Below the pieces are notes generated by a model that saw nothing but the letters and a program-made list of their open reading frames with translations, had not been told where the DNA came from and searched no databases. From NCBI GenBank assembly GCA_031271905.1, contig JAISUT010000023.1:1-64000 (forward strand): a DNA stretch of 64,000 bases, given 5' to 3'. This DNA is from Acidobacteriota bacterium. GTDB lineage: Bacteria > Acidobacteriota > UBA6911. Every line of letters begins with the position of its first letter. Position 1 is the first letter of the stretch. Shown piece by piece: positions 1 through 64,000 of the stretch. The position numbers were made by a program, and so were the translations under genes.

Positions 1-243
1 GTGGCGCGCGATCTCGAAGGGGGCGAACATCTCCGACGAATCGACGGAGCGGTCGTAGTAGGCGGCGAGCATCCCCGCCGCCATCGACTTGCCGAACCGC
101 CGCGGTCGGCTGACGCAGATGAAACGGTCTTCCGTGCCCAGGACGGAGTTGGCGTAGGCGATGAGCCCCGTCTTGTCCACATAGATTTTAGAGTTGACGG
201 CCAACCTGAACTTCCCGTTCCCCGGATTTAGATACAGCCCCAT
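1..243 (-). CDS. AAA-ATPase-like / PD-(D/E)XK family protein, N-terminal part
   Basis: The N-terminal 81 codons are present and the gene continues past the left edge. The product opens MGLYLNPGNGKF, then has VDKTGLI near residue 22 and a Walker-A-like RPRRFGKS at residues 46-53. This matches the AAA-ATPase_like family, which normally carries a C-terminal PD-(D/E)XK nuclease-like (DUF1703) domain of about 500 residues in total. The biological role of this family is not established; many copies occur per genome in anaerobes. The start is the ATG (complement of 241-243). The rest of the protein cannot be judged. Confidence 0.8.
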   Translation of the reverse strand, partial: MGLYLNPGNGKFRLAVNSKIYVDKTGLIAYANSVLGTEDRFICVSRPRRFGKSMAAGMLAAYYDRSVDSSEMFAPFEIARH

Positions 244-502
244 CGGACGCCTCCCCGTGCGGACGCCGCGCGCTTTCCCGCTCCCCGCACCGTCGATGCC
301 AGACAGTATAGCCGTTCCCGCCAACGTGCGGCAACTTATTCGCCCCGGACTCGCGCCGCAGCAGGGACGGGGCATGGGCAAAAGAGTGATTGCGGCGGAT
401 TCGGCTCTCAATGTAGAATAACGTCCCGTCTTGGTCGCGCGCCCGGACGGGATTCGCGTGGTTGCCACAGGTTTTCGGATGCTCCGAGAAGGGAGGCTGC
501 TT

Positions 503-871
503 ATGAAGCTCGTTAAAAAGTTTTCGACGGCCGTGTCGCTCGGCTTGGCGCTCATGGCATTCGCCGGTTGCTCCTCGACCCCCGAGGGGACGGTGCCGCT
601 TGGGGAGCTGGCGCAAGGCATCGAGAAGCAAGTCGGTCGGACGGTGGTTGTGGTGGGGACTGTGGACACCGGGGTTCCGGGCATGTCCGCAGTCAAGCTG
701 TTCAAGCTCTACAAGGGGACTGACTACGTCTGGGCGTCTTTCCCGGAAGGCGGGGAGGAGCCGCCGCAGTCCGTCAAGGTGCGGGTCACGGGGGTGGTTG
801 CGGAGCAGGAGTTCTCCGGCGGGGTCGGCAAAAAGGTCTACGTCAAGTCGGAATCCGTGACGATGGAGTGA
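503..871 (+). CDS. small lipoprotein with OB-fold-like domain
   Basis: A 122-residue product. Residues 1-22 form a signal peptide (basic MKLVKK, then a hydrophobic stretch) ending in the lipobox FAGC with Cys23 as the lipidated residue, so it should be an outer- or inner-membrane lipoprotein. The remaining residues alternate short beta strands (VVVVGTVD, VKVRVTGVV, KKVYVKSESV), resembling a small OB-fold of the tRNA_anti-like type. The ATG at 503 has GGGAGG at 491-496 with 6-nt spacing, so I prefer it to the longer reading from 431. It is a single-gene unit convergent with the downstream minus-strand gene. Function unknown. Confidence 0.75.
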   Translation: MKLVKKFSTAVSLGLALMAFAGCSSTPEGTVPLGELAQGIEKQVGRTVVVVGTVDTGVPGMSAVKLFKLYKGTDYVWASFPEGGEEPPQSVKVRVTGVVAEQEFSGGVGKKVYVKSESVTME

Positions 872-886
872 CCCGCTAAACTCCGG

Positions 887-945
887 CCACGGATGGAACG
901 CATGTCACGGACGCTTGACGCGCCCATCCGTGGTTTCCCTGTTCC
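887..945 (+). terminator. possible terminator hairpin between convergent genes
   Basis: A perfect 10-bp inverted repeat (CCACGGATGG at 887-896 with CCATCCGTGG at 924-933) encloses a 27-nt loop and is followed by TTTCCCTGTT. It lies just downstream of the lipoprotein gene, in the convergent gap. The loop is long and the T tract broken, so this is a moderate call. Confidence 0.4.
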
Positions 946-995
946 CTCGCCACCCGCACCCCTTTTGCTTTCACTCGCGCATCTTATCTCACGCA

Positions 996-1763
996 TCAGT
1001 TCGCGGCATGGCCGCAACACCTTTCCCGATACGCCTTCCAGAAACGCCGGAGGACGCCTTGCGCCTTCGCCGCATTCTCCCTCCACGTGCGCCACGCCGA
1101 CGCCGGGTTGCCCCGCACCAGCTTGCGCGCCCGGGCGGCGAGCCCCACCGCCGAATCCCGTTCGAAAGCCTCCAGGAAGTCGTCCTGCGCCGTGTCGCTG
1201 ACCACCCGCAGTGCCGCCGCCGGGATCCCCCTCGAAGCCGCCTCGCGAACCAGGAAGGCGGTCTCCATGTCCACGACGGAAGCCTGGAACCGGCGGAAGA
1301 GCAACCCCTTGTGCACGGGGTTGCCTAAGACGTGCTTCGAGGAGAGCGCGCCCCCTTGCGCGACGGCGAGACCCGCCGCCTCGGCGACCGTCACCAGCGC
1401 GGCGGCGTCGAGGTCGAACGGTCGCCCCGCCTCGACATGGTCCCAGTCCGGGGAAACCCCGCCCAACCGGAACGGCGTCGCCCGTGCGACGGCTACCAGG
1501 TCACCCACGCGCAAGCCGGGGTCGAGAGCCCCCGCGTATCCGGCGACCAGTACAAGCTCCGGCGAGACCCGTTCCAGCGCCGCATTGAGGCGCGCCGCAG
1601 ACTTTTTCGGCCCCACACCCGACCGGAGGAACGCGACAGGCTGCTCGGAGGCGGCTTGGGCGCACCAGAGCGGCAGATCCGTCCCCGGCAGGCGGCGCAC
1701 CTCGCCCCAGCAATCCGTCGCGGTTCGCAACTCTTCTTCCAGCGCGGCGACTATCAGTATCAT
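996..1763 (-). CDS. nucleoside phosphorylase / nucleosidase family protein
   Basis: A 255-residue protein of the PNP/UDP phosphorylase superfamily. Visible signatures are the N-terminal strand MILIVAALEEEL, the glycine-rich segment VAGYAGALDPGLRVGDLV, the ribose-binding motif VVDMETAF, and VVSDTAQDD carrying the likely catalytic Asp. The family cleaves N-glycosidic bonds, for example of S-adenosylhomocysteine/methylthioadenosine or futalosine, and includes the hopanoid-associated phosphorylase HpnG. The exact substrate cannot be read from sequence, and no hopanoid or menaquinone genes lie nearby. I start at the ATG whose complement is 1761-1763, because homologues begin at this strand; the 18 residues upstream are Pro-rich and atypical. 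No strong Shine-Dalgarno is visible. Confidence 0.75.
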   Translation of the reverse strand: MILIVAALEEELRTATDCWGEVRRLPGTDLPLWCAQAASEQPVAFLRSGVGPKKSAARLNAALERVSPELVLVAGYAGALDPGLRVGDLVAVARATPFRLGGVSPDWDHVEAGRPFDLDAAALVTVAEAAGLAVAQGGALSSKHVLGNPVHKGLLFRRFQASVVDMETAFLVREAASRGIPAAALRVVSDTAQDDFLEAFERDSAVGLAARARKLVRGNPASAWRTWRENAAKAQGVLRRFWKAYRERCCGHAAN

Positions 1764-1823
1764 GGCGGATTCAGGATATGTCGGCGGAGGTCGGGAGTAA
1801 AGGGGGGGAGCCGACAAATCGAT

Positions 1824-1886
1824 GTCGTCGAAAACCTCGCAGGCAAGGCGCGACGCAGCGCCCCCGAGGGTTTTAGAGGCACCCCA
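1824..1886. repeat. internally deleted MITE remnant
   Basis: About 60 bp match the two outer arms of the 120-bp element (AAAACCTCGCAGGCAAGGCG on the left, GACGCAGCG and GTTTTAGAGGCACCCC on the right). The central hairpin arm is missing, the same type of deletion as in the copy at 16146-16206. The left terminus has diverged. Confidence 0.55.
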
Positions 1887-1971
1887 ACAACCTTTGCGCC
1901 TTGGAAGGTTGGCGGGATGGGCGGGGCGCGCCCCCTGAGGCGCGCCCCTAAACCCGCTCCCCTAAAAATTA

Positions 1972-2000
1972 TTGTCGTTACCCGAGGCGGTTGCTATAAT
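1972..2000 (+). promoter_or_regulatory. sigma-70-type promoter P1 of the cluster
   Basis: TTGTCG (1972-1977), 17-bp spacer, TATAAT (1995-2000), with TGC directly before the -10 (extended -10). It points to the glutamate-synthase cluster, whose first start codon is at 2433, implying a leader of about 430 nt. Confidence 0.55.
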
Positions 2001-2006
2001 TCCCGC

Positions 2007-2262
2007 TTCAACTTTGTGTTGGGAAATGGGAAGCGCCGCTTATGTCGAGATGTGGACTTAGCAGAACCGAGCGGCCGGGATTCAGCTTGCCTGCTGGAAT
2101 CTATCGTTGGGCACCTCAAACTGGAAATCATCAAGGTGCTTTCCCCGGCGCGCACGGCGGCTTTCCCTTATGGTTGGCGTAAAGCGTCGGCCTCCGTCGC
2201 TTCGGAGGCGGGCGGTCTTGCGCCGGACGGCGCGGATGGCAGGGTTTCGTCCGCAAGACGGT
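2007..2262 (+). ncRNA. candidate structured leader or small RNA between two promoters
   Basis: The segment downstream of promoter P1 and upstream of promoter P2 contains three local hairpins: 2079-2101 (8 bp, one bulge), 2111-2139 (GCACCT/AGGTGC) and 2190-2209 (GCCTCCG/CGGAGGC, 7 bp). It has no recognisable coding sequence. It could be an independent small RNA or a cis-acting leader. It does not match a riboswitch or housekeeping RNA that I can recognise, and no terminator is evident. Weak call. Confidence 0.25.
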
Positions 2263-2267
2263 GCGAT

Positions 2268-2276
2268 TGCTATAAT
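2268..2276 (+). promoter_or_regulatory. extended -10 promoter P2 of the cluster
   Basis: TGCTATAAT with the same 12-base core TTGCTATAATTC as promoter P1. No good -35 box is seen at the standard distance, as is usual for extended -10 promoters. It lies about 20 bp upstream of a MITE copy and about 155 bp upstream of the first gene. Confidence 0.45.
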
Positions 2277-2297
2277 TCGCTGCAATAAAATGCTTTG

Positions 2298-2418
2298 GGG
2301 GGCATCTAAAAAGCTCGCAGACAAGGTGTCGCCGCAGATCGAAAAGCGGAGTTTACCAAGGTAAATGAGCATTTTCGATCAAGGCGCAACGCAGCGTCCG
2401 GGGTTTTTAGAGGTCCCC
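2298..2418 (+). repeat. MITE copy A (about 121 bp)
   Basis: Full-length copy with the family layout: left end ending CATCTAAAAA, body GCTCGCAGACAAGG, a central inverted pair (CGAAAAGCGG...TTTACC / GGTAAATGAGCATTTTCG), then GCGTCCGGGG and right end TTTTTAGAGG. The ends have drifted to runs of G and C but remain complementary. No clear target duplication. It sits in the leader of the cluster mRNA. Confidence 0.85.
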
Positions 2419-2432
2419 CACAGGGAGATCAA

Positions 2433-3005
2433 GTGGAAAGTTCTGACTCCTCCTGGATAACAATGTTCGTCTGTACCAACTGTGCGAGGCCGGGGGCGGC
2501 GTCCACCTCGTCCCGGCGCGCACGTCCCTCGGTCCCCGACTTCGGCCTGCCGGGGCGCGTCGACCAGATCGTCATCCCCTGCGCCGGGCGCATCCAGCCC
2601 GAGCATGTCCTGAAGGCGCTGGAGGCCGGTTCGGACGTGGTGGCCGTCGTCGCCTGCGAGGAGGGGAACTGCCACTACTCCGAAGGCAGCCGCCGCTGCG
2701 CGCTCCGCGTGGAGCACATCGGCTCCCTGATCGAGGAGATCGGCCTGGGCGAAGGGCGGCTGGTGCTCGCCCATCTGCCGGGAACCGCCGTCGAGGACAT
2801 GCTGCTGACGGCCGAGCCGGGGAGTAAGATCGAGCCGCCGGACGCCGCGGCGCTCGACCAGAAGGTCGGCGCGGTGCGCGACCAGGTGCTGGAAGCCCTG
2901 CGCATCGTCCCCGCGAACCCGCTCGCGGCGGCGCAAAAGCCCGCCGCCCAGAAGCCTGCGGGGAAAAAGGTGGCGAAGGCGAAAGAAGAAGGGGGGCGGC
3001 GATGA
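2433..3005 (+). CDS. MvhD/FlpD-type hydrogenase iron-sulfur subunit
   Basis: A 190-residue homologue of MvhD/FlpD, the small [2Fe-2S] protein that passes electrons to HdrA in heterodisulfide-reductase complexes. The family pattern is clear: CxxC (Cys14, Cys17), IPCAGRIQPEHVLKAL (Cys50), and VACEEGNCHY (Cys75, Cys80) followed by Cys89. Residues after about 160 form an Ala/Lys-rich basic tail not typical of the family. The GTG start at 2433 has AGGGAG 6 nt upstream; an ATG at 2463 is possible but has a poorer site and starts inside the first conserved strand. The stop overlaps the metF start (ATGA). It is first in the cluster with metF, glutamate-synthase genes, hdrA and metV, implying an electron-transfer role between these enzymes. 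Confidence 0.88.
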   Translation: MESSDSSWITMFVCTNCARPGAASTSSRRARPSVPDFGLPGRVDQIVIPCAGRIQPEHVLKALEAGSDVVAVVACEEGNCHYSEGSRRCALRVEHIGSLIEEIGLGEGRLVLAHLPGTAVEDMLLTAEPGSKIEPPDAAALDQKVGAVRDQVLEALRIVPANPLAAAQKPAAQKPAGKKVAKAKEEGGRR

Positions 3006-3892
3006 ACAAGCTCTGTCAGGCGCTGAATTCGTGCAATTTCCTGGTGACGGCGGAATGCCTCCCCCCCGTCGGCGCGGACGCGGCGGCGGTGCTTGAGACC
3101 GCGGCCAAGCTGCCGGAACGGCTGGACGCCATCGTGCTGCCGGACAACCCCGACCGGATACGGCTCTCCGCGTTCGGCGCGGCGACGTTGCTGCGCAAGG
3201 AGAGGAACGCGACCGTCATCATGGCGATGACCGCGCGCGACCGCAACCGTTGCGGCCTGATGAGCGACGCCTTGGGCGCGGCCGCCGTCGGCATCTCCGG
3301 CATCCTCTGCGCCAGTGGCAACCACCAGTCGCTGAGCATCTGCCCCCAGGCGGCGTCCGCCAACGGCGTCGATTCCGTGCAACTGGTGCAGACGCTCAAG
3401 AACATGGTGTTGCACGGCGAAGAGACCGACATCGAGACGACCGGCAAGAAGGTCAGCCTCCAGATCGGCGCGCTGGTCCAGCCTTATTTGGAGCCGCTGG
3501 AGCTGAACCTCATCCGGGTCAAGAAAAAGGTGGCAGTGGGCGCGGACTTCCTCCTGACCCAGGCGGTCTTCGACGTCGCCGGTTTCGAGAAATGGATGGC
3601 CGCCGTCCGCGAGGCGGGCCTGGACAAGCGTACCGTGATCCTCCCCAGCGTCCTCGTCCTGGACAGCGCGGAAAAGGCGCGCAAGCTGCAAGCGCTCCGG
3701 ACCTACGGGACGATCGGCGAGGAGGTCGTCAACCGCGTCGCCGACGCCGCCGACCCCGCCAGGGAGGGGGTCGCGCTGGCGGCGGAAATCGCCGGGAAGG
3801 TGAAGCAGGTTCCGGGCATACGCGGGATCCACCTCCTCTGCGGCGGTTGCGAGGAGCTGGCGGGGGAAGTCGTCAAGCTGGCCGGACTGTAG
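3002..3892 (+). CDS. metF: methylenetetrahydrofolate reductase MetF
   Basis: A 296-residue TIM-barrel protein of the MTHFR family, which reduces 5,10-methylene-THF to 5-methyl-THF (or the reverse) with FAD or FMN. Family features: LVTAECLPP at the N-terminus, TARDRNR near residue 78 and GADFLLTQAVFD near residue 180. It is translationally coupled to the MvhD gene by a 4-bp overlap, and the locus ends with metV, the zinc-containing partner subunit. In acetogens MetF and MetV act with HdrABC and MvhD homologues, so the pairing is meaningful. Here the additional partners are glutamate-synthase subunits. Cytoplasmic; no membrane segment. Confidence 0.92.
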   Translation: MNKLCQALNSCNFLVTAECLPPVGADAAAVLETAAKLPERLDAIVLPDNPDRIRLSAFGAATLLRKERNATVIMAMTARDRNRCGLMSDALGAAAVGISGILCASGNHQSLSICPQAASANGVDSVQLVQTLKNMVLHGEETDIETTGKKVSLQIGALVQPYLEPLELNLIRVKKKVAVGADFLLTQAVFDVAGFEKWMAAVREAGLDKRTVILPSVLVLDSAEKARKLQALRTYGTIGEEVVNRVADAADPAREGVALAAEIAGKVKQVPGIRGIHLLCGGCEELAGEVVKLAGL

Positions 3893-3895
3893 GGG

Positions 3896-3928
3896 CGCGC
3901 CGCGCCCGGGGTTTTTAGGGGTTTCCGA
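3896..3928 (+). repeat. solo right end of the MITE family
   Basis: CCCGGGGTTTTTAGGGGTTTCC matches only the right terminus of the 120-bp element. It fills most of the 48-bp gap between metF and the next gene and may be a relic of an old copy. Confidence 0.45.
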
Positions 3929-3940
3929 GAGAGAAATAAA

Positions 3941-5422
3941 ATGCCTGACAGATACCATATCAAGACAGTTGCGACACCCGGACGGTTCTACCGGGTCGGC
4001 AAATTCGGCGAGGTGGACTGGCGCGAAGACTGCTCGCGCTGTTTCGACTGCGTCAAGCTCAAGTGCTGCTTCGACGTCTACAAGCACGAGACGGAGCACA
4101 ACCGCGACCCGCGCACGGCCACGCAGCCCCTTTACGAATGCAAAGCCTGCATGTCCTGCGTCCAAGGATGCACCAAGGGCCTGCTGACGCTGTCGGTCAA
4201 CCCGGAATATTTGGACATGGGCGACGAGTACTGGAAGCCGGACGTCCTGTTCACCACATGGAATCAGGCCGACACCGGCAAGATACCGGTCTCCGGCGCG
4301 GGCTACCGCGGGCCGTTCCACGGCTTCGGCTTCGACTCCATCTGGACGGACATGTCCGAGATCGTGCGCCCGACGCGCGACGGCATCCACGGGCGCGAGT
4401 ACATCTCCACCTCGGTCGATGTCGGGCCCAAGCCGATGCGTCTCCAGTTCACTCCCGACGGCGCGCTGGTCGAATCGTCGCTGAAGGTGCTTGAGCTGCC
4501 GGTCCCCATCGTGCTGGACGTCCCCGCCTGGGCGGTGCGAGGCGCGGAGCTGGCCGAGGCGCGGGCGCGGGCGGCGCAGGAGCTGGGCACAATCGCCGCC
4601 GCCTATGTCGAGGACGCCGCGAAGCTGCCTGCGGAGCTGCTCGCGTCGGTCGCGCCGGTCGTCGGCTGCGCCGATGTCTCCAAGCCGGGCAAGCAGGCCG
4701 AGGGGGCGCTCAAGGCCGCGAAGCTGGTGGAGCTGCTCGACGGGACGGACGATGAGGTCGCCAAGGCGGTCGAAGCCCTCGCCGCCCTGAATCCCCAGGC
4801 AATCCCCGCCGTGCGCCTGACGCTGGTCCCCGGCGTGTACGGGCGCATCGTCGAACTGGCGAAGCGCGGCGTCAAGGTGTTCCACCTGTGCGCCGACCCG
4901 CACGGTTGCGAGGTTTTGAAGGGGGGCGCGCAGGGCCGGCACATCAAGGATGCCATACGGGAGACGCACGGGAAGCTGGTCGAGGCGGGCATCCGCGACG
5001 AGGTCACGCTGATCGTCTCCGGCGGCATCGCGCTGGCCGAGCATATGGCGAAGGCCATCATCTGCGGCGCGGACGCGGTGGGCGCGGACACGGCGCTCCT
5101 GGTGGCGCTCGGCTGCCGGGTCTGCGCGGGGGCGCACGCGCTTTCCGTCCACGGGGGGGCGAAAGACGGCGCCGCGCCCTGCCCGGACTGCCCCGCGGAC
5201 GGCGTGCTCGCCAAGGCGACGGAAGACCTCCAGTACGCCGCGCAGCGCATGGTCAACCTCATGGGGGCGTGGCACAGCCAGTTGATAGAAGTATTGGGCG
5301 CGATGGGCATCCGCGAGGTGCGCCGCCTGCGGGGCGAGATGGGCCGCGCGATATTCATGGAAGACATCGAGAAGGACGCCTTCGGCGACTTGGAGCAAGT
5401 CCCCGAGGAAGTCAACGCATAA
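3941..5422 (+). CDS. ferredoxin-linked glutamate-synthase-like subunit (divergent FMN domain)
   Basis: A 493-residue protein. The N-terminus holds two ferredoxin-type cysteine clusters (Cys31, 34, 37 with 42/43; Cys67, 70, 73, 77). The C-terminal half resembles the glutamate-synthase FMN barrel: VTLIVSGGIALAEHMAKAIICGADAVGADTALL (given here in two parts: VTLIVSGGIALAEH and ICGADAVGADTALL), then several Cys (GCRVCAGAH, CPDCP) where GOGAT has its 3Fe-4S site. The middle, about residues 180-290, is Ala-rich and lacks the GGGMSFGS and KPGLGG motifs present in the next gene, so substrate binding is probably altered. It lies 15 bp upstream of its paralogue. I infer an electron-transfer or structural paralogue rather than a complete catalytic subunit. 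The start has GAGAGA upstream. Confidence 0.75.
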   Translation: MPDRYHIKTVATPGRFYRVGKFGEVDWREDCSRCFDCVKLKCCFDVYKHETEHNRDPRTATQPLYECKACMSCVQGCTKGLLTLSVNPEYLDMGDEYWKPDVLFTTWNQADTGKIPVSGAGYRGPFHGFGFDSIWTDMSEIVRPTRDGIHGREYISTSVDVGPKPMRLQFTPDGALVESSLKVLELPVPIVLDVPAWAVRGAELAEARARAAQELGTIAAAYVEDAAKLPAELLASVAPVVGCADVSKPGKQAEGALKAAKLVELLDGTDDEVAKAVEALAALNPQAIPAVRLTLVPGVYGRIVELAKRGVKVFHLCADPHGCEVLKGGAQGRHIKDAIRETHGKLVEAGIRDEVTLIVSGGIALAEHMAKAIICGADAVGADTALLVALGCRVCAGAHALSVHGGAKDGAAPCPDCPADGVLAKATEDLQYAAQRMVNLMGAWHSQLIEVLGAMGIREVRRLRGEMGRAIFMEDIEKDAFGDLEQVPEEVNA

Positions 5423-5437
5423 GGGACGGTTATCGAA

Positions 5438-7009
5438 ATGGCGAATGCAAATGTTTTAGAGGGGACCCCGCACGAGGCCGGCCGCAGCTCCTGGCCGCAG
5501 GAGAAGGTGGAGCGCAAGGTCGCGCCCGCGCCCGACAGGTACCGTAACGCCATCGGCAAGTACAAGATCTACCGGTCGGCGGCCTGCAACTCCTGCGGGC
5601 GGTGCGTCCAGGTCTGCAAGTACGGCGTCCACAAGAAGCCCAAGGGCTACGCGCTGACGCTGCGCCCGGAAGACCACCTGTGCGTCGGCCCTGCCTGTTC
5701 CGAGCAGGGGGAGATGTGCGTGGCAGCCTGTCCGCAGAAGGCGCTGAAAATCCGGCTGAACCCCAACGCCGACGCCATGGGCGACCCGCGCTGGACGAGC
5801 GACCTGATCATCTCGAACTGGTACCAGGCCGAGACCGGGCACACCCCGCCGGACTATTTGCAATACCGCCACGGCGAGTCGGGCGGGGGCTTTGACAAGA
5901 TCCGCTTCAAGTTCGAGGTTCCCGGCACCGGCTACACGCCGCCGGAGCCCGTCCCGACGGAAGCCATCGACACGGGCTTGGACCTGAACCGCAGCGGCGA
6001 CGGCAGGCCGCAGGTGCATATCGACATCCCGCTCTACGGCGGCGGGATGAGCTTCGGCTCGGTCAGCATCTACACCATCTTGGCCAAGGCGCGCTCGGCG
6101 GCGGCGTGGAACACCTTCAGCTGCACGGGTGAAGGCGGCTACCCCGACCGGCTCATGCCCTACGACGACCACATGATCACGCAGGTGGCGACCGGCCTGT
6201 TCGGCGTGCGCGAGGACACCATCAAGCGCGTGCGCATCGTCGAGTTCAAATACGCGCAGGGCGCCAAGCCCGGCCTGGGCGGGCACCTCCTGGGCGACAA
6301 GAACACGCCGGAGGTGGCGCGGATGCGCGGCGCGGTGCCGGGCAACGCCCTGTTCAGCCCGTTCCCGTTCCACAGCGTCTACAGCGTCGAGGACCACAAG
6401 AAGCACCTCGACTGGATCAAAGAGGTGAACCCCGACTGCCTGGTCAGCGTGAAGGTCTCCACCCCCACCGACGTGGACATGGTCGCCGTCGGGAGCTATT
6501 ACGCCGGGGCGCACATCATCCACTTGGACGGCAGCTACGGCGGCACGGGCGCGGCGCCCGACATCGCCAAGAAGAACATCGCCATGCCCATCGAGTACGG
6601 CATCCCCAAGGTCCACAAGTTCCTCGTGGCCGAGGGGATCCGCGACAAGGTCACGCTCATCGCCTCGGGAGGCATCCGCACGGCCTACGACGCGATGAAG
6701 GCCATCGCCCTGGGCGCGGACGGCGTGGTCATCGGCACGGCGGAGCTGGTGGCGGTCGGTTGCGTGCGCTGCGCCTGTTGCGAATCGGGGCGCGGCTGCC
6801 CGCGCGGCATCGCCTCCACCGACACGGAGCTGGCCGAGCTGATGACGCTCGACTGGGCGACGCAGCGGCTCGTCAACCTGCAGAACGCCTGGCACGAGCA
6901 GATGCTCGACATCCTCTCGCGCCTGGGGATGAAGTCGGTGCGCGAGCTGTGCGGCCGGAGCGACCTGCTCTGCTATCTGGGGACGCCGGGCCAGACCAAG
7001 ACGTTGTAG
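5438..7009 (+). CDS. glutamate synthase, FMN-binding catalytic subunit (archaeal-type GltB core)
   Basis: A 523-residue protein. Residues 50-60 (Cys50, 53, 56, 60) and 82-98 (Cys82, 87, 94, 98) bind ferredoxin-type 4Fe-4S clusters. Residues 190-460 are the FMN-dependent glutamate-synthase barrel: YGGGMSFGSVS, GAKPGLGGHLLGDK, HLDGSYGGTGAAP, IASGGIRTAYDAMK and GADGVVIGTAELVAVGC, followed by the 3Fe-4S cysteines near 442-454. The barrel converts 2-oxoglutarate and ammonia channelled from glutamine into glutamate. The amidotransferase and GXGXG domains are on the next gene, as in split archaeal-type enzymes, and the NAD(P)H-side GltD is fused into the HdrA protein downstream. Confidence 0.9.
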   Translation: MANANVLEGTPHEAGRSSWPQEKVERKVAPAPDRYRNAIGKYKIYRSAACNSCGRCVQVCKYGVHKKPKGYALTLRPEDHLCVGPACSEQGEMCVAACPQKALKIRLNPNADAMGDPRWTSDLIISNWYQAETGHTPPDYLQYRHGESGGGFDKIRFKFEVPGTGYTPPEPVPTEAIDTGLDLNRSGDGRPQVHIDIPLYGGGMSFGSVSIYTILAKARSAAAWNTFSCTGEGGYPDRLMPYDDHMITQVATGLFGVREDTIKRVRIVEFKYAQGAKPGLGGHLLGDKNTPEVARMRGAVPGNALFSPFPFHSVYSVEDHKKHLDWIKEVNPDCLVSVKVSTPTDVDMVAVGSYYAGAHIIHLDGSYGGTGAAPDIAKKNIAMPIEYGIPKVHKFLVAEGIRDKVTLIASGGIRTAYDAMKAIALGADGVVIGTAELVAVGCVRCACCESGRGCPRGIASTDTELAELMTLDWATQRLVNLQNAWHEQMLDILSRLGMKSVRELCGRSDLLCYLGTPGQTKTL

Positions 7010-7075
7010 GGAGCGCAAGCCTATCGCAAGCCTTTGGGACGCTAATTTTGGAGTTTGCACAGAAGGACTAACGAA

Positions 7076-9694
7076 GTGAACGACATCGCTGAAAGAATAT
7101 TGGCAACCAGATCCCAGGTCTATTCCCGTCCGGCGACGCCGACGGAGGCGAAGGCCGCCGAAGAAGGCGGTTGCGGCGTCACGGGCTTCGCCTGCACCAT
7201 CCCCTTGGCGGGGCGCTTCATCTACGAGCCGTCGGTGCAGATGCAGAACCGCGGCAACGGCAAAGGGGGCGGCATCGCCGCCGTCGGCCTGACCCCGGAG
7301 CAGATGGGGGTGCCGCGCGAGGTGCTGGACGACGCCTACCTCTTGCAGATCGCCCTGCTCGACCCGTCGTGCCACGCCGAGCTCGAACGCAAGTTCGTAT
7401 TGCCCGACTTCGATGTCGTGACCTCCGTCCGGCAACCCCATGTGAAGGACTACCGCGACGTTCCGGGCTTGGAGGTCTGCCCCCCGGACGTGCATCGCTA
7501 CGTCGTGCGGGTGAAGCCCGACAAGCTGAAGAAGTTCGCCGAGGAGTCGGGGCTGGGCGGGCTCTCGCCGCGCGAGCTGGAAGACGAGTTCGTCTGGCGC
7601 AACTCCTACCGCCTGAACGACGAATACTACGCCTCGCTCGGCGAGAAGCGGGCCTTCGTACTCTCGCACGGGCGCGACCTGCTGGTCTTCAAGCTGGTCG
7701 GCTACGCCGAGCAGAACGTGGAGTATTACCAGCTCGAGGACTTCAAGGCCCACGCCTGGATCGCCCACCAGCGCTACCCCACCAAGGGGCGCGTCTGGCA
7801 TCCGGGCGGCGCGCACCCGTTCGTCGGCTTGAACGAGGCGCTGGTGCACAACGGCGACTTCGCCAACTACTATTCGGTCTGCGAGTACCTGAAGCAGCGC
7901 AACATCCGCCAGCAGTTTTTGACCGACACCGAGGTCTCGGCGCAGCTCTTCGACCTCTGGGACCGCGTCTACAAATATCCGCTGGAGTACATCATCGAGG
8001 CGCTGGCGCCTACGACCGAGCTGGACTTCGACCAGCTCCCGCCTGAGAAGCAGGCGGTCTACCGGCAGATACAGGCGACGCACATCCACGCCTCGCCCGA
8101 CGGGCCGTGGTTTTTCATCATCGCCCGCAGCCAGCCGGACAAGAAAAAGATACAGTTGCTCGGCATCACCGACACCGCCATGCTCCGCCCGCAGGTCTTC
8201 GCGCTGCAGGACAACGGCGACGTGCAGATCGGCCTGATCTGTTCCGAGAAGCAGGCCATCGACGCGACCCTGCGCAGCCTCGCCAAGGAGGACATGCGCT
8301 TCTGCCCCGTGGCCGACCGCTACTGGAACGCGCGCGGCGGCTCCAGCACCGACGGCGGCGCGTTCGTCTTCACGGTGGGCGAAAACGGCGACGGGAAGAA
8401 GAAGATGACCTGCACCGACAAGTTCGGCCGCGAGGTCAAGCTCAACATCGGCAGCGTGCGTTGCGACAACCTGTCGGAGGAAGACGAGAAGGCTGAAGCG
8501 CCGCAAGAGCTGAAGGACAAGGTGGACGGCTGGCTCCGGCAGGGCGCGCCCGCCGGGGTGGACGCGATCTTCCAACACGCACAGGGGCTCCCCGACTGGA
8601 AGGCGGGCGACCTGAAGCGGTTCTGCCGCCTGATCGTCGATGGCGCGACGGACGCGGCGACCATCGCGACGGCCGTCGAGGCGCTGACGCTGTTGCGCGA
8701 CCGCCGCTTCTATTACGGCGACAAGCGGCGCGCGACCGTCATCCGCGTGTTCAACATCATGCTGGCCAGGCTGTTCGACAAGGCGCCGCTCTTCGGCGGG
8801 CCGGCGTCGGGCTACTGGCGGCGTGTGAACCTGGCGACGCGCGACCTTCTGGCCGCGCCCGCGGCCGACGAAGAGGTGCTGGTCATCGACGCCGAGGGCT
8901 TCCCGCCCGAAGGGGACGGTTGCGACGCGGTGCTGATGTGCAAGGCGCACCAGCTCGGCTGGCGGCGCTTCATCGTCTACCGCCTGCGCGGGCAGCGCTT
9001 CCACGGCGCGGGGCTGGGCTTGGAGACGGGCGATGTGCGCATCGACCTGTACGGCTCCAACGGCGACTACACGGCCAGCGGCATGGACGGCTTGCAGCTT
9101 TACATCCACGGCAACGCGCAGGACCAGGTGGCGCAGATCGCCAAGAGCGGCAAGCTGGCGATTTACGGCGACGTGGGGCAGACGTTCATGTACGGCGCGA
9201 AGGGGGGCGACGTCTACGTCCTCGGCAACGCGGCGGGGCGGCCCCTGATCAACGCCGTGGGGCATCCGCGCGTGGTCATCAACGGCACCTGCCTCGACTT
9301 CCTGGCGGAGTCGTTCATGGCGGGCGACCCCTTGGCGGGCGGCGGCTTCGTGGTGCTGAACGGGATGGAGATGGACGGGCACGGGCGGCTGGTGACGCAG
9401 GCGACCCCCTATCCGGGGAGCAACCTTTTCTCGCTGGCTTCGGGCGGCGCGATCTACGTCCGCGACCCCAAGCGGCAGGTGACCGAGCGCCAGCTCAACG
9501 GCGGCGTGATCTCGCCGCTGACCGACAAGGACTGGCAGTTGATCCTCCCCTACTTGGAGGAGAACGAGCGGCTGTTCGGCATCAGGGTGCAAGACCTGCT
9601 GACGGTCGATGGCGCGGTCAAGGCACCGGGCGAGGTCTACCGCAAGGTGAGCGCCGTGACGCTCTCCGTCCTCGCCGGCAGCAAGAAGAAATAA
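7076..9694 (+). CDS. glutamate synthase glutamine-amidotransferase + GXGXG subunit
   Basis: An 872-residue fusion of two modules that are separate in many split glutamate synthases. The N-terminal class II amidotransferase has GGCGVTGF with the likely nucleophile Cys33, MQNRGNGKGGG, HQRYPTKG, VHNGDFANY and TDTEV, and would release ammonia from glutamine. The C-terminal part (about residue 640 on) is the GXGXG beta-helix typical of GltB, with IYGDVGQTFMYGAKGGDVYV. Cys33 is preceded by 32 residues, so an N-terminal propeptide must be removed if the usual N-terminal Cys mechanism applies. I use the GTG at 7076, which has AGAAGGA 8 nt upstream, rather than the TTG at 7055. Confidence 0.88.
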   Translation: MNDIAERILATRSQVYSRPATPTEAKAAEEGGCGVTGFACTIPLAGRFIYEPSVQMQNRGNGKGGGIAAVGLTPEQMGVPREVLDDAYLLQIALLDPSCHAELERKFVLPDFDVVTSVRQPHVKDYRDVPGLEVCPPDVHRYVVRVKPDKLKKFAEESGLGGLSPRELEDEFVWRNSYRLNDEYYASLGEKRAFVLSHGRDLLVFKLVGYAEQNVEYYQLEDFKAHAWIAHQRYPTKGRVWHPGGAHPFVGLNEALVHNGDFANYYSVCEYLKQRNIRQQFLTDTEVSAQLFDLWDRVYKYPLEYIIEALAPTTELDFDQLPPEKQAVYRQIQATHIHASPDGPWFFIIARSQPDKKKIQLLGITDTAMLRPQVFALQDNGDVQIGLICSEKQAIDATLRSLAKEDMRFCPVADRYWNARGGSSTDGGAFVFTVGENGDGKKKMTCTDKFGREVKLNIGSVRCDNLSEEDEKAEAPQELKDKVDGWLRQGAPAGVDAIFQHAQGLPDWKAGDLKRFCRLIVDGATDAATIATAVEALTLLRDRRFYYGDKRRATVIRVFNIMLARLFDKAPLFGGPASGYWRRVNLATRDLLAAPAADEEVLVIDAEGFPPEGDGCDAVLMCKAHQLGWRRFIVYRLRGQRFHGAGLGLETGDVRIDLYGSNGDYTASGMDGLQLYIHGNAQDQVAQIAKSGKLAIYGDVGQTFMYGAKGGDVYVLGNAAGRPLINAVGHPRVVINGTCLDFLAESFMAGDPLAGGGFVVLNGMEMDGHGRLVTQATPYPGSNLFSLASGGAIYVRDPKRQVTERQLNGGVISPLTDKDWQLILPYLEENERLFGIRVQDLLTVDGAVKAPGEVYRKVSAVTLSVLAGSKKK

Positions 9695-9770
9695 GGCGCG
9701 GCTCGACGTTTCGCGTGTTCCGTCCGTGTGTTCCGTGTTTTTCGCGGTTTGATTTTTATGGTTTGAAACT

Positions 9771-12700
9771 ATGTCCTCTGGTTCGGAAAAAGATGGCGGG
9801 AGCGCGGCGGCCTTGGTCTGCGGCGCGGGCGCGTCCGGGGTCGAAGCGGCGCTCGACCTTGCCGACAGCGGGCTGAAGGTCTATCTCACCGACCCCTCGG
9901 CGGCGATAGGCGGCGTCGCGTCCGGGCCGGGCGCGAAAGAAGAGGGTGCGGCGGCGCTGGCCGCGCTGGCCCCCAAGCTCGAAGAGTGCGCGAACCACCG
10001 GGGCGTCGAAATCCTCACCCTGACCAGGGCCGAGGCCGTCTCCGGCGGGCCGGGCGCTTTCAAGGTCAAGTTGCGGCGCAGCCCCCGCTACGTGGACGCC
10101 GCGAAATGCACCGCTTGCGGCGATTGCGGCGCGGCCTGTCCGGTGTCGCTCCGGACGGCGGGGGGCGAGCGGACGGGGCGCAAGGCGATCGCGCTCGAAC
10201 ACCCCGGCGCCATCCCGAACGTCTTCGGCATCGTGAAGTTCCCCGGACGCACGGCGTGTACGAACGACTGCCCCGCCGGAGTCAACGTGCAGGGGCTCCT
10301 CTCCCTGTTGCGCGCCGGCAAGGTCGCGGAGGCCTACGCGCTCCTGCGCCGCCGCCAGCCGCTTCCGGCTTCGAGCGGCCGCGTCTGCCGCCGCCGGTGC
10401 GAGGACAAGTGCCGCCGCATCGACATCGACGAGGAGGCGGTGGCCATCAGGAACTTGGAGCGTTTCGTCGCGGACGCCGCGCTGGCCGGAGCCGTGACGG
10501 TGCCACGGGACGCGGCGCCGCCTAGGCGGGGCAAGCGCGTGGCCGTCGTCGGCGGCGGCCCGGCGGGGCTGACAGCCGCGAACGACTTGGCGTTGCAAGG
10601 CGTCGATGTGACCGTCTTCGAGGCGCAGGAGCGACTGGGCGGGATGCTCCGCTACGGCATCCCCGCGTGGCGGCTCCCGAAAGAGGTCTTGGACAGGGAG
10701 GTGCAGTCCATCCTCGACCTCGGCGTCGCCGTCCGCACCCGCGCCCGCGTCTCCAAGCCCAAGGCGCTGCTGGAAGGCGTGGAGCTCGGCGGGGAGCGCC
10801 ACGAGCCGTTCGACGCGGTTTTCCTGGCGACCGGCGCGTGGACACCCAAGAAGCTGGACCTGCTCGGCGAGAGTTCCAACGGGGTCTGGCAAGCGCTCGA
10901 CTTCCTGCGCATGGTGAACGGCGGGGCGGCGCCCGCCGGTGCTGTCGGCAAGAGCGTGGTGGTGCTGGGCGGCGACGACTTGGCGCTGGACGCGGCGCGC
11001 GCGGCCCTGCGTCTGCCGGGGGTGCAGACGGTGCATCTGGCATGCCTGGAAAGCTGGACGGAGATGCCCGTCGACCAAGACGAGGTCGAGACGGCGTTCC
11101 AGGAGGGCGTCGTCATCCACAACGGGCTCGGGCCGACCGGGATCGAAAAAGAGGGCGACCGGGCGGTGGCGGTGCGCTTCCGCGCCTGCATCAGCGTCTA
11201 CGACGAGCATAGGAGCTTTGATCCGATCTACGACGACGCGATGGTTTCGCGCCTGGCGGCAGACACGGTCGTCGTCGCGGCGGGGCGCGTCGGCGACGCC
11301 GGCGCCTTCGACCTTGAGACCAAGCCCGGCGGGCGCGTCTTCGTCTACCCGGAAACGGCGGCGACTTCGCACAAGGGGATATTCGCCGGAGGGGACGCGG
11401 TGCTGGGCCCGGCCTCGATGGCGGAGGCGGTGGCGGGGGGGCATCGGGCGGCGCGGGAGATTTTCGCGTACTTGGACGGCGGCGACGCGGCGGCGCAAGT
11501 CGCGGACGAAGACGATGCGGCGTTCGCGGGGGTCGCGCCCAACCCCGACCCGGACGCCGAGCCGCTGGAGCGCGCGGAGATGCCCACCGTGAGCCGCGCG
11601 GGCCGCCTGAAGCCGGACATGTCGGAGATCAACCTGGGCTACGACAAGGGACAGGCGCTCTACGAGGCCGGGCGGTGCCTGGAATGCGGGCTGTGCAGCG
11701 GTTGCATGGAATGCGTCCACGTCTGCCCCGTCGGCGCGGTGCGCCACGACGAGCGGCCCGAGGACTTGGAAATCGAGGTCGGCGGCGTCATATCGACCGG
11801 GGCGGCCTCGGCGACGGAGCGGCTCTGCCTGTCCGCGCCGGGCGTCGTCGACGCGGAAGCCGCGCCGGACGAGGCGTTCGACGCCGAATTCGCGGCAGAC
11901 GGCCAGGGCGGCGGGGTCGCGGCCGTCTCCGGCGCCGTCGTCCGGGGCGGCGCGGCGGCGGCTGAGGTCTTGCGGCAACTCGCGGCGACGGGGCGTCCCG
12001 CGACGCCGGAAGGCGACGGGGCGAAGGCGGCGTTGGTGCTGGGCGGCGGCGTGGCGGGGATGACGGCGGCGCGGAACCTCGCCGACCAAGGCTTCCGAGT
12101 GCATTTGGTGGAAAAATCCGACCGGCTCGGCGGCATGCTGCGCGGGAGGAACGCGACCCTTGACATGGAGAACGTCCCGGAATACCTGCAAGCCTTGGAA
12201 AAGGCGGTGCGCACCCATCCCAACGTGCGGCTGCACCTCTCGGCCGAACTCAGACGGACGGTGGGACGGGCGGGCGATTTCTCCAGCATCGTCGCCGCGG
12301 GCGGGGCCGACGGGGGCGACGGCAAAGGGGTCGAGGTGCGCCATGCCGTGACGGTCGTCGCCACCGGCGGGCGGGAGCGCCAGACGGAGCAGTATCTCAT
12401 AGGACGGAACCCGGCGGTGGTGACGCAGAGCCGCCTGGGCGAGATGCTGGCCGACGGCAGCCTGACGACGGCGCTGGAGGAGAAGGTCAAGCCGACCATC
12501 GTGATGATGCAGTGCGTGGAGAGCCTGACCTCGCGCTATCCGTATTGCAGCCGCGTCTGTTGCGCCCAGGCGCTGGGCAACGCCTTGGAGGTCAAGAGCC
12601 TCCTGCCGCATTCCGAGATCGTGGTGCTGGGCGGGGAGCTGCTGGCGCACGGGGCGGAGGAGACGGCGTACCAGAAGGCGCTGGAACGGCGCGTCCGCTT

Positions 12701-13091
12701 CATCCGCTATTCCGGCACCGACCGCCCGGAGGTGGGCGAGGAGGGGCGAAAGCTGCTGGTGCGGGTGCATGACGCCGACATCGGACGGGGCCTGGTGATC
12801 TACCCCGACCTTTTGGTGCTTTCGACCGGCATCGCCCCGGCGCTGGACAACCCGGCGCTGGCGCGGACGCTGGGCGACCGGCTTTCGACCGACGGCTTTT
12901 TCATGGAGGCGCATCCGCGCCTGCGCCCGGTCGATTCGGGCAACGAGGGGGAGTTCGTCTGCGGTTGCGCGCGCGCCCCGCAGTTCATCCGGGAGGCGGT
13001 GGCCGACGCGCGGGCGGCGGCGGCGCGGGCGGCGGCGGCGTTGCGCAGGGCCGGGGGCGCGTCGAGCGCAAAAATGTCCCATTGCCCCTAA
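9771..13091 (+). CDS. HdrA-GltD fusion oxidoreductase
   Basis: A 1106-residue flavo-iron-sulfur fusion. Order: a Rossmann-like start (residues 12-50); 4Fe-4S motif Cys113-116-119-123; GltD-type N-terminal cluster (Cys163, 167, 206, 210, 214); GltD FAD site GGGPAG (261-266) and a second nucleotide-binding fold around 395-410; FAD closing motif GIFAGGDAV (537-544); six clustered Cys at 636-652; then an HdrA FAD site GGGVAG (758-763) and the HdrA signature QCVES...YCSRVCC (Cys914, 926, 930, 931). GltD feeds NAD(P)H electrons to glutamate synthase; HdrA is the flavin-bifurcating centre of heterodisulfide reductases. Fusion of the two implies direct coupling. HdrB/HdrC are not in the window. One uninterrupted frame, no sign of frameshift. 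Confidence 0.85.
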   Translation: MSSGSEKDGGSAAALVCGAGASGVEAALDLADSGLKVYLTDPSAAIGGVASGPGAKEEGAAALAALAPKLEECANHRGVEILTLTRAEAVSGGPGAFKVKLRRSPRYVDAAKCTACGDCGAACPVSLRTAGGERTGRKAIALEHPGAIPNVFGIVKFPGRTACTNDCPAGVNVQGLLSLLRAGKVAEAYALLRRRQPLPASSGRVCRRRCEDKCRRIDIDEEAVAIRNLERFVADAALAGAVTVPRDAAPPRRGKRVAVVGGGPAGLTAANDLALQGVDVTVFEAQERLGGMLRYGIPAWRLPKEVLDREVQSILDLGVAVRTRARVSKPKALLEGVELGGERHEPFDAVFLATGAWTPKKLDLLGESSNGVWQALDFLRMVNGGAAPAGAVGKSVVVLGGDDLALDAARAALRLPGVQTVHLACLESWTEMPVDQDEVETAFQEGVVIHNGLGPTGIEKEGDRAVAVRFRACISVYDEHRSFDPIYDDAMVSRLAADTVVVAAGRVGDAGAFDLETKPGGRVFVYPETAATSHKGIFAGGDAVLGPASMAEAVAGGHRAAREIFAYLDGGDAAAQVADEDDAAFAGVAPNPDPDAEPLERAEMPTVSRAGRLKPDMSEINLGYDKGQALYEAGRCLECGLCSGCMECVHVCPVGAVRHDERPEDLEIEVGGVISTGAASATERLCLSAPGVVDAEAAPDEAFDAEFAADGQGGGVAAVSGAVVRGGAAAAEVLRQLAATGRPATPEGDGAKAALVLGGGVAGMTAARNLADQGFRVHLVEKSDRLGGMLRGRNATLDMENVPEYLQALEKAVRTHPNVRLHLSAELRRTVGRAGDFSSIVAAGGADGGDGKGVEVRHAVTVVATGGRERQTEQYLIGRNPAVVTQSRLGEMLADGSLTTALEEKVKPTIVMMQCVESLTSRYPYCSRVCCAQALGNALEVKSLLPHSEIVVLGGELLAHGAEETAYQKALERRVRFIRYSGTDRPEVGEEGRKLLVRVHDADIGRGLVIYPDLLVLSTGIAPALDNPALARTLGDRLSTDGFFMEAHPRLRPVDSGNEGEFVCGCARAPQFIREAVADARAAAARAAAALRRAGGASSAKMSHCP

Positions 13092-13187
13092 GTTTAAGCG
13101 GAGGGGCGGTGCCGCCACGGCGGGCTTGATTTCACGGGATGAAAGGCTTTAACTTACTAAGAAAGCGCAGGAAGAAAGAGAAAGACT

Positions 13188-13856
13188 ATGATAGTAGCCT
13201 CACCTAAATCCGTAACGGAACTGAAAAACATCATCGCGGGCCACAAGAAGGTCTTGTTCGCGGGTTGCGGCACCTGTGTGACGGTGTGCCTGGCCGGCGG
13301 CGAGCGCGAAGTCAGCATCACGGCCTACGCCGTGCGCATGGCGTGCCGCTTGGACAAGAACCCGATCGAGATCTCGCAGGTCACCATCGAGCGCCAGTGC
13401 GACAACGAATTCCTGAAGGAGCTTGCCGAGCCGGCCTCGCAAGTGGACGCCATCCTCTCGTTCGGCTGTGGCGCGGGGGTGCAGGCCATCGCCGAGCGCT
13501 TCCCGAACCTGCCGGTCTACTCCGCGCTCAACACGCAGTTCCTGGGGGTGTTGGAGGGGCAGGCGACTTGGACGGAGAAGTGCATCGGGTGCGGCGACTG
13601 CGTGCTCGCGCATTTCGGCGGCATCTGCCCGGTGACCCGTTGCGCCAAGCGCCTCTTGAACGGCCCCTGCGGCGGCTCGCTCAAGGACCGGTGCGAGGTC
13701 GCGCCCGACAAGCCCTGCGCATGGCAGTTGATTTACGAGCGCCTGAAGGGCATCGGCCAGCTCGACCGCTTGGAAGAGGTCGTTCCCCCGAAGGACTGGA
13801 GCACCGCTTGGTACTCCGGCGCGCGCAAGATCGTCCGCAAGGAACACCAGGTGTAG
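13188..13856 (+). CDS. metV: MetV, methylene-THF reductase C-terminal-domain protein
   Basis: A 222-residue cysteine-rich protein of the MTHFR_C (MetV) family, the partner of MetF in acetogenic and related anaerobes. Motifs: FAGCGTCVTVC (Cys27, 30, 34), CDNEF, FGCGAGVQ, CIGCGDC, then CPVTRC, GPCGG and CEV/CAW towards the C-terminus, giving zinc and Fe-S ligands. Start ATG follows an AGGAAGAAAGAGA stretch. It is the last gene of the cluster, about 95 bp after the HdrA-GltD gene, and a strong hairpin follows its stop. Confidence 0.9.
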   Translation: MIVASPKSVTELKNIIAGHKKVLFAGCGTCVTVCLAGGEREVSITAYAVRMACRLDKNPIEISQVTIERQCDNEFLKELAEPASQVDAILSFGCGAGVQAIAERFPNLPVYSALNTQFLGVLEGQATWTEKCIGCGDCVLAHFGGICPVTRCAKRLLNGPCGGSLKDRCEVAPDKPCAWQLIYERLKGIGQLDRLEEVVPPKDWSTAWYSGARKIVRKEHQV

Positions 13857-13870
13857 CCCGGAAGCGAGCG

Positions 13871-13904
13871 GCGGCGCGACGCACCCCAAAGCGCGTCGCG
13901 CCGC
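13871..13904 (+). terminator. strong hairpin after metV
   Basis: A perfect 12-bp stem (GCGGCGCGACGC / GCGTCGCGCCGC) with a 10-nt loop, starting 14 bp after the metV stop. It is followed by AAAATC rather than a T run on this strand, so it may act as an mRNA 3'-end stabiliser or Rho-assisted end rather than a classic intrinsic terminator. Confidence 0.45.
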
Positions 13905-14075
13905 AAAATCAAAGGATGCTGAGGTTGCGGGGGTTTTCCGCGACCGCAAGAACAGGCTTCCCTCCCCTTTCCGCAATCCTGCATTTTTTCGACTGCTTCG
14001 CCCCTGCATGTGAAGTGTGCCTCATCGAGCCTCGCCACAAAATAGGGATGCCGGACGGGGCGACCTGTAAAAAGC

Positions 14076-14092
14076 TGTCGGAATTCTTTACA
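14076..14092 (+). promoter_or_regulatory. upstream activator site 1
   Basis: TGTCGGAATTCTTTACA. The same 17-mer with one change recurs exactly 99 bp downstream. A partial dyad (TGTAAA at 14066-14071 against TTTACA at 14087-14092) suggests protein binding. Position, about 200 bp upstream of a sigma-54 promoter, fits an enhancer for an NtrC-family activator. Confidence 0.5.
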
Positions 14093-14174
14093 CTTTCCCC
14101 CCGGAGCTTGGGGTGGCCTAACTGGTTATTTCGCAATCGAATGTTTGGTTTTTTTTGCAACTACCTACCAAATG

Positions 14175-14191
14175 TGTCGGAATCCTTTACA
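14175..14191 (+). promoter_or_regulatory. upstream activator site 2
   Basis: TGTCGGAATCCTTTACA, one mismatch from the site at 14076. It lies 87 bp before the -24 element of the sigma-54 promoter, a usual enhancer distance. Confidence 0.5.
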
Positions 14192-14278
14192 AAAAACCAA
14201 GGAAATCTTTGCTGAGGCCCCGGTCGCAATAACCGCAAACTATAGATGCCGTTGCCGTTGCTTGAATTGTCGGCGGTG

Positions 14279-14294
14279 TGGCACAAGGATTGCA
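14279..14294 (+). promoter_or_regulatory. sigma-54 (-24/-12) promoter of the PEP-CTERM gene
   Basis: TGGCACAAGGATTGCA matches the RpoN consensus TGGCAC-N5-TTGC exactly, with the invariant GG (14280-14281) and GC (14292-14293) separated by 10 bp. It would start transcription near 14305, giving a leader of roughly 28 nt to the ATG at 14333. Confidence 0.8.
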
Positions 14295-14332
14295 TTATAG
14301 AGGCCATAACCTTTGAAAGGGAGGGTTTAGCA

Positions 14333-15046
14333 ATGAGAAAGGTACAAGGATTGATTGTGCTGGCGATCATACTGATGGTCGCCGGCATCGTTCAGGCCGC
14401 TCCGATAGACGATGGCGCGGCACTGAATGCCAAACTCAACGAGCTTTTTGTCGGCGGCACCCACCATGTTGACACGGCTTCGCCTGATGCTGGTGGCAAC
14501 GCATGGGAGGTATCCTATAATGGGATGCAAACCACGCTGGCTTTTTATTCGTCGGGGTATGCAGGGGCGACATTCGGCATATACTCCGGCGGCGTTTCAC
14601 AGGTGATTTTTTCTGGCACCAGCCCGCTTCGCAGAGCCGTTGTTTGGACTTCGGGAGATGGTACGGCCAGCCTGATTGAGTACCAAGACAATGGCGACAT
14701 CGTCACAATTCAAACGGGCATCGCCATCGACATGACCAATTTCGGGTTCTACGTGGTTCTGGATAATGGTACCAGGCTTAATTCCATCGGCACCGACAAC
14801 ATGCTCGCATATCAGGGAGATAACGATGCCGGGGATCATTGGGCCGCCAACAACGGTCTTTTTGCGACTGCCGATTATCTGTTGACGTGGGACATGTCGG
14901 GTACCGGGTATTACAACGAATATATCGTGTCCGCCGAATCCATCGCCCCCGCATCCTCCACCGTGCCGGAGCCTTCCAGCGTGTTGTTGCTGGGCGGCGG
15001 CCTGCTCGGCTTGGGGATCGCCGGTTATCGCAAGATCCGCAAATAG
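14333..15046 (+). CDS. PEP-CTERM sorting-domain exported protein
   Basis: A 237-residue exported protein. Residues 1-22 are a signal peptide (MRKVQG, hydrophobic core, VQA cleavage). The C-terminus has the PEP-CTERM signal: VPEP, then a Leu/Gly-rich membrane span, then YRKIRK. Such proteins are cut and anchored by an exosortase and are usually linked to exopolysaccharide and biofilm. The middle is a beta-rich domain with no catalytic motif I recognise. Start ATG has AAAGGGAGG with 8-nt spacing. Base composition is less GC-rich than the neighbours. Expression is likely sigma-54 dependent. No exosortase gene is in the window. Confidence 0.88.
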   Translation: MRKVQGLIVLAIILMVAGIVQAAPIDDGAALNAKLNELFVGGTHHVDTASPDAGGNAWEVSYNGMQTTLAFYSSGYAGATFGIYSGGVSQVIFSGTSPLRRAVVWTSGDGTASLIEYQDNGDIVTIQTGIAIDMTNFGFYVVLDNGTRLNSIGTDNMLAYQGDNDAGDHWAANNGLFATADYLLTWDMSGTGYYNEYIVSAESIAPASSTVPEPSSVLLLGGGLLGLGIAGYRKIRK

Positions 15047-15172
15047 TGAGAAGTTGCGGCGACGTTGAACGCTGGTCGCTCCCGTTTGCACAGGCGGGGC
15101 GCGACCGGCGAAGCAAGGCAGCAAGCAGCAATAGGCAGTAATCGCATACCCAAATTTAGTGAAAACCCTGTT

Positions 15173-15212
15173 ATCGGCGGGCGTCACCCTTGGCGCCCGC
15201 CGATTTCATTTT
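15173..15212 (+). terminator. intrinsic terminator of the PEP-CTERM gene
   Basis: A perfect 11-bp stem (ATCGGCGGGCG at 15173-15183 with CGCCCGCCGAT at 15194-15204), 10-nt loop, followed by TTCATTTT. It closes the transcription unit about 130 bp after the stop. Confidence 0.8.
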
Positions 15213-15328
15213 GGGGTCGCGAAAACGGACTGCCACTGCCAAAGGCGGCGCGGCTCGAAGCTTTGGAAGTTGCCGCAAGAATAGTATGATAAGCCTGTCG
15301 GCGGCTCAGGACGTCGCGGCGGGGAACG

Positions 15329-16135
15329 GTGGTCGGACTCTCGGAGTGGAAAGTGCACATCATAGGCGCGGCGCTCAGCGATCGGGGAAAGGTCAGGTCT
15401 TCGAACGAAGACTCCTTTGTCGCCGATGTCGGAGGTGCCGTGTTCCTGGTCGCCGACGGCATGGGCGGCCACGCCGCCGGGGAGGTCGCCAGCCACCTGA
15501 CGGCGAAGGCGGCGGCGGAGGCCTTGGCGGGGTGCGCCCCCGGACTGGCGCCGGCGGGGCGGTTGCAAGCGGCGGTGCGTCAGGCGAACGAACAGGTCTA
15601 CGGCGAGCAGGAGCGGGCACCGGAGTGTCGCGGCATGGGGAGCACGCTGACCCTGTTGACGTTCGACGGCGACGGCTACCACCTCGCGCAAGTCGGCGAC
15701 TCGCGAGCCTACCTGTTCCGAGACGGCGAACTGCGCCAGCTCTCCCGCGACCATTCCGTGGTCTGGCCGTTGTACGAGGCCGGCGACATCTCCAAGGACG
15801 AACTCGCGAAACACCCCAGGAAGCACCTGGTCACGCGCTGCATCGGCACGCACCCCGATGTCGATGCCGACCTGTATGACGGGCCCGTGCGGGAAGGGGA
15901 CATGTTCCTGCTCTGCTCCGACGGGCTGACGGACGTTCTGACCGACGGCGAAATCCAATGCGTCCTGAGGCGGTGCGGACACAACCCGAAGAAGGCATGC
16001 AAGGATCTAGTCCGGGCCGCCAACGATGGCGGCGGCCCCGACAACGTCACCGTCGTGGTCGTCGCGGCGGATGCGGGCAAACCCCGGGCGCGCTCTTCCC
16101 TCCACGCGAAGATCGCGTCCGCGTTCCGGCTGTAG
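15329..16135 (+). CDS. PP2C-family protein serine/threonine phosphatase
   Basis: A 268-residue PPM/PP2C phosphatase. Metal- and phosphate-binding motifs are all present: RSSNEDSF, VADGMGGHAAGE, GSTLTLL, QVGDSRAYLFR, LSRDHS, CSDGLTDVLTD and DNVTVVVV. Such soluble enzymes reverse Hanks-type Ser/Thr kinase phosphorylation; no kinase gene is adjacent. The GTG at 15329 is used here; a GTG at 15353 has GGAG at better spacing and would remove eight residues without touching the domain. Monocistronic, convergent with the next gene. Confidence 0.9.
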   Translation: MVGLSEWKVHIIGAALSDRGKVRSSNEDSFVADVGGAVFLVADGMGGHAAGEVASHLTAKAAAEALAGCAPGLAPAGRLQAAVRQANEQVYGEQERAPECRGMGSTLTLLTFDGDGYHLAQVGDSRAYLFRDGELRQLSRDHSVVWPLYEAGDISKDELAKHPRKHLVTRCIGTHPDVDADLYDGPVREGDMFLLCSDGLTDVLTDGEIQCVLRRCGHNPKKACKDLVRAANDGGGPDNVTVVVVAADAGKPRARSSLHAKIASAFRL

Positions 16136-16145
16136 GACGCCTTGT

Positions 16146-16206
16146 GGGAACCTCAAAACCCCGGATACTGCATTGCGCCTTGTCTGCGAACTTTTCAGAT
16201 GTTCCC
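16146..16206 (-). repeat. internally deleted MITE (61 bp) with 4-bp target duplication
   Basis: Starts GGGAACCTC and ends GTTCCC, reading the family element in reverse (CCCCGGATACTGCATTGCGCC), but lacks the central part: the deletion runs between two copies of CGCCTTG in the full element. It is flanked by TTGT on both sides (16142-16145 and 16207-16210), evidence that it moved or inserted as a transposable unit. Confidence 0.8.
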
Positions 16207-16226
16207 TTGTGAGGGCGCGACCGGCG

Positions 16227-16643
16227 CTATTCCCCGATGATCTTCACCAGCACGCGTTTCTGGCGCATCCCGTCGAACTCTCCGTAGAATATCTGCTCCC
16301 ACGGGCCGAAGTCGAGCCGCCCCTCCGTGACCGCGACCACGACCTCGCGCCCCATCACCGTGCGCTTCAGGTGGGCGTCGCCGTTGTCCTCGTAGCCGTT
16401 GTGCTCATACTGGTCGTAGGGCTTCTCCGGCGCCAGCTTCTCCAGCCAGCGTTCGAAGTCGCGGTGTAGGCCGCCCTCGTTGTCGTTGATGAACACGCTG
16501 GCGGTGATGTGCATGGCGTTGACCAGGCACAGCCCTTCGCGGACGCCGCTCTCGGCGAGCGCCGTCTCGACCAGCGACGTGATGTTGACGAACTCCCGCC
16601 GCGTCCGGGTGCGGAAGCCGAGTTCCTTGCGATACGATTTCAT
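16227..16643 (-). CDS. YjbQ-family protein (UPF0047)
   Basis: A 138-residue protein of the YjbQ/UPF0047 family, a small beta-rich fold for which a weak thiamine-phosphate-synthase activity has been reported in some members; the true role is unclear. Family motifs [21 protein letters not shown] and [13 protein letters not shown] are present. I start at the ATG (complement 16641-16643) because GGAGG sits 6 nt upstream; the ATG at 16649 would abut that site and a GTG further up is unlikely. Confidence 0.88.
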
Positions 16644-16812
16644 TGCCATCCTCCGTTTGTCAGTCTCCACCCCAAGGCGGACTGTCCAACCGGTTCCGCC
16701 CGGAACGTCCTATGATAATGCCCCGCCGCCCTTTTTTATGAAAGGAATTTGGGGATATTTGAATAATCCCGGGAACCGTGTGGTTGGCCTGTGCAAGGGC
16801 GGGTTTTTAGGA

Positions 16813-16842
16813 TTATCGCAAACCCTATAGGCATGATATATT
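16813..16842 (+). promoter_or_regulatory. possible promoter of the osmolyte transporter
   Basis: TTATCG, 18-bp spacer, TATATT preceded by TGA (extended -10). Leader of about 35 nt to the first ATG at 16883. Confidence 0.35.
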
Positions 16843-16882
16843 TTATCGGTCGCGCAATGGACGCCGAGGATTTGTCACACGG

Positions 16883-17632
16883 ATGAGCCGCATGGGAAAA
16901 GGTGATTTCGCCGTCGAGTTGGAAGATGTGGGGTTCGTGCTGGGCAACGGCAAGCGGTTGCTGGACGGCGTCAGCCTCCGCCTGCCCGCCGGGGAGACGC
17001 TCGTGCTGATCGGGCGCAGCGGTTCGGGCAAGACGACCCTGCTGAAATCCATCAACGCCCTGTTGCGACCGACGTCTGGGGCGATTCGCGTGCTGGGGAG
17101 GGACTTGGCGGACTGGGATCCCATCCGGTTGCGGCGGCAGGTCGGCTATGTGATACAGGAGACCGGGCTGTTCCCCCATTTCACCGTCGAGGCGAACGTG
17201 GGGCTGGTCCCGCGCCTGCTCGGTTGGGACGAGGGACGTATCCGCGCCCGGGTGCAGGAGTTGTTGCGACTGGTCGGCCTGGATCCGGATCTGTTCGGGG
17301 CGCGCCGTCCCGGTCAGCTTTCCGGAGGACAGCGGCAGCGCGTGGGGGTGGCTCGGGCTTTGGCCGCCGACCCTCCGTTGCTTCTGATGGACGAGCCGTT
17401 CGGCGCCCTGGATCCGGTCACCCGGGCGGAGCTCCAAGAGGAGTTCCGCCTGTTGCGAGACCGCTTGCGCAAGAGCATCGTCTTCGTCACGCACGACATC
17501 CGAGAGGCGTTGGCGTTGGGCGACCGCATCGGGCTGATGTCCGGGGGGAGGTTGCTCCGGGTGTCGGCGGCGGGCGACTTCTTCCAGACGGACGAGCCCG
17601 AGGTGGCGGCGTACAGGAAGGTCTTCGCCTGA
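16883..17632 (+). CDS. osmoprotectant (glycine betaine/choline-type) ABC transporter ATPase
   Basis: A 249-residue ABC ATPase: Walker A GRSGSGKTT, Q-loop VIQETGLF, signature LSGGQRQRVG, Walker B LLLMDEPFGALDP and switch His in VTHD. Closest in type to OpuCA/OsmV proteins, but it lacks the C-terminal CBS pair. It is 7 bp upstream of a permease-binding-protein fusion, so the two form a complete importer. Alternative ATG at 16892. Confidence 0.88.
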   Translation: MSRMGKGDFAVELEDVGFVLGNGKRLLDGVSLRLPAGETLVLIGRSGSGKTTLLKSINALLRPTSGAIRVLGRDLADWDPIRLRRQVGYVIQETGLFPHFTVEANVGLVPRLLGWDEGRIRARVQELLRLVGLDPDLFGARRPGQLSGGQRQRVGVARALAADPPLLLMDEPFGALDPVTRAELQEEFRLLRDRLRKSIVFVTHDIREALALGDRIGLMSGGRLLRVSAAGDFFQTDEPEVAAYRKVFA

Positions 17633-17639
17633 GGCCGCC

Positions 17640-19166
17640 ATGGAATACATCCTCTCCCATCCGTTCGAAATCCTCAAGATGACCGGGGAGCACTTGCTCC
17701 TGGTGGGGGTCTCCACGGCGATCGCGACCCTCGTGGGGATCCCGCTCGGCGTCTTCCTCACGCGCAGGCCCGCCTGGAGCCGATGGGTTCTGGGCGCGGC
17801 GAACGTCATCCAGACCATCCCCAGCCTCGCCCTGTTCGGCTTCCTGATCCCCCTCCCGCTCCTGGGCGGCATCGGTGCGCGGACGGCGGTCGTCGCCCTG
17901 ATCCTGTATGCGCTGCTGCCGATCATCCGCAACACCCATGCAGGAATCGCCTCGGTCGATCCCGCCATCCGGGAGGCGGGTGTCGGCATGGGGATGACGG
18001 ACTGGCAGTTGCTGACCCGGGTGGATCTCCCGCTCGCCCTCGGGATCATCATGACCGGCCTGCGTTTGGCAACGGTGATCTCCGTGGGGGTGGCCACTAT
18101 CGCCGCAGCCATCGGCGCGGGGGGCTTGGGGATGTACATCTTTCGCGGCGTCTCCATGGTGGACGACCAGCTCATCTTGGCCGGCGCGCTCCCGGCGGCG
18201 TTGCTGGCGCTGGCGGCGGACTTTCTCCTCGGGCTGTTGGGACGCGCCGTCACCCGAAAACCGCTCCTCTGCATGAAACTCCTCGCCGCCGGGGCGCTGG
18301 CGGCGCTCGCCGCAGGCGGCGCGTTCCTGCTCGCATCCGGCGGCGAGGCGCGGGAGGCGCGCCCCATAGTCATCGGGTCCAAGAACTTCACCGAGCAGTC
18401 CATCCTCGGGGAGTTGCTGGCGCAACGGCTGGAGCGCGCGGGTTTCAAAGTGGACCGCCGCCTCTACCTCGGAGGGACCCTGATATGCCACAACGCGCTG
18501 GTCGCCGGACAGATCGACGCCTACGTGGAATACACGGGAACCGCCTACACCGCCATCTTGAAGCGGACGCCGGTGAGTGACGCCCGGAGAGTCTACGACG
18601 ACTTGCAGAAATCCTACCTTGAAGGCTTCGGCGTGCGCCTCACCAGGCCGCTCGGTTTCAACAACACTTTCGCCATCATGGTGCGGGGGGGGGACGCCCG
18701 CCGCCTGGGCGTGAAGACGATCAGCGACGCCGTGGCGCACGCCCGCCGTTGGCGCGCCGCCTTCGGCGTCGAGTTCCTTGAGCGGGAGGACGGGTACCGG
18801 GGGCTTGCCGCCGCCTACGGGCTGGATTTCGCCGAACCCCCGAAGGTCATGGATCTCGGGCTCACATACCGGGCGTTGGCCGACGGCAAGGTGGACCTTA
18901 TCGCGGGCGATGCGACCAATGGCTTGGTGTCGGCGCTGGATCTGTTCATCTTGGAGGACGACCTAGGCTATTTCCCGCCCTACGAGGCCGTGCCGTTTGT
19001 CCGGGCGGACGCCTTGGCGGGACATGCGGGGCTCCAAGAGGCCATCGACTCCTTGGGCGGGGTGGTCTCCGACGAGACCATGCAACGACTCAACTATGCG
19101 GTGGACGGCGAGCGCCGCGATCTGCGCGAAGTGGTCGGCGAGTTCCTCGACGGGCTCGGGCGGTGA
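17640..19166 (+). CDS. osmoprotectant ABC transporter permease-substrate-binding fusion
   Basis: A 508-residue fusion. Residues 1-215 are a membrane permease with about six spans and the typical EAGVGMGMTDWQLL coupling loop. After a further span (near 225-245) comes a periplasmic OpuAC-type binding domain starting IVIGSKNFTEQSILGELLA, with YVEYTGTAY and GDATNGLVSALDL. Such fusions import glycine betaine, choline or related solutes. The fused binding domain is anchored on the outer face of the inner membrane. The gene directly follows its ATPase. Confidence 0.9.
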   Translation: MEYILSHPFEILKMTGEHLLLVGVSTAIATLVGIPLGVFLTRRPAWSRWVLGAANVIQTIPSLALFGFLIPLPLLGGIGARTAVVALILYALLPIIRNTHAGIASVDPAIREAGVGMGMTDWQLLTRVDLPLALGIIMTGLRLATVISVGVATIAAAIGAGGLGMYIFRGVSMVDDQLILAGALPAALLALAADFLLGLLGRAVTRKPLLCMKLLAAGALAALAAGGAFLLASGGEAREARPIVIGSKNFTEQSILGELLAQRLERAGFKVDRRLYLGGTLICHNALVAGQIDAYVEYTGTAYTAILKRTPVSDARRVYDDLQKSYLEGFGVRLTRPLGFNNTFAIMVRGGDARRLGVKTISDAVAHARRWRAAFGVEFLEREDGYRGLAAAYGLDFAEPPKVMDLGLTYRALADGKVDLIAGDATNGLVSALDLFILEDDLGYFPPYEAVPFVRADALAGHAGLQEAIDSLGGVVSDETMQRLNYAVDGERRDLREVVGEFLDGLGR

Positions 19167-19288
19167 ACCTACGGAGTGTGCCGGAATCCACCCCCGACCT
19201 CGCCATGACCCCGAGTCCCGCCGACATGGCTGGCGGCGTAGACCCGGGGCCGTACTTCAGGGAACCTTCATGGCGAGCCCCCCCGCCG

Positions 19289-22021
19289 TCAGAAAGACCA
19301 GCGGGCGAACAGCCTGACTTGCAACGGCTCCGGCAGCTCATTGGTCTTCAGGAAATTCGCCGAGTTGAACACCGTGCTCTGGATGTTGGACGAGTCTTGC
19401 TCTTGAAACAGGTTCTTGAACTCGGCCGCCACCTCGAGACGCCTGGAGTCCTTGCGAAACAGGAATTTCGAAATCCGCATGAAACCCGTGTACTCGGCCG
19501 CCGAACGGTACTTTGAACCGGCCGGTTCGAGTCTGATCGACCGATTGCCTTGGGGCAGCCGGACTTGCGCCGTCGAAGAAACCGCCGCCCCGGACACCAG
19601 CGCCATGTTCGCCGAGACTTGCACTCCGATGCGAGGAACCTCGTAGGAGCCGATCATCGTGAACATGTGCGGACGGTCGCGGGTGCCCAGCCCCCCGTCG
19701 GCGTTGATATAGTCGTTCGGATCCTGCCCCGTGACCTCTACGCCCTTCGCCCGCTGGCGCGTATAGCCGGCGGTGAGCTGCCAGCGATCCGAAAACCGCT
19801 TGGTGACGTTCAGGATGAACGCCCGGTAATTGGAATAGAGGCCGTCGCCGTTGGTGCGCAGGAACACCCGGTCCGCCGAATTGCTCAACAGCGGATACAC
19901 CGTGACGACCCGGCCGTCCGCCAGCGTCACGTCCTGCTCGCCATAGACGCCGTTGAGGACATCGTAGCCGAGCAGGTTCCCGCTCCGTTTGTAGACGAGG
20001 TTGACGCCGACGCTGAAACCACGCGCGACCTCGCGCTCGAAGTCGATGGCGAACTGGTCGGTGAAGGGCGGCTTCATGTCCCGGTCGATCTGGGTCTGGG
20101 AACGCGGGTCGGACACCGATGCGAGAATCGTGTAGCCGCCCGTCGCCGGGTCGTAACGCATCGTCCGCGTCACCGCCCTGCCGGGGGAGAGGCTGGCGAA
20201 CTCGCTGAGGAAGAGCGGGAGGTAGTAGCGTCCGGCGACCAGCCGCAACGTCGTCTTGTTGTCCTTGGTCAGCCGGACGGCCACGCCACCGCGCGGCGAG
20301 AAGGTGTTCCAGGTGACTAGGTCGCCAAGCCCCTTGGTGGTGCCGATCTCGTTGAACTTGTTGTCGAACTGCGGGACGTCTTGGCTGCTGCCGACCATCC
20401 GGTCGAACCGCGCCCCGTATTTGAACGTGAACGGGCCGACCGTCATCTCGTTCTCCGCCCAGAACCCCTGCGCCCTGCTCACGGCGCCGTACACGTCCGG
20501 ATCGACGAACTGGGCCTGCTCCGGCTGGCCGTCGAGGTCTTGGTAGACGACGCCACCGGGCTGGATATCGACCCGGACGTTCTTGTTGCGCGATATCTGC
20601 ACGCCGAAGGACAGGTTGTTGCTCACGGACCCGAACGTTTTGTAGGTGTTAACCTTCACGCTCCCCTCGTCTCGACGCGGACGGGTTTGCCGCGCCACGT
20701 AGTTGCCGCTCCATACGCCGGTGTTCAGGTCGCGGTGGATGGGGGTGTCCAAGTCCTCGTAGAAACCGATCTGGTCGTTCCCCGCCAGCGAGATGTTGTA
20801 GCGACCGGTGAGCACGGTCTTCGGCGTCGGCGTCCAGACGATCTGCGATCCATAGTTGCCGTCCATCTTGGCGTTGCCGTAAGAACGCCACAACGTCTCG
20901 ATGGGGCGCGTGGGATTGGTCATGGGCGGGTTCACCGTGCTCCAGATCTCGGCGTAGTAGGTTTGCTGGAACTGCAATTGGTCGTTGATCTGCCAACTCG
21001 CCTTCCAGTTGGTGTCCAGAATCCAGTCGAGGAACCGCTGGTCGTCAGGCGGATCCGGTTGGCCGGGCGACCGCCCGAAACGGCCCCGGTAGATCATGCC
21101 GCCGAAGAACCATGCCTTGTCATGCACGATAGGGCCGCCGATGTGCCCCGAGAAGTCGCGGTATTTGTACCACTTGAAACCGGTGTCCTTGCCGTCGGCG
21201 CAATTGTCGCAAGGGCGTTTGGTCGGTTTGGTGGTCAAAAAGTCGGGCGACCAGTAGCCGGAGAGGTCGCCATGGAACTGGTTCGTGCCGGATTTGCTGA
21301 TGAGTTGCACCACCCCTCCCCCGGCGGCCTGGTATTCGGTCGAGGCGCCCAGCAGCGTGGCGCTGATTTCTTCCGCGCTGTCGAACTCGCCCGTCAGGAA
21401 AAAACCGCCCGAGGAAGCGTTGTTGATCGACACGCCATCGGACAGCAGCGTGGTCTCGTTGGTGTTCGAGCCCATGACTGTGGTTTGCCACACCCTGCCG
21501 TAGTCGCTGGCGGTCACGCCGGGAAGCAGCGTCAGGTAGGATTGCACGCCGTAGCGTTCGGTGGCGGTCACCTCCAGTCGCTCGACGCTGATCGAATTTT
21601 GTATCGATGTGAGATGTACGTCGATCACCGGCGCCTCGCCGGTGACGGTGATCGTCTCGGTGACCGCGCCGACTTGCAGCGTCACGTTGCGCTCGGTCGT
21701 GCCCGCCGTCAACACGCGCAGATCGGTCTCCTCGTAGACGCGGAAGCCGTCGGACTCCACGCGGAGCGCATATGTCCCGGGATGAAGCCCCGTGAAGCGG
21801 TATTCTCCCCGGGAGTTGGACGCCGTGAACCTCGACCCTCCGGGGAGGAGCGGCGAAGACAGCACCACTTTCGCCCCTTCCACGGCCGCATCCGCCGGAT
21901 CTTGCACCGCACCGACGATGCTGCCGGTCGTGACCTGCGCCTGCGCCGGCCGCAGCGACAAGGGAAGCCATGCCAATATGACGCATAACGACAATTTCAG
22001 CCCATGCAACGATGTTTTCAC
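19289..22021 (-). CDS. carboxypeptidase-regulatory / TonB-dependent outer-membrane receptor
   Basis: A 910-residue outer-membrane protein. A signal peptide (to PAQA) is followed by a carboxypeptidase-regulatory-like beta-sandwich (GSIVGAVQDPADAAVEGAKV, LHPGTYALRVESDGF), a plug-like region (ITVTGEAPVIDV, LSDGVSINNASSGG, GGGVVQLISKSGTNQFHG) and a long barrel ending in aromatic FARWSF. The layout is the Oar-like type common in Acidobacteriota. The ligand is unknown. I start at the GTG (complement 22019-22021): GGAGG lies 9 nt upstream and the signal peptide begins there, whereas the reading from 22126 adds 35 atypical residues. It follows the DUF427 gene at about 125 bp, probably in one operon. 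Confidence 0.87.
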   Translation of the reverse strand: MKTSLHGLKLSLCVILAWLPLSLRPAQAQVTTGSIVGAVQDPADAAVEGAKVVLSSPLLPGGSRFTASNSRGEYRFTGLHPGTYALRVESDGFRVYEETDLRVLTAGTTERNVTLQVGAVTETITVTGEAPVIDVHLTSIQNSISVERLEVTATERYGVQSYLTLLPGVTASDYGRVWQTTVMGSNTNETTLLSDGVSINNASSGGFFLTGEFDSAEEISATLLGASTEYQAAGGGVVQLISKSGTNQFHGDLSGYWSPDFLTTKPTKRPCDNCADGKDTGFKWYKYRDFSGHIGGPIVHDKAWFFGGMIYRGRFGRSPGQPDPPDDQRFLDWILDTNWKASWQINDQLQFQQTYYAEIWSTVNPPMTNPTRPIETLWRSYGNAKMDGNYGSQIVWTPTPKTVLTGRYNISLAGNDQIGFYEDLDTPIHRDLNTGVWSGNYVARQTRPRRDEGSVKVNTYKTFGSVSNNLSFGVQISRNKNVRVDIQPGGVVYQDLDGQPEQAQFVDPDVYGAVSRAQGFWAENEMTVGPFTFKYGARFDRMVGSSQDVPQFDNKFNEIGTTKGLGDLVTWNTFSPRGGVAVRLTKDNKTTLRLVAGRYYLPLFLSEFASLSPGRAVTRTMRYDPATGGYTILASVSDPRSQTQIDRDMKPPFTDQFAIDFEREVARGFSVGVNLVYKRSGNLLGYDVLNGVYGEQDVTLADGRVVTVYPLLSNSADRVFLRTNGDGLYSNYRAFILNVTKRFSDRWQLTAGYTRQRAKGVEVTGQDPNDYINADGGLGTRDRPHMFTMIGSYEVPRIGVQVSANMALVSGAAVSSTAQVRLPQGNRSIRLEPAGSKYRSAAEYTGFMRISKFLFRKDSRRLEVAAEFKNLFQEQDSSNIQSTVFNSANFLKTNELPEPLQVRLFARWSF

Positions 22022-22146
22022 AAAGACCTTCCTCCACGCGCCGGCGGGCTCGGTCTGCGGACCGCGCTTGGCGAGGCCGCAGACCGACGTGACGGTCGCA
22101 TGGCGTTTGAATTCACTGCATTCCACCTTGGCGCCGATGTCCTCTT

Positions 22147-23142
22147 CTAGCTTTTGCGGAGCTGTCGTGCACGTTTCTCGTCGCCGAACAACCCTTCCTT
22201 GGGGAGCTTTTCGCCATCGACGACGATGTCGTCCACGCGCTCGTTGTAAAAAGCCAAGTTGTTGGCGATTCTGGCGACCTCGGGCAGCGGGAACCGGTAG
22301 TACCAGATGATGTCCTTGAAAAGCTGTTGCCCGACTTGCACGGAATAATAGCCCGCAACCCCCTTATAGGGGCATTGGCTCTTGTGGTCGCTTTCCACCA
22401 GCAAGTCGCGGCGCACGTCTTCCTTGGGGATGTAGTATCGCGGGACGATCCCCGTCTCGAACAGGATCACGGGGCGTCGCGTCTCGGCAACGGTCTCCCC
22501 GCCCAAGATCACGCGCACGTGCCGGGTGCTGTTCAACACGTCTATGCGCTTGTAAGGGTCGCGCGCATGCCTGAATATCTCCTCCCCTTCCTCATACCAC
22601 CCGTCCACCTTTTCCCATACGAAGGAGACGTACTCCCTCAAGTCGGGAGGGTTTTTCAAGTCAGGGTCGCTGGACGAGGGTTTGGGGAAGTGCCAAGCGG
22701 CGTCCTCCGACACCTTGTCCCCCACCTGCAGGGTGTAGTAGGAAGCCTCCCCCTTGGTCGGATCGACGGTGCGGTGGTTCGAAGGTTTCAAATACTCCGT
22801 GCGCACGTCTTTTTTGGGGAAGTAATAGACCGGGATGCCGCCGTAGTCGTATACCAGCAACACCTGCCTGCTGTCGGCGACCACCTTGCCGCCGAACACC
22901 ACGCGGATCCATTTGGGGCTGGTGTAGATCGTGACCGGGGTGGGGCTGTACGTGGACGGGTAGCCGTATTTCCCCGGCGCCGAGGTCTCACGGGTCGGGG
23001 CTTGCGCACCCGGCGCGTTTTGCGCCAAAAAACCCAGCGTGGGAATCGCGACGCCCGCCGCCGCCAACAAGCCCCGCCTCGTGATCAAGCCCGCCGCCGT
23101 CTGCAAGGGCGCTTCCGCCCCCGCTTCTTTATGGTCTTGCAT
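22147..23142 (-). CDS. exported tandem DUF427 protein
   Basis: A 331-residue protein with two DUF427 domains, each showing the family rhythm of two beta-rich halves (IRVVFGGKVVADSRQVLLVYDYGGIPVYYFP split here: IRVVFGGKVVADS, VYYFPKKDV; second copy VRVILGGETVAETR, RYYIPKEDV, then NLAFYNERVDDIVVDGE). The N-terminus has a twin-arginine-like signal ITRRGLLAAAG (Arg22, Arg23), so it is probably exported by Tat, which is unusual for DUF427 proteins. The ATG (complement 23140-23142) has GGAGGTG at proper spacing. The longer reading starts inside a MITE and is rejected. Function unknown; linked to the TonB receptor gene. Confidence 0.8.
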   Translation of the reverse strand: MQDHKEAGAEAPLQTAAGLITRRGLLAAAGVAIPTLGFLAQNAPGAQAPTRETSAPGKYGYPSTYSPTPVTIYTSPKWIRVVFGGKVVADSRQVLLVYDYGGIPVYYFPKKDVRTEYLKPSNHRTVDPTKGEASYYTLQVGDKVSEDAAWHFPKPSSSDPDLKNPPDLREYVSFVWEKVDGWYEEGEEIFRHARDPYKRIDVLNSTRHVRVILGGETVAETRRPVILFETGIVPRYYIPKEDVRRDLLVESDHKSQCPYKGVAGYYSVQVGQQLFKDIIWYYRFPLPEVARIANNLAFYNERVDDIVVDGEKLPKEGLFGDEKRARQLRKS

Positions 23143-23168
23143 GTAGACACCTCCGAAAAATGAGAGAA

Positions 23169-23290
23169 GGGAACCTGCGAAAAACCCCGGACGCTGCGTT
23201 GCGCCTTGGTCGAAAATGCTCATTTACCTTAGTAAACTCCGCTTTTCGATCTGCGGCGACGCCTTGTCTGCGTGCTTTTTAGAGGTTCCC
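23169..23290 (-). repeat. MITE copy B with 4-bp target duplication
   Basis: Full copy in reverse orientation: GGGAACC at 23169, CCCCGGACGCTGCG, central hairpin arms (TTTACC/AGTAAA), GCTTTTTAGAGGTTCCC ending 23290. Flanked by AGAA on both sides (23165-23168, 23291-23294). The left end has TGCGA in place of TCTAA. Confidence 0.88.
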
Positions 23291-23294
23291 AGAA

Positions 23295-23913
23295 TGAGTT
23301 TCACCTTGGGATTCCCGAACCATCGAACCGGATCTTTCACGACACCGGTGATTCCGTTCGCTGGCGGAACGCCCGCCGAAATCCCGCTCGCCTCCCGCCC
23401 GTGACGCAGGCGCGTCCGCCCCAACATCCTTGGTCGGATGCCGCGACCGCCCGTTTCGGGAAAACAATCATCGACAACAGGGGCAGATGTAATTTGCTAT
23501 GCAGTGCGAATATGGTTTGCAGACGGGGAACAGGCGATGAAGGTGGGATGTGCCAACGAAGAAAACGCCCCTCATGGTTTTATCTCCTGCGTCAGGCTAA
23601 AACCGAGGGCTTCCGATGGTTTCGGTCAGCCGTCAGAAGTTTGTTCTCGAAATCGGCGGAGCGTCCAGTTTTCTGATGGCGAACCGCCCTTATTTCCGAT
23701 GCGCCCCCAATAGTGACTTAAACCAATGGGAATTGTCAACATTTTTTTATGGGCAGATGATGCGCAGATGATGCGGGAGAAATGCAGGAGAAATGGGGCA
23801 GATTTTTTATGGGCAGAGTTCGGGGCCTGAGTTCGGGTAGGCGTGTCTGTCGGCAGGTAGGTCAGGCAGGGCTTTTGCGCCGCCGCAGGCAGGGGAAAAT
23901 TCAAGGAAGGGCG
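23295..23913. other. about 620 bp without a recognisable gene
   Basis: Lower GC than average in its second half. Short open frames are present but none has a ribosome site, codon pattern or family motif that I trust. A small direct-repeat cluster lies at 23743-23827. Confidence 0.5.
23743..23827 (+). repeat. short direct repeats
   Basis: TTTTTTATGGGCAGA occurs at 23743-23757 and again at 23813-23827. Between them GCAGATGATGCG and GGAGAAATG-type units repeat in tandem. It looks like local duplication, upstream of nothing obvious. Confidence 0.5.
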
Positions 23914-26082
23914 TCAGTCCGACGCACGCTTGCGCACGTCGCAAAGCAAGGCCTTGTAGACCGGGAATCCGGAGATCGGGTCGCGGTTGTCGAAGTCGGT
24001 CAGTTGGTTGACGTTCGCCCTCTGCCACTCCGGTGTGCCCAGCGGTCCCCCGCCCCCCATGTTGGCCTCCACGACGCCGCGCGTCACGTCGTTGGTGACG
24101 TGGGCGCGGAACGCGACCCGTCCACGCGGCGAGACGACCTCCACCTCGTCGCCGTCTTGGATGCCGCGGGCGCGGGCGTCATCGCCATGGATGTGTACGA
24201 GCGGCCAAGGCTGCCGCTTCGCGAGGCTGGGGATGTTATGGTGCTGCGAGCGGAAGTCCGACTGGGTTCGCGCCCCGGAGTTGAACACCAGGGGGTAGGA
24301 TGCCGCGACCTCTGGCGTGGACAGCGGCCCCTCCTGCGGTTCCACATATACCGGCAGCGCATCGTAGCCGTGCCCGCGCAGCCATTCCGAGGCGACCTCG
24401 AATTTCCCGGTCGCGGTCTCGAATCCCGGACGCCCGTCGGCGCGCAGTTCGCCGCGTTCGTACTTCCGGTAACGCCTCTCCCCTCCGGCCAGACGGACGC
24501 CCCCGGCGCTGGCGCGCAGTTCGTCCGGAGTCACGCCCGTGCCACGCAAGGCATATTCGACGGCGGCGGCCTCGTCTTGCGGCCACAACCGGCCATATCC
24601 CAGACGCCGTGCCAACCCGGCGAAGATGGCATAGTCGTTGCGCGCCTCACCCAAAGGTTCGATGACCTTGCGCCGGAACTGGACGAAGTCGCCGTCTTGG
24701 ATGTAGGACTCTATCTCGAACATCGTCGTGGCTGGGAGGCGCAGGTCGGCGTACAGCGAGTCGGCGGTTGGAAAGCGGTCGATCGTCACCAGGAAATCCA
24801 GAGAGCTCAACGCCCGCCGCCACAGATCCGGCGCGGGCCACGAGGTGATGAGGGAGGCGCCTGCGACGATCATGGCTCGCACGGGGTAGGGTTCGCCGCG
24901 CAGGATGGCGCGCGGCAACTCCGCCGCATGCGCCTCCTGCCGCACTTCGTGGTAGAGCGGGTACTTGTCCGATCCGACGGGAGGGCGGCATTGCACCGGA
25001 AGGGGCGTCAACAGGCGGTTGAGCCGCGGTGCGGCGCGACCGAGGAGCAACTTCCCGCCGGGGGCGTCCAGATGCCCGGCCAAGGCTTGGATGGTCAGCA
25101 CGGCGCGGATGGCTTGGACGCCGCAGTTGGAGTATTCCAACCCGGTGTACATGCAGATCGCGCAGCTCCGCGCCCGCCCGATGGCGCGTGCCAGCCGCCG
25201 GATCGTCGCGGGCGTGGTCCAGGTGATGCGCGCGACACGCTCCGGGGGGAACCCCTTCACATACCCCTTCAACTCGTCGAAGCCGTGCGTCCAGTTCTCG
25301 ACGAAGTTGCGGTCGTAAAGCCCTTCGTCTATCAGCACGTGCAAGACGCCCAACGCCAACGCCCCGTCCGTACCCGGTCTGAGCCCCACCCAGCGCGCGC
25401 GCGTCGCCTTCGCGGTCTCGCTGCGCCTGGGGTCGATGACGATCACGCGCGCGCCGCGCTTCTGCGCGTCTTTGATCCGGATCAGCTTTCGAGGCGGTGA
25501 GTCGGTCGCGGGGTTGGCGCCCCAAACGATGATCAGCTCCGCCCGCTCGATGTCTTCGTGGGTTCGGCACATATAGTCGCCGAAGCAGGCGCGGGGGGCG
25601 ATCATCCCATATGAGACATAGCACAGGGAGCCGACCCCGGTCGTGTTGGGTGAGCCAAAGGGGAGGAGGACTGCGTTGGCGGAAGATTCCACCGTCCCCT
25701 CGGGGGCGAATTGCTCGTTCAACCCGTATTCGAAATTGCCGCGCCCGGTGTAGACGCACACGGTCTCTGGACCGAACCTCCGCGCCAGGTTTTGGAGGTT
25801 TTCGGCGATCATGTCGTAGGCTTGTTCCCAGGAGACGCGCTCGAACCGCCCCTCGCCGCGCCCCCCCACGCGCCTTTCCGGATGGAGCAGCCGGTCGGGC
25901 GAATAGACGATTTCGCGCGCCGCCGCGCCACGCGGGCAGACGATGCCCCGAGGGTGGCCTTTCGCCGGCGTCAGCCGATCGATGCGTCCGCCGGACAAGT
26001 GGATGTCCACTGCGCACCCTGATGGGCACACGCCGCACAGCCCCGTGACCGTCTCCCCTTTCCGCTCCATCGCCCCCACCAT
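23914..26082 (-). CDS. molybdopterin oxidoreductase of the DMSO-reductase family
   Basis: A 722-residue catalytic subunit. N-terminal 4Fe-4S motif Cys16-x2-Cys19-x3-Cys23...Cys49 (GLCGVCPSGC, IVCPRG), then the bis-MGD domains with GRGNFEYG, VWGANPATDSPP, IVIDPRRSETA and the C-terminal MopB domain (FNSGARTQSDFRSQHH, VEANMGGG). Cys154 in GSLCYVSY is the candidate Mo/W ligand, as in formate dehydrogenase, nitrate reductase or acetylene hydratase relatives. No twin-arginine signal is seen, suggesting a cytoplasmic enzyme. No electron-transfer or membrane subunit gene is adjacent, so the substrate cannot be assigned. Start at M1 or M5 (26070) is uncertain. Confidence 0.87.
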   Translation of the reverse strand: MVGAMERKGETVTGLCGVCPSGCAVDIHLSGGRIDRLTPAKGHPRGIVCPRGAAAREIVYSPDRLLHPERRVGGRGEGRFERVSWEQAYDMIAENLQNLARRFGPETVCVYTGRGNFEYGLNEQFAPEGTVESSANAVLLPFGSPNTTGVGSLCYVSYGMIAPRACFGDYMCRTHEDIERAELIIVWGANPATDSPPRKLIRIKDAQKRGARVIVIDPRRSETAKATRARWVGLRPGTDGALALGVLHVLIDEGLYDRNFVENWTHGFDELKGYVKGFPPERVARITWTTPATIRRLARAIGRARSCAICMYTGLEYSNCGVQAIRAVLTIQALAGHLDAPGGKLLLGRAAPRLNRLLTPLPVQCRPPVGSDKYPLYHEVRQEAHAAELPRAILRGEPYPVRAMIVAGASLITSWPAPDLWRRALSSLDFLVTIDRFPTADSLYADLRLPATTMFEIESYIQDGDFVQFRRKVIEPLGEARNDYAIFAGLARRLGYGRLWPQDEAAAVEYALRGTGVTPDELRASAGGVRLAGGERRYRKYERGELRADGRPGFETATGKFEVASEWLRGHGYDALPVYVEPQEGPLSTPEVAASYPLVFNSGARTQSDFRSQHHNIPSLAKRQPWPLVHIHGDDARARGIQDGDEVEVVSPRGRVAFRAHVTNDVTRGVVEANMGGGGPLGTPEWQRANVNQLTDFDNRDPISGFPVYKALLCDVRKRASD

Positions 26083-26202
26083 CCGGCATGGGTGAAACTA
26101 AGCATCGAACCCAGCGCCAAACCAACAAGGTTCCCACAAGACATACGGAACCATACGAAACGCTAGTTGTAAGATTACACCTCCATTCAGCTTAGTATGA
26201 TT

Positions 26203-26325
26203 GGGAACCTCTAAAAAGCTCGCAGACAAGGCGTCGCCGCAGATCGAAAAGCGGGGAGTTCGCTGAGGCGAATGAGCATTTTCGACCAAGGCGCAACGCA
26301 GCGTCCGGGGTTTTTAGAGGCGCCC
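26203..26325 (+). repeat. MITE copy C
   Basis: Full copy from GGGAACCTCTAAAAA (26203) to TTTTTAGAGGCGCCC (26325), with the central arms. TGAT lies one base before the left end and directly after the right end, a probable shifted 4-bp duplication. Confidence 0.87.
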
Positions 26326-26484
26326 TGATGTCGAACGGGCAATTTCCACGGCACCGCCCGTTCTTTTGTATTAAAATGAAGGTGTTTTGCGGCGCGTGGC
26401 GAGACGGCCCCGCTTCCGTCTGCGGGGGGCATGCCGCGCCCGCAGCGCCTGATCGGCAACCTTCGGCTTGGGGAATTCGGCGAT

Positions 26485-26943
26485 ATGCACGAATGGGCTT
26501 TGAGCGACGGCATGGTGCGCGCCGCCCACAAGATCAAGATGGAGCGGGGTCTCAAGGAGGTTGTCTCCATCACGGTGGTGCTGGGCGAAGTGCAAGACAT
26601 CGCGCCCGACATCTTCACGGAGATTTTCGACGAGGTGAAGCGCCAGCAAGACGGCTTCGAAGGGACGAAGCTCGTCTTGGAACGCGAACCGGCGGAATTC
26701 CGATGTCACCAGTGCGGCGAAGCCTTCCACTTCGACCGGGGGCTGCTACCCCACGAGATCTCCGAGAACATCCATTTCGTGCCGGAAACCCTGCGCGTCT
26801 ACATCCGGTGCCCCGCCTGCCAGAGCGAGGATTTCGAGATCGTCAAAGGGCGCGGCATCTACATCAAGGAGATCGTCGGGGAGACGGGGGACGGCCTGGA
26901 CGCAGACACAGGGGATGTGGCGGAAGGGCGGGACGCCCGATGA
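26485..26943 (+). CDS. hypA: HypA, hydrogenase nickel-incorporation chaperone
   Basis: A 152-residue HypA/HybF homologue. It starts MHEWALSD (His2 is a nickel ligand in the family) and has the zinc site Cys74-x2-Cys77 and Cys109-x2-Cys112. The ATG at 26485 has GGGGA upstream and matches the conserved N-terminus; the longer reading from 26431 does not. The C-terminal 15 residues are acidic and extra. It overlaps the next gene by 4 bp (ATGA). HypA delivers nickel to NiFe hydrogenase (or related enzymes); no hydrogenase structural genes are in the window. Confidence 0.9.
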   Translation: MHEWALSDGMVRAAHKIKMERGLKEVVSITVVLGEVQDIAPDIFTEIFDEVKRQQDGFEGTKLVLEREPAEFRCHQCGEAFHFDRGLLPHEISENIHFVPETLRVYIRCPACQSEDFEIVKGRGIYIKEIVGETGDGLDADTGDVAEGRDAR

Positions 26944-27668
26944 ACCTGAACCTCGACCCCAGGCCGTATGCCGTCGCCGCCCGCCTCGCCAGCGTGAGGA
27001 GGACCATCGCCGTGAGCGGCTTCAAAGGAGGGGTGGGCAAGTCCAGCGTCGCCAGCCTGCTGGCGCTCGCCTCGACCGACTGCGGCAGGAAGACGGGATT
27101 GCTCGACCTAGACTTCTCCGGCGCGAGCTGCCATCTGATATTGGGCGTCTCCCCGGGGCCGGGCGCAGCGTTCCCGGACGAAATCGAAGGCTTGCGCCCG
27201 CCCGAAGCCCACGGCGTACGGTTCATGTCGCTGGCGTTTTTCACACAGGATCGCGCGGTGCATCTGCGCGGCAAAGAGGTCGCCGACGTCGTCATGGAGT
27301 TGCTGGCGGTGACAAACTGGGGCGAGCTGGATGTCCTGTACCTGGACATGCCGCCGGGGATTTCCGACGCAGCGCTGGAGGTCATGCGCCTGATGCCGGA
27401 CATCGAAGTCGTCGGCGTGCTCACGCCGAGCGTCCTGTCCCGATCACTGGCGTTCCGAGCGTTGCGTTTCAGCGAGCAGTCGGGCGTGAAAACGGCAGGG
27501 GTGATCGAGAATTTCGCGGATGACGCCGCCGAGGGCGTGGACACCGCCGAAGGCTTCAAGGTGCTGGCGCGCCTGCCGTATGACGAGGGTTTCGAGGCGG
27601 CGCTGGGCGATGTCGCGCGCCTCCGGCAGACGAAGCCCTACCGCGTTTTGGGAAAAGCTGCGATCTGA
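26940..27668 (+). CDS. MinD/ParA-type ATPase, probable HypB-like partner of HypA
   Basis: A 242-residue SIMIBI P-loop ATPase: deviant Walker A KGGVGKSS (residues 29-36), LLDLDFSGAS, LYLDMPPGISD and VLTPSVLSRS. It resembles Mrp/MinD proteins. Coupling to hypA by an ATGA overlap fits the ATPase-type HypB described in Thermococcus, which replaces GTPase HypB in nickel loading. No CxxC metal-binding C-terminus of the ApbC/NBP35 type is seen. An Fe-S carrier role remains an alternative. Confidence 0.78.
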   Translation: MNLNLDPRPYAVAARLASVRRTIAVSGFKGGVGKSSVASLLALASTDCGRKTGLLDLDFSGASCHLILGVSPGPGAAFPDEIEGLRPPEAHGVRFMSLAFFTQDRAVHLRGKEVADVVMELLAVTNWGELDVLYLDMPPGISDAALEVMRLMPDIEVVGVLTPSVLSRSLAFRALRFSEQSGVKTAGVIENFADDAAEGVDTAEGFKVLARLPYDEGFEAALGDVARLRQTKPYRVLGKAAI

Positions 27669-27680
27669 CGCGCCGGTGTC

Positions 27681-27797
27681 CTACAGGATGCGGCGCGGGT
27701 TCTCCATAGCGTCGCCAAACGCGCCCACACCCGGCAGGATCAGCCGGGGTGCCTTGCGCATCGCGTCGGGGTCTGCCGAAACCAGCGGATCGCCCCC
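27681..27797 (-). pseudogene. hisH fragment directly behind the Uma2 gene
   Basis: On the minus strand, the 37 codons right after the Uma2 stop codon read GGDPLVSADPDAMRKAPRLI then LPGVGAFGDAMENPRR, ending in its own stop. They match residues about 28-63 of the intact HisH at 29418-30041 with few changes and no internal stop. The fragment lacks the start and the catalytic Cys/His/Glu, so it is a remnant of a partial duplication or recombination. Confidence 0.85.
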
Positions 27798-28385
27798 CTA
27801 CGGCTCCGCCGCGTCTTTCCCGTCTTCCGGCCCTTCCGGGAAGACTTCGGTGAGGTTGACGGCGAGTCCGGGTAGGACTGCGACGTCGATGACGTCCTTG
27901 TCCCCGTAGACTTCCTTTATGTACTTCCCGTTTTCAAGGAGGTTCACCTCGACGAACCGCCGCTTGGGGTCAACGACCCAGTATTCCCTCACGCCATACG
28001 CCCGGTAGAGGGCGAACTTCACCATCCGGTCATGTGTTTCCGTGGAAGGGGAAAGGACTTCGACGACCAGATCGGGCGCGCCGACGATGTTCTTCTCGCC
28101 GATCTTCTTCTTGTCGCAGACGACGATCAGGTCGGGTTGCACAATCGTGTCGTCGTCGGTGTCGGCGTTCAGCCGGACGTCTATCGGGGAAGATATCAGC
28201 TTGCACGGCTTTCCGCGTAGGAAGCTGCCAAATATGAGGGCGAGCTCCCCTGCAATGAGTTGATGCCTCGGCGTAGGCGCTGGCGACATCAGATAGGGCA
28301 CGCCGGCGATCAACTCGTAGCGAACGTCGTCGTCCCACGTTGCGTAGTCCGAATAGGTGTAGCGTTCTTGTTCCGGGAGTGGCAT
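27798..28385 (-). CDS. Uma2-family (DUF820) putative restriction-endonuclease-fold protein
   Basis: A 195-residue Uma2/DUF820 protein with the PD-(D/E)XK-like core: ELIAGVPYLMSPAPTPRHQ, VQPDLIVVCDKKK, GAPDLVVEVLSPST and YGVREYWVVDP. These proteins are numerous in some phyla and of unknown role. GGAGG is positioned well before the ATG. Its stop codon abuts a hisH fragment, suggesting that the gene was inserted or rearranged here. Confidence 0.88.
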   Translation of the reverse strand: MPLPEQERYTYSDYATWDDDVRYELIAGVPYLMSPAPTPRHQLIAGELALIFGSFLRGKPCKLISSPIDVRLNADTDDDTIVQPDLIVVCDKKKIGEKNIVGAPDLVVEVLSPSTETHDRMVKFALYRAYGVREYWVVDPKRRFVEVNLLENGKYIKEVYGDKDVIDVAVLPGLAVNLTEVFPEGPEDGKDAAEP

Positions 28386-28483
28386 TCTCTGGCCTCCTGT
28401 CGCCGCGCCGCCGGAGTCGAAAATTCAACTGCCGTCAAACAAGGTGGATTCTACCACGGAAACGCAAGCCGCGGCGTCGCCAT

Positions 28484-29263
28484 TCACCAGGAAAGCAGCC
28501 GGGCGCGCAAGGCCGCGAAGTCGATCTTCTTGTCGTAGAGCGCGCGGCCTAGGATCACCCCTTCGATCACGCCCGCGCCCGTCCCCCCATCCGCGCCATC
28601 CGCGCCATCCGCGCCGCCGGGGTTGCGCGCTTCCCAGAGCCGCCGCACATCCGCATCGGAGGCGACGCCGCCGCTGCCGATGATCTTCATCCCCGTCCGG
28701 CGGGCGAGGTTCTCCGTCTCCTCGAAGTTCACGCCCGTGAGCATGCCGTCGCGCGCCACGTCGGTGTAGATGATCCGTTCGACGCCCAAATTTTTCATCC
28801 GCAACGCCAGCTCCACCGCGCTCACGCTGGTCACATCGACCCAGCCGCGCAACGCCACCATCCCCTCGCGGGCGTCGATGCCGACGATGACCGCGCCGGG
28901 ATGCCGCTTGACCGCCTCTTCGACCAGCTCCGGGCTGTCGATGGCGACCGTCCCTAAGATCACCCGGTCCGCGCCCAGGTCGAACATCGTCTCTATCTGC
29001 TCCAAGGTGCGCAGGCCGCCGCCGAATTCCACCGGTATCTTCAGCGTCTGGAAGATCTTCTTGGCGATTTCAAGGTGCGCCGCCTGGCCGGTGAACGCCC
29101 CGTCCAGATCGACCAGGTGCAGCCGCCCCGCGCCCAGCGACTCCCAGTGCGCCGCCATCGCCGCCGGGTCGCTGCCGTACTCGGTCGAGCGGGAGGCGAC
29201 CCCCTCTTGCAGGCGGACGCACTTGCCGCCCTTCATGTCCACCGCCGGAATCAATTCAAACAT
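28484..29263 (-). CDS. hisA: HisA, ProFAR isomerase
   Basis: Phosphoribosylformimino-AICAR-phosphate isomerase, a beta/alpha barrel of histidine synthesis. Motifs: LIPAVDMKGGKCVRL, VEFGGGLRTLEQI, VIVGIDAREG, IIYTDVARDGML and IIGSGGVASDADV. Between the last two strands is an extra Gly/Ala/Asp tract made by a 9-bp repeat unit. I start at the ATG whose complement is 29261-29263; an ATG 15 bp upstream is also possible. A MITE separates it from hisH. hisF, hisG and hisIE are not in the window. Confidence 0.93.
   Translation of the reverse strand: MFELIPAVDMKGGKCVRLQEGVASRSTEYGSDPAAMAAHWESLGAGRLHLVDLDGAFTGQAAHLEIAKKIFQTLKIPVEFGGGLRTLEQIETMFDLGADRVILGTVAIDSPELVEEAVKRHPGAVIVGIDAREGMVALRGWVDVTSVSAVELALRMKNLGVERIIYTDVARDGMLTGVNFEETENLARRTGMKIIGSGGVASDADVRRLWEARNPGGADGADGADGGTGAGVIEGVILGRALYDKKIDFAALRARLLSW
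28588..28616 (+). repeat. 9-bp tandem repeat inside hisA
   Basis: CCATCCGCG is repeated three times in tandem, encoding GAD-GAD-GAD on the minus strand. Repeat number could vary by slippage without frameshift. Confidence 0.75.
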
Positions 29264-29297
29264 CGTATCCGCCCCCATGCCGCCCGCCTTGAATTAT

Positions 29298-29416
29298 GGA
29301 ACCTCTAAAAACCCCGGATACTGCGTTGCGCCTTGGTCGAAAATGCTCATTTACCTCAGTAAACTCCGCTTTTCGACCTGCGGCGACGCCTTGTCTGCGT
29401 GCTTTTTAGAGGTTCC
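29298..29416 (-). repeat. MITE copy D inside the his operon
   Basis: Full reverse-orientation copy from GGAACCTCTAAAAA to TTTTTAGAGGTTCC. Flanks are TTAT on the left and TCAT on the right (after the final C), a 3-of-4 match. The right flank contains the hisH stop codon, so insertion was at the very end of hisH. Confidence 0.88.
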
Positions 29417-29417
29417 C

Positions 29418-30041
29418 TCATTTTGCGATGCCGAGGAAGTTCCGCAACAGCCGCTTGCCGTTATCCTGGCTCTTCTCGGGATGGAACTGCGCGCCGAACA
29501 CCTTCCCCCTGCCCGCGACGGAGCAGAAGCGCCGCCCGTAGTCGGTCCAGGCGAGCGCGTCGGCCTCGTCGACGGGGGAGACGTAGAAGGAATGCACGAA
29601 ATAGAAGTAGCTCCCGTCCGGGATGCCTTCGAGCAGCGGCGCAGGTTGGATGCCTTCGAGCTGGTTCCAGCCGATGTGCGGCACCCACAGCCCCGGCACA
29701 TCGAATTTCGTAACGTTACCCGGAATCAGATCCAGCCCGTCGTGGCTGCCGAACTCCTCGCTGTGCGTGAAAAGAAGCTGCAATCCGAGGCAGATGCCCA
29801 GCAGGGGCGTCCCCGCCGCCGCCGCCTCGCGGACGGCCTCGTCCATGCCGGTGCGCCGCAGGTTCTCCATAGCGTCGCCGAACGCGCCCACCCCCGGCAG
29901 GATCAGCCGGTGCGCCTTGCGCACCGCGTCGGGGTCGGCCGAGACCAGCGGCTCGCCCCCCACCGACGCCAGCGCCTTCTCGACGCTGCGCAGGTTGCCC
30001 ATGCCGTAATCGATGATGATGGTCTTGCCGTCGTCTGCCAC
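29418..30041 (-). CDS. hisH: HisH, glutaminase subunit of imidazole-glycerol-phosphate synthase
   Basis: A 207-residue class I glutamine amidotransferase: nucleophile Cys in GICLGLQLLF, His/Glu in FHPEKSQ, plus LILPGVGAFGDAM and WVPHIGWNQL typical of HisH. It gives ammonia to HisF, whose gene is not in the window. It starts with GTG one base after the hisB stop. Its own stop lies directly against a MITE. Confidence 0.94.
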   Translation of the reverse strand: MADDGKTIIIDYGMGNLRSVEKALASVGGEPLVSADPDAVRKAHRLILPGVGAFGDAMENLRRTGMDEAVREAAAAGTPLLGICLGLQLLFTHSEEFGSHDGLDLIPGNVTKFDVPGLWVPHIGWNQLEGIQPAPLLEGIPDGSYFYFVHSFYVSPVDEADALAWTDYGRRFCSVAGRGKVFGAQFHPEKSQDNGKRLLRNFLGIAK

Positions 30042-30042
30042 T

Positions 30043-30633
30043 TCAAAGCACTCCCTTGGTGGATGGCACGCCCTGGACCCGCGCGTCCACGCGGCTCGCC
30101 AGCGACAGCGCCCGCGCGGCGGCCTTGAAGACGGCCTCGAAGATGTGGTGCGCGTTCTTGCCGTAGAGCAGTTCGATGTGCAGGTTCACGCGCCCCTGCA
30201 TGGCGACCGCCCGCCAGAACTCCTCCACCAGCTCCGCGTCCAGCTCGCCCACGCGCTCGCGCCCGGCATCGACCCGGTAGACGATGAAGGGGCGTCCCGA
30301 CAGGTCGGCGACCACGCGCGCCAGCGCCTCGTCCATCGGGAAATAGGCGTGGGCGAAGCGCGTGAGCCCCTGCTTGTCCCCCAACGCCTGCGCCAGCGCC
30401 TCCCCGAGGCAGATGCCGATGTCCTCGACGGAGTGGTGTCCGTCCACCCCAAGATCGCCCTTGCAGGCGACCGCAAGGTCGAACAGGCCGTGCTTGGCGA
30501 AAAGCGCCAGCATGTGGTCGAGGAACTGCACGCCGGTCTGGATGTCCCCCCTGCCCGTCCCGTCCAGGTCGAGCGTCACCGAGACGTCCGTCTCGCGGGT
30601 TGTTCGATGGATCGTCGCTTTTCTCTCGCTCAT
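30043..30633 (-). CDS. hisB: HisB, imidazoleglycerol-phosphate dehydratase
   Basis: A 196-residue monofunctional IGPD with the duplicated Mn-binding motifs (FLDHMLALFAKHG, GHHSVEDIGI and, in the second half, NLHIELLYGKNAHHIFEAVFK in part: LYGKNAHHIFEA). The ATG is preceded by AAAGGTGA. Lies between hisC and hisH in the operon. Confidence 0.95.
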   Translation of the reverse strand: MSERKATIHRTTRETDVSVTLDLDGTGRGDIQTGVQFLDHMLALFAKHGLFDLAVACKGDLGVDGHHSVEDIGICLGEALAQALGDKQGLTRFAHAYFPMDEALARVVADLSGRPFIVYRVDAGRERVGELDAELVEEFWRAVAMQGRVNLHIELLYGKNAHHIFEAVFKAAARALSLASRVDARVQGVPSTKGVL

Positions 30634-30725
30634 AACGTCACCTTTGGATTCTCCGCTAGATTCTCCGCGTTGCCGCACCGGCCGCGTCCTCGGCGCGGCG
30701 CTCCGCAGCGCGCCTCCGCCCGCCC

Positions 30726-31832
30726 CTACCGCACAGCCTCGCGCAACGCCTGCAACAACCGCTCGTTCTCGCGGGGGGTGCCGACGCTGATGCGCAGGCA
30801 CTTGCCCAGCGTGGGGTAGTGCGACACGTCGCGGACCAGGATGCCTTTCGCGTACAGGGCTTCGAACACCGCGTGGGGCTCCCTGGGAACCTCCACTAGG
30901 AAGAAGTTGGCGCGCGAAGGGTACGCCCTCACCCCCGGCACCTCCCCCAGCGCCTTGCCCAGCTTCTCCTTCTCCGCTTTGAGCGTCGCGATGGCGGGCT
31001 GGAAGCGCTCGATATGCTCCAGCGCCGTTTCGGCGGCGACCAGGCTGAACTGGTTGACGTTGTAGGGGAGCTTGGCCTTGGACACCTGCTCGGCCAAACG
31101 CGGGTGCGCCATCATGTAGCCAAGCCGCAAACTCGCCATCCCCATCGCCTTGGAGAAGGTCCGCGTGATGATCAGGCGCGGAAACTCCTTCAACAGCTCG
31201 AAGCCGGTGTAGCCGCCGAACTCGTAATAAGCCTCGTCCAGCAGCACGAAGCCGTCGTACTCGTCCAGGACGCGCCGCAGCCCCGCCTCGTCGATGGCCG
31301 AGCCGGTGGGGTTGTTCGGGTTGTTGATGACGACGATGCCCGCCCGGCCTTCCTTCGAACCGCCGCGCGCTTTCTCGATGATGGCGTCGATGTCGTAGGC
31401 CATGTCCGCGCCCAGCGGGATGTCGATGACGCGCGCCCCCAGCACCGTGGCTATCAGACGGTAGACGGTGAAGGTCGGCACGGGGATGGCGACGGGGGTG
31501 CCGTCGGACACCAAGGTCATCAGCACCGACTGCAGAAGCTCGTTCGAGCCGTTGCCGACCAGGATGCCGTCCTTGGGCCAGCCGGTGAACTTCGACAGCG
31601 CCTGGCGGAGCGAGTCGGGGACGAAGTCGGGATAGCGCGACCACGGGTATTCGCGGAACCGCCGGAAGACCTCGTCCTTGAGGTCGCCGGGGAAGTCGAA
31701 CGGGTTCTCGTTCTGGTTCAGCTTGATGTCCGCTTCGTAGGCGTGCAGCGTGTAGGCGGGCACGTTCAGGACCTGGGGCTTCACCCCGGCCAGCGGGGAG
31801 TTTTTGTCGATGGCGTCGTCGATGGCTTCCAT
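30726..31832 (-). CDS. hisC: HisC, histidinol-phosphate aminotransferase
   Basis: A 368-residue class I/II aminotransferase: LNQNENPFDFP at the substrate entry, GNGSNELLQ for PLP phosphate binding, INNPNNPTGS, LLDEAYYEFGG and the PLP lysine in TFSKAMGMASLRLGY. Converts imidazole-acetol phosphate to histidinol phosphate. Follows the HEPN/MNT pair and precedes hisB by about 90 bp. Confidence 0.94.
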   Translation of the reverse strand: MEAIDDAIDKNSPLAGVKPQVLNVPAYTLHAYEADIKLNQNENPFDFPGDLKDEVFRRFREYPWSRYPDFVPDSLRQALSKFTGWPKDGILVGNGSNELLQSVLMTLVSDGTPVAIPVPTFTVYRLIATVLGARVIDIPLGADMAYDIDAIIEKARGGSKEGRAGIVVINNPNNPTGSAIDEAGLRRVLDEYDGFVLLDEAYYEFGGYTGFELLKEFPRLIITRTFSKAMGMASLRLGYMMAHPRLAEQVSKAKLPYNVNQFSLVAAETALEHIERFQPAIATLKAEKEKLGKALGEVPGVRAYPSRANFFLVEVPREPHAVFEALYAKGILVRDVSHYPTLGKCLRISVGTPRENERLLQALREAVR

Positions 31833-31919
31833 GTGCGTCTAAATTCCTTGGTGCGCATTCCGCGGGGAACGCGCGATCTACAAACCTCTGCCGCGAGCCG
31901 CCGTTTATGGCGCGCCCCG

Positions 31920-32267
31920 CTAGAGGGATTCAGGTTGTTGCACTACGACATGCGCGCGGCGTATCTCTTGGTGAAACTGCCGGGGCAGCTCGTCCCAGAC
32001 ATGCAAATCGACGATGAACGGCAGGTTGCTCTCGTCGAACGCATCGCGCAGTTCGCCCACGGCGCGGCGTTTGTCCTCTGGGACGAACGCCACAAGGTCG
32101 AGGTCCGAGTACGGACGCGCGGTGCCTTTGATCCTCGACCCGTATGCCCAGACGGGGACGCCGGGGAGAAACCGCCGCAGGTATCCCGCCAAGATGTCGC
32201 GCTGGGCGTCGGTGACGGCGAGGGATTTTTCCGGCAGACGCTCCGTCCCCTTTTCGCCTGGATTCAT
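31920..32267 (-). CDS. MNT nucleotidyltransferase, antitoxin-type (MntA-like)
   Basis: A 115-residue minimal nucleotidyltransferase with an exact GSx10DxD motif (Gly43, Ser44, Asp55, Asp57). It starts at an ATG overlapping the HEPN stop (ATGA), so the pair is translationally coupled. In the MntA/HepT systems the MNT partner adds AMP to a tyrosine of the HEPN RNase and silences it. The last residues contain LHVWDELPRQFHQEI, typical of the family. It sits within the his operon between hisD and hisC. Confidence 0.88.
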   Translation of the reverse strand: MNPGEKGTERLPEKSLAVTDAQRDILAGYLRRFLPGVPVWAYGSRIKGTARPYSDLDLVAFVPEDKRRAVGELRDAFDESNLPFIVDLHVWDELPRQFHQEIRRAHVVVQQPESL

Positions 32268-32683
32268 TCCCACCCTTTCCCGGAAAGTTTTTCATACAGC
32301 CGTATCGCGTCACCGACGAATCGCTCTGCCGCGCCGACTACAGCCGCCGCTTTTTCGCCGCTGTAGTCATGCGCGGTCGAAACCCGGAGGTCGGCGTATT
32401 CGAGCCAGCGTTCCGTCGCGGAAGGCAGGAGCTTGTTCTGCGCGGCCAGTTTGAATATGGGCTTGGGGCTGTTGGGGACATCCGGCAGGCCGAGCTCCGA
32501 CAACAGGTGTTGTTTCACGTCTTTCCAAACCATGTCGTAGCAAGTTTCAAACCGTTGGACGACGGATTCGGCGATGGCTTCCCGGTCGATGGATGACAGC
32601 TCCGCCCTTCCTTTGGCAGACAGATGGTTCTGCAACTGCAATTCCAAATGTTTCAGCGATTTTTTTAGTTTTCCGTAATCCAT
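32264..32683 (-). CDS. HEPN-domain protein, HI0074-type (HepT-like toxin)
   Basis: A 139-residue all-helical HEPN protein (nucleotidyltransferase substrate-binding family, HI0074 type). It carries the RNase motif Rx4HxY as RVSTAHDY (Arg100, His105, Tyr107); the Tyr is the site AMPylated in characterised HepT proteins. Paired with the MNT gene by a 4-bp overlap. Interrupts an otherwise biosynthetic his operon. Confidence 0.88.
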   Translation of the reverse strand: MDYGKLKKSLKHLELQLQNHLSAKGRAELSSIDREAIAESVVQRFETCYDMVWKDVKQHLLSELGLPDVPNSPKPIFKLAAQNKLLPSATERWLEYADLRVSTAHDYSGEKAAAVVGAAERFVGDAIRLYEKLSGKGWE

Positions 32684-32724
32684 CGTCGTTAATTATCCCT
32701 TGGCCGCGCCCCCTCAAGGCGTCC

Positions 32725-34059
<1,335 letters not shown>

Positions 34060-34095
34060 ACGACTCCCCCCTTCCCCTGTTGCATGAAACCGAAA

Positions 34096-34125
34096 ATGAT
34101 AGCATCATCGCCGCCCCGATGTCGG
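34096..34125 (-). promoter_or_regulatory. promoter of the his operon
   Basis: On the minus strand CCGACA, 18-bp spacer, TATCAT preceded by TGC (extended -10). Predicted leader about 30 nt before the hisD ATG; no attenuator or His-rich leader peptide is visible. Confidence 0.5.
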
Positions 34126-34152
34126 GAAAACGTGGGCTGGACTATGGTTGGA

Positions 34153-35376
34153 CTATGGTCGCCGCGTCTTTTCCACCAAGGTGGCGCGGGTGATGGCGCG
34201 GTCGCCGAAGCGTTGCGAGATGTCGTCGATGGCCTCGGCCAGCTTCCGCTCCCTGGGCGTGGACCGGGGTTCCGGCGGCTCGTCCCGGAAAAGGCCGAGC
34301 TGGCGGCTCGGGCCGTTCGGGCCGTCCCCGTCCGTCCCCAGGTTGCTGAGCGAGACTCCGACCAGGCGCACGCGCACCCCTTCGCGGAACAGCCCTTTCA
34401 TCAGATCCAGCGCCACAGGGAAGATTTTCTCGGACGTGTCCACGGCCGCAGCGAGCGTCGCGCGCCGCGTGAAGGTGGCAAAGTCCTCTTCGCGGAACTT
34501 GACGGTCACGGTGCGCCCGCGCACCCCTTCGAGCCTCATCCGGTGGGCGGTCTTCTCGACCAAGGCCAGCAGGGTCGCGTGGAGCAGGTCGAAGTCCGAG
34601 GTGTCGCGCTCGAAGGTGGTCTCGTGACCGATGGACTTGCAGCCTTCGACGGCCTCCACCGGGCGGTCGTCCATCCCGCGCGCCAGCCGCCACAGTTGCG
34701 TCGCCCCGTCCCCCTCCCCCAGCCGCCGCCGGAGGCCGCGCTCGTCCAAGGCGGCGATCTGCCCGACTGTCCGCAACCCCGCCTTCTGGAGCGCAGCCTC
34801 GGTCTTGGGGCCGACGCCCCACAGGCGGCGGACGGCGAGCGGCGCGAGGAACTCCCGCTCGCGCCCCGGCTCGACCACGACCAGGCCGTCGGGCTTTTCG
34901 AGGTCGGAGGCGATTTTGGCGACGAACTTGTTGGGCGCGACCCCGACCGAGGCGGTCAGGCCGAGCTCCCCGCGTATACGGCCTTTGATCTTCGCGGCGA
35001 TCTCGCGGCCCGTCCCGTAGAGCTGGCGGCTGCCGGTGACGTCGAGGAACGCCTCGTCCACGCTGACCTGCTCCACCATGTCGGTGAAGCTCGACAGGAT
35101 TCCCATGACCTGGCCGGAGACGCGGGCGTACTTGCGCATGTCGGGCCGGACGTAGACGCCCTGGGGGCAGAGCCGCCACGCCTGCGAGATCGGCTGCGCC
35201 GAGTGGACGCCGAAGCGGCGCGCCTCGTAGGAGCAGGTGGAGACGATGCCGCGCCCCCGCCCCCCCTTGGGGTCGGAGCCGACGATGACAGGCTTGCCCC
35301 GGAGCTCGGGGCGGTCGCGCTGCTCCACCGCCGCGTAGAATGCGTCCATGTCCACATGCAGGATCGTCCGTGGCAT
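34153..35376 (-). CDS. dinB: DNA polymerase IV (Y-family, DinB)
   Basis: A 407-residue translesion polymerase. Catalytic residues lie in ILHVDMDAFYAAVE and in VSVDEAFLDVTGS; YEARRFGVHSAQP, VGVAPNKFVAKIASD and WGVGPKTEAAL are family signatures, followed by the little-finger domain. No clear beta-clamp motif beyond RQLGLF near residue 372, which fits a clamp-binding peptide. The ATG whose complement is 35374-35376 gives the usual N-terminus MPRTILHVDMD. Confidence 0.94.
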   Translation of the reverse strand: MPRTILHVDMDAFYAAVEQRDRPELRGKPVIVGSDPKGGRGRGIVSTCSYEARRFGVHSAQPISQAWRLCPQGVYVRPDMRKYARVSGQVMGILSSFTDMVEQVSVDEAFLDVTGSRQLYGTGREIAAKIKGRIRGELGLTASVGVAPNKFVAKIASDLEKPDGLVVVEPGREREFLAPLAVRRLWGVGPKTEAALQKAGLRTVGQIAALDERGLRRRLGEGDGATQLWRLARGMDDRPVEAVEGCKSIGHETTFERDTSDFDLLHATLLALVEKTAHRMRLEGVRGRTVTVKFREEDFATFTRRATLAAAVDTSEKIFPVALDLMKGLFREGVRVRLVGVSLSNLGTDGDGPNGPSRQLGLFRDEPPEPRSTPRERKLAEAIDDISQRFGDRAITRATLVEKTRRP

Positions 35377-35560
35377 AGGAAGAAGTAAAACACCTCCCCG
35401 CGCGCGACGCAAGCTCCCGCCGCACGCCCGTAATCGGAGGCGTGCGTCTCTCGGCGGCGTCGGATCCGCCGCTGCGGCAACCGGGGAAATTATGGCTTGA
35501 AAAGTGCGGGGCGAGTCCGCAAAATATGCCCTTGTTGCAGCATCAGCGCAAGGAGCCAGT

Positions 35561-35637
35561 GGCGACGTAGCTCAGATGGTTAGAGCGTGGGATTCATAAC
35601 CCCAAGGTCGGTGGTTCGATCCCACCCGTCGCTACCA
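35561..35637 (+). tRNA. tRNA-Met (CAU), elongator type
   Basis: A 77-nt cloverleaf with encoded CCA. Acceptor stem GGCGACG/CGTCGCT, D arm GCTCAGATGGTTAGAGC, anticodon loop TTCATAA with anticodon CAT, T arm GGTGGTTCGATCCCACC. Position 1 pairs as G-U, not the C-A mismatch of initiators, so it is an elongator (or an Ile-tRNA with lysidine). The A31-C39 pair is mismatched. Confidence 0.93.
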
Positions 35638-35681
35638 TCCCGCCGTCCAAAGCAATCCACCACAGTCTAAAACAACCCGTC

Positions 35682-35702
35682 AAACGCGGTGTTCCCGCGT
35701 TT
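35682..35702 (+). terminator. small hairpin after tRNA-Met
   Basis: AAACGCGG/CCGCGTTT, 8-bp stem with a 5-nt loop, 45 bp after the tRNA; no T tract follows. Similar hairpins are common next to tRNA-linked integrases. Confidence 0.35.
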
Positions 35703-35822
35703 CCACCGTACGACGCCATTCGACGCGGCGCAATGCAACCGACCAACCGTTGGTTGGCATAAAAACAGGGATATGCCAACAGCGCGAAAGCAATGTCAAC
35801 AATTCGACGAGAGGCGGCGCTT

Positions 35823-35870
35823 ATGCGGTTGTCAGACGTGGCGGTGAAAAAACTGAAGGCGTCGCCGGAA
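35823..35870 (+). pseudogene. 5' stub of a tRNA-linked tyrosine integrase
   Basis: The 16 codons read MRLSDVAVKKLKASPE, like the start of P4-type/DUF4102 tyrosine integrases (for example M-L-T-D-x-A-I-x-x-L-K-A-P-E). AGAGGCGG precedes the ATG. The match stops exactly where the dinG stop codon begins on the other strand. Location 185 bp after tRNA-Met is typical for an integrase. I infer the remains of an integrated element, deleted on its distal side. Confidence 0.5.
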
Positions 35871-37814
35871 TCAGAGGAAGCCCGCGACCCTCTCCGGGTC
35901 GTGCGTCAGCGGCGCAGGGGGGAGGCTCTCCAAAAACACCCGCCCGTAGCTTTTCGTCACCAGGCGCTTGTCCAGTATGGCCAAGATGCCCCGGTCGGCG
36001 CGGCTGCGGATGAGCCGACCCACCCCTTGCTTCAACAGGATCGTCGCCGCCGGGATCTGGTAGTCGTAAAATGCGTTCCCTCCCGACTCGTTGATACGGT
36101 TGATGCGCGCCGAGACCACCGGATCGTTCGGCACGGCGAACGGCAGCTTGTCGATGACCACGCAACTGAGCTGCTCCCCCTGCACGTCCACCCCTTGCCA
36201 GAAGCTGCTGGTGGCGAAAAGCACCGCGCCCGGGGTGCTGCGGAACTCCTCGATCAACCCGGACTTGCTCTTCTCCCCTTGCAGCAGGAGGGGGAAATCG
36301 ACCTCGTGGCGCAACGACTCGTAGACATGCTTCATCTGCACATGGCTGGTGAAGAGCAGGAAGGCGCGTCCTTGGCTGGCGTCGAGCAACCTCTGTATCT
36401 CCACGGCGGCGCGGTCCGTCCACCCCGGCTCGCGCGGCTCCGGGATGTCCCTCGGGACGTAGAGGATGGCTTGCCGGGCGAAATCGAAGTGCGACGGGAC
36501 GACCAGCTCCCTGACGTCCCGGGCGTCCAACCCCAACCTGCCCTTGACGAAGGAGAAGTTCCCACCGGTGGCGAGCGTCGCCGAGGTCAGCACCGCGCAA
36601 TCCACCTTGGCGAACAGGTGTTCGGCGAGTATCGGCGCGAGGTTGATGGGCGAAGCCCAGATATAGACGCCGCGACCGCGTATCTCGTACCAGAACACGC
36701 TCTCGCGCGAGTCCGACTCCAGTATCTCCGCCAAATCGAACTGCAACTCCTGCGCCCGGCGCACCAGCGTGTCGAGGCTGTCGCTCTGCACCGTCAGGCT
36801 GTCCAAGGTCTTGCGCACCACGTCCAATTGGACGCGCAGGTTCTTGTACGCCGGCTCCAGGTTCCCGCCCCCCGCCGCCGGCCCGCGACGGAGGTCTGGC
36901 ATGCCTCCCAAGGGGCGGAGCACATAGCGCCCCTCCCGCGCCCAGAAGCAGGTGAAGAAATCGACCGAGCCCTGCGCCAGCTTGTCCAGCTCGCGGGCGA
37001 GGAACACCGACCCCTCGCCGGTCTCGGCGAGCGCCGCGCGGGCGTCGCGCACGAACTCGTCCACGCGATAGTTGCTGATGCGGACGCCGAAATACTGCGT
37101 CGCCACGTCCTCGATCTCGTGCGCCTCGTCGAACACCAGGACGGAGTAGTCGGGCAACACCTCCCCGAAGTCCCCTTGGCGCAGGGAGAGGTCGGCGAAG
37201 AACAGGTGGTGGTTGACGATGACGATGTCCGATTCGAGCGCCCGCTGCCGCACTCGCGTGACGAAGCAGTTGTCGAAGTTATGGCACTTGCGCCCCGCGC
37301 AGGTCTCGCGCCGCGCGTCCAGATGCTGCCAGAGCGCGAAGGTCTCCGGCAGATCCGCCAACTCCGCGCGGTCGCCGGCGTCGGTCTCCTGCACCCAGAG
37401 CCTGATCTTGCGCAGGTACTCGGGGTCGTGCGGCGAGAAAAGGTACGCCTCGCCATTGATCGCCTCCAACCGGTTCCAGCAGAGGTAGTTGCTCCGCCCT
37501 TTCATGTAGCAGACCGAGAGTTTGCGCCTCAAGGCCTTTTCCAGGAACGGGATGTCTTTATGGAACAACTGCTCTTGCAGGTTCTTGGTCGCCGTGGAGA
37601 CGACCACCCGCTTGCCGGAGTAGATGGCGGGCAGGAGGTATGCCAAAGTCTTGCCGGTGCCGGTGCCCGCCTCCACGCAGAGGTGGCGCCCCTCAATCAT
37701 GGCGTCGGCCACCGCCACCGCCATCTGGATCTGCCCCGGCCTGTGCTCATAATGCGGATGGATCTGGGCGATGGCCCCGCCGGGACCCAATATCCGCTCG
37801 ATCTCGTTCCGCAA
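35871..37814 (-). CDS. DinG-family ATP-dependent DNA helicase
   Basis: A 647-residue XPD/DinG-like superfamily 2 helicase. Walker A EAGTGTGKT, DEAH box VFDEAHEIED, motif III-like VLTSATLATGG, and QGVGRLIRSRADRG (motif VI). An Fe-S cluster is indicated by four Cys between motifs I and II (YLCWNR, ETCAGRKCHNFDNC). Unwinds damaged or structured DNA 5' to 3'. Its 3' end coincides with the integrase stub. Confidence 0.92.
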   Translation of the reverse strand: MRNEIERILGPGGAIAQIHPHYEHRPGQIQMAVAVADAMIEGRHLCVEAGTGTGKTLAYLLPAIYSGKRVVVSTATKNLQEQLFHKDIPFLEKALRRKLSVCYMKGRSNYLCWNRLEAINGEAYLFSPHDPEYLRKIRLWVQETDAGDRAELADLPETFALWQHLDARRETCAGRKCHNFDNCFVTRVRQRALESDIVIVNHHLFFADLSLRQGDFGEVLPDYSVLVFDEAHEIEDVATQYFGVRISNYRVDEFVRDARAALAETGEGSVFLARELDKLAQGSVDFFTCFWAREGRYVLRPLGGMPDLRRGPAAGGGNLEPAYKNLRVQLDVVRKTLDSLTVQSDSLDTLVRRAQELQFDLAEILESDSRESVFWYEIRGRGVYIWASPINLAPILAEHLFAKVDCAVLTSATLATGGNFSFVKGRLGLDARDVRELVVPSHFDFARQAILYVPRDIPEPREPGWTDRAAVEIQRLLDASQGRAFLLFTSHVQMKHVYESLRHEVDFPLLLQGEKSKSGLIEEFRSTPGAVLFATSSFWQGVDVQGEQLSCVVIDKLPFAVPNDPVVSARINRINESGGNAFYDYQIPAATILLKQGVGRLIRSRADRGILAILDKRLVTKSYGRVFLESLPPAPLTHDPERVAGFL

Positions 37815-37867
37815 AACCGCCCTCCGGTTGACACCGTCCTAAACAGCCGTTTGCCGCACCGCCGCGC

Positions 37868-39298
37868 CTATCGCAAGCCTTTGGCGGCGCAGGCTGCCTC
37901 CACGTCCTTGATCGACTTGGGGATCGCCCCGCATCTGGCGGGGTCTAGCACCTTCGCCCCCTTGGGCGTGACCAGCACGTCGTCCTCAATGCGGACGCCG
38001 CCGAAATCGAGCCAGCCCTCCAGCCTGCCGTAGTCGATGAACTCCGGGAACTTCCCTTCGCCGCGCCAACGCCCTATAAGCGCCGGGATGAAATACACCC
38101 CCGGCTCCACAGTCAGGACGAAGCCCGGTTCCAGCGCCCGGTTCAGGCGCAGGTAGTTCAACCCGAACTGCCCGCTCCGCCGCTCCTTCTTCTTGTAGCC
38201 GACGATGTCGCCCAAGTCCTCCATGTCATGCACGTCCAAGCCCATCATGTGGCCGATGCCGTGCGGCATGAAAAGGGCGTGCGCCCCCGACTCCACCGCG
38301 TCTGCGGGATCCCCTTTCATCAACCCCACCGCCTTCAACCCCTCGGCAAGGACGCGGCAGGCGCCGAGGTGGACGTCGCGGAAGGAGACGCCGGGGCGGA
38401 TCATCCCAATCGCCGCCGCCTGCGCGTCGAGGACGACCTGGTATATCTCGGCCTGCTTTTTCGTGAACCTCCCGTTCACCGGGAAAGTGCGGGTGACATC
38501 CGAGGCGTAGCCCATCGGCGACTCCGCGCCGGAATCGTTCAGCAACAGACGCCCCGACTTCAAAACGTGGTCGTAGGCATGGTTGTGCAGCACCTCGCCA
38601 TGGACGGTGACGATGGGGTCGAACGCCTGCGCGCGGTCGGCGGCGAGCGCAATCCCCTGCATCGCCCCCGCCACGTCGCTCTCGCGCAGGCCGGGGCGGG
38701 CGACCGCCATCGCGGCGCGATGCATCCTGGCGGTGACGGCGAGCGCGTTTTCGATCTCCGCGACCTCTTCCGCCGATTTGACGCTGCGCTGCCCCGCCAC
38801 CGCCTCCATCAGCGCGGCGGAGGCGCGACGTCCGGTGCTTTCACACCTGACGCCCAGGAGGCGGGCGAGCCGAAGGGCGGTGGAGTGTTGGTACGGGGGG
38901 AGGTGGTGCACGCCCCTTTTCTTCTTACGCAGGACGTCCACCACGCCTTTCAGCTTCGCGACGTCCTCCACCGCCTCGATGCCCGCCCCATACGCCATCT
39001 CTTCGATGGAGGCGCGGGGTCCCGACCAGACGATGTCGTCGATGTCCTCAGGCCGGGCGAAAAGGATGTCCCTGTCCGGCTCCGGGAACATGAGCAGCGC
39101 CAGGTCGGGCTCTGCCAAGCCCGTGTAGTAGAGGAAGTGCGAGTTTTGCCGGAACGGGTAGGCGTTCGCGGCGTAGTTGCGCGGTTGGAGCGCATGCCCC
39201 AGCCAGAGCACCGCCCCGTCGCCCGCCGCCTTGCGGATGGCGTTGCGCCTGTCCCTGAAAATCGTCCGCCAATCCGCCGCCGGTGACGCCGATTTCAT
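37868..39298 (-). CDS. Xaa-Pro aminopeptidase (M24B, PepP-like)
   Basis: A 476-residue M24 metallopeptidase. The N-terminal AMP_N domain (FRQNSHFLYYTGLAEPD) is followed by the pita-bread domain with metal ligands in LNDSGAESPMGYASDVTRTFP, HGIGHMMGLDVHD, LTVEPGVYFIP and VRIEDDVLVT. Removes N-terminal residues preceding proline. The ATG (complement 39296-39298) overlaps the CcmD stop as ATGA, showing coupling to the cytochrome-assembly genes. Confidence 0.92.
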   Translation of the reverse strand: MKSASPAADWRTIFRDRRNAIRKAAGDGAVLWLGHALQPRNYAANAYPFRQNSHFLYYTGLAEPDLALLMFPEPDRDILFARPEDIDDIVWSGPRASIEEMAYGAGIEAVEDVAKLKGVVDVLRKKKRGVHHLPPYQHSTALRLARLLGVRCESTGRRASAALMEAVAGQRSVKSAEEVAEIENALAVTARMHRAAMAVARPGLRESDVAGAMQGIALAADRAQAFDPIVTVHGEVLHNHAYDHVLKSGRLLLNDSGAESPMGYASDVTRTFPVNGRFTKKQAEIYQVVLDAQAAAIGMIRPGVSFRDVHLGACRVLAEGLKAVGLMKGDPADAVESGAHALFMPHGIGHMMGLDVHDMEDLGDIVGYKKKERRSGQFGLNYLRLNRALEPGFVLTVEPGVYFIPALIGRWRGEGKFPEFIDYGRLEGWLDFGGVRIEDDVLVTPKGAKVLDPARCGAIPKSIKDVEAACAAKGLR

Positions 39299-39441
39299 AA
39301 TTTGCCGTCCCCTATGGACTTTTTCAGCCGCCGGACCTCCTCCCGCAACCTGACCTCGCGGGAATGCAGCATGAAGAGATAGACGGCAAGCAAGACCCAG
39401 ACGGCCGCAAAGGCCGCGACCAGATAGTTCATCGTGTTCAT
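39295..39441 (-). CDS. CcmD-family small membrane protein
   Basis: A 48-residue protein: one N-terminal membrane span (YLVAAFAAVWVLLAVYLF) and a charged cytoplasmic tail with REVRLREEVRRLKK, the size and shape of CcmD, which helps release holo-CcmE from CcmC. Gene order with CcmC supports this. Start at the ATG (complement 39439-39441), preceded by GGGGACGG. Ends in an ATGA overlap with the peptidase gene. Confidence 0.8.
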   Translation of the reverse strand: MNTMNYLVAAFAAVWVLLAVYLFMLHSREVRLREEVRRLKKSIGDGKL

Positions 39442-39523
39442 CGTTTCCGTCCCCGTCAACAAGTTCCCGCAAGCCCCCGCCGCAACCGACCTCGACCCAT
39501 GCGCCGTCGCCGCCGCGTCAGGG

Positions 39524-40210
39524 CTAGGAGACTTTGCGCGACAACTCCTCCACGTCGTCCTCCAGCGAGGCGAGGGCGAGGCGCCGACGCAGGAGGAACG
39601 CCATGAGCAGGAGGAACGCCGCAAGGCAGGTCAAGAACGCCGGACGCATCGCGGGCGCCAGCCCCCCGCTCTCCAGCATCGGCGACGGGTGGATGTCCCG
39701 CCACCAGCGGATGGAGAACCAGACCAGCGGCGCGTCGGCGAAGGCGATGACGCCGAACACGGCGGCGACCAGCCCCCGGCGCTCCGGGTCTTCCAGGTAT
39801 TTTCGAACCAACAGATATGCCAGGTACAGCAGGCACAGGATGAGGGAGGTCGTGAGGCGCGGCGACCACGTCCACCAGACGAACCAGACCGGCTTCGCCC
39901 AGATCGGCCCCGTGACCAAGACCATGACGAAGAACAGGACGCCGACCTCGGCGGCCGCCACGCCCAAGTTGTCCCAGCGGCGCTCCTTCCGCACCAAGAA
40001 CAAAACCGAGGCGGCGAAGTTGGCGGCGAACGCGGTCATCCCCGCGATCGCCGCCGGGACGTGGAAATAGAAGATGCGTTGCAGGTCGCCCATCGTCCGC
40101 TCGCGCGGCGCGCCCACCAGCGCCATGTAGAGCGCGCACAGCATGAGGGCGAAAAGCGCCACGCCGAGCGCCACGTCCCACCGATCCCGCGAATCCAACT
40201 TGCCGTCCAC
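39524..40210 (-). CDS. ccmC: CcmC/CcsA-type haem exporter protein
   Basis: A 228-residue membrane protein with six predicted spans. The haem-handling tryptophan-rich segment is VWFVWWTWSPRLTTSLIL, with conserved His in FYFHVPAA and, near the end, HPSPM. CcmC loads haem on CcmE in cytochrome c maturation system I. I use a GTG (complement 40208-40210) after GAGGG; upstream in-frame starts (TTG at 40294) would add unconserved residues. Lies 82 bp before the CcmD gene. Confidence 0.87.
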   Translation of the reverse strand: MDGKLDSRDRWDVALGVALFALMLCALYMALVGAPRERTMGDLQRIFYFHVPAAIAGMTAFAANFAASVLFLVRKERRWDNLGVAAAEVGVLFFVMVLVTGPIWAKPVWFVWWTWSPRLTTSLILCLLYLAYLLVRKYLEDPERRGLVAAVFGVIAFADAPLVWFSIRWWRDIHPSPMLESGGLAPAMRPAFLTCLAAFLLLMAFLLRRRLALASLEDDVEELSRKVS

Positions 40211-40439
40211 CCCGCCCTCGCGCCGCAATTCGATCCCAACCCATGCGAACCCTGACAAACTTTGATACGATAGCGCACAAAACCGCACCGGCAAAACAAT
40301 AAAACAGGGAAATGGGGGAAATGACCCGCACGCCTTCCCTCTCGCCGTTTCAGGATGTAAGCTATAGGGGTGTTTTCAACCGCCGCGATTATGCGGGCTG
40401 ACTCTCTCTCCGGGCTGGTTTCCGGGCGCATGGGAAACG

Positions 40440-41813
40440 ATGCAAAAAGACACCGTTCTGGTTGTGGATGACGACCCCCTGCTACGGCGGGCTTTCCAGC
40501 GAAAGCTCGAAGAGCGGGGATGCCACGTCATCTTCGCCGGGGACGGCGCGACGGCGCTCAGCCGCATCCAGGCGGACACCCCCGACATCGTCACGTTGGA
40601 CGTGAAGATGCCCGACATGTCGGGCATGGACGTGCTGCTGGAACTGCGTCGGCGCCGCGCGCAAGTCCCGGTGATCATGGTCACCGCCTTCGGCGTGGTC
40701 GATGACGCCGTGCGCAGCCTGAAGCTGGGCGCGTATGATTTCATCGAAAAGCCGGTCAACTTCGAAAAGCTGGAGAACGTCATCCACAACGCCCTGGAGG
40801 CGCGGCGGCTCCGCTCCGAGGTCGCCCGCGCCCACGCCGAGCAACGCAACGCCTTCAGCGTGGACAAGATCGTGGGCGTCTCCGCGCATGTGCGCGAGGT
40901 GAGGGCGCTGATAAAGAAAGTCGCCGCCAGCGAGGCGTCCACGATCCTGATCCAAGGGGAGAGCGGGACGGGGAAAGACTTGGTGGCGCACGCCATGCAT
41001 TACGAGTCGGCGCGGCGCGACCAGCCTTTCTTCGCCATCAACTGCGCGGCGATCCCGGAATCCTTGATGGAGAGCGAGCTGTTCGGCCATGAGAAGGGGG
41101 CGTTCACCGACGCCCGCACCCAGAAGAAAGGGATGTTCGAGATGGCCGACGGCGGGACGCTGTTCCTGGACGAGATCAGCGAGATGACCTTGGGGATGCA
41201 AGCCAAGCTCCTGCGCGTGCTGGAGGGGCAGACGTTCCGGCGGGTGGGCGGCGTCAAGAACCTTACCGTGGACGTGCGCATCATCGTCGCGTCGAACCTG
41301 AACCTCGAGGACGCCGCGCGCACGGGGCGGTTCCGTTCGGACCTGTTCTTCCGCTTGTCGATCATCCCCGTCCACCTGCTGCCGCTGCGGGAGCACAAGG
41401 ACGACATCCCGCCGCTGCTCGAACATTTCATCCGGCATTACAACGAGAAGTTCCGCAAGCGCATCCAAGGGCTCACCAAGGAGGCGGAGGAGCTTTTGAT
41501 GAACTACAACTGGCCGGGCAACGTCCGCGAGCTGAAAAACGCGGTCGAACGGGTCATGATCCTCGCCGACGAACGCCGCGCCACCGCCCGGCACCTCCCC
41601 ATACGGATCTCCGAGGGGGGGGCGTCGCCGGTGGAGGCGAATGACGGCGCGTTCCGGCTCCCGCCGGGTGGGGTGTCGCTGTCCGGCATCGAGAAGAACC
41701 TTTTACGCCAGGCTCTCGAGCAGGCGCACGGCAGCAAGACCGCCGCCGCGCGCCTGCTCGGCATCACGCGCGACACGTTGCGTTACAAGATCAAGAAGCA
41801 CAAGCTCGAATAG
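40440..41813 (+). CDS. NtrC-family response regulator with altered GAFTGA loop
   Basis: A 457-residue receiver-AAA+-Fis protein. Asp54 in VTLDVKMP is the phosphoacceptor. The AAA+ domain has Walker A GESGTGKD, Walker [10 protein letters not shown] and the arginine-finger region [10 protein letters not shown]; the sigma-54 contact loop reads GAFTDA instead of GAFTGA. The C-terminus is a Fis helix-turn-helix ([20 protein letters not shown]). No sensor kinase is adjacent. The G-to-D change may weaken or retune sigma-54 activation. Confidence 0.9.
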
Positions 41814-41892
41814 GGGCCTTCGGGTGCGACGGCCGTTCATCGGCGGCGCCCGGCGGAACCACCACACCAGTTAAAAAAGGAGATACGGCAAC

Positions 41893-42984
41893 ATGGCAAA
41901 AGACGTCCAATCGGCAGAAGGCATCGAGAAGATCGCAAAGCTCCTGGGCGACCAGGCAGACTATTACCTCAATTACAAGAGCAAGACGGTCGCGAAGAAG
42001 AACCTGCACCTTCCCGGGCCGGATTTCATCGACCGCATCTGGGTGGCGAGCGACCGGCCCATACCGGTGCTGCGCAGCCTCCAGACCCTCTTCGACCACG
42101 GTCGTCTGGCGGGGACCGGCTACCTCTCCATCCTGCCCGTCGATCAGGGCATCGAGCATTCGGCGGGCGCATCGTTCGCGCCGAACCCGATCTACTTCGA
42201 CGGCGAGAACATCGTGAAGCTCGCCATCGAGGGGGGGTGCAACGCCGTCGCCTCCACCCTGGGCGTGCTCGGCTCCGTCGCGCGCAAATACGCCCACAAG
42301 ATCCCCCTCATCCTGAAGGTCAACCACAACGAGTTCCTCTCTTACCCGAACAGCTACGACCAGATCATGTTCGCGGACATCCAGCAGGCGTATGACATGG
42401 GGGCGGTGGCGGTCGGCGCGACCATCTACTTCGGCTCGGACGAATCCAAGCGGCAGATCCAGGAGGTCGCCGAGGCGTTCCGCGAGGCGCATGACCTGGG
42501 CATGGCGACCATCCTCTGGTGCTACCTGCGCAACCCCGCCTTCAACAAGACCAAGGAGGGCGGCCCGGACTATCACGTCGCCGCCGACCTGACGGGGCAG
42601 GCGAACCACCTGGGCGTCACCATCGAGGCGGACATCATCAAGCAGAAGCTCCCGGAGTGCAACGGCGGCTACGAGGCGGTCAATTTCGGCAAGACCCACA
42701 AGAAAGTCTACACCGAGCTTTCCGCCGACCACCCCATCGACCTGACCCGCTACCAGGTGCTGAACTGCTACATGGGGCGCGCGGGGCTGATCAATTCCGG
42801 CGGCGCCAGCTCCGGCGCGGGCGACTTGGCGGAGGCGGTCAAGACGGCGGTCATCAACAAGCGCGCGGGCGGCATGGGCCTGATCTCGGGGCGCAAGGCG
42901 TTCCAACGGCCGATGGAGGAGGGGGTCGCCCTCCTGAACGCGATCCAAGACGTGTATCTCTGCAAAGAGGTCACCGTCGCCTAG
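41893..42984 (+). CDS. class I fructose-1,6-bisphosphate aldolase (FbaB/DhnA type)
   Basis: A 363-residue aldolase of the bacterial/archaeal class I family, which forms a Schiff base through Lys. Motifs: [49 protein letters not shown] and GKTHKKVY, then [10 protein letters not shown] and [15 protein letters not shown] in the phosphate site. Catalyses FBP to DHAP and G3P. AAAAGGAGAT precedes the ATG. Followed at 34 bp by a HAD phosphatase. Confidence 0.92.
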
Positions 42985-43018
42985 CCGCGGCGGCTTCACA
43001 TGGCCACGGAAGACGACG

Positions 43019-43813
43019 ATGAACGGAATCCTCTTCGACCTTGACGGGGTGGTGTACAACTCGGAGACGCCCATCGCAGGCGCGGCAGAGGCGCTGGCGC
43101 GCATACGCGAGCGGGGGATTCCGCATCTTTTCGTCACCAACACCAGCTCGCGGGGGCGCGAGGCGCTTGTGGAGAAGCTGGGGCGCTTCGGCATCCCGAC
43201 GGCGGCGGAGCAGATCGTGACCCCGTGCGTCGCCGCCGCCGAATGGCTGCGGACGCGCCAAGCAGGGCAGGCCGGCGACTCCGCCGCCTTGTTCCTCGCG
43301 CCAAAGGCCCGCGCCGACTTCTCCGGCGTCCGCTGTTTGCCGGAGGACGCCGAGTCCGGCGCACGGTTCGTGGTCGTCGGCGACATGGGGGAGCGGTGGG
43401 ACTACCGCTCCCTGAACCGCGCCTTCCGCCTGCTGCACTCCGACCCCGAGTCGGTCCTCGTCGCCCTGGGCATGACGCGCTTCTGGTTGGGCGAGGACGG
43501 TCTGCGCCTGGACGCCGCGCCGTTCGTCGCCGCGCTGGAGTGCGCGACGGGGAGGCGGGCGGTGGTGCTGGGAAAGCCCGCCGCGTCCTTCTTCGGGCTG
43601 GCGGTGCAAAAGCTGGGCGTGCCCGCCTCCGAGGTCGCGATGGTCGGCGACGACATCGTGACCGACATCGGCGGCGCGAAGCGGGCGGGTCTGAAAGCAA
43701 TCCTCCTGCGCACCGGCAAATACCGCCCCGCCGACCTCGACGGCGTCGCCGACGGCGACCGCCCGGACGCCGTGCTCGACTCCATCCGCGACCTCCCCGA
43801 CTTCGCGATGTGA
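43019..43813 (+). CDS. HAD-superfamily phosphatase (NagD/HDHD2-like)
   Basis: A 264-residue HAD hydrolase with C2-type cap. Motif I LFDLDGVVYNSETP (nucleophile and acid Asp), motif II VTNTSS, motif III lysine in LGKPAASFF and motif IV MVGDDIVTDIGGAKRAG. Probably dephosphorylates a small sugar phosphate or nucleotide; the substrate is not readable. Likely cotranscribed with the aldolase. Confidence 0.9.
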   Translation: MNGILFDLDGVVYNSETPIAGAAEALARIRERGIPHLFVTNTSSRGREALVEKLGRFGIPTAAEQIVTPCVAAAEWLRTRQAGQAGDSAALFLAPKARADFSGVRCLPEDAESGARFVVVGDMGERWDYRSLNRAFRLLHSDPESVLVALGMTRFWLGEDGLRLDAAPFVAALECATGRRAVVLGKPAASFFGLAVQKLGVPASEVAMVGDDIVTDIGGAKRAGLKAILLRTGKYRPADLDGVADGDRPDAVLDSIRDLPDFAM

Positions 43814-43929
43814 CATTTGGCGTTTACGAAATGACACCCAAGGGGGATAATCACGTCTCATGGACGGTTGCACGGTGGTTGGAGATTCACCGGAAGGAAC
43901 CGTAGGGAAAACATAAGGAGGATACCGAC

Positions 43930-44298
43930 ATGAGGAAACTGATTCTGACGTTGGTGGTGGCGGGCTTGGTGGCTTTCGGCGACACGGCGGCGTTCGCAGC
44001 CTCGGGGACGTTGAAAGTCGAAGGGCTTTGCGGCATGTGCAAGACCCGCATCGAAAAGGCCGCCAAGGGGGTGGACGGCGTGACCAGCGCCGCCTGGAAC
44101 AAGGACACGAAGGAGTTGTCGCTCGAATACGACTCTGCCAAGGTCAAGTTGGCGGCCGTCAGCAAGGCGCTCGCGGCGGTCGGTCACGACACCGAGGCCG
44201 ACAAGGCCGACGACAAGGTCTACGACGCCCTGCCCGGTTGCTGCAAATACCGGGGGAAGCAAGCGTCATCCCAGCAGCAACAGCAACACCACCACTGA
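43930..44298 (+). CDS. exported HMA-domain metal-binding protein with poly-Gln/His tail
   Basis: A 122-residue secreted protein: signal peptide to AFA (residue 23), a heavy-metal-associated fold with CGMC (Cys34, Cys37), and a C-terminal tail with CCKYR followed by five Gln and three His. It is followed at about 135 bp by a nickel/cobalt importer, so I infer periplasmic nickel or copper capture. GGAGG precedes the ATG. Confidence 0.82.
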   Translation: MRKLILTLVVAGLVAFGDTAAFAASGTLKVEGLCGMCKTRIEKAAKGVDGVTSAAWNKDTKELSLEYDSAKVKLAAVSKALAAVGHDTEADKADDKVYDALPGCCKYRGKQASSQQQQQHHH

Positions 44299-44434
44299 TC
44301 CGACGCCCTGACGCCCATGGGCGCGGCCTGCACCTGCGGACGCGGCGGAAGGGACGCCCTTCGTCGCCACCTGCGGACCGGGCCGCCGCCGTTTCACAGA
44401 CATCGCGTCCCGCTGCGGCGCGTGGAGACCGCCT

Positions 44435-45433
44435 ATGCACATCCCTGAAAACTACCTGAGCCCGACGACCTGCGCCGTCATGGGCGCCGCCATGGTGCCC
44501 GTCCTCGCGGTGGCGATCAAGAAGGTGAGAAAAGAAGTCCCCCCCGAGAAGATGCCGCTCATCGGCGTAGGCGCGGCGTTCGCCTTCCTCGTCATGATGT
44601 TCAACGTGCCGCTGCCCGGGGGCACGACCGGACACGCCGTGGGCGCGGTGCTCGCCGCCGTGTTGCTCGGCCCCTACGCCGCCTGCCTCGCGGTGACGGT
44701 GGCGCTCGCGCTCCAGGCGCTGCTGTTCGGCGACGGAGGCGTCTTGGCGCTCGGCGCGAACTGCTTCAACATGGCGTTCGTCATGCCGATGGTCGGCTAC
44801 GGCGTCTACACGCTCTGCAAAAGCGCCGTCAAGAAACCCGCAGGCGCCTACGCCGGCATGGCTCTTGGCGGCTATGTCGGGTTGAACGCCGCCGCGCTGT
44901 TCACCGCCGTCGAGTTCGGGCTCCAGCCCGCCCTGTTCGCAGCCCCGGACGGGACGCCGCTCTATTGCCCCTATCCCCTGTCGGTGTCGATCCCCGCGAT
45001 GATGGCGCCCCACCTGCTCGTGGCGGGCTTCATCGAGGCCGCCTTCACCGCCCTGGTCGGCGCCTTCGTCATGAAGGCCGCGCCGGAGGCGCTGGACGAC
45101 GCCCGGGGCGGGGGTCGGAGGCAGGTCGCCGTCTACGCGCTGGTCGCGGCGATGATATGCCTCGCCCCGCTCGGGTTGCTCGCAGCAGGCACGGCGTGGG
45201 GCGAGTGGGGCGCGGAGGAGATCGCCGAGGTCGTCACCGGCGGGAAGGCGCTCGGCTTCGTCCCCGCCGGTTTGGAAAACGGCTTCAGCTTCGAGGCCCT
45301 CATGCCCGACTACACGGTCGCGGGGCTGCCGGAGACGGCGGGCTACGTCCTGTGCGCGCTGTTCGGCGCGGCGGTCTCGATCATCCTGTTCAGGCTCCTG
45401 GCGGGTCTGGGGAAAAGGCGCCGGACGGCCTGA
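44435..45433 (+). CDS. ECF transporter substrate-capture protein NikM/CbiM (with fused C-terminal NikN-like part)
   Basis: A 332-residue membrane protein beginning MHIPENYLSP, whose N-terminal Met and His2 coordinate the metal ion in this family; further ligands in TGHAVG. About eight spans. The segment after 225 (two spans flanking a soluble loop) corresponds to the N component (NikN/PDGLE type). Imports Ni2+ or Co2+. The absence of corrin genes and the presence of hypA favour nickel. Confidence 0.88.
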   Translation: MHIPENYLSPTTCAVMGAAMVPVLAVAIKKVRKEVPPEKMPLIGVGAAFAFLVMMFNVPLPGGTTGHAVGAVLAAVLLGPYAACLAVTVALALQALLFGDGGVLALGANCFNMAFVMPMVGYGVYTLCKSAVKKPAGAYAGMALGGYVGLNAAALFTAVEFGLQPALFAAPDGTPLYCPYPLSVSIPAMMAPHLLVAGFIEAAFTALVGAFVMKAAPEALDDARGGGRRQVAVYALVAAMICLAPLGLLAAGTAWGEWGAEEIAEVVTGGKALGFVPAGLENGFSFEALMPDYTVAGLPETAGYVLCALFGAAVSIILFRLLAGLGKRRRTA

Positions 45434-45441
45434 CGGGGAAA

Positions 45442-46308
45442 ATGACGGAACATCCACCCGCAGGACAGTCAGAGGTCGCGCTCCCCGCCTGGTTGCGGGG
45501 GCGAGACGCGAAAGACGCCCCGCTCCCGCACAGGGGGCGCGGGGGCGGCGACCGCTTCATCGACAAGACCATCCTCGCGTTGCTCGGGCTCCTGTCCGCG
45601 ATGCGGGCGCAGGACGAGCGTCCGGACGCCGGCGCGCCTTGGAAAGCCACCGCCTTCTGGCACTTGCTCGGCACCCTCGCAGCCATCGTCCTCGTCGCGC
45701 TGACGCGCGAATTCGCCTTCGTCTTCGTCGTCCTCACCTGCCTGCTGTTGCGACTCTGCGCCATGCCGCTCGCCGACCTGCGCAAAATCGCCCTGCTGGC
45801 GGTGATCGCCGGGTCGTTCTCGTTTGTCATCATGCTGCCGGCGGCGCTGGCGGGCAACCGCTACAGCCTCACGATGATTCCCGCGAAGGCGGTCGCCAGC
45901 GTCCTTGCGGTGGGCATCCACGCATCGACGTCTCGCTGGACGGAGACCGTCCACGCGCTCCGGCGCCTGCACGTCCCCTCGACGCTCGTCTTCGTCCTCG
46001 ACATCGCGCTGAAACACATCTTCATGCTGGGGGAGTTCTCGTTGGAGACGTTGCGCGCGCTCAAGCTGCGCTCGGTCGGCAGGGGGCGGGGGCGGCGCGG
46101 GTCGCTGGCGGGCGTCACCGGGAACCTTTTCATCCGCTCGCACCAGATGTCCGAGGCGATGTACGGTGCGATGCTCTGCCGCGGGTTCGCGGGGACGTAC
46201 CCGGTCTCGGGGAACGTTCGTCCCACCAAGGCCGACTTGTGCTATATTGCGGCGGGTCTCGCGCTCGTCGCGTTGTTTCTCTTGTTGCGGCGGGGCGGGA
46301 CGGGGTAG
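45442..46308 (+). CDS. ECF transporter transmembrane component (NikQ/CbiQ)
   Basis: A 288-residue T component with about five spans and the two coupling motifs typical of the family around ALKLRSVGRG and AMLCRGFAG (A-x-x-x-R-G). It starts at the ATG at 45442, 8 bp after the NikM stop, with GGGGAAA upstream. Transduces ATPase movement to NikM. Confidence 0.85.
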   Translation: MTEHPPAGQSEVALPAWLRGRDAKDAPLPHRGRGGGDRFIDKTILALLGLLSAMRAQDERPDAGAPWKATAFWHLLGTLAAIVLVALTREFAFVFVVLTCLLLRLCAMPLADLRKIALLAVIAGSFSFVIMLPAALAGNRYSLTMIPAKAVASVLAVGIHASTSRWTETVHALRRLHVPSTLVFVLDIALKHIFMLGEFSLETLRALKLRSVGRGRGRRGSLAGVTGNLFIRSHQMSEAMYGAMLCRGFAGTYPVSGNVRPTKADLCYIAAGLALVALFLLLRRGGTG

Positions 46309-46383
46309 GGAGAGGGGTGCGCGTCGCGGTTTGGCGGTGGAAGTACGGGACAGGCGGGGCAAGACCGGAGGGACGGCGGGCGG

Positions 46384-47169
46384 ATGATCGAACTGGAACA
46401 AATCTCCTATTGCTACGGAGGGCGATCCGCGCTTTGCGGGGTGTCGTTGGCGATTCGCCGGGGAGAGTCGGTCTCCCTGCTCGGCGCCAACGGCAGCGGC
46501 AAGTCCACGCTGTTGAAGCTGCTGAACGGCTTGATCGTCGCCGACTCCGGCACCTACCGCTTCGACGGGGCGGAGGTCACGAGAAAGGGGCTTGCCGACG
46601 CGACGTTCGCCCAGTCGCTGCACCGCCGCGCCGGTTTCGTCTTCCAGAATTCGGACGCGCAGCTCTTTTGCGCCGACGTGTACGACGAGATCGCCTTCGG
46701 CCCGCGCCAACTGGGGTTGGGTGAGGACGAGGTGGAGGGGCGCGTGCGCGACATGGTCAAGCTGTTCGGCCTGGACGGGTTCGAGCGGCGGAACCCGTGG
46801 CACCTGTCCGGCGGAGAAAAGCGCAAAGTCGCCATCGCCTGCGTGCTGTCGCTCAACCCGGAGGTTCTGATGCTGGACGAGCCGATGGGGGGGCTCGACC
46901 CGCGCACGTCACGCTGGCTGGCGGAGTTTTTGGCGGAGCTGAACAAGGCGGGGAAGACGATATTGGTCTCGACGCACGACTTGGGGCTGGTCCAAGAGAT
47001 CTCCCGCCGCGCCGTCCTCTTCGGCGAAGACCACCGCGTCGCGGCGGATCTGGAGACGGCGGCGCTGCTGGACGACGTAGACCTGCTGAAGCGCGTCAAC
47101 CTGGTCGACCGCTACTACCACAAGCACACCGACGCCCGCCACAGCCATTTCCACATCCACAACTACTGA
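46384..47169 (+). CDS. ECF transporter ATPase (NikO/CbiO) with His-rich tail
   Basis: A 261-residue ABC ATPase: Walker A GANGSGKST, Q-loop VFQNSDAQLF, signature LSGGEKRKVAIA, Walker B VLMLDEPMGGLDP, switch VSTHD. The last 15 residues contain six His (YHKHTDARHSHFHIHNY), an extension that could bind nickel or cobalt. Last gene of the importer operon. Confidence 0.9.
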   Translation: MIELEQISYCYGGRSALCGVSLAIRRGESVSLLGANGSGKSTLLKLLNGLIVADSGTYRFDGAEVTRKGLADATFAQSLHRRAGFVFQNSDAQLFCADVYDEIAFGPRQLGLGEDEVEGRVRDMVKLFGLDGFERRNPWHLSGGEKRKVAIACVLSLNPEVLMLDEPMGGLDPRTSRWLAEFLAELNKAGKTILVSTHDLGLVQEISRRAVLFGEDHRVAADLETAALLDDVDLLKRVNLVDRYYHKHTDARHSHFHIHNY

Positions 47170-47207
47170 AACGCGGCTGGCGCGAAACCGGCGCACACGT
47201 CCGCGAC

Positions 47208-48623
47208 TCATTTGGAGTCGCGGATGCCGAGGCGCTTGAGTTTTTCGCTGAGGGTGGTCGGGTTGACGTCCAAGAGCCCGGCCGCCTTCTTCTGGTTGCC
47301 TCCGGTCTTTTCCAGCGCCGCGAGGATGACCGCCTTTTCGTATTCCCCCACGCGCTCCTTGAGCGGGCGGGCCAGCAAATCTTCCGGGGATCCGTCCGGG
47401 CCGGACGCGAAAGCGCCGCCGCCGGGCGCAACGGGCGCAGGTGGCGGGGGCTGGAGCAGGTTCCGGGGGAACAGCGCGGCGTCGATCACATCGCCGGGGG
47501 CGAGCACCACCGCCCGCTCCATGACGTTCTCCAACTCGCGGACGTTGCCCGGCCAATGGTAGTCCATCAAGACCTTCAGCGCCTCGGGCGCCACCGTCAG
47601 CCCGTCGCGGTGGTTCTCCCCGGAAAACTTGCGGATGAAGTGCTCGGCGAGGAGCGGGATGTCCTCCGTCCGGTCGCGCAGGGGGGGGAGTTTGACGACG
47701 ATGACGTTGAGCCGGTAATAGAGGTCGTCGCGGAACGTCCCCCGGCTCACGCAACCCGCCAAGTCGGTGTTGGTGGCGGCGATGATGCGCACATCGACCT
47801 TGATGTTCTCGAGGCTCCCCAGGCGCCGGAACTCGCGCTCCTGGATGACGCGCAGCAGGCGCGCCTGGATTTCCATCGAGAGGGTCCCCACCTCGTCCAG
47901 GAAGACCGTGCCGCCGTCGGCGGCCTCGAAAAGCCCCTTCTTCGTGACGGTCGCGCCGGTGAAGGCGCCCTTGACGTGGCCGAAAAGCTCGCTTTCGAGC
48001 AGGTCGGGCGGGATGTTGCCGCAATTGATGGCGACGAAGGGGGATGACGCGCGCCCGCTGGCGGCGTGGATGGCGCGGGCGACCAGCTCCTTGCCCGTGC
48101 CGCTCTCCCCCTCGACCAAGACGGTGCTGCGCCGGGGGGCGACCTGCGCGACGAGGTCGAAGACCTGCCGCATCGCCGCGCCCTTGCCGACGATGTTCTG
48201 GAAGCCGTAGCGCTCCTGCAGGGTCGATTTGAGCCGGCGGTTCTCCTCCAGCAGCTCGCGGTGCTCCAAGGCGTTTTTCACCGCAAGCAACAGCTCCTCG
48301 TTCTTGAACGGCTTGGCGATGAAGTTGAAGGCACCGAGCTTGGTGGCGCTCACCGCCTTGTCGAGGGAGGCGTAGGCCGTGAGCATTATCGCCGTCGGCG
48401 GCTGCTCCAGCTTCCGCATCTCGTCGAGGACTTCCAGCCCGTCGATGTCCGGGAGCATCAGATCCAGCAACACGACCGCGTATTGCCGCTCGCGCATCCG
48501 ATCGAGCGCGTCCGCGCCGGTCGAGACGGCGTCCGCTTGATACGCCTCCGACTCCAGCAGGTCGGAGAGGACGTCCCGCAGGATCTCCTCGTCATCGACT
48601 ATCAGAATCCGTTTGTCACCCAT
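47208..48623 (-). CDS. NtrC-family sigma-54 response regulator
   Basis: A 471-residue receiver-AAA+-Fis regulator. Phosphoacceptor Asp54 (VLLDLMLP), Walker A GESGTGKE, intact GAFTGA, Walker B GGTVFLDEV, C-terminal Fis helix-turn-helix (KKAAGLLDVNPTTLSEKLKR). A Pro/Gly-rich linker precedes the Fis domain. It is 21 bp downstream of a sensor kinase gene, its likely partner. Competent in sequence to activate sigma-54 promoters such as that of the PEP-CTERM gene. Confidence 0.93.
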   Translation of the reverse strand: MGDKRILIVDDEEILRDVLSDLLESEAYQADAVSTGADALDRMRERQYAVVLLDLMLPDIDGLEVLDEMRKLEQPPTAIMLTAYASLDKAVSATKLGAFNFIAKPFKNEELLLAVKNALEHRELLEENRRLKSTLQERYGFQNIVGKGAAMRQVFDLVAQVAPRRSTVLVEGESGTGKELVARAIHAASGRASSPFVAINCGNIPPDLLESELFGHVKGAFTGATVTKKGLFEAADGGTVFLDEVGTLSMEIQARLLRVIQEREFRRLGSLENIKVDVRIIAATNTDLAGCVSRGTFRDDLYYRLNVIVVKLPPLRDRTEDIPLLAEHFIRKFSGENHRDGLTVAPEALKVLMDYHWPGNVRELENVMERAVVLAPGDVIDAALFPRNLLQPPPPAPVAPGGGAFASGPDGSPEDLLARPLKERVGEYEKAVILAALEKTGGNQKKAAGLLDVNPTTLSEKLKRLGIRDSK

Positions 48624-48644
48624 CGCGCCCTTTGCCTAGTTCGG

Positions 48645-51551
48645 TCAGTTCAGCCGGGCGGGGAGCCTCAGGGTGAATCGCGTCCCTTTCCCGGCGTCGC
48701 TCTCCACGAAGATGCCGCCGCCGTGCTCTTGGATGATGCCATAGGAGACCGCTAAACCCAAGCCCGTCCCCCGCCCCACCCCCTTCGTCGTGAAGAAGGG
48801 GTCGAATATCCTTTGCAGGTTCTCCTGCGGGATGCCCCCGCCCGTGTCAGAAACGTCCACCACCACCATCGACTCGTCCATCCCCGTGCGGATGGCGATC
48901 TCCCCGCCCGCCGGCATCGCGTCGCGAGCGTTCAGGAACAGGTTCACGAAGACCTGTTGCAGCTTCCCCGTGTTGCCATAGACGGGCGCGAGCCGCTCGC
49001 CCAGGTCCGAGGCGACGCGGATGCGCTTCCGGTCGAGCTGGTGGTCGAGCAGCGACAGGCTGTCGTGGATGACCCGGTTGATGTCCACCGCCGCGAACTC
49101 GTCGCCCCCCAGCCGCGAGAAATTCAACAGGTTGCCGACGATCTCCGCCGCCCGGAAGGTCTGCCGCTCGATCTTCTCCAGCAACGCCTTGCGCCGTCCC
49201 GCCTCCACGTCCCCTTTCAACAACATTTGCGTATAGCTGGATATGCCCGTGAGCGGGGTGTTGATCTCGTGCGCGACCCCTGCGGCCAAAAGCCCGACAG
49301 AGGAGAGCTTTTCCGCTTGCAGCAACTGCGCCTCCAGCCGCGTCTTTTCGGTGACGTCCTCCATGACCAAGAGGCACCCGCGCCTAGAGTGGGCTGCGAC
49401 CTCGCCTTCTTGCAATGCGCCATCGCCGTAGTCAAAGGGGCGCACGCCCAAGTTGACGACAAGCCGCCGGCCGTCCGAGTTCTTCAACGCCAGCTTGAAA
49501 ATGCCCGCCGGGGCGTCAGGCGACCACCCGTCCATGCCAGCGGCGTTTCGCAGAGCGGCAACCACGTCTGCGGAAAGGAGGTTTTCCGCCAGCGCGCCCG
49601 CGATGTCGCGCCGGGAGGCGGCGTACAGCTCCTCAAACGCCCGGTTGCAGGAGCGCACCCGCCCGGAGGCAGTCACCGAGAGCACCGCCACGTCGATGCT
49701 TTCGAGGATGTTCTCGGTGTAGTCCTTCAGGCGCGCCACCTCCTCCGCCTTGGCCTCGACCGAGCGGTAGAGCGTCGCGTTCTCCAGCGCCACGGCGGCG
49801 TAGCCCGCCAGCGCAGCCAAAAGCTCCACGTCCGCGCCGCTGAAATGCCTGCTTGGCGGCAACGCCCCCAACGCCAGCACCCCCACGCATCGCCCCTGGG
49901 ACAGCAGATCCTGGCGGTACGCGAACCCGGCTCGCGCCAGCCCCCCGTCCGCAGGGCGCAGACAGCCGGCACCGCCTTTAAGTCCCGGAAGCTCCCCTGC
50001 GGCGGCCCGCCCCGGGTCGCCAGACGCCTCGCCGGTCGAACCGGTCGAAGCGGGGGCGAGCAGGATGGAGCCGCAGCCGTCATGGTTCACGCCTTGCGCG
50101 CAACGAAGCCATCCGGGGTGCGCGGCGTCTGGAAGGAACAACGCCGCCCCGTCCACCGGAAACGCCCGGGTGACGCGGTCGAGGATGCGTTGCGTCAGCG
50201 GTTGCAGGCTGATCTCGGAGCTGAGGGCGCGGGCGAAATCGAGCAGCGTCCGACGGTCGTGGAAACTGTTGCGATAAAACGCCCGATCAAACCCGGTCTG
50301 GACTGCGCGGCGCAAGGGGTTGAACAGCAGCGCCATCGCCAATGCCGCCAACGCGGCGACCAGCGCCCCGGCGCGCGGCGTCAGATCCCGCAACGCCCCG
50401 TCAAACGCCAGCGCGCCCAAGATGCAGGCGAAAAGCAACGCCAGCGCGGAAACCAGGCATGCCGCGCTTTTACGGGCGATGTCCTCCACGTCCATCAACC
50501 GGAAACCAAGGACGGCGTAGCCCACCGACAGCGGCACCAGCGCGAGGAAGAGCATCGACGCATCCATCGCCGGAGAGAAGCGGGCGAAACGCGCTGGCGC
50601 GCCCAAGAGCGTCGGGAGCAGGTAGATCAAGCCGAAGGGGACGATCCCCGCCAGCGAGCCGTAGGCGATCCACTTCATCTGCTGGCGCGCGAGCAGATCC
50701 TCCGCCCCGGCGCCCCCGAGGTGACGCCGTAGCAACAAGACGCCGCCGGCGAGGAACGCCGCGCAGAACCAGACCAGCTCGAAGCGGTCGAGCGACTCGC
50801 CGGCGGCGACGGTGCGGGCGACGCCCAGCGGCGCCAGATGCCCGGTCACCCACAGCAGGTGCGCAGCCAGCAGGAGCCCGGAGGCGAGATAGGGCGCGGC
50901 GACCGCCGCCGGACGGGGGCGCGCGTCGGGAAAGCGGAGGCAGAAATGCAGGAACGCCGCCGGCAACAGCAGGAAGGCGGCGACGGAGACGGCGTAGGCG
51001 AATAAATCCAACAGACCCAGCGCCGGCGTGTAGCTGAAAAGCCAGAGGGCGAAGGCGGTGAGGCACAGGAGGTAGAAATGCCGCGCGAGCGGCAACCGCC
51101 TGCCGCGCAAAAACACGAAGGCGCCGATGCCGAGATGGAGGAACGCCAGCAAGGTCTTCAGCCCGTCCCGGACGGTGAAAAGGTGCCGCGCCGACAGGGA
51201 GACCGGCAGGGAGCGCACCCCCGCCGCCGTCGCGACCTCGTAGCGCACCAGCGCACCCGGCCCTGCGGCATAGAGGCATTCGGCATAGGCGGCGAGGTTC
51301 GGCACCGGCTCGCCTTCGATGCCGAGCAACCGGTCGCCCTCGCGGATGCCAGCGGCGTACCCCGCCCCATCCTGCACGACCTCGGTGGCGACAAGGCCTG
51401 TCGCCTGGTCTTCCGCCTCCGTCCAGAAGACGCCGTCCGAGGCGTCCGTCCACGCCACCCGGTCGCGCAGGTTCAACACGCCGGCGGCAAGGAGCGCAAA
51501 GGTGAGGAGCGCCGTCGCAACGAGCCGGAGTGTCGCGGGAAATCGGTTCAT
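48645..51551 (-). CDS. membrane sensor histidine kinase (PDZ-7TM-GAF-PAS-HisKA-HATPase)
   Basis: A 968-residue kinase. After a first membrane span, residues about 40-115 resemble a PDZ domain (GYAAGIREGDRLLGIEGE). Seven or more spans follow to about 420, then GAF (LLDFARALSSEISLQPL, VALENATLYRS), PAS (ILESIDVAVLSV, LLVMEDVTEKT), the phospho-acceptor His in GVAHEINTPLTG, and HATPase with NLFLNARDAM, DTGGGIP, FFTTKGVGRGTGLGL. Domain order resembles PrsK-type kinases of PEP-CTERM/EPS regulation. Forms an operon with the NtrC regulator. Confidence 0.9.
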   Translation of the reverse strand: MNRFPATLRLVATALLTFALLAAGVLNLRDRVAWTDASDGVFWTEAEDQATGLVATEVVQDGAGYAAGIREGDRLLGIEGEPVPNLAAYAECLYAAGPGALVRYEVATAAGVRSLPVSLSARHLFTVRDGLKTLLAFLHLGIGAFVFLRGRRLPLARHFYLLCLTAFALWLFSYTPALGLLDLFAYAVSVAAFLLLPAAFLHFCLRFPDARPRPAAVAAPYLASGLLLAAHLLWVTGHLAPLGVARTVAAGESLDRFELVWFCAAFLAGGVLLLRRHLGGAGAEDLLARQQMKWIAYGSLAGIVPFGLIYLLPTLLGAPARFARFSPAMDASMLFLALVPLSVGYAVLGFRLMDVEDIARKSAACLVSALALLFACILGALAFDGALRDLTPRAGALVAALAALAMALLFNPLRRAVQTGFDRAFYRNSFHDRRTLLDFARALSSEISLQPLTQRILDRVTRAFPVDGAALFLPDAAHPGWLRCAQGVNHDGCGSILLAPASTGSTGEASGDPGRAAAGELPGLKGGAGCLRPADGGLARAGFAYRQDLLSQGRCVGVLALGALPPSRHFSGADVELLAALAGYAAVALENATLYRSVEAKAEEVARLKDYTENILESIDVAVLSVTASGRVRSCNRAFEELYAASRRDIAGALAENLLSADVVAALRNAAGMDGWSPDAPAGIFKLALKNSDGRRLVVNLGVRPFDYGDGALQEGEVAAHSRRGCLLVMEDVTEKTRLEAQLLQAEKLSSVGLLAAGVAHEINTPLTGISSYTQMLLKGDVEAGRRKALLEKIERQTFRAAEIVGNLLNFSRLGGDEFAAVDINRVIHDSLSLLDHQLDRKRIRVASDLGERLAPVYGNTGKLQQVFVNLFLNARDAMPAGGEIAIRTGMDESMVVVDVSDTGGGIPQENLQRIFDPFFTTKGVGRGTGLGLAVSYGIIQEHGGGIFVESDAGKGTRFTLRLPARLN

Positions 51552-51851
51552 GGGCGCTCCCTCTTATCCATGCCGCAAGTAAAAGCAATTCGCATACCAT
51601 GCCCCCGCTTCCCGAACCGGCAGTCCCAGGCGTCGTCAACCGCCGATCCCCTAAGGCGTTCGCCACCTTGGACGCATCGCGCGCCTCCATGCCGCGTCCT
51701 GGGGCTCCAACTCTTTGAACAATCCGTCCAATTTATTGAATGTTCGGGGTGTTGAAGCCGTTTCAAACCAAGATCAAGAAGAAGAAAAACGCTCAACTAA
51801 CGAATTGGCACTAACGCCGCCCCACCCAAAGTTCGATAAGGAGGTCATGCG
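51552..51851. other. 300-bp region between divergent genes, no gene seen
   Basis: Upstream of both the sensor kinase and the plus-strand hypothetical gene. I see no convincing promoter pair or coding frame; the second half is A-rich. Confidence 0.4.
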
Positions 51852-51908
51852 GTGCGCACTTGGTTTTGCCACTGTTTTTCAAGATTTTTGGAAAAGACGA
51901 AGAAATGA
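51852..51908 (+). CDS. possible 18-residue leader peptide
   Basis: GTG at 51852 lies 7 nt after a perfect AAGGAGGT (51838-51845) and reads MRTWFCHCFSRFLEKTKK, its stop overlapping the next ATG as ATGA. The downstream gene itself has only a weak site, so translation through this short frame may deliver ribosomes to it. It could alternatively reflect a start I have misjudged. Confidence 0.35.
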   Translation: MRTWFCHCFSRFLEKTKK

Positions 51909-52495
51909 GCAATAAAACATATGTCATCAGATACTATGGGGAATTGAATCCGGGGATCACCATCGACCAGACACGCGCCTCCTTCGGACAGGTGTTTCAT
52001 GCCGAGGCATCTGTAATCGACGCGATTTTCAGCCATAGCCGCGTGGTGTTGGCGCGCGACCTCACCGAAGAACAAGCGGACGCCCTGGTCGAAAGACTGA
52101 ACGGCATCGGCATGGTCGTCAAAAAGGAATCGGCGGCATCCCTTGCAGGCGACGACGCCCCGCAGGCGCAACCGGCCGTCGCGCCAGCCGCACCCGTCCC
52201 GCAGGTGCCGACGCCGGACACGGGCGGCGGCAAAGGCGCGGAGGCGCGCCGTCCCATGTGGGAGGTCGAGACGTTCGACCGCACCCCGGCACCCGCGACG
52301 GCAGCAGCCGACCCGGAGCCGGAACCCGCGCCGCAACCAGCCCCAGAGCCGGCACCGGAACCGGAACCTGCGCCGCAGGCGTCCTCCATGTACAGCTCCT
52401 TCCCGGAAATCATCAACGGCTCGACGCGGCTGACCATCCCCCCGGATCCGCCGTCGGCGAAAGAACGCGCCAAGGGGGTCGGAACTCCCTGGTAG
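51905..52495 (+). CDS. hypothetical protein with Pro/Glu-rich linker
   Basis: A 196-residue product. Residues 1-75 (TYVIRYYGELNPGI, VVLARDLTEEQADALVERLNGIGM split in use: RDLTEEQADALVERL) resemble the small alpha/beta N-terminal domain found in many proteobacterial proteins ahead of zinc-ribbon or membrane regions. Then comes an Ala/Pro-rich stretch with repeated PEPAPQPAPEP units, and a short conserved-looking end. No membrane span. Function unknown. Translation probably coupled to the leader frame upstream. Confidence 0.65.
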   Translation: MSNKTYVIRYYGELNPGITIDQTRASFGQVFHAEASVIDAIFSHSRVVLARDLTEEQADALVERLNGIGMVVKKESAASLAGDDAPQAQPAVAPAAPVPQVPTPDTGGGKGAEARRPMWEVETFDRTPAPATAAADPEPEPAPQPAPEPAPEPEPAPQASSMYSSFPEIINGSTRLTIPPDPPSAKERAKGVGTPW

Positions 52496-52507
52496 AAGAC
52501 CACTTCA

Positions 52508-52626
52508 GGAAGCCTCTAAAAACCCCGCCGACAAGGCGTCGCCGCAGGTCGAAAAGCGGAGTTCGCCGAGGCGGACGAGCGTCTTCGACCAAGGCGCAAC
52601 GCAACGCCCGGTTTTTAAAGGTTCCC
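52508..52626 (+). repeat. MITE copy E with 4-bp target duplication
   Basis: Full copy from GGAAGCCTCTAAAAA to TTTTTAAAGGTTCCC with central arms. Flanked by TTCA on both sides (52504-52507, 52627-52630). Lies between two convergent genes. Confidence 0.87.
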
Positions 52627-52674
52627 TTCACAAAGAATATGGCGGAATAAGACCTGCCACGGCGGAACGCGGCG

Positions 52675-54462
52675 TCAACGGAAGGTGTAGTTCAACCCGA
52701 AGCGGACGGAGCGGGGATTCCGGTCGAAGGCGATCTCCCCGTCTGCCGTCGCCACCCTCTTGCGCCCTTGGTTCAAGGCGTTGCGCAACTCGAACATCAC
52801 CTCCCACCGACCAGCCACCTCCAAGAACGCCGGGAGCGGCAGTATCTGGCGCACCTCCAAGTTAGCCGAGTTCGTGCCGATGTCCATCTTGTCGGAAAAC
52901 CAGTCGAGCGCCGTCAGCGGGTTTCCCGAGTTCCAACGCACCGTGGCGATGACGTTGGTCCCGCTCGACGGGACGAAGGCGTCGATGCGCCCTGTCACCG
53001 AATGGCGGTACTCCCGCCTCATGAAAGCCTCCGGGTTCCCTTCAAGTTCGGCGACCGTCGCCAAGGCGGCGGCGCCGGAGGCGGTGGAGACCGGTGAGAT
53101 TTCCTGCGACTCCCCGTAGATGTAGATGATCGAGCCGGTCAGGTTCTCCGCGACGTCGTGCTTCGCCGTCAGGCGCACCCCTTTCTGCCGCGAGCGGTCT
53201 TCGTCCATCTCCACGACGCAGGAGCGTTGCCCGGACGGGGTGAGGGCGGTGACGAGGATCGGGATGCCGGGTCCGTTGATGTAGTCTTGGTAGAAGGCGA
53301 GCTCCAAGGACGCCCCCGGCTTCAGCTCGCGCCGCACCACCGCCTCGGAATGGCGTACCTGGCTCATGCTCACCCGGTCGCCGACCATGGTGAGCAACGT
53401 CGATTCCGCAAGGTTCAGCACCTCGCCGCCCGGAAGCATGATCGACCCGGCATCGCTGAGCCGCCGCGATGTGAGCGAGGTCTCGAAGCTCCAGCCCTCC
53501 GCAGGGGTCAGCAATATCTGCAATGACGGGTAGAAATAGCTCTTGTCCTCGCCGTAGTGCAGACGGGCGTAATCGATGCCGTAGCGGATCGACAGGAGGT
53601 CGAACAGCCGGGTGGTGCCTTCCGTGCTGAACGCGAACGTCTCCAACCCGTCGGCGGGGGGCAGGGAGTTGGCCGGGGACTGGATCGAGTCGGAGACCAG
53701 TTGGTTGCCCGACATGCGCCCGTAGCCGACGGAGATGTTGTAGTCGCGATCCTTGTCAGGCCGGTAGTTGTAGGTGTTGCGCAATCGCCAAAAGGCGCCC
53801 GCGCCGGTATCGACCTGCCCCGACAGGATGACGCGGCTGTGCGCGCCCAGCGGCTCCGTGAAGGCGAAGTTGGTGGAGACGCCGCTCTGGCTGGCCTGCG
53901 GGCGCAGGATGTAACCCTCGCTTTTCGCCGAACCGGAGGCGATGCGCATCGCACCACCCCGGGCGAACCCGTCGGCGGAAGCCTCCGCCGACTCGGCGTC
54001 CACGTCTTCGCCGGGCGAGGAGCGGAAGATCAGCCGCCGTTCCGAGATGCCACGCAACACTTGGCGCACCCCCTGGTTGCGCGGATCGTCGTTCCGCAAG
54101 ACGGCGTCGGAGAATTTATGCAACGCGATCTCCAGCGAGACGGAGCGCGTGTCATCGACGACGAAGCGGGTCGTGGAGACCGACCGGTAGCCTTGGCGGG
54201 AAACCTGGAGGCGGTAGACGCCGGGAGCGAGGACCGCAGTCTTGAAAAAACCGCCTGCGTCGCTGCGCAGGCTGGTGAAGTTCTCCCCGTCATGGACCGC
54301 CTGGACGACCTGGACCAAGGCGTCGCGCAAGGGGGTGCCGAAGGAGTCGGAGACGCTGCCCACGATGCGACCGCTGTCGTCGGAGGCTGCCGCAGCCGTC
54401 CCCGCGCCCATCGCCGTCGCGAGCAATCCGAACAAGAACATCGTTCCACGGAAAGACTTCAT
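52675..54462 (-). CDS. outer-membrane beta-barrel protein with carboxypeptidase-regulatory domain
   Basis: A 595-residue exported protein. Signal peptide to AAAA (about residue 26), a carboxypeptidase-regulatory-like domain (GRIVGSVSDSFGTPLRDALV, LAPGVYRLQVSRQGYRSV split in the chain), then a predicted barrel ending FGLNYTFR with the terminal aromatic typical of outer-membrane proteins. It lacks an obvious TonB plug, being shorter than true TonB receptors. Role unknown; probably outer-membrane structural or secretion-linked. Monocistronic. Confidence 0.8.
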   Translation of the reverse strand: MKSFRGTMFLFGLLATAMGAGTAAAASDDSGRIVGSVSDSFGTPLRDALVQVVQAVHDGENFTSLRSDAGGFFKTAVLAPGVYRLQVSRQGYRSVSTTRFVVDDTRSVSLEIALHKFSDAVLRNDDPRNQGVRQVLRGISERRLIFRSSPGEDVDAESAEASADGFARGGAMRIASGSAKSEGYILRPQASQSGVSTNFAFTEPLGAHSRVILSGQVDTGAGAFWRLRNTYNYRPDKDRDYNISVGYGRMSGNQLVSDSIQSPANSLPPADGLETFAFSTEGTTRLFDLLSIRYGIDYARLHYGEDKSYFYPSLQILLTPAEGWSFETSLTSRRLSDAGSIMLPGGEVLNLAESTLLTMVGDRVSMSQVRHSEAVVRRELKPGASLELAFYQDYINGPGIPILVTALTPSGQRSCVVEMDEDRSRQKGVRLTAKHDVAENLTGSIIYIYGESQEISPVSTASGAAALATVAELEGNPEAFMRREYRHSVTGRIDAFVPSSGTNVIATVRWNSGNPLTALDWFSDKMDIGTNSANLEVRQILPLPAFLEVAGRWEVMFELRNALNQGRKRVATADGEIAFDRNPRSVRFGLNYTFR

Positions 54463-54606
54463 GCCAGGATCCCGTCCTCAAATATCCTATCCCAAAAAAA
54501 GCACCGACATGCCGCTCACCTTATCACAAGCGAATTCGCGCTGTCAATCGCCGAACCCTCCTCGCCATCCCCGGACGCTAGGCGACCGACATGGGAGGCG
54601 CGCCCT

Positions 54607-55173
54607 TCACGGCGATATCGTGGCGAGGATGCCGAGACCCGCGAGGATGACGACGGCGATGGCGGACAGCACGGAGACGATGACGCACACGATGGTCAAT
54701 ATGCCGAGGTAGCGCCAGAACGACTTCTGGTTTTTCAGCGCGTTCTCCAGCGACGCCGCCGTGCGGTCGTGCTCCAAATCGGTGATGCCCCCGGCGTAGC
54801 GGTTCAAAAACAGCCCTATGGGGATGTACAGGAACCCGAACGCGAAATAGAGCAACCCCATCATGACCAAGGGCGCCGCCGACACCCCAGGCGTTCCTTG
54901 CATTGAAAACGCATCGGGCGCGGCTAACGCCAGAAGACCGATGCCGAACATCGCCAAGCCCCCCAACACCATGCACCCCGTCCCGATGAAGGCGAGCACC
55001 CCGAACAGCCGCACCCAAGGGCGGGTCTTGAGGAGATGCCCCAACGCCTCTTCGGTGAGCGCCGCCGCAGGGCGCGTTTCAAACCGCGTTTCAAACCGCT
55101 CCTGCCTAGGCTCCGCAGGGGTGTGCACCGTAGAATGCAGAAGCACCGGGTCGTTGTCATTAATGTCGTTCAT
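54607..55173 (-). CDS. DUF5362-like membrane protein
   Basis: A 188-residue integral membrane protein with four predicted spans: two after residue 60 (LFGVLAFIGTGCMVLGGL and MMGLLYFAFGFLYIPIGLFL) and two near the C-terminus (about 150-185). The pattern YFAFGFLYIPIGLFLNRYA is typical of DUF5362. The first 50 residues are soluble and charged. AAGGG precedes the ATG at 55171-55173 (complement). Function unknown. Confidence 0.7.
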   Translation of the reverse strand: MNDINDNDPVLLHSTVHTPAEPRQERFETRFETRPAAALTEEALGHLLKTRPWVRLFGVLAFIGTGCMVLGGLAMFGIGLLALAAPDAFSMQGTPGVSAAPLVMMGLLYFAFGFLYIPIGLFLNRYAGGITDLEHDRTAASLENALKNQKSFWRYLGILTIVCVIVSVLSAIAVVILAGLGILATISP

Positions 55174-55355
55174 CGCAAAACCCTTCGTGAAATGAGCCAA
55201 CCTCCCATGGGCCGTCCGTGTTCAAACGGTGTCATATTTACATAAAACGCCTCTGACGGATATGGAAAAATGCGCGGCGAGGCGCGGCGCGGCAACGCGG
55301 GATTTCGCCAACCGCCCGAGCCGGCATATTTGCGCCGACCTCGCCCCGGACTTGA

Positions 55356-55364
55356 TGGTACAAT
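55356..55364 (+). promoter_or_regulatory. extended -10 promoter of the phosphofructokinase gene
   Basis: TGGTACAAT with TG one base before the -10 TACAAT. No strong -35. Leader of about 85 nt to the ATG at 55456. Confidence 0.4.
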
Positions 55365-55455
55365 CGGAAGCGTGACGGCGACACGCGCCGATGACACGAG
55401 GTCGGACACGCCGACCGCAACCGGTTCACGATCCGGCATATTCGAGGAGGAGCGA

Positions 55456-56628
55456 ATGGCACTCAGGAAAATAGGCGTTTTGACCGGCGGCGGAGACGTC
55501 CCCGGCCTGAACTCCGCCATAAAGGAGATCACGGAGGCGGGCTGGACCGAGGGGTTCGACGTGCTCGGCATCCGGCGCGGTTGGGAAGGGTTGACGCACA
55601 TCGACCTGGACGACCCCGAGAGCCGGGAGCGTTACCTGATGCCCCTGACCCGCGAGAACACGCGCACCATCGACCGGACGGGTGGGACGTGCCTGCACAC
55701 GAGCCGCACCAACCCGGCGCGGATGCGCTCCCTGCCCGCGCACCTGAAGGCCGACGCCTTCCCCAAGAAAGAGGGCAAAAGCTTCGCGACCTGGGACATG
55801 ACCGTGCAAGTCCTGCGCAACATCGAGCGGCTGGAGTTGGACGCGCTGATCTCCATCGGCGGCGACGACACCCTGAGCTATTCATCCATCCTCAACTCCG
55901 AGGGGGTGCGCATCATCGCCATCCCCAAGACGATGGACAACGACGTGCGCAACACCGAATATTGCATCGGCTTCGCCACCGCCATCACGCGCGCCATCGA
56001 CGCCATCCAGCGCCAGCGCTCGACCATCGGCTCGCACGAGCGGGTCGGGGTCTTCCGCATCTTCGGGCGCGACGCCGGACACACGGCGCTTTACACCTCC
56101 TATGTCACATCCATCCGCTGCGGCATCCCGGAATACAAGTTCAACCTCGAGAAGATGATCGACCTCCTGATGGAGGAGAAGCGCGACAACCCGAGCAGCT
56201 ACAGCCTGTTGTTGCTGTCCGAAGGGGCGGAGTGGGAGGGCTACCAGGTGCGCGAATACGGCGAGCCCGACGCCTACGGGCACCGCAAGAAGTACAACGT
56301 CGCCGAGGACTTCGGCGTCGAGTTGAAGCAGCGCACGGGCGTGGAGACCGTCATCAGCGACCTGACCTACGACCTGCGCAGCGGCGAAGCGGCTTTCGTG
56401 GACAAGTTGATCTCCTGCACCTTCGCCCACATGGCGGTCGAGGGGATCAAGAAGAACCAGTCGGGGCTGATGACCGCCATATCCGGCGGTTGCTATGCCA
56501 TGAAGCCGATACCGGACTCGATGCTGGGGCCGCGCTGCGTGGACGTCGATGCGCTCTACAACACCGATCGCTACCGCCCCAAGTATTTCGAGAAGGCGGG
56601 CTTGCCGATCTTCTTGACGCGGGTGTAA
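55456..56628 (+). CDS. 6-phosphofructokinase, predicted PPi-dependent
   Basis: A 390-residue PFK. Motifs: LTGGGDVPGLNSAI, ISIGGDDTLSYS, IPKTMDND and GRDAGHTAL. In the family, Gly104 and Gly124 (E. coli PfkA numbering) mark ATP enzymes, while Asp and Lys mark pyrophosphate-dependent ones; here the equivalents are Asp138 and Lys158, so PPi use is predicted, with a possibly reversible reaction. The ATG at 55456 has GAGGAGGAG upstream; the 62-residue longer reading has no conserved content. Confidence 0.9.
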   Translation: MALRKIGVLTGGGDVPGLNSAIKEITEAGWTEGFDVLGIRRGWEGLTHIDLDDPESRERYLMPLTRENTRTIDRTGGTCLHTSRTNPARMRSLPAHLKADAFPKKEGKSFATWDMTVQVLRNIERLELDALISIGGDDTLSYSSILNSEGVRIIAIPKTMDNDVRNTEYCIGFATAITRAIDAIQRQRSTIGSHERVGVFRIFGRDAGHTALYTSYVTSIRCGIPEYKFNLEKMIDLLMEEKRDNPSSYSLLLLSEGAEWEGYQVREYGEPDAYGHRKKYNVAEDFGVELKQRTGVETVISDLTYDLRSGEAAFVDKLISCTFAHMAVEGIKKNQSGLMTAISGGCYAMKPIPDSMLGPRCVDVDALYNTDRYRPKYFEKAGLPIFLTRV

Positions 56629-56656
56629 GCGCGGGGGGCGCGGCAGGCGGGTCGCC

Positions 56657-57037
56657 TCACAAGTTGATGTTGACGATCACGGGCAGCTCGTCCGCCGCCG
56701 CGACCCATCGGACGAGCAGGAACCGATCCCCGTCTGCGCCGCCGTACCCGTGCGCCGCCAACTCCCCGGAGTCGAACAGCCCCAAGACGCGGACGTCGTC
56801 CTCGCCGGCCGGGACGGGCTTGACCTTGCCCGCGCGGTAGAGCTGTTCGACGATGTTGATGAACCCGTTCTCCAGGTCAGACTGGTCGGCTACCTCCCCT
56901 TCCGAGGCGAGGATGAGCATGCCGCAGGCGGCATTTTGGACCATTTCCGCTATCGAGACGCTGCGCCCCGACTTCAACGCGGCGTTCAGCCGCTCGCTCA
57001 GGTTGGTGTAGTTGGCGATCCCCATGTTCCCTGCCAT
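56657..57037 (-). CDS. small hypothetical protein
   Basis: A 126-residue soluble protein with helical N-terminus (LSERLNAALKSGRSVSIAEMV) and a beta-rich C-terminal half (VRVLGLFDSGEL, RFLLVRWVAAADELPVIVNINL in part). No family recognised. Start uncertain between 57037 and 57025; neither has a good ribosome site. Coding is supported by composition and by its fit between neighbours. Confidence 0.55.
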   Translation of the reverse strand: MAGNMGIANYTNLSERLNAALKSGRSVSIAEMVQNAACGMLILASEGEVADQSDLENGFINIVEQLYRAGKVKPVPAGEDDVRVLGLFDSGELAAHGYGGADGDRFLLVRWVAAADELPVIVNINL

Positions 57038-57120
57038 CCGGTGAAAATGTAAGATTATACCTGAAACGAGGGACGGGTGGTCAACACCCCGTTCGCTCTT
57101 TGCCTGTCCGAGGGGGGACG

Positions 57121-57375
57121 ATGGGGATTTGCGACGTTTGCAAGAAAGAGATGTCGGACGCCGAGGTGGCGACCTGCCCCGGGCGCGCCTTTGTCGCCTA
57201 TCCGGACGGGACGACGCTCGCCGCCGTCCCCTACGACCCGGGCCGGCTCCACTTCCCCAAGTGGTTCCGCTGCCCCGACTGCAACATCGCGCCGGGAGGG
57301 TTCCACCACGAGGGGTGCGACCAAGAGGTCTGTCCGCGCTGCGGCGGGCAGCTTGTCAGTTGCGACTGCTTCTGA
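57121..57375 (+). CDS. small ten-cysteine zinc-ribbon protein
   Basis: An 84-residue protein with ten Cys (4, 7, 19, 51, 54, 66, 71, 74, 81, 83) in CxxC pairs: CDVCKKE, CPDCNIAPGG, CPRCGGQ, CDCF. Probably two zinc ribbons. The start ATG at 57121 follows CGAGGGGGG. No known domain name; it lies tail to tail with a cysteine desulfurase gene. Confidence 0.75.
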   Translation: MGICDVCKKEMSDAEVATCPGRAFVAYPDGTTLAAVPYDPGRLHFPKWFRCPDCNIAPGGFHHEGCDQEVCPRCGGQLVSCDCF

Positions 57376-57381
57376 CGGGCG

Positions 57382-58542
57382 TCAACCCTTGATCGCCGCG
57401 ATCTCGGCGACGGCGGCGACCGCCCGCTCGACCTGCTCCTCCGTGTTGAACGGGCCGAGGCTGAAGCGCACCGTGCCGAACACCTCGTCGGTGCCCAGCC
57501 GCCTATGCACGAGCGGCGCGCAGTGCAGGCCGGTGCGGCAGGCGATGCCGTAGTTCGCGTCCAGGATCGCCCCCACGTCCGCCGCCTCCCATCCGAGGAC
57601 GTTGAAGCTCAACACCGCCGTATGCCCTTCCGCGCCGTCGGCGCAGTAGGTGACGACGCCTTCGATGCCCTGGAGCCCCCGGCGCATCCTGTCCCAGAGC
57701 GCCATCTCGCGGGCGTGGACGTTTGCCACCCCCTGCTCCCGCAGCCAGAGCTGCCCTGCGTAAAGCCCCGCGACGCCGAGGATGTTCAGCGTGCCGCATT
57801 CCAAACGGTACGGGAACTCCTCCGGGTGGGTGCGCCGCCCGGACTGCACGCCGGTGCCGCCGAAGCGCGTGGCGCGGATGGGCACCCCCTCGCCGGTGTA
57901 GACGCCGCCGATGCCAGTCGGCCCCATGAGGCCCTTATGCCCGGTGAAAGCGACAAGGTCGATGCACATCCCCTTCGCGTCGATTTCCACCACGCCCGCC
58001 GTCTGGCTGGCGTCGACCGCGAAGTACGCCCCCGCCTCGCGGCAGGCCCGCCCCACCTCGCCCAGCGGCTGCACCGTGCCGACGACGTTCGAGGCGTGGT
58101 TGAGCAAAACCAATTTCGTATTCTCGCGCAACGCCGCCTTCACGTCGGCGGGCGAGACGAACCCGGCGTCGTCGAACGGGACGTAGGTGACCTCGACCTC
58201 CCCCGCCTGCTCCTTGTGGTAGAGCGGGCGCAGCACCGAGTTGTGCTCCAGGAGGGTGGTGACGACGTGGTCGCCCGACGCGAGCATCCCCTGGACGATC
58301 TGGTTCAGGGCGTCGCTGGCGTTGAGGCAGAAGGTGAGCCGGCGCGGGTCGTCCCCGCCGAAAAGCTCACAGAGCATCTTGCGGGTCTGCGAGACGACCT
58401 GCTCCATCCTGCCCGCCATGCTGCGTCCCGTGCGATCCGGGTTGCCGCCGCAGGTCGAATAGAACTCGTGCATGAAGTCGTAGACCTCGCGCGGCTTGGG
58501 ATAGGTCGTGGCGGCGTTGTCGAGGTAGATCGGGTCTTGCAT
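57382..58542 (-). CDS. cysteine desulfurase-family aminotransferase class V
   Basis: A 386-residue PLP enzyme of the SufS/CsdA-like group. Internal Lys in FTGHKGLMGP, NAATTYPKP at the N-terminus, LLEHNSVLRPLY, NHASNVVGTVQPLGE and the C-terminal loop ACRTGLHCAP with the candidate persulfide Cys. Transfers sulfur from cysteine to acceptors, or acts as a selenocysteine lyase-like enzyme. No sufE/iscU is near. Start directly abuts the stop of the DUF4416 gene. Confidence 0.9.
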   Translation of the reverse strand: MQDPIYLDNAATTYPKPREVYDFMHEFYSTCGGNPDRTGRSMAGRMEQVVSQTRKMLCELFGGDDPRRLTFCLNASDALNQIVQGMLASGDHVVTTLLEHNSVLRPLYHKEQAGEVEVTYVPFDDAGFVSPADVKAALRENTKLVLLNHASNVVGTVQPLGEVGRACREAGAYFAVDASQTAGVVEIDAKGMCIDLVAFTGHKGLMGPTGIGGVYTGEGVPIRATRFGGTGVQSGRRTHPEEFPYRLECGTLNILGVAGLYAGQLWLREQGVANVHAREMALWDRMRRGLQGIEGVVTYCADGAEGHTAVLSFNVLGWEAADVGAILDANYGIACRTGLHCAPLVHRRLGTDEVFGTVRFSLGPFNTEEQVERAVAAVAEIAAIKG

Positions 58543-59070
58543 TCACATTCCTTTCAACTGCCTGCGGTAGGTCTCCCGCACGGCGTTCAGCTCCGCGTCG
58601 TAGCGCCCGTCCTTGAAATCGGGGAAGCTCCACTCGAAGGGTTGGTAGCGCCCGTCCCGGTAGCGCGCCACCATGTCCGCCCACGCGCCGTCGCCGAGGT
58701 ATATCTTCTGCCCCGCCCCCTTGAAGCTGGCCAGCACCACCTTGTTGCAGTCAAGGTAGCCCACGTCGAGGTTGACCGTCCGCCCGCCGCCTGAGGCGAG
58801 CGCGTCCTCGATGCCGTTTGCCGCGCATTTGGCGTCGCCGATGCGCCCGGGCGGGAACAACTCGCGGAACGACACCAGCCTGCGCCGCAAGCCCGCCCCC
58901 ATCTCCGGCTCGTAATAATCGGTCAGGTCGAACGGATGGTCCGGCCCGGAATAGTCGATCACGCCCCATGCCGCCTCCATGCGACGCACGGACTCCCGCA
59001 GGGCGTCTTCACGCGCCCAAAGGACCGCGACCAGCAATTTCACCGGCTCCGCCCCGCAAGGCCGTGCCAT
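58543..59070 (-). CDS. DUF4416 family protein
   Basis: A 175-residue DUF4416 protein: VKLLVAVLWA, DLTDYYEPEMG, SFRELFPPG, KCAANGIED, NLDVGYLDCNKVVLASFKG and WSFPDF are the family landmarks. Function unknown; the family is found mostly in anaerobic and deep-branching phyla. The ATG (complement 59068-59070) has GGAGG at proper distance; the GTG upstream would overlap that site. Confidence 0.88.
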   Translation of the reverse strand: MARPCGAEPVKLLVAVLWAREDALRESVRRMEAAWGVIDYSGPDHPFDLTDYYEPEMGAGLRRRLVSFRELFPPGRIGDAKCAANGIEDALASGGGRTVNLDVGYLDCNKVVLASFKGAGQKIYLGDGAWADMVARYRDGRYQPFEWSFPDFKDGRYDAELNAVRETYRRQLKGM

Positions 59071-59100
59071 CTCCGCCACCTCCGTCGCAGCAACAACCCG

Positions 59101-59898
59101 CTACGATCTCAGCAAGTCCAAGGCGCGTGCCACGAGCGACGGGTGGATGCCGAACTCCCGGGCGACGTTCTCGACCAGTTCGTCTTGCGGGACGTCCCGC
59201 CGCCGCACCGAGTCCGCATCGCTCACCTGCAGCATCGACCCGCGCAGATAGCTGCGCCTCGCGCCCGAAACCCGCGCCAAGAGCGGGTAGCGCATCATGT
59301 CCCAACGGAACGACGCATCCCACGCCTTGCCGAATTCGCCGTCGTCCACCGGCGCGACCTTGTAGGTCAGGCGATGGACGCGCCTGCCGCCGCGCAAGGT
59401 CGCAAGGTCGACCTTCCCGCCGGTCGCGTCCGGCGTCAGCAGCAGGCGTTCCCCGGCGGACGCGACGACCGTGGGCGCGCCCGTCGCCAGCGGCACCGGC
59501 TCCGTGAGCAGGTAGCCGGGATCCAGCAGGTGCGCCCCGCCGTCGATCCAGACGAGCAGGGCGCTGTGCGTGTCCCGGCCGTAACGTCGGTCGGCGAGGA
59601 TGTATTCCGCATCCCACCCCAAGGCGCGCAACAGGAAGCGGAGCGCCGAGGTCAGGGAGAAGCAGGTGCCGCCCGCCCCCCAGCGGATGTGTCCGGCGAT
59701 CACCTCGCCGGGACCGCGCCGCGCCTGCTCGTCGCCCCCCGCCTCCGCGCGACGGATGATCTTCGTGACGTTCTCATAGGGGATCCGGGCAAAGGCGCGC
59801 GTGACGGCGGCGAGCGCCTGCGGCCGCCGCCGCGCACCGTCCCCGGCATCGAGTTGGAAATGGCCCATGAACTCCGCCAACGTGTCCATGCGCGACAT
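59101..59898 (-). CDS. arylamine N-acetyltransferase-like protein
   Basis: A 265-residue NAT-fold protein with the Cys-His-Asp triad at Cys79 (GGTCFS), His111 (DTHSALLVWIDG) and Asp126 (LLDPGYLL). PYENVTK near residue 40 is also typical. The family transfers acetyl groups from acetyl-CoA, but related enzymes act in secondary metabolism. Starts within 82 bp of a divergent FAD oxidoreductase gene; the ATG with complement 59896-59898 is chosen, others are near. Confidence 0.85.
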   Translation of the reverse strand: MSRMDTLAEFMGHFQLDAGDGARRRPQALAAVTRAFARIPYENVTKIIRRAEAGGDEQARRGPGEVIAGHIRWGAGGTCFSLTSALRFLLRALGWDAEYILADRRYGRDTHSALLVWIDGGAHLLDPGYLLTEPVPLATGAPTVVASAGERLLLTPDATGGKVDLATLRGGRRVHRLTYKVAPVDDGEFGKAWDASFRWDMMRYPLLARVSGARRSYLRGSMLQVSDADSVRRRDVPQDELVENVAREFGIHPSLVARALDLLRS

Positions 59899-59978
59899 TA
59901 TACCCCAGCCCATGCCACCCGCGATGTGGTATCATGTCCGCTTTCGTACAGGATCCGATCACATCTGGAGCGGGCTTC

Positions 59979-61088
59979 ATGGGCAAGGAACGCATTATCA
60001 TCGTCGGCGCGGGGATGGCGGGCGCGGCCGCCGCATACTTCCTGGCGCGCCGGGGCGTCAAGGACATATTGATATTGGAGAAGGAGCTGATCGCAGGGAT
60101 CCACTCGTCCGGCTTGAACGCCGCCATCCTGCGCACCATGATCGCCGAACCGGAGCTGAACCGGCTCGCCCGCGAGTCGGCGGCGTTCTACCTCGCCCCG
60201 CCCGAAGGTTTCTCGACGGAGCCGCTGGTGGACAAGACCGGCATCTACCTGACCGCCAGCGTCGGGAACGAGCCGACGTTGCAAGGCTGGTGCGCCGACA
60301 ACCCCGAGACCGGCATGGAGCCGATAGACGTCGCCGCCGTCTACGCCCGGATCCCCGCGCTCGCGCGCGGCATCGGCATGGCGACCTGGAAGGGCGACGA
60401 CGGCGTGATGGACGTCCACGCCATCCTGCAGGGGTTCCTAGGCGGCGCGCGGCGCGCCGGGGCGGAGTTGCGCACGGGGGTCGAGTTCCTCGGCCTGCGG
60501 ACGGATGGCGGGCGCGTGACCGGCGTCGAAACCAGCGCGGGCTTCATGGATGCGTCCAAAGTCCTCGTCGCCAACGGCGCCTGGGCGTCGTGCGCCGAGG
60601 TTTTCGGCGCGTACGCGCTCTCCTTCACGCCGCATCGCCGCCACCTGCTGGTCACGGAAGTCCTCCCGCAAGTCGACGCGCGCTGGCCGGTGATGTGGAT
60701 AGCGGGGGAGGAGTTCTATTTCCGCCCTGAGAGCGGCGGTCTCCTGATGTGCGGTTGCGACGCCGTGGCGGTCGCGCCAGACCAAGGGGAGGTGACCGAC
60801 ACGGCGCAGATCGAGGGGATCGCGTCAAAGGCGGCGCGCTGGCTCCCGTCGTTGGAGAACGTGCGCGTCGCCAAGGCATGGGCGGGGATGCGCACGTTCG
60901 TCCCCGACGACCTTTTCGTGATCGGCGCCGACCCGCGCCTCGAAGGACTCTACTGGAACGCGGGGCTGGGGGGGCATGGCGTGACCTGCGCCCCCGCGCA
61001 CGGGCGGCTCGCCGCCGACTGGATCGCCGACGGCGGAAGCCCGCACCCCGCCGCGACGTCGCTCGCGCCCGCCAGGCTGATCCGTTAG
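59979..61088 (+). CDS. FAD-dependent oxidoreductase (DAO family)
   Basis: A 369-residue flavoprotein. N-terminal dinucleotide-binding motif IIIVGAGMAGAAAAYFLARRG, then the DAO fold with VLVANGAWAS and the C-terminal FAD closure LYWNAGLGGHGVTCAPAHG. Related to D-amino-acid dehydrogenase, sarcosine or glycerol-3-phosphate oxidase; the substrate is unknown. ATG at 59979 preceded by GGAG. Confidence 0.88.
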   Translation: MGKERIIIVGAGMAGAAAAYFLARRGVKDILILEKELIAGIHSSGLNAAILRTMIAEPELNRLARESAAFYLAPPEGFSTEPLVDKTGIYLTASVGNEPTLQGWCADNPETGMEPIDVAAVYARIPALARGIGMATWKGDDGVMDVHAILQGFLGGARRAGAELRTGVEFLGLRTDGGRVTGVETSAGFMDASKVLVANGAWASCAEVFGAYALSFTPHRRHLLVTEVLPQVDARWPVMWIAGEEFYFRPESGGLLMCGCDAVAVAPDQGEVTDTAQIEGIASKAARWLPSLENVRVAKAWAGMRTFVPDDLFVIGADPRLEGLYWNAGLGGHGVTCAPAHGRLAADWIADGGSPHPAATSLAPARLIR

Positions 61089-61167
61089 GGAGCCCGCCAA
61101 CCCGGCGTGCAGCGTTTTTAACGCCTTGGCGTTCCACGGGGCGCGAGGCGTCCGGCGCAACGATTAT

Positions 61168-61288
61168 GGGAGTCTCTAAAAACCTCGCAGACAATGCGTC
61201 GCCGCAAGTCGAAAAACGGAGTTTGCCGAGGTGGATGAGCATTTTCGACCAAGGCGCAACGCAGCGTCCGGGGTTTTTAGAGGTTCCC
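61168..61288 (+). repeat. MITE copy F with 4-bp target duplication touching a start codon
   Basis: Full copy from GGGAGTCTCTAAAAA to TTTTTAGAGGTTCCC, flanked by TTAT on both sides (61164-61167, 61289-61292). The right duplication contains the A and T of the ATG of the next gene, and AGAGG in the element end lies 7 nt before that ATG. Confidence 0.9.
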
Positions 61289-61290
61289 TT

Positions 61291-61947
61291 ATGAAAGTCT
61301 TGATTGTCGATGACGACCCCTTGGTCCGCGGCAGTTGCCGGAGGATATTGGAGCGGGACGGCTTCTCCTGCTCCGTCGCCGCCGGAGGCGCAGAGGCGCT
61401 CGAATATGTGCGGCGCGCCGCTTTCGACGCCGCGCTCGTCGATCTTAAGATGCCAGGCATGTCCGGAATGGAGGTTCTGCGCAGGCTGCGGGAGGAGTCA
61501 TCCAACACGGCGGTCATCATCGTCACCGGCCACGCCTCCATCGATTCCGCCATCGAGGCGGTCAAGGCGGGCGCCTTCGACTACCTGCCCAAACCCCTCT
61601 CGCCGGAAGTCCTGACGGCGCGGGTGCGTCGGGCGGTGCGCGCCGTCCGCAAGGAGCTGGCGGAATCGCTCATCCGCAAGGAGCTGGAGCGCGAGAAGCT
61701 CACGGGACGCCCTCCGGCGCTGGGGCGTGTGGCACGGCTCATCCAAGGCGACGCGACCGGAGAGGCGGACGCGACCGGGGCGGATGCCGCCCAGGGCAGC
61801 CTGGCGCGGATGGAGGCGGTCGAGATACGCAACGCGCTCCGGCTATCCCACGGCAACAAGACCAAGGCGGCGCAACAGCTCGGCATCAACCGCAAGACGC
61901 TCCGGGAAAAGATGCAAAAATACGGCATCGTCCATCCCAAAGCCTGA
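61291..61947 (+). CDS. orphan receiver-Fis response regulator
   Basis: A 218-residue regulator: receiver domain (phosphoacceptor Asp51 in LVDLKMPG), a coiled-coil-like linker (about 125-145), and a C-terminal Fis helix-turn-helix (KTKAAQQLGINRKTLREKMQKYG). It looks like an NtrC-family protein without the AAA+ domain, in the ActR/RegA manner. The ATG at 61291 uses AGAGG from the MITE; the longer reading starts within the element and is rejected. No kinase adjacent. Confidence 0.88.
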   Translation: MKVLIVDDDPLVRGSCRRILERDGFSCSVAAGGAEALEYVRRAAFDAALVDLKMPGMSGMEVLRRLREESSNTAVIIVTGHASIDSAIEAVKAGAFDYLPKPLSPEVLTARVRRAVRAVRKELAESLIRKELEREKLTGRPPALGRVARLIQGDATGEADATGADAAQGSLARMEAVEIRNALRLSHGNKTKAAQQLGINRKTLREKMQKYGIVHPKA

Positions 61948-61980
61948 CATGACGCTCCTTCACTGCGAACCGTGCGCCCG

Positions 61981-62595
61981 TTACCATTCGCAGGGGGTGA
62001 AACCCTCGGGGACTTCGATCCTGACCGTGTCCCCGGTCTGCCCGAGGACGAACAGCCCCTGCCGCACGGCGTAGACCTGCACGTTCCCCTCGAGGATCGC
62101 GCCCGCCGCCGCTCCGAGCAGCTTCCGCCCGTCCCCCTTGGCGTCGAGGTGCGCCCGGATCTTCACCAAGCGGGCGATGTGCTCCCTCACGTCCTCCACG
62201 GAGAGATCCGCCTTCACCTCCACCGCCAGCGCATATGACCCGTTCTCCAGCCAGATGTCCGCCTCCGCCACCGCACGCCCCGCCTTGTCCGTGAACTTCT
62301 TGCGGGTGCTGACCTCGTCGAAGCCGTAGCCGAGCTCCCGGAACTTCCCCAGTATCCCCGGCGCGACCAGGTGCTCGACCATCTGGCCGAAGCGTCCGCC
62401 CAGGCTGCCGAGCCTCTTGTCCGTCTCCTTCATCTGCCGGGCGGTCTCCTCCTGCCGCTGCTTTATGTCTTCGATCATCTTCCGGTGTTCCCGCGCAACC
62501 TCTTGGATCACCCGGTCGGTCTCTTTGAACAGCGCCCAGACCTCCGCCGCCGACTGCGGGGCGTCGCCCCTGCCCGTGCCACCGCTTGCGTCCAT
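61981..62595 (-). CDS. PD-(D/E)XK nuclease-like protein with coiled-coil N-terminus (DUF3782-type)
   Basis: A 204-residue protein. Residues 20-75 form a long charged helix (FKETDRVIQEVAREHRKMIE, RQMKETDKRLGSLGGRFG). The C-terminal domain has a likely nuclease core, Asp in AEADIWLEN and Glu-x-Lys in LAVEVKADLS, plus VYAVRQGLFVL. DUF3782 proteins are widespread and uncharacterised; this copy is shorter than usual. Start at the second of two ATGs (complement 62593-62595), 7 nt after GGAGG. Confidence 0.78.
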   Translation of the reverse strand: MDASGGTGRGDAPQSAAEVWALFKETDRVIQEVAREHRKMIEDIKQRQEETARQMKETDKRLGSLGGRFGQMVEHLVAPGILGKFRELGYGFDEVSTRKKFTDKAGRAVAEADIWLENGSYALAVEVKADLSVEDVREHIARLVKIRAHLDAKGDGRKLLGAAAGAILEGNVQVYAVRQGLFVLGQTGDTVRIEVPEGFTPCEW

Positions 62596-62755
62596 CATCA
62601 CCCCTCCGCTCTGCGTTTCCCGTATCCGCGCCAACCCCGCGCATCGCTCCTCATATATCTAACGAACGAGTCGCGATTTGGGCAACTGTTTTTGCCAGAA
62701 AAATGCAAAAAACTGGAGAAGGCGTATTTTTTGTGGGAAATCGTCCGCGCGTAAA

Positions 62756-62878
62756 GGGAACCTCTAAAAAGCTCGCAGACAAGGCGCGTCGCCGCAGGTC
62801 GAAAAGCGGGGTTCGCCGAGGCGAATGCGCATTTTCGACCAAGGCGCAACGCAGCGTCCGGGGTTTTTAGAGGTTCCC
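62756..62878 (+). repeat. MITE copy G
   Basis: Full copy, GGGAACCTCTAAAAA to TTTTTAGAGGTTCCC, perfect 15-bp ends. Flanks TAAA and TGAA (3 of 4). Closest to a family consensus. Confidence 0.9.
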
Positions 62879-62880
62879 TG

Positions 62881-62914
62881 AAATGAAACAGGCCCCCGGT
62901 GCCCTGGGAGCCTG
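62881..62914 (-). terminator. intrinsic terminator of the right-edge TonB receptor gene
   Basis: On the minus strand a 9-bp stem CAGGCTCCC/GGGGGCCTG (one G-U) with 8-nt loop is followed by TTTCATTT. It lies about 90 bp after the gene's stop. Confidence 0.65.
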
Positions 62915-62999
62915 TTGGCTTGCTTTAATTCACGCTCGGCGTTTCGGGGCGCGGCTTGCCTGTCTGCAGACAGCGCCCCTCATCGACCGAAGCTTCCGG

Positions 63000-64000
63000 C
63001 TAGAAGCTCAGACGAACCTTCGCTTGGAACGTCCGGTGCCCCGCCTTGGTCGCGATGTAGCCCAGCGGGTTGGTGCTGTTCAGCCCGAACTCCGGCTGGT
63101 TGATCACGTCGTAGCGCGCCGCGTGGTTGTACGCATCCGCAGAGCCCGACGGCGTGGCGTGGTTGAAGATGTTCGCCGCGTCGACGCGCAGCTCGAGACG
63201 CTTGCCTTCCATGAACTCGATCGACTTGGACATCGCCAAGTCGAGAGTCCAGCGGCCGGGGCCGGTCAACGTGTTCGGCTGCATGTTGCCGATCTCGCCG
63301 GGACGCGCGTTCCGCACGACGATGTATCCGTTGACTTGCGAAGCTGCGGCATCCCAGGGATTGGCGATCGGCGCACTCGGATCGAGATACACCAACGCCT
63401 TCAAGGTGCACAAGTTGGCGGCAGTCAGCGCAGAAGCGACACCGCTGCACTGCGGATCCGTGACCTTCTGGTACTTGTCGCCATAGAAGGAGGCGGGCTC
63501 CCAAGTGCCGTCGGCGTTCCAGTTGTAGGTGACCTGCCCCGCCTTGTTGTCCCACAGGTCGGGACGCTCCAAGACGGGATTGCTGATGCTCCAATAACTG
63601 CTGGTGCCGCTCAGAGAAGCGGGGATGCCGCTGGTGGCGTTGGCGGTCCAGCTCAACTGCCAGCCTTCGACCGCCTTCTTGAAGGCGCCGGAGGCGTTGC
63701 GGAAGATGAACCCGTTGGCGCCGAACGGCAGCTCGTACGTCCCGTAGGTCGTCAGCGCGTGCGAACGGTGCTGGGTGGCGAGGTAATACCTGCGCTCGCC
63801 GGTGTTGTAGTCGCCGATGCCCTGGTCTACGAGGTTCCGGCTCCAGGTGTAGGTCGTCTGGAAGCTCAGCCCGCGCATCGGGCGCATCGTCACCTGCGCC
63901 TGCATCGAATGGTAGTTCGTGTACCCCTCGTTTTGATAGAGGGTGGCGCTGGAGAACTGCGGGTTGGTGTAGATGGTGCCGGTATACGAATTGCCGTAGC
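63000..64000 (-). CDS. TonB-dependent receptor (Oar-like), C-terminal part
   Basis: At least 333 codons of barrel; the start lies beyond the right edge. Visible features: MRPMRGLSFQTTYTWSRN, ELPFGANGFI, NMQPNTLTGPGRWTLDLAMS (in part), LRVDAANIFNHATPS and a terminal FQAKVRLSF with the C-terminal Phe of outer-membrane barrels. The LRVDAANIFNH segment is typical of carboxypeptidase-regulatory TonB receptors of Acidobacteriota. Ligand unknown. Confidence 0.85.
   Translation of the reverse strand, partial: YGNSYTGTIYTNPQFSSATLYQNEGYTNYHSMQAQVTMRPMRGLSFQTTYTWSRNLVDQGIGDYNTGERRYYLATQHRSHALTTYGTYELPFGANGFIFRNASGAFKKAVEGWQLSWTANATSGIPASLSGTSSYWSISNPVLERPDLWDNKAGQVTYNWNADGTWEPASFYGDKYQKVTDPQCSGVASALTAANLCTLKALVYLDPSAPIANPWDAAASQVNGYIVVRNARPGEIGNMQPNTLTGPGRWTLDLAMSKSIEFMEGKRLELRVDAANIFNHATPSGSADAYNHAARYDVINQPEFGLNSTNPLGYIATKAGHRTFQAKVRLSF

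Follow-up and report, generated by a model that had tools for sequence, protein, structure and literature searches.

We describe a conserved gene cluster, present in the 64,000-nt stretch of DNA analyzed here (the window) and in relatives from at least 12 phyla, in which a split glutamate synthase is joined to electron-transfer genes taken over from Hdr/MvhD/MetVF complexes of the acetogen type, with MvhD as its constant partner. The arrangement is widespread and apparently undescribed: among papers accessible without subscription, we found no account of a bifurcating glutamate synthase, of an HdrA-GltD protein linked to glutamate synthase (GOGAT), or of clusters combining MvhD, MetF and GOGAT. 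Taken as a whole, the observations are best explained, in our judgment with moderate confidence, by a split glutamate synthase of modular build that receives its electrons through MvhD, the HdrA/GltD fusion of the window being probably non-bifurcating.

Glutamate synthase is one of the main points at which nitrogen enters metabolism, and is normally a simple enzyme driven by NAD(P)H or ferredoxin. A GOGAT built on Hdr, MvhD and MetV parts would tie nitrogen assimilation, in many anaerobic phyla, to the electron-transfer apparatus with which acetogens and methanogens save energy; if some forms are indeed bifurcating, energy wasted by the ordinary enzyme would be saved.

Gene content and conservation of the cluster

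The seven adjacent same-strand genes originally proposed are all present and intact, at exactly the proposed position (Table 1). They overlap by 4 bp or are separated by gaps of 97 bp or less, and their third-position G+C ranges from 0.87 to 0.95. No sigma-54 promoter was found upstream of the operon, matches across the window being no more frequent than expected by chance; a sigma-54 activator gene lies near the cluster in one congener.

Table 1. Genes of the glutamate synthase cluster in the window
Gene	Position	Strand	Predicted product	Basis
mvhD1	2433..3005	+	MvhD/FlpD-type [2Fe-2S] electron-transfer protein, 190 aa	PF02662 (FlpD) 85 bits
metF*	3002..3892	+	MTHFR-fold flavoprotein, divergent subfamily	PF02219 (MTHFR) 72 bits; residue comparison; tree
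gltS1	3941..5422	+	2x[4Fe-4S] ferredoxin domain + degenerate glutamate-synthase FMN barrel	weak PF01645, 53 bits
gltS2	5438..7009	+	catalytic FMN/[3Fe-4S] glutamate synthase domain + N-terminal ferredoxin domain	PF01645 (Glu_synthase) 301 bits
gat	7055..9694	+	class II GATase fused to GXGXG domain	PF13522, PF01493
HdrA/GltD/HdrA fusion, HdrL-type, reduced	9771..13091	+	1106 aa	
metV	13188..13856	+	Fe-S protein acting as MetF partner, 222 aa	PF12225 (DUF5981/MetV) 126 bits

The full form of the cluster reads mvhD-metF-gltS1-gltS2-gat-hdrC-hdrB-HdrA/GltD/HdrA-mvhD-metV. Counting loci with enough flanking sequence (a few congeners being counted in two samples), gltS1 is preceded by mvhD in 111 of 122 and followed by gltS2 and gat in 118-119 of 119, and the cluster usually also includes metF, metV or both. 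This synteny across phyla rules out a scattered or chance neighborhood; it bears out the proposal of one conserved unit and is the opposite of homologues dispersed beside ordinary gltD genes. A FAD_binding_4/Fe-S oxidoreductase replaces mvhD in ten of the 122 loci, the two occur together in none, and a single locus has neither. Such mutual exclusion is expected if each protein feeds one and the same site, and it makes the question of electron input directly testable. Cysteines 14, 50, 75 and 80 of MvhD1 are invariant across 102-104 homologues.

Other components vary. Five loci show mvhD-metV-gltS1 with no metF, a gene missing from many loci; C1 genes are absent from the surroundings of the FAD_binding_4 versions; and two variants (L075 and L124) are NuoF-like. 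Of the top 80 loci, 48 have enough flank; among these 48, 38 carry an Hdr module and 33 have hdrB and hdrC after gat. Because most relatives with an Hdr module carry hdrBC, the absence of these genes between gat and the fusion in the window is a local loss; the other Hdr cluster of the same genome contains both. The original step from missing HdrB and HdrC to new electron donors is not supported, and a complex devoid of HdrBC with new donors can be discarded as the design of the family, since most full-length relatives have HdrBC.

The glutamate synthase core

GltS2 possesses the attributes of a glutamate synthase, namely an FMN synthase domain, the GEGG loop, the AQGAKPGxGG and GTGA motifs and the [3Fe-4S] cysteines; in alignment with Azospirillum GltB, GEGG, AQGAKPGxGG, GTGAAP and the cluster cysteines C442/C448/C454 all correspond. 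GAT has the features of a class II glutaminase, namely the nucleophilic Cys and the Arg, Asn-Gly and Asp residues, with conserved C40, HQRYPTKG, HNGD and TDTE, Cys40 being placed behind a 39-aa leader that is predicted to be cleavable. In GltS1 the PF01645 match covers the C-terminal third only, and the protein displays eight conserved cysteines (ferredoxin domain) and the family motif WTDMSEIVRPTRDGIHGRE; its fold model, of moderate confidence, shows likeness to GltB and to the IMPDH/GMPR barrel. GltS1 is probably the electron-input subunit. The genome containing the window has no clear glutamate synthase genes besides gltS1 and gltS2, a third PF01645 match lying at the cut-off. Two points weigh against our preferred explanation: this genome also encodes a glutamate dehydrogenase, so that glutamate synthase may be dispensable, and an ordinary GltB occurs in many genomes that carry the cluster.

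Reduction of the HdrA/GltD fusion in the window

A GltD domain is inserted into an HdrA backbone, as in HdrL and type III HdrA: the N-terminal half of a first HdrA (HdrA1; residues 1-150) is followed by a GltD-like region (155-600), an Fe-S segment (636-652), a disordered junction (678-751) and the FAD domain of a second HdrA (HdrA2; 755-1092). The fusion originally proposed is therefore correct, but the window protein is a shortened version of one with approximately 1480-1510 aa in relatives, and fusions of this type were already known from Moorella HdrA (PMC9430772), HdrL (PMC2702500) and type III HdrA (PMC12054007). It lacks the C-terminal half of HdrA1 and the C-terminal ferredoxin domain, and thus the complete HdrA FAD domain(s) and ferredoxin domain of the HdrL and type III proteins; the second MvhD (MvhD2) is also missing from the window cluster. 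Two residues associated with bifurcation, E356 and K409 (M. thermolithotrophicus numbering), are both glycine, and among 62 HdrA domains compared this is the sole one without both, the others having E and K (R in one). The NAD(P) motif is altered to GGDDLA. Full-length relatives still have HdrBC and the C-terminal ferredoxin domain; both of their HdrA domains are E/K-positive, and their NADP motif is intact.

Shortening by a frameshift or assembly error is unlikely, given that several independent losses are involved and that the 97-bp gap between the fusion and metV is too short for a ferredoxin domain. The window fusion is 48-53% identical to relatives that share 64-67% identity among themselves, and this faster evolution is not shared by GltS2, GAT or MetV. 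MetV is 81-83% identical to its counterparts in congeners and ranks among the best conserved of the cluster's proteins in this genus. Judged from these residues and domains, the window copy is a stripped-down version that has probably lost electron-bifurcating function. The proposed coupling to bifurcation is not supported at this locus, where we regard it as unlikely, and is plausible in the full-length relatives.

A sub-case of our preferred explanation, whose likelihood overlaps with it and which we entertain as a real though not favored possibility, holds that the fusion is a vanishing remnant in this genus and that the working unit, mvhD-metF*-gltS1-gltS2-gat-metV, is fed directly by ferredoxin. 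In three congeners the cluster consists of precisely these six genes, without the Hdr fusion but with mvhD, metF* and metV kept, and the relaxed evolution and domain loss of the window fusion point the same way; against it, the ORF is open across 1106 codons, its third-position G+C is high and none of the Fe-S cysteines or FAD motifs has been lost, from which we consider the fusion probably still expressed.

A MetF subfamily without the catalytic aspartate

In MetF* the equivalent of the catalytic Asp120 of E. coli methylenetetrahydrofolate reductase (MTHFR) is Asn107, and the general acid Glu28 is retained as Glu18 (E in 63 of 70 metF-only homologues). The loss is systematic: the aspartate occurs in none of 43 MetF proteins of HdrA-linked clusters, versus 34 of 37 from metV-metF clusters. 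A quick tree places MetF* outside the canonical MetVF clade, and by our reading of genome searches, genomes with HdrA-linked clusters have another MetF elsewhere. In the window genome it belongs to a canonical HdrC-HdrB-HdrL-MvhD-MetV-MetF cluster. With the catalytic aspartate absent and another MetF encoded, reduction of methylene-THF by MetF* is doubtful, contrary to its proposed part in the coupling; on its residues, MetF* is probably no longer a true MTHFR. The loss of one aspartate does not prove inactivity, since the Glu28 equivalent and general flavin-site motifs remain. Members of this subfamily risk being misannotated as the MTHFR of the Wood-Ljungdahl pathway in metagenome studies.

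MetF of the metV-metF clusters looks catalytically normal, so that a real metabolic link could exist there, and one genome with such a cluster (G319) has no other MetF. These features, and the known binding of MetVF to MvhD and HdrA (PMC9430772), would suit two uncoupled anabolic enzymes, MTHFR and glutamate synthase, sharing an operon and an MvhD/Hdr electron supply. This seems rather improbable: the window represents the other type, with its aspartate-free MetF*, a second, canonical MetF and a separate position in the tree.

Proposed electron routes

From the gene content, its conservation and the losses of residues and domains, we infer the following electron routes, substrates and complex. 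GAT would free ammonia from glutamine, and GltS2, with its FMN and [3Fe-4S] cluster, would convert 2-oxoglutarate to glutamate. Electrons would enter through the two-cluster ferredoxin domain of the degenerate paralogue GltS1, delivered by the [2Fe-2S] adaptor MvhD with assistance from MetV and, in the window, MetF*; gene order suggests that GltS1 and MvhD may be in physical contact. In full-length relatives, the Moorella-type HdrC-HdrB-HdrA(GltD)-MvhD unit of the cluster would supply MvhD with electrons taken from NAD(P)H, and glutamate formation could serve as the exergonic branch of flavin-based bifurcation, the role taken by methylene-THF in acetogens. In the window, the likelier electron sources would be ferredoxin or NAD(P)H in a non-bifurcating reaction, or the intact HdrC-HdrB-HdrL-MvhD unit encoded on contig C7.

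Only tentatively do we extend this to a joint claim, in which the full-length cluster, present in at least 12 phyla, is a bifurcating glutamate synthase oxidizing two NAD(P)H, with one electron pair passing to glutamate and the other to ferredoxin, MetF* is a former MTHFR turned electron relay, and the window copy, descended from the full form by secondary reduction, does not bifurcate. The original prediction envisaged that in the window organism glutamate formation, NAD(P)H, ferredoxin and methylene-THF reduction are linked within a single complex, possibly through flavin-based bifurcation. Conservation of the seven-gene unit and the complete apparatus of full-length relatives speak for it, but we judge it very unlikely in view of the two glycines, the altered NAD(P) motif, the missing HdrA1 half, ferredoxin domain, MvhD2 and HdrBC, the aspartate-free MetF*, and the three congeners that dropped the fusion. 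The split subunits of N-methylglutamate synthase are homologous to these proteins, and the adjacent C1 genes might suggest that GAT, GltS1 and GltS2 form a related amidotransfer enzyme of that type, tied to one-carbon metabolism via MetFV; this is highly improbable, as the glutaminase and glutamate synthase motifs are intact, the genome offers no other clear GOGAT candidate, many loci are devoid of MetF and the FAD_binding_4 versions are devoid of neighboring C1 genes.

Relation to known systems

The cluster shares its accessory set with the Hdr-type MTHFR HdrCBA-MvhD-MetVF of Moorella thermoacetica and Sporomusa ovata, and pull-downs in Sporomusa showed that MvhD, MetV and MetF bind HdrA (PMC9430772). 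Moorella HdrA has the HdrA-GltD-HdrA order and length of the full-length relatives, in which E and K are conserved in both TrxR domains. Unlike the Hdr-type MTHFR, the present cluster has a built-in glutamate synthase core and a MetF without the catalytic aspartate, and in its window copy HdrBC is absent and the fusion is short of one HdrA half, the ferredoxin domain at its C terminus and the E/K residues. HdrL of Desulfobacterium autotrophicum (PMC2702500) and type III HdrA (PMC12054007) are described as neighbors of dsr, hydrogenase or formate dehydrogenase genes rather than of a glutamate synthase. With split (archaeal-type) glutamate synthases and bacterial GltB/GltD the cluster shares the GATase, FMN/[3Fe-4S] and GXGXG domains and catalytic motifs; it differs in adding a second FMN subunit, GltS1, which is degenerate and carries a ferredoxin domain, and in having MvhD/MetV or a FAD_binding_4 enzyme where known GOGATs have a simple GltD partner. 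The HdrA-based benzoyl-CoA reductase system likewise sets a catalytic enzyme on an HdrA module, has two flavins with a bifurcation signature and looks similar to the L075 and L124 variants, whereas the catalytic part here is glutamate synthase.

Gene content of the locus and its genome

The seven predicted genes were confirmed in position and in their single direction (see table). They are separated by gaps of at most 97 bp, with a 4-bp overlap of mvhD and metF, and have a coding-like third-position G+C of 0.87-0.95. Only gltS1 and gltS2 stand out clearly as genes for glutamate synthase in the genome (3.4 Mb, 99.8% complete), whose relatives are Acidobacteriota MAGs; PF01645 has a third match, at the cut-off. 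The genome also encodes glutamate dehydrogenase and the acetyl-CoA synthase beta subunit, the latter making a Wood-Ljungdahl pathway probable. Our literature search, which covered open full text, found no paper describing a gltS/MvhD/MetVF/Hdr cluster, and the cluster is therefore considered new provisionally.

Features of the window and of related loci (nt; Pfam assignments for the seven genes)
Feature	Source	Coordinates	Assignment
mvhD (first)	window (+)	2433-3005	FlpD/MvhD
metF	window (+)	3002-3892	MTHFR
gltS1	window (+)	3941-5422	Glu_synthase, weak match
gltS2	window (+)	5438-7009	Glu_synthase, strong match
gat	window (+)	7055-9694	GATase class II + GXGXG
sixth gene	window (+)	9771-13091	HdrA/GltD/HdrA fusion
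metV	window (+)	13188-13856	MetV family PF12225
Inverted-repeat element copies	window	2297-2419, 26202-26326, 29296-29418, 52507-52627, 61167-61289, 62755-62879	
Canonical Hdr-MetF cluster	L141 (contig C7)	7438-15972	complete, Moorella type
NuoF-like variant	L124	16552-21365	
NuoF-like variant	L075	16561-21950	
NuoF-like variant	L218		
Sigma-54 activator gene	L035 (congener)	14829-16634	Pfam, ~602 aa

Conservation and partners of the cluster

Conserved co-occurrence was borne out by a gltS1-based scan, the cluster recurring in congeners and in many phyla. Seven congeners keep mvhD-metF-gltS1-gltS2-gat...metV; four of them additionally carry a second mvhD along with the Hdr fusion, and the other three have lost both. 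With one genome taken per species, the scan returned at least 563 relatives, the best 80 of which include Acidobacteriota, Actinomycetota, Myxococcota, Planctomycetota, Chloroflexota, Bacteroidota, Ignavibacteriota, Verrucomicrobiota, Fibrobacterota, Armatimonadota, Omnitrophota, Hydrogenedentota, Sumerlaeota and Desulfobacterota, among others. In its complete form the cluster reads mvhD-metF-gltS1-gltS2-gat-hdrC-hdrB-HdrA/GltD/HdrA-mvhD-metV, metV lying just outside the extracted stretch in 25 genomes. An evenly drawn sample of one other phylum yielded gltS1 in 71 of 247 genomes, most commonly as mvhD-metV-metF-gltS1-gltS2-gat, free of Hdr genes.

When all samples were pooled (loci with at least 3 kb upstream; about five congeners fall in two samples), 111 loci had mvhD as the upstream partner and 10 had a FAD_binding_4/Fe-S oxidoreductase; no locus had the two together, and one had neither; downstream, gltS2 followed gltS1 in 119/119 and gat in 118/119. 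Five loci (L183, L184, L185, L198, L200) have the order mvhD-metV-gltS1-gltS2-gat and no metF, so MetV may work without MetF. From these counts, MvhD is the partner that stays constant, and MetF is optional. The oxidoreductase takes MvhD's place in L041, L046, L043, L188, L192, L194, L195 and L232-L236.

Variants with a NuoF-like gene recall benzoyl-CoA reductase complexes; in L124 the following ORF combines NuoG-type ferredoxin domains with an HdrA domain, and a long ORF resembling it occurs in L075. Near the cluster of congener L035 lies a sigma-54 activator gene, which makes nitrogen regulation possible in the congeners; L037, L038 and L040 carry an ORF of similar length, the Pfam assignment coming from L035 only.

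The glutamate synthase core

GltS2 contains the glutamate synthase motifs, its active-site loop and [3Fe-4S] cysteines aligning with Azospirillum GltB, and in GAT the class II nucleophile, Cys40, follows a 39-residue leader, with HQRYPTKG, HNGD and TDTE elements also present. GltS1 bears a two-cluster ferredoxin domain with eight conserved Cys, an FMN domain recognisable in its C-terminal part only, and an invariant motif of its own, WTDMSEIVRPTRDGIHGRE; its modelled fold, of moderate confidence, is similar to GltB and to IMPDH/GMPR barrels. We infer that GltS1 is an electron-input subunit. Open frames of ~2530-2550 aa containing a gltS1-like match (genomes G379, G415, G525, G569, G474) are possibly gltS1, gltS2 and gat fused in one protein, and congener G104 has, besides its main cluster, a distant second gltS1-gltS2 copy (contig C20, L048).

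The HdrA/GltD fusion

The fusion of GltD into HdrA has precedents in Moorella HdrA (PMC9430772), HdrL (PMC2702500) and type III HdrA (PMC12054007). E356 and K409 serve in the literature to separate bifurcating from non-bifurcating HdrA flavins (PMC9430772), and of the HdrA domains extracted, the window's is the only one in which both are absent. Compared with its relatives, the window fusion no longer has the C-half of the first HdrA or the C-terminal ferredoxin domain, and the locus has lost its adjacent second MvhD and hdrC-hdrB genes. The NAD(P) motif is GGDDLA versus GGGNVA in relatives, the junction is predicted to be disordered, and identity to relatives is 48-53%, against 64-67% among the relatives themselves; GltS2, GAT and MetV display no such acceleration. 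We conclude from sequence that this copy is relaxed or changed in function and very probably lacks the bifurcation proposed for this locus.

The MetF subunit

Asp120 and Glu28 are catalytic in E. coli MetF. Glu28 is retained in both cluster types, whereas the Asp120 equivalent is Asp in 34 of 37 MetF of metV-metF clusters and in none of 43 from HdrA-linked clusters, where Y, T, N, R, F, A, H, Q, M or S occurs (N in the window). A quick tree united the metV-metF type and the window genome's canonical MetF in one clade (support 99) and set the Asp-less MetF apart from it. Match lists, as read, placed another MetF elsewhere in every HdrA-linked genome searched, with Asp in all that aligned cleanly; that of the window genome belongs to a canonical HdrC-HdrB-HdrA(GltD)-MvhD-MetV-MetF cluster on contig C7, whose HdrA(GltD) is 1511 aa long and, in the domain examined, keeps the bifurcation residues. 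Given the Asp loss, tree position and second, canonical MetF, the methylene-THF reduction ascribed to the window MetF appears doubtful.

Proposed electron route

As read from gene order and residues, GAT-GltS2 would form glutamate from glutamine and 2-oxoglutarate, supplied with electrons through MvhD and GltS1 and probably also through MetV. The mutual exclusion of MvhD and the FAD_binding_4/Fe-S oxidoreductase suggests interchangeable input modules of a single enzyme. Full-length relatives would draw their electrons from the Moorella-type Hdr unit, and a bifurcation could there have glutamate synthesis as its exergonic branch; candidate sources in the window are ferredoxin, NAD(P)H or the intact C7 Hdr unit.

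A dispersed inverted-repeat element

A short MITE- or REP-like element is dispersed in the window, with ends like GGTTTTTAGAGGTTCCC ~120 bp apart. Such ends number 14 in the window versus 0.13 expected, and 175 across the genome versus 0 in the control; one copy stops 14 bp upstream of the first mvhD start.
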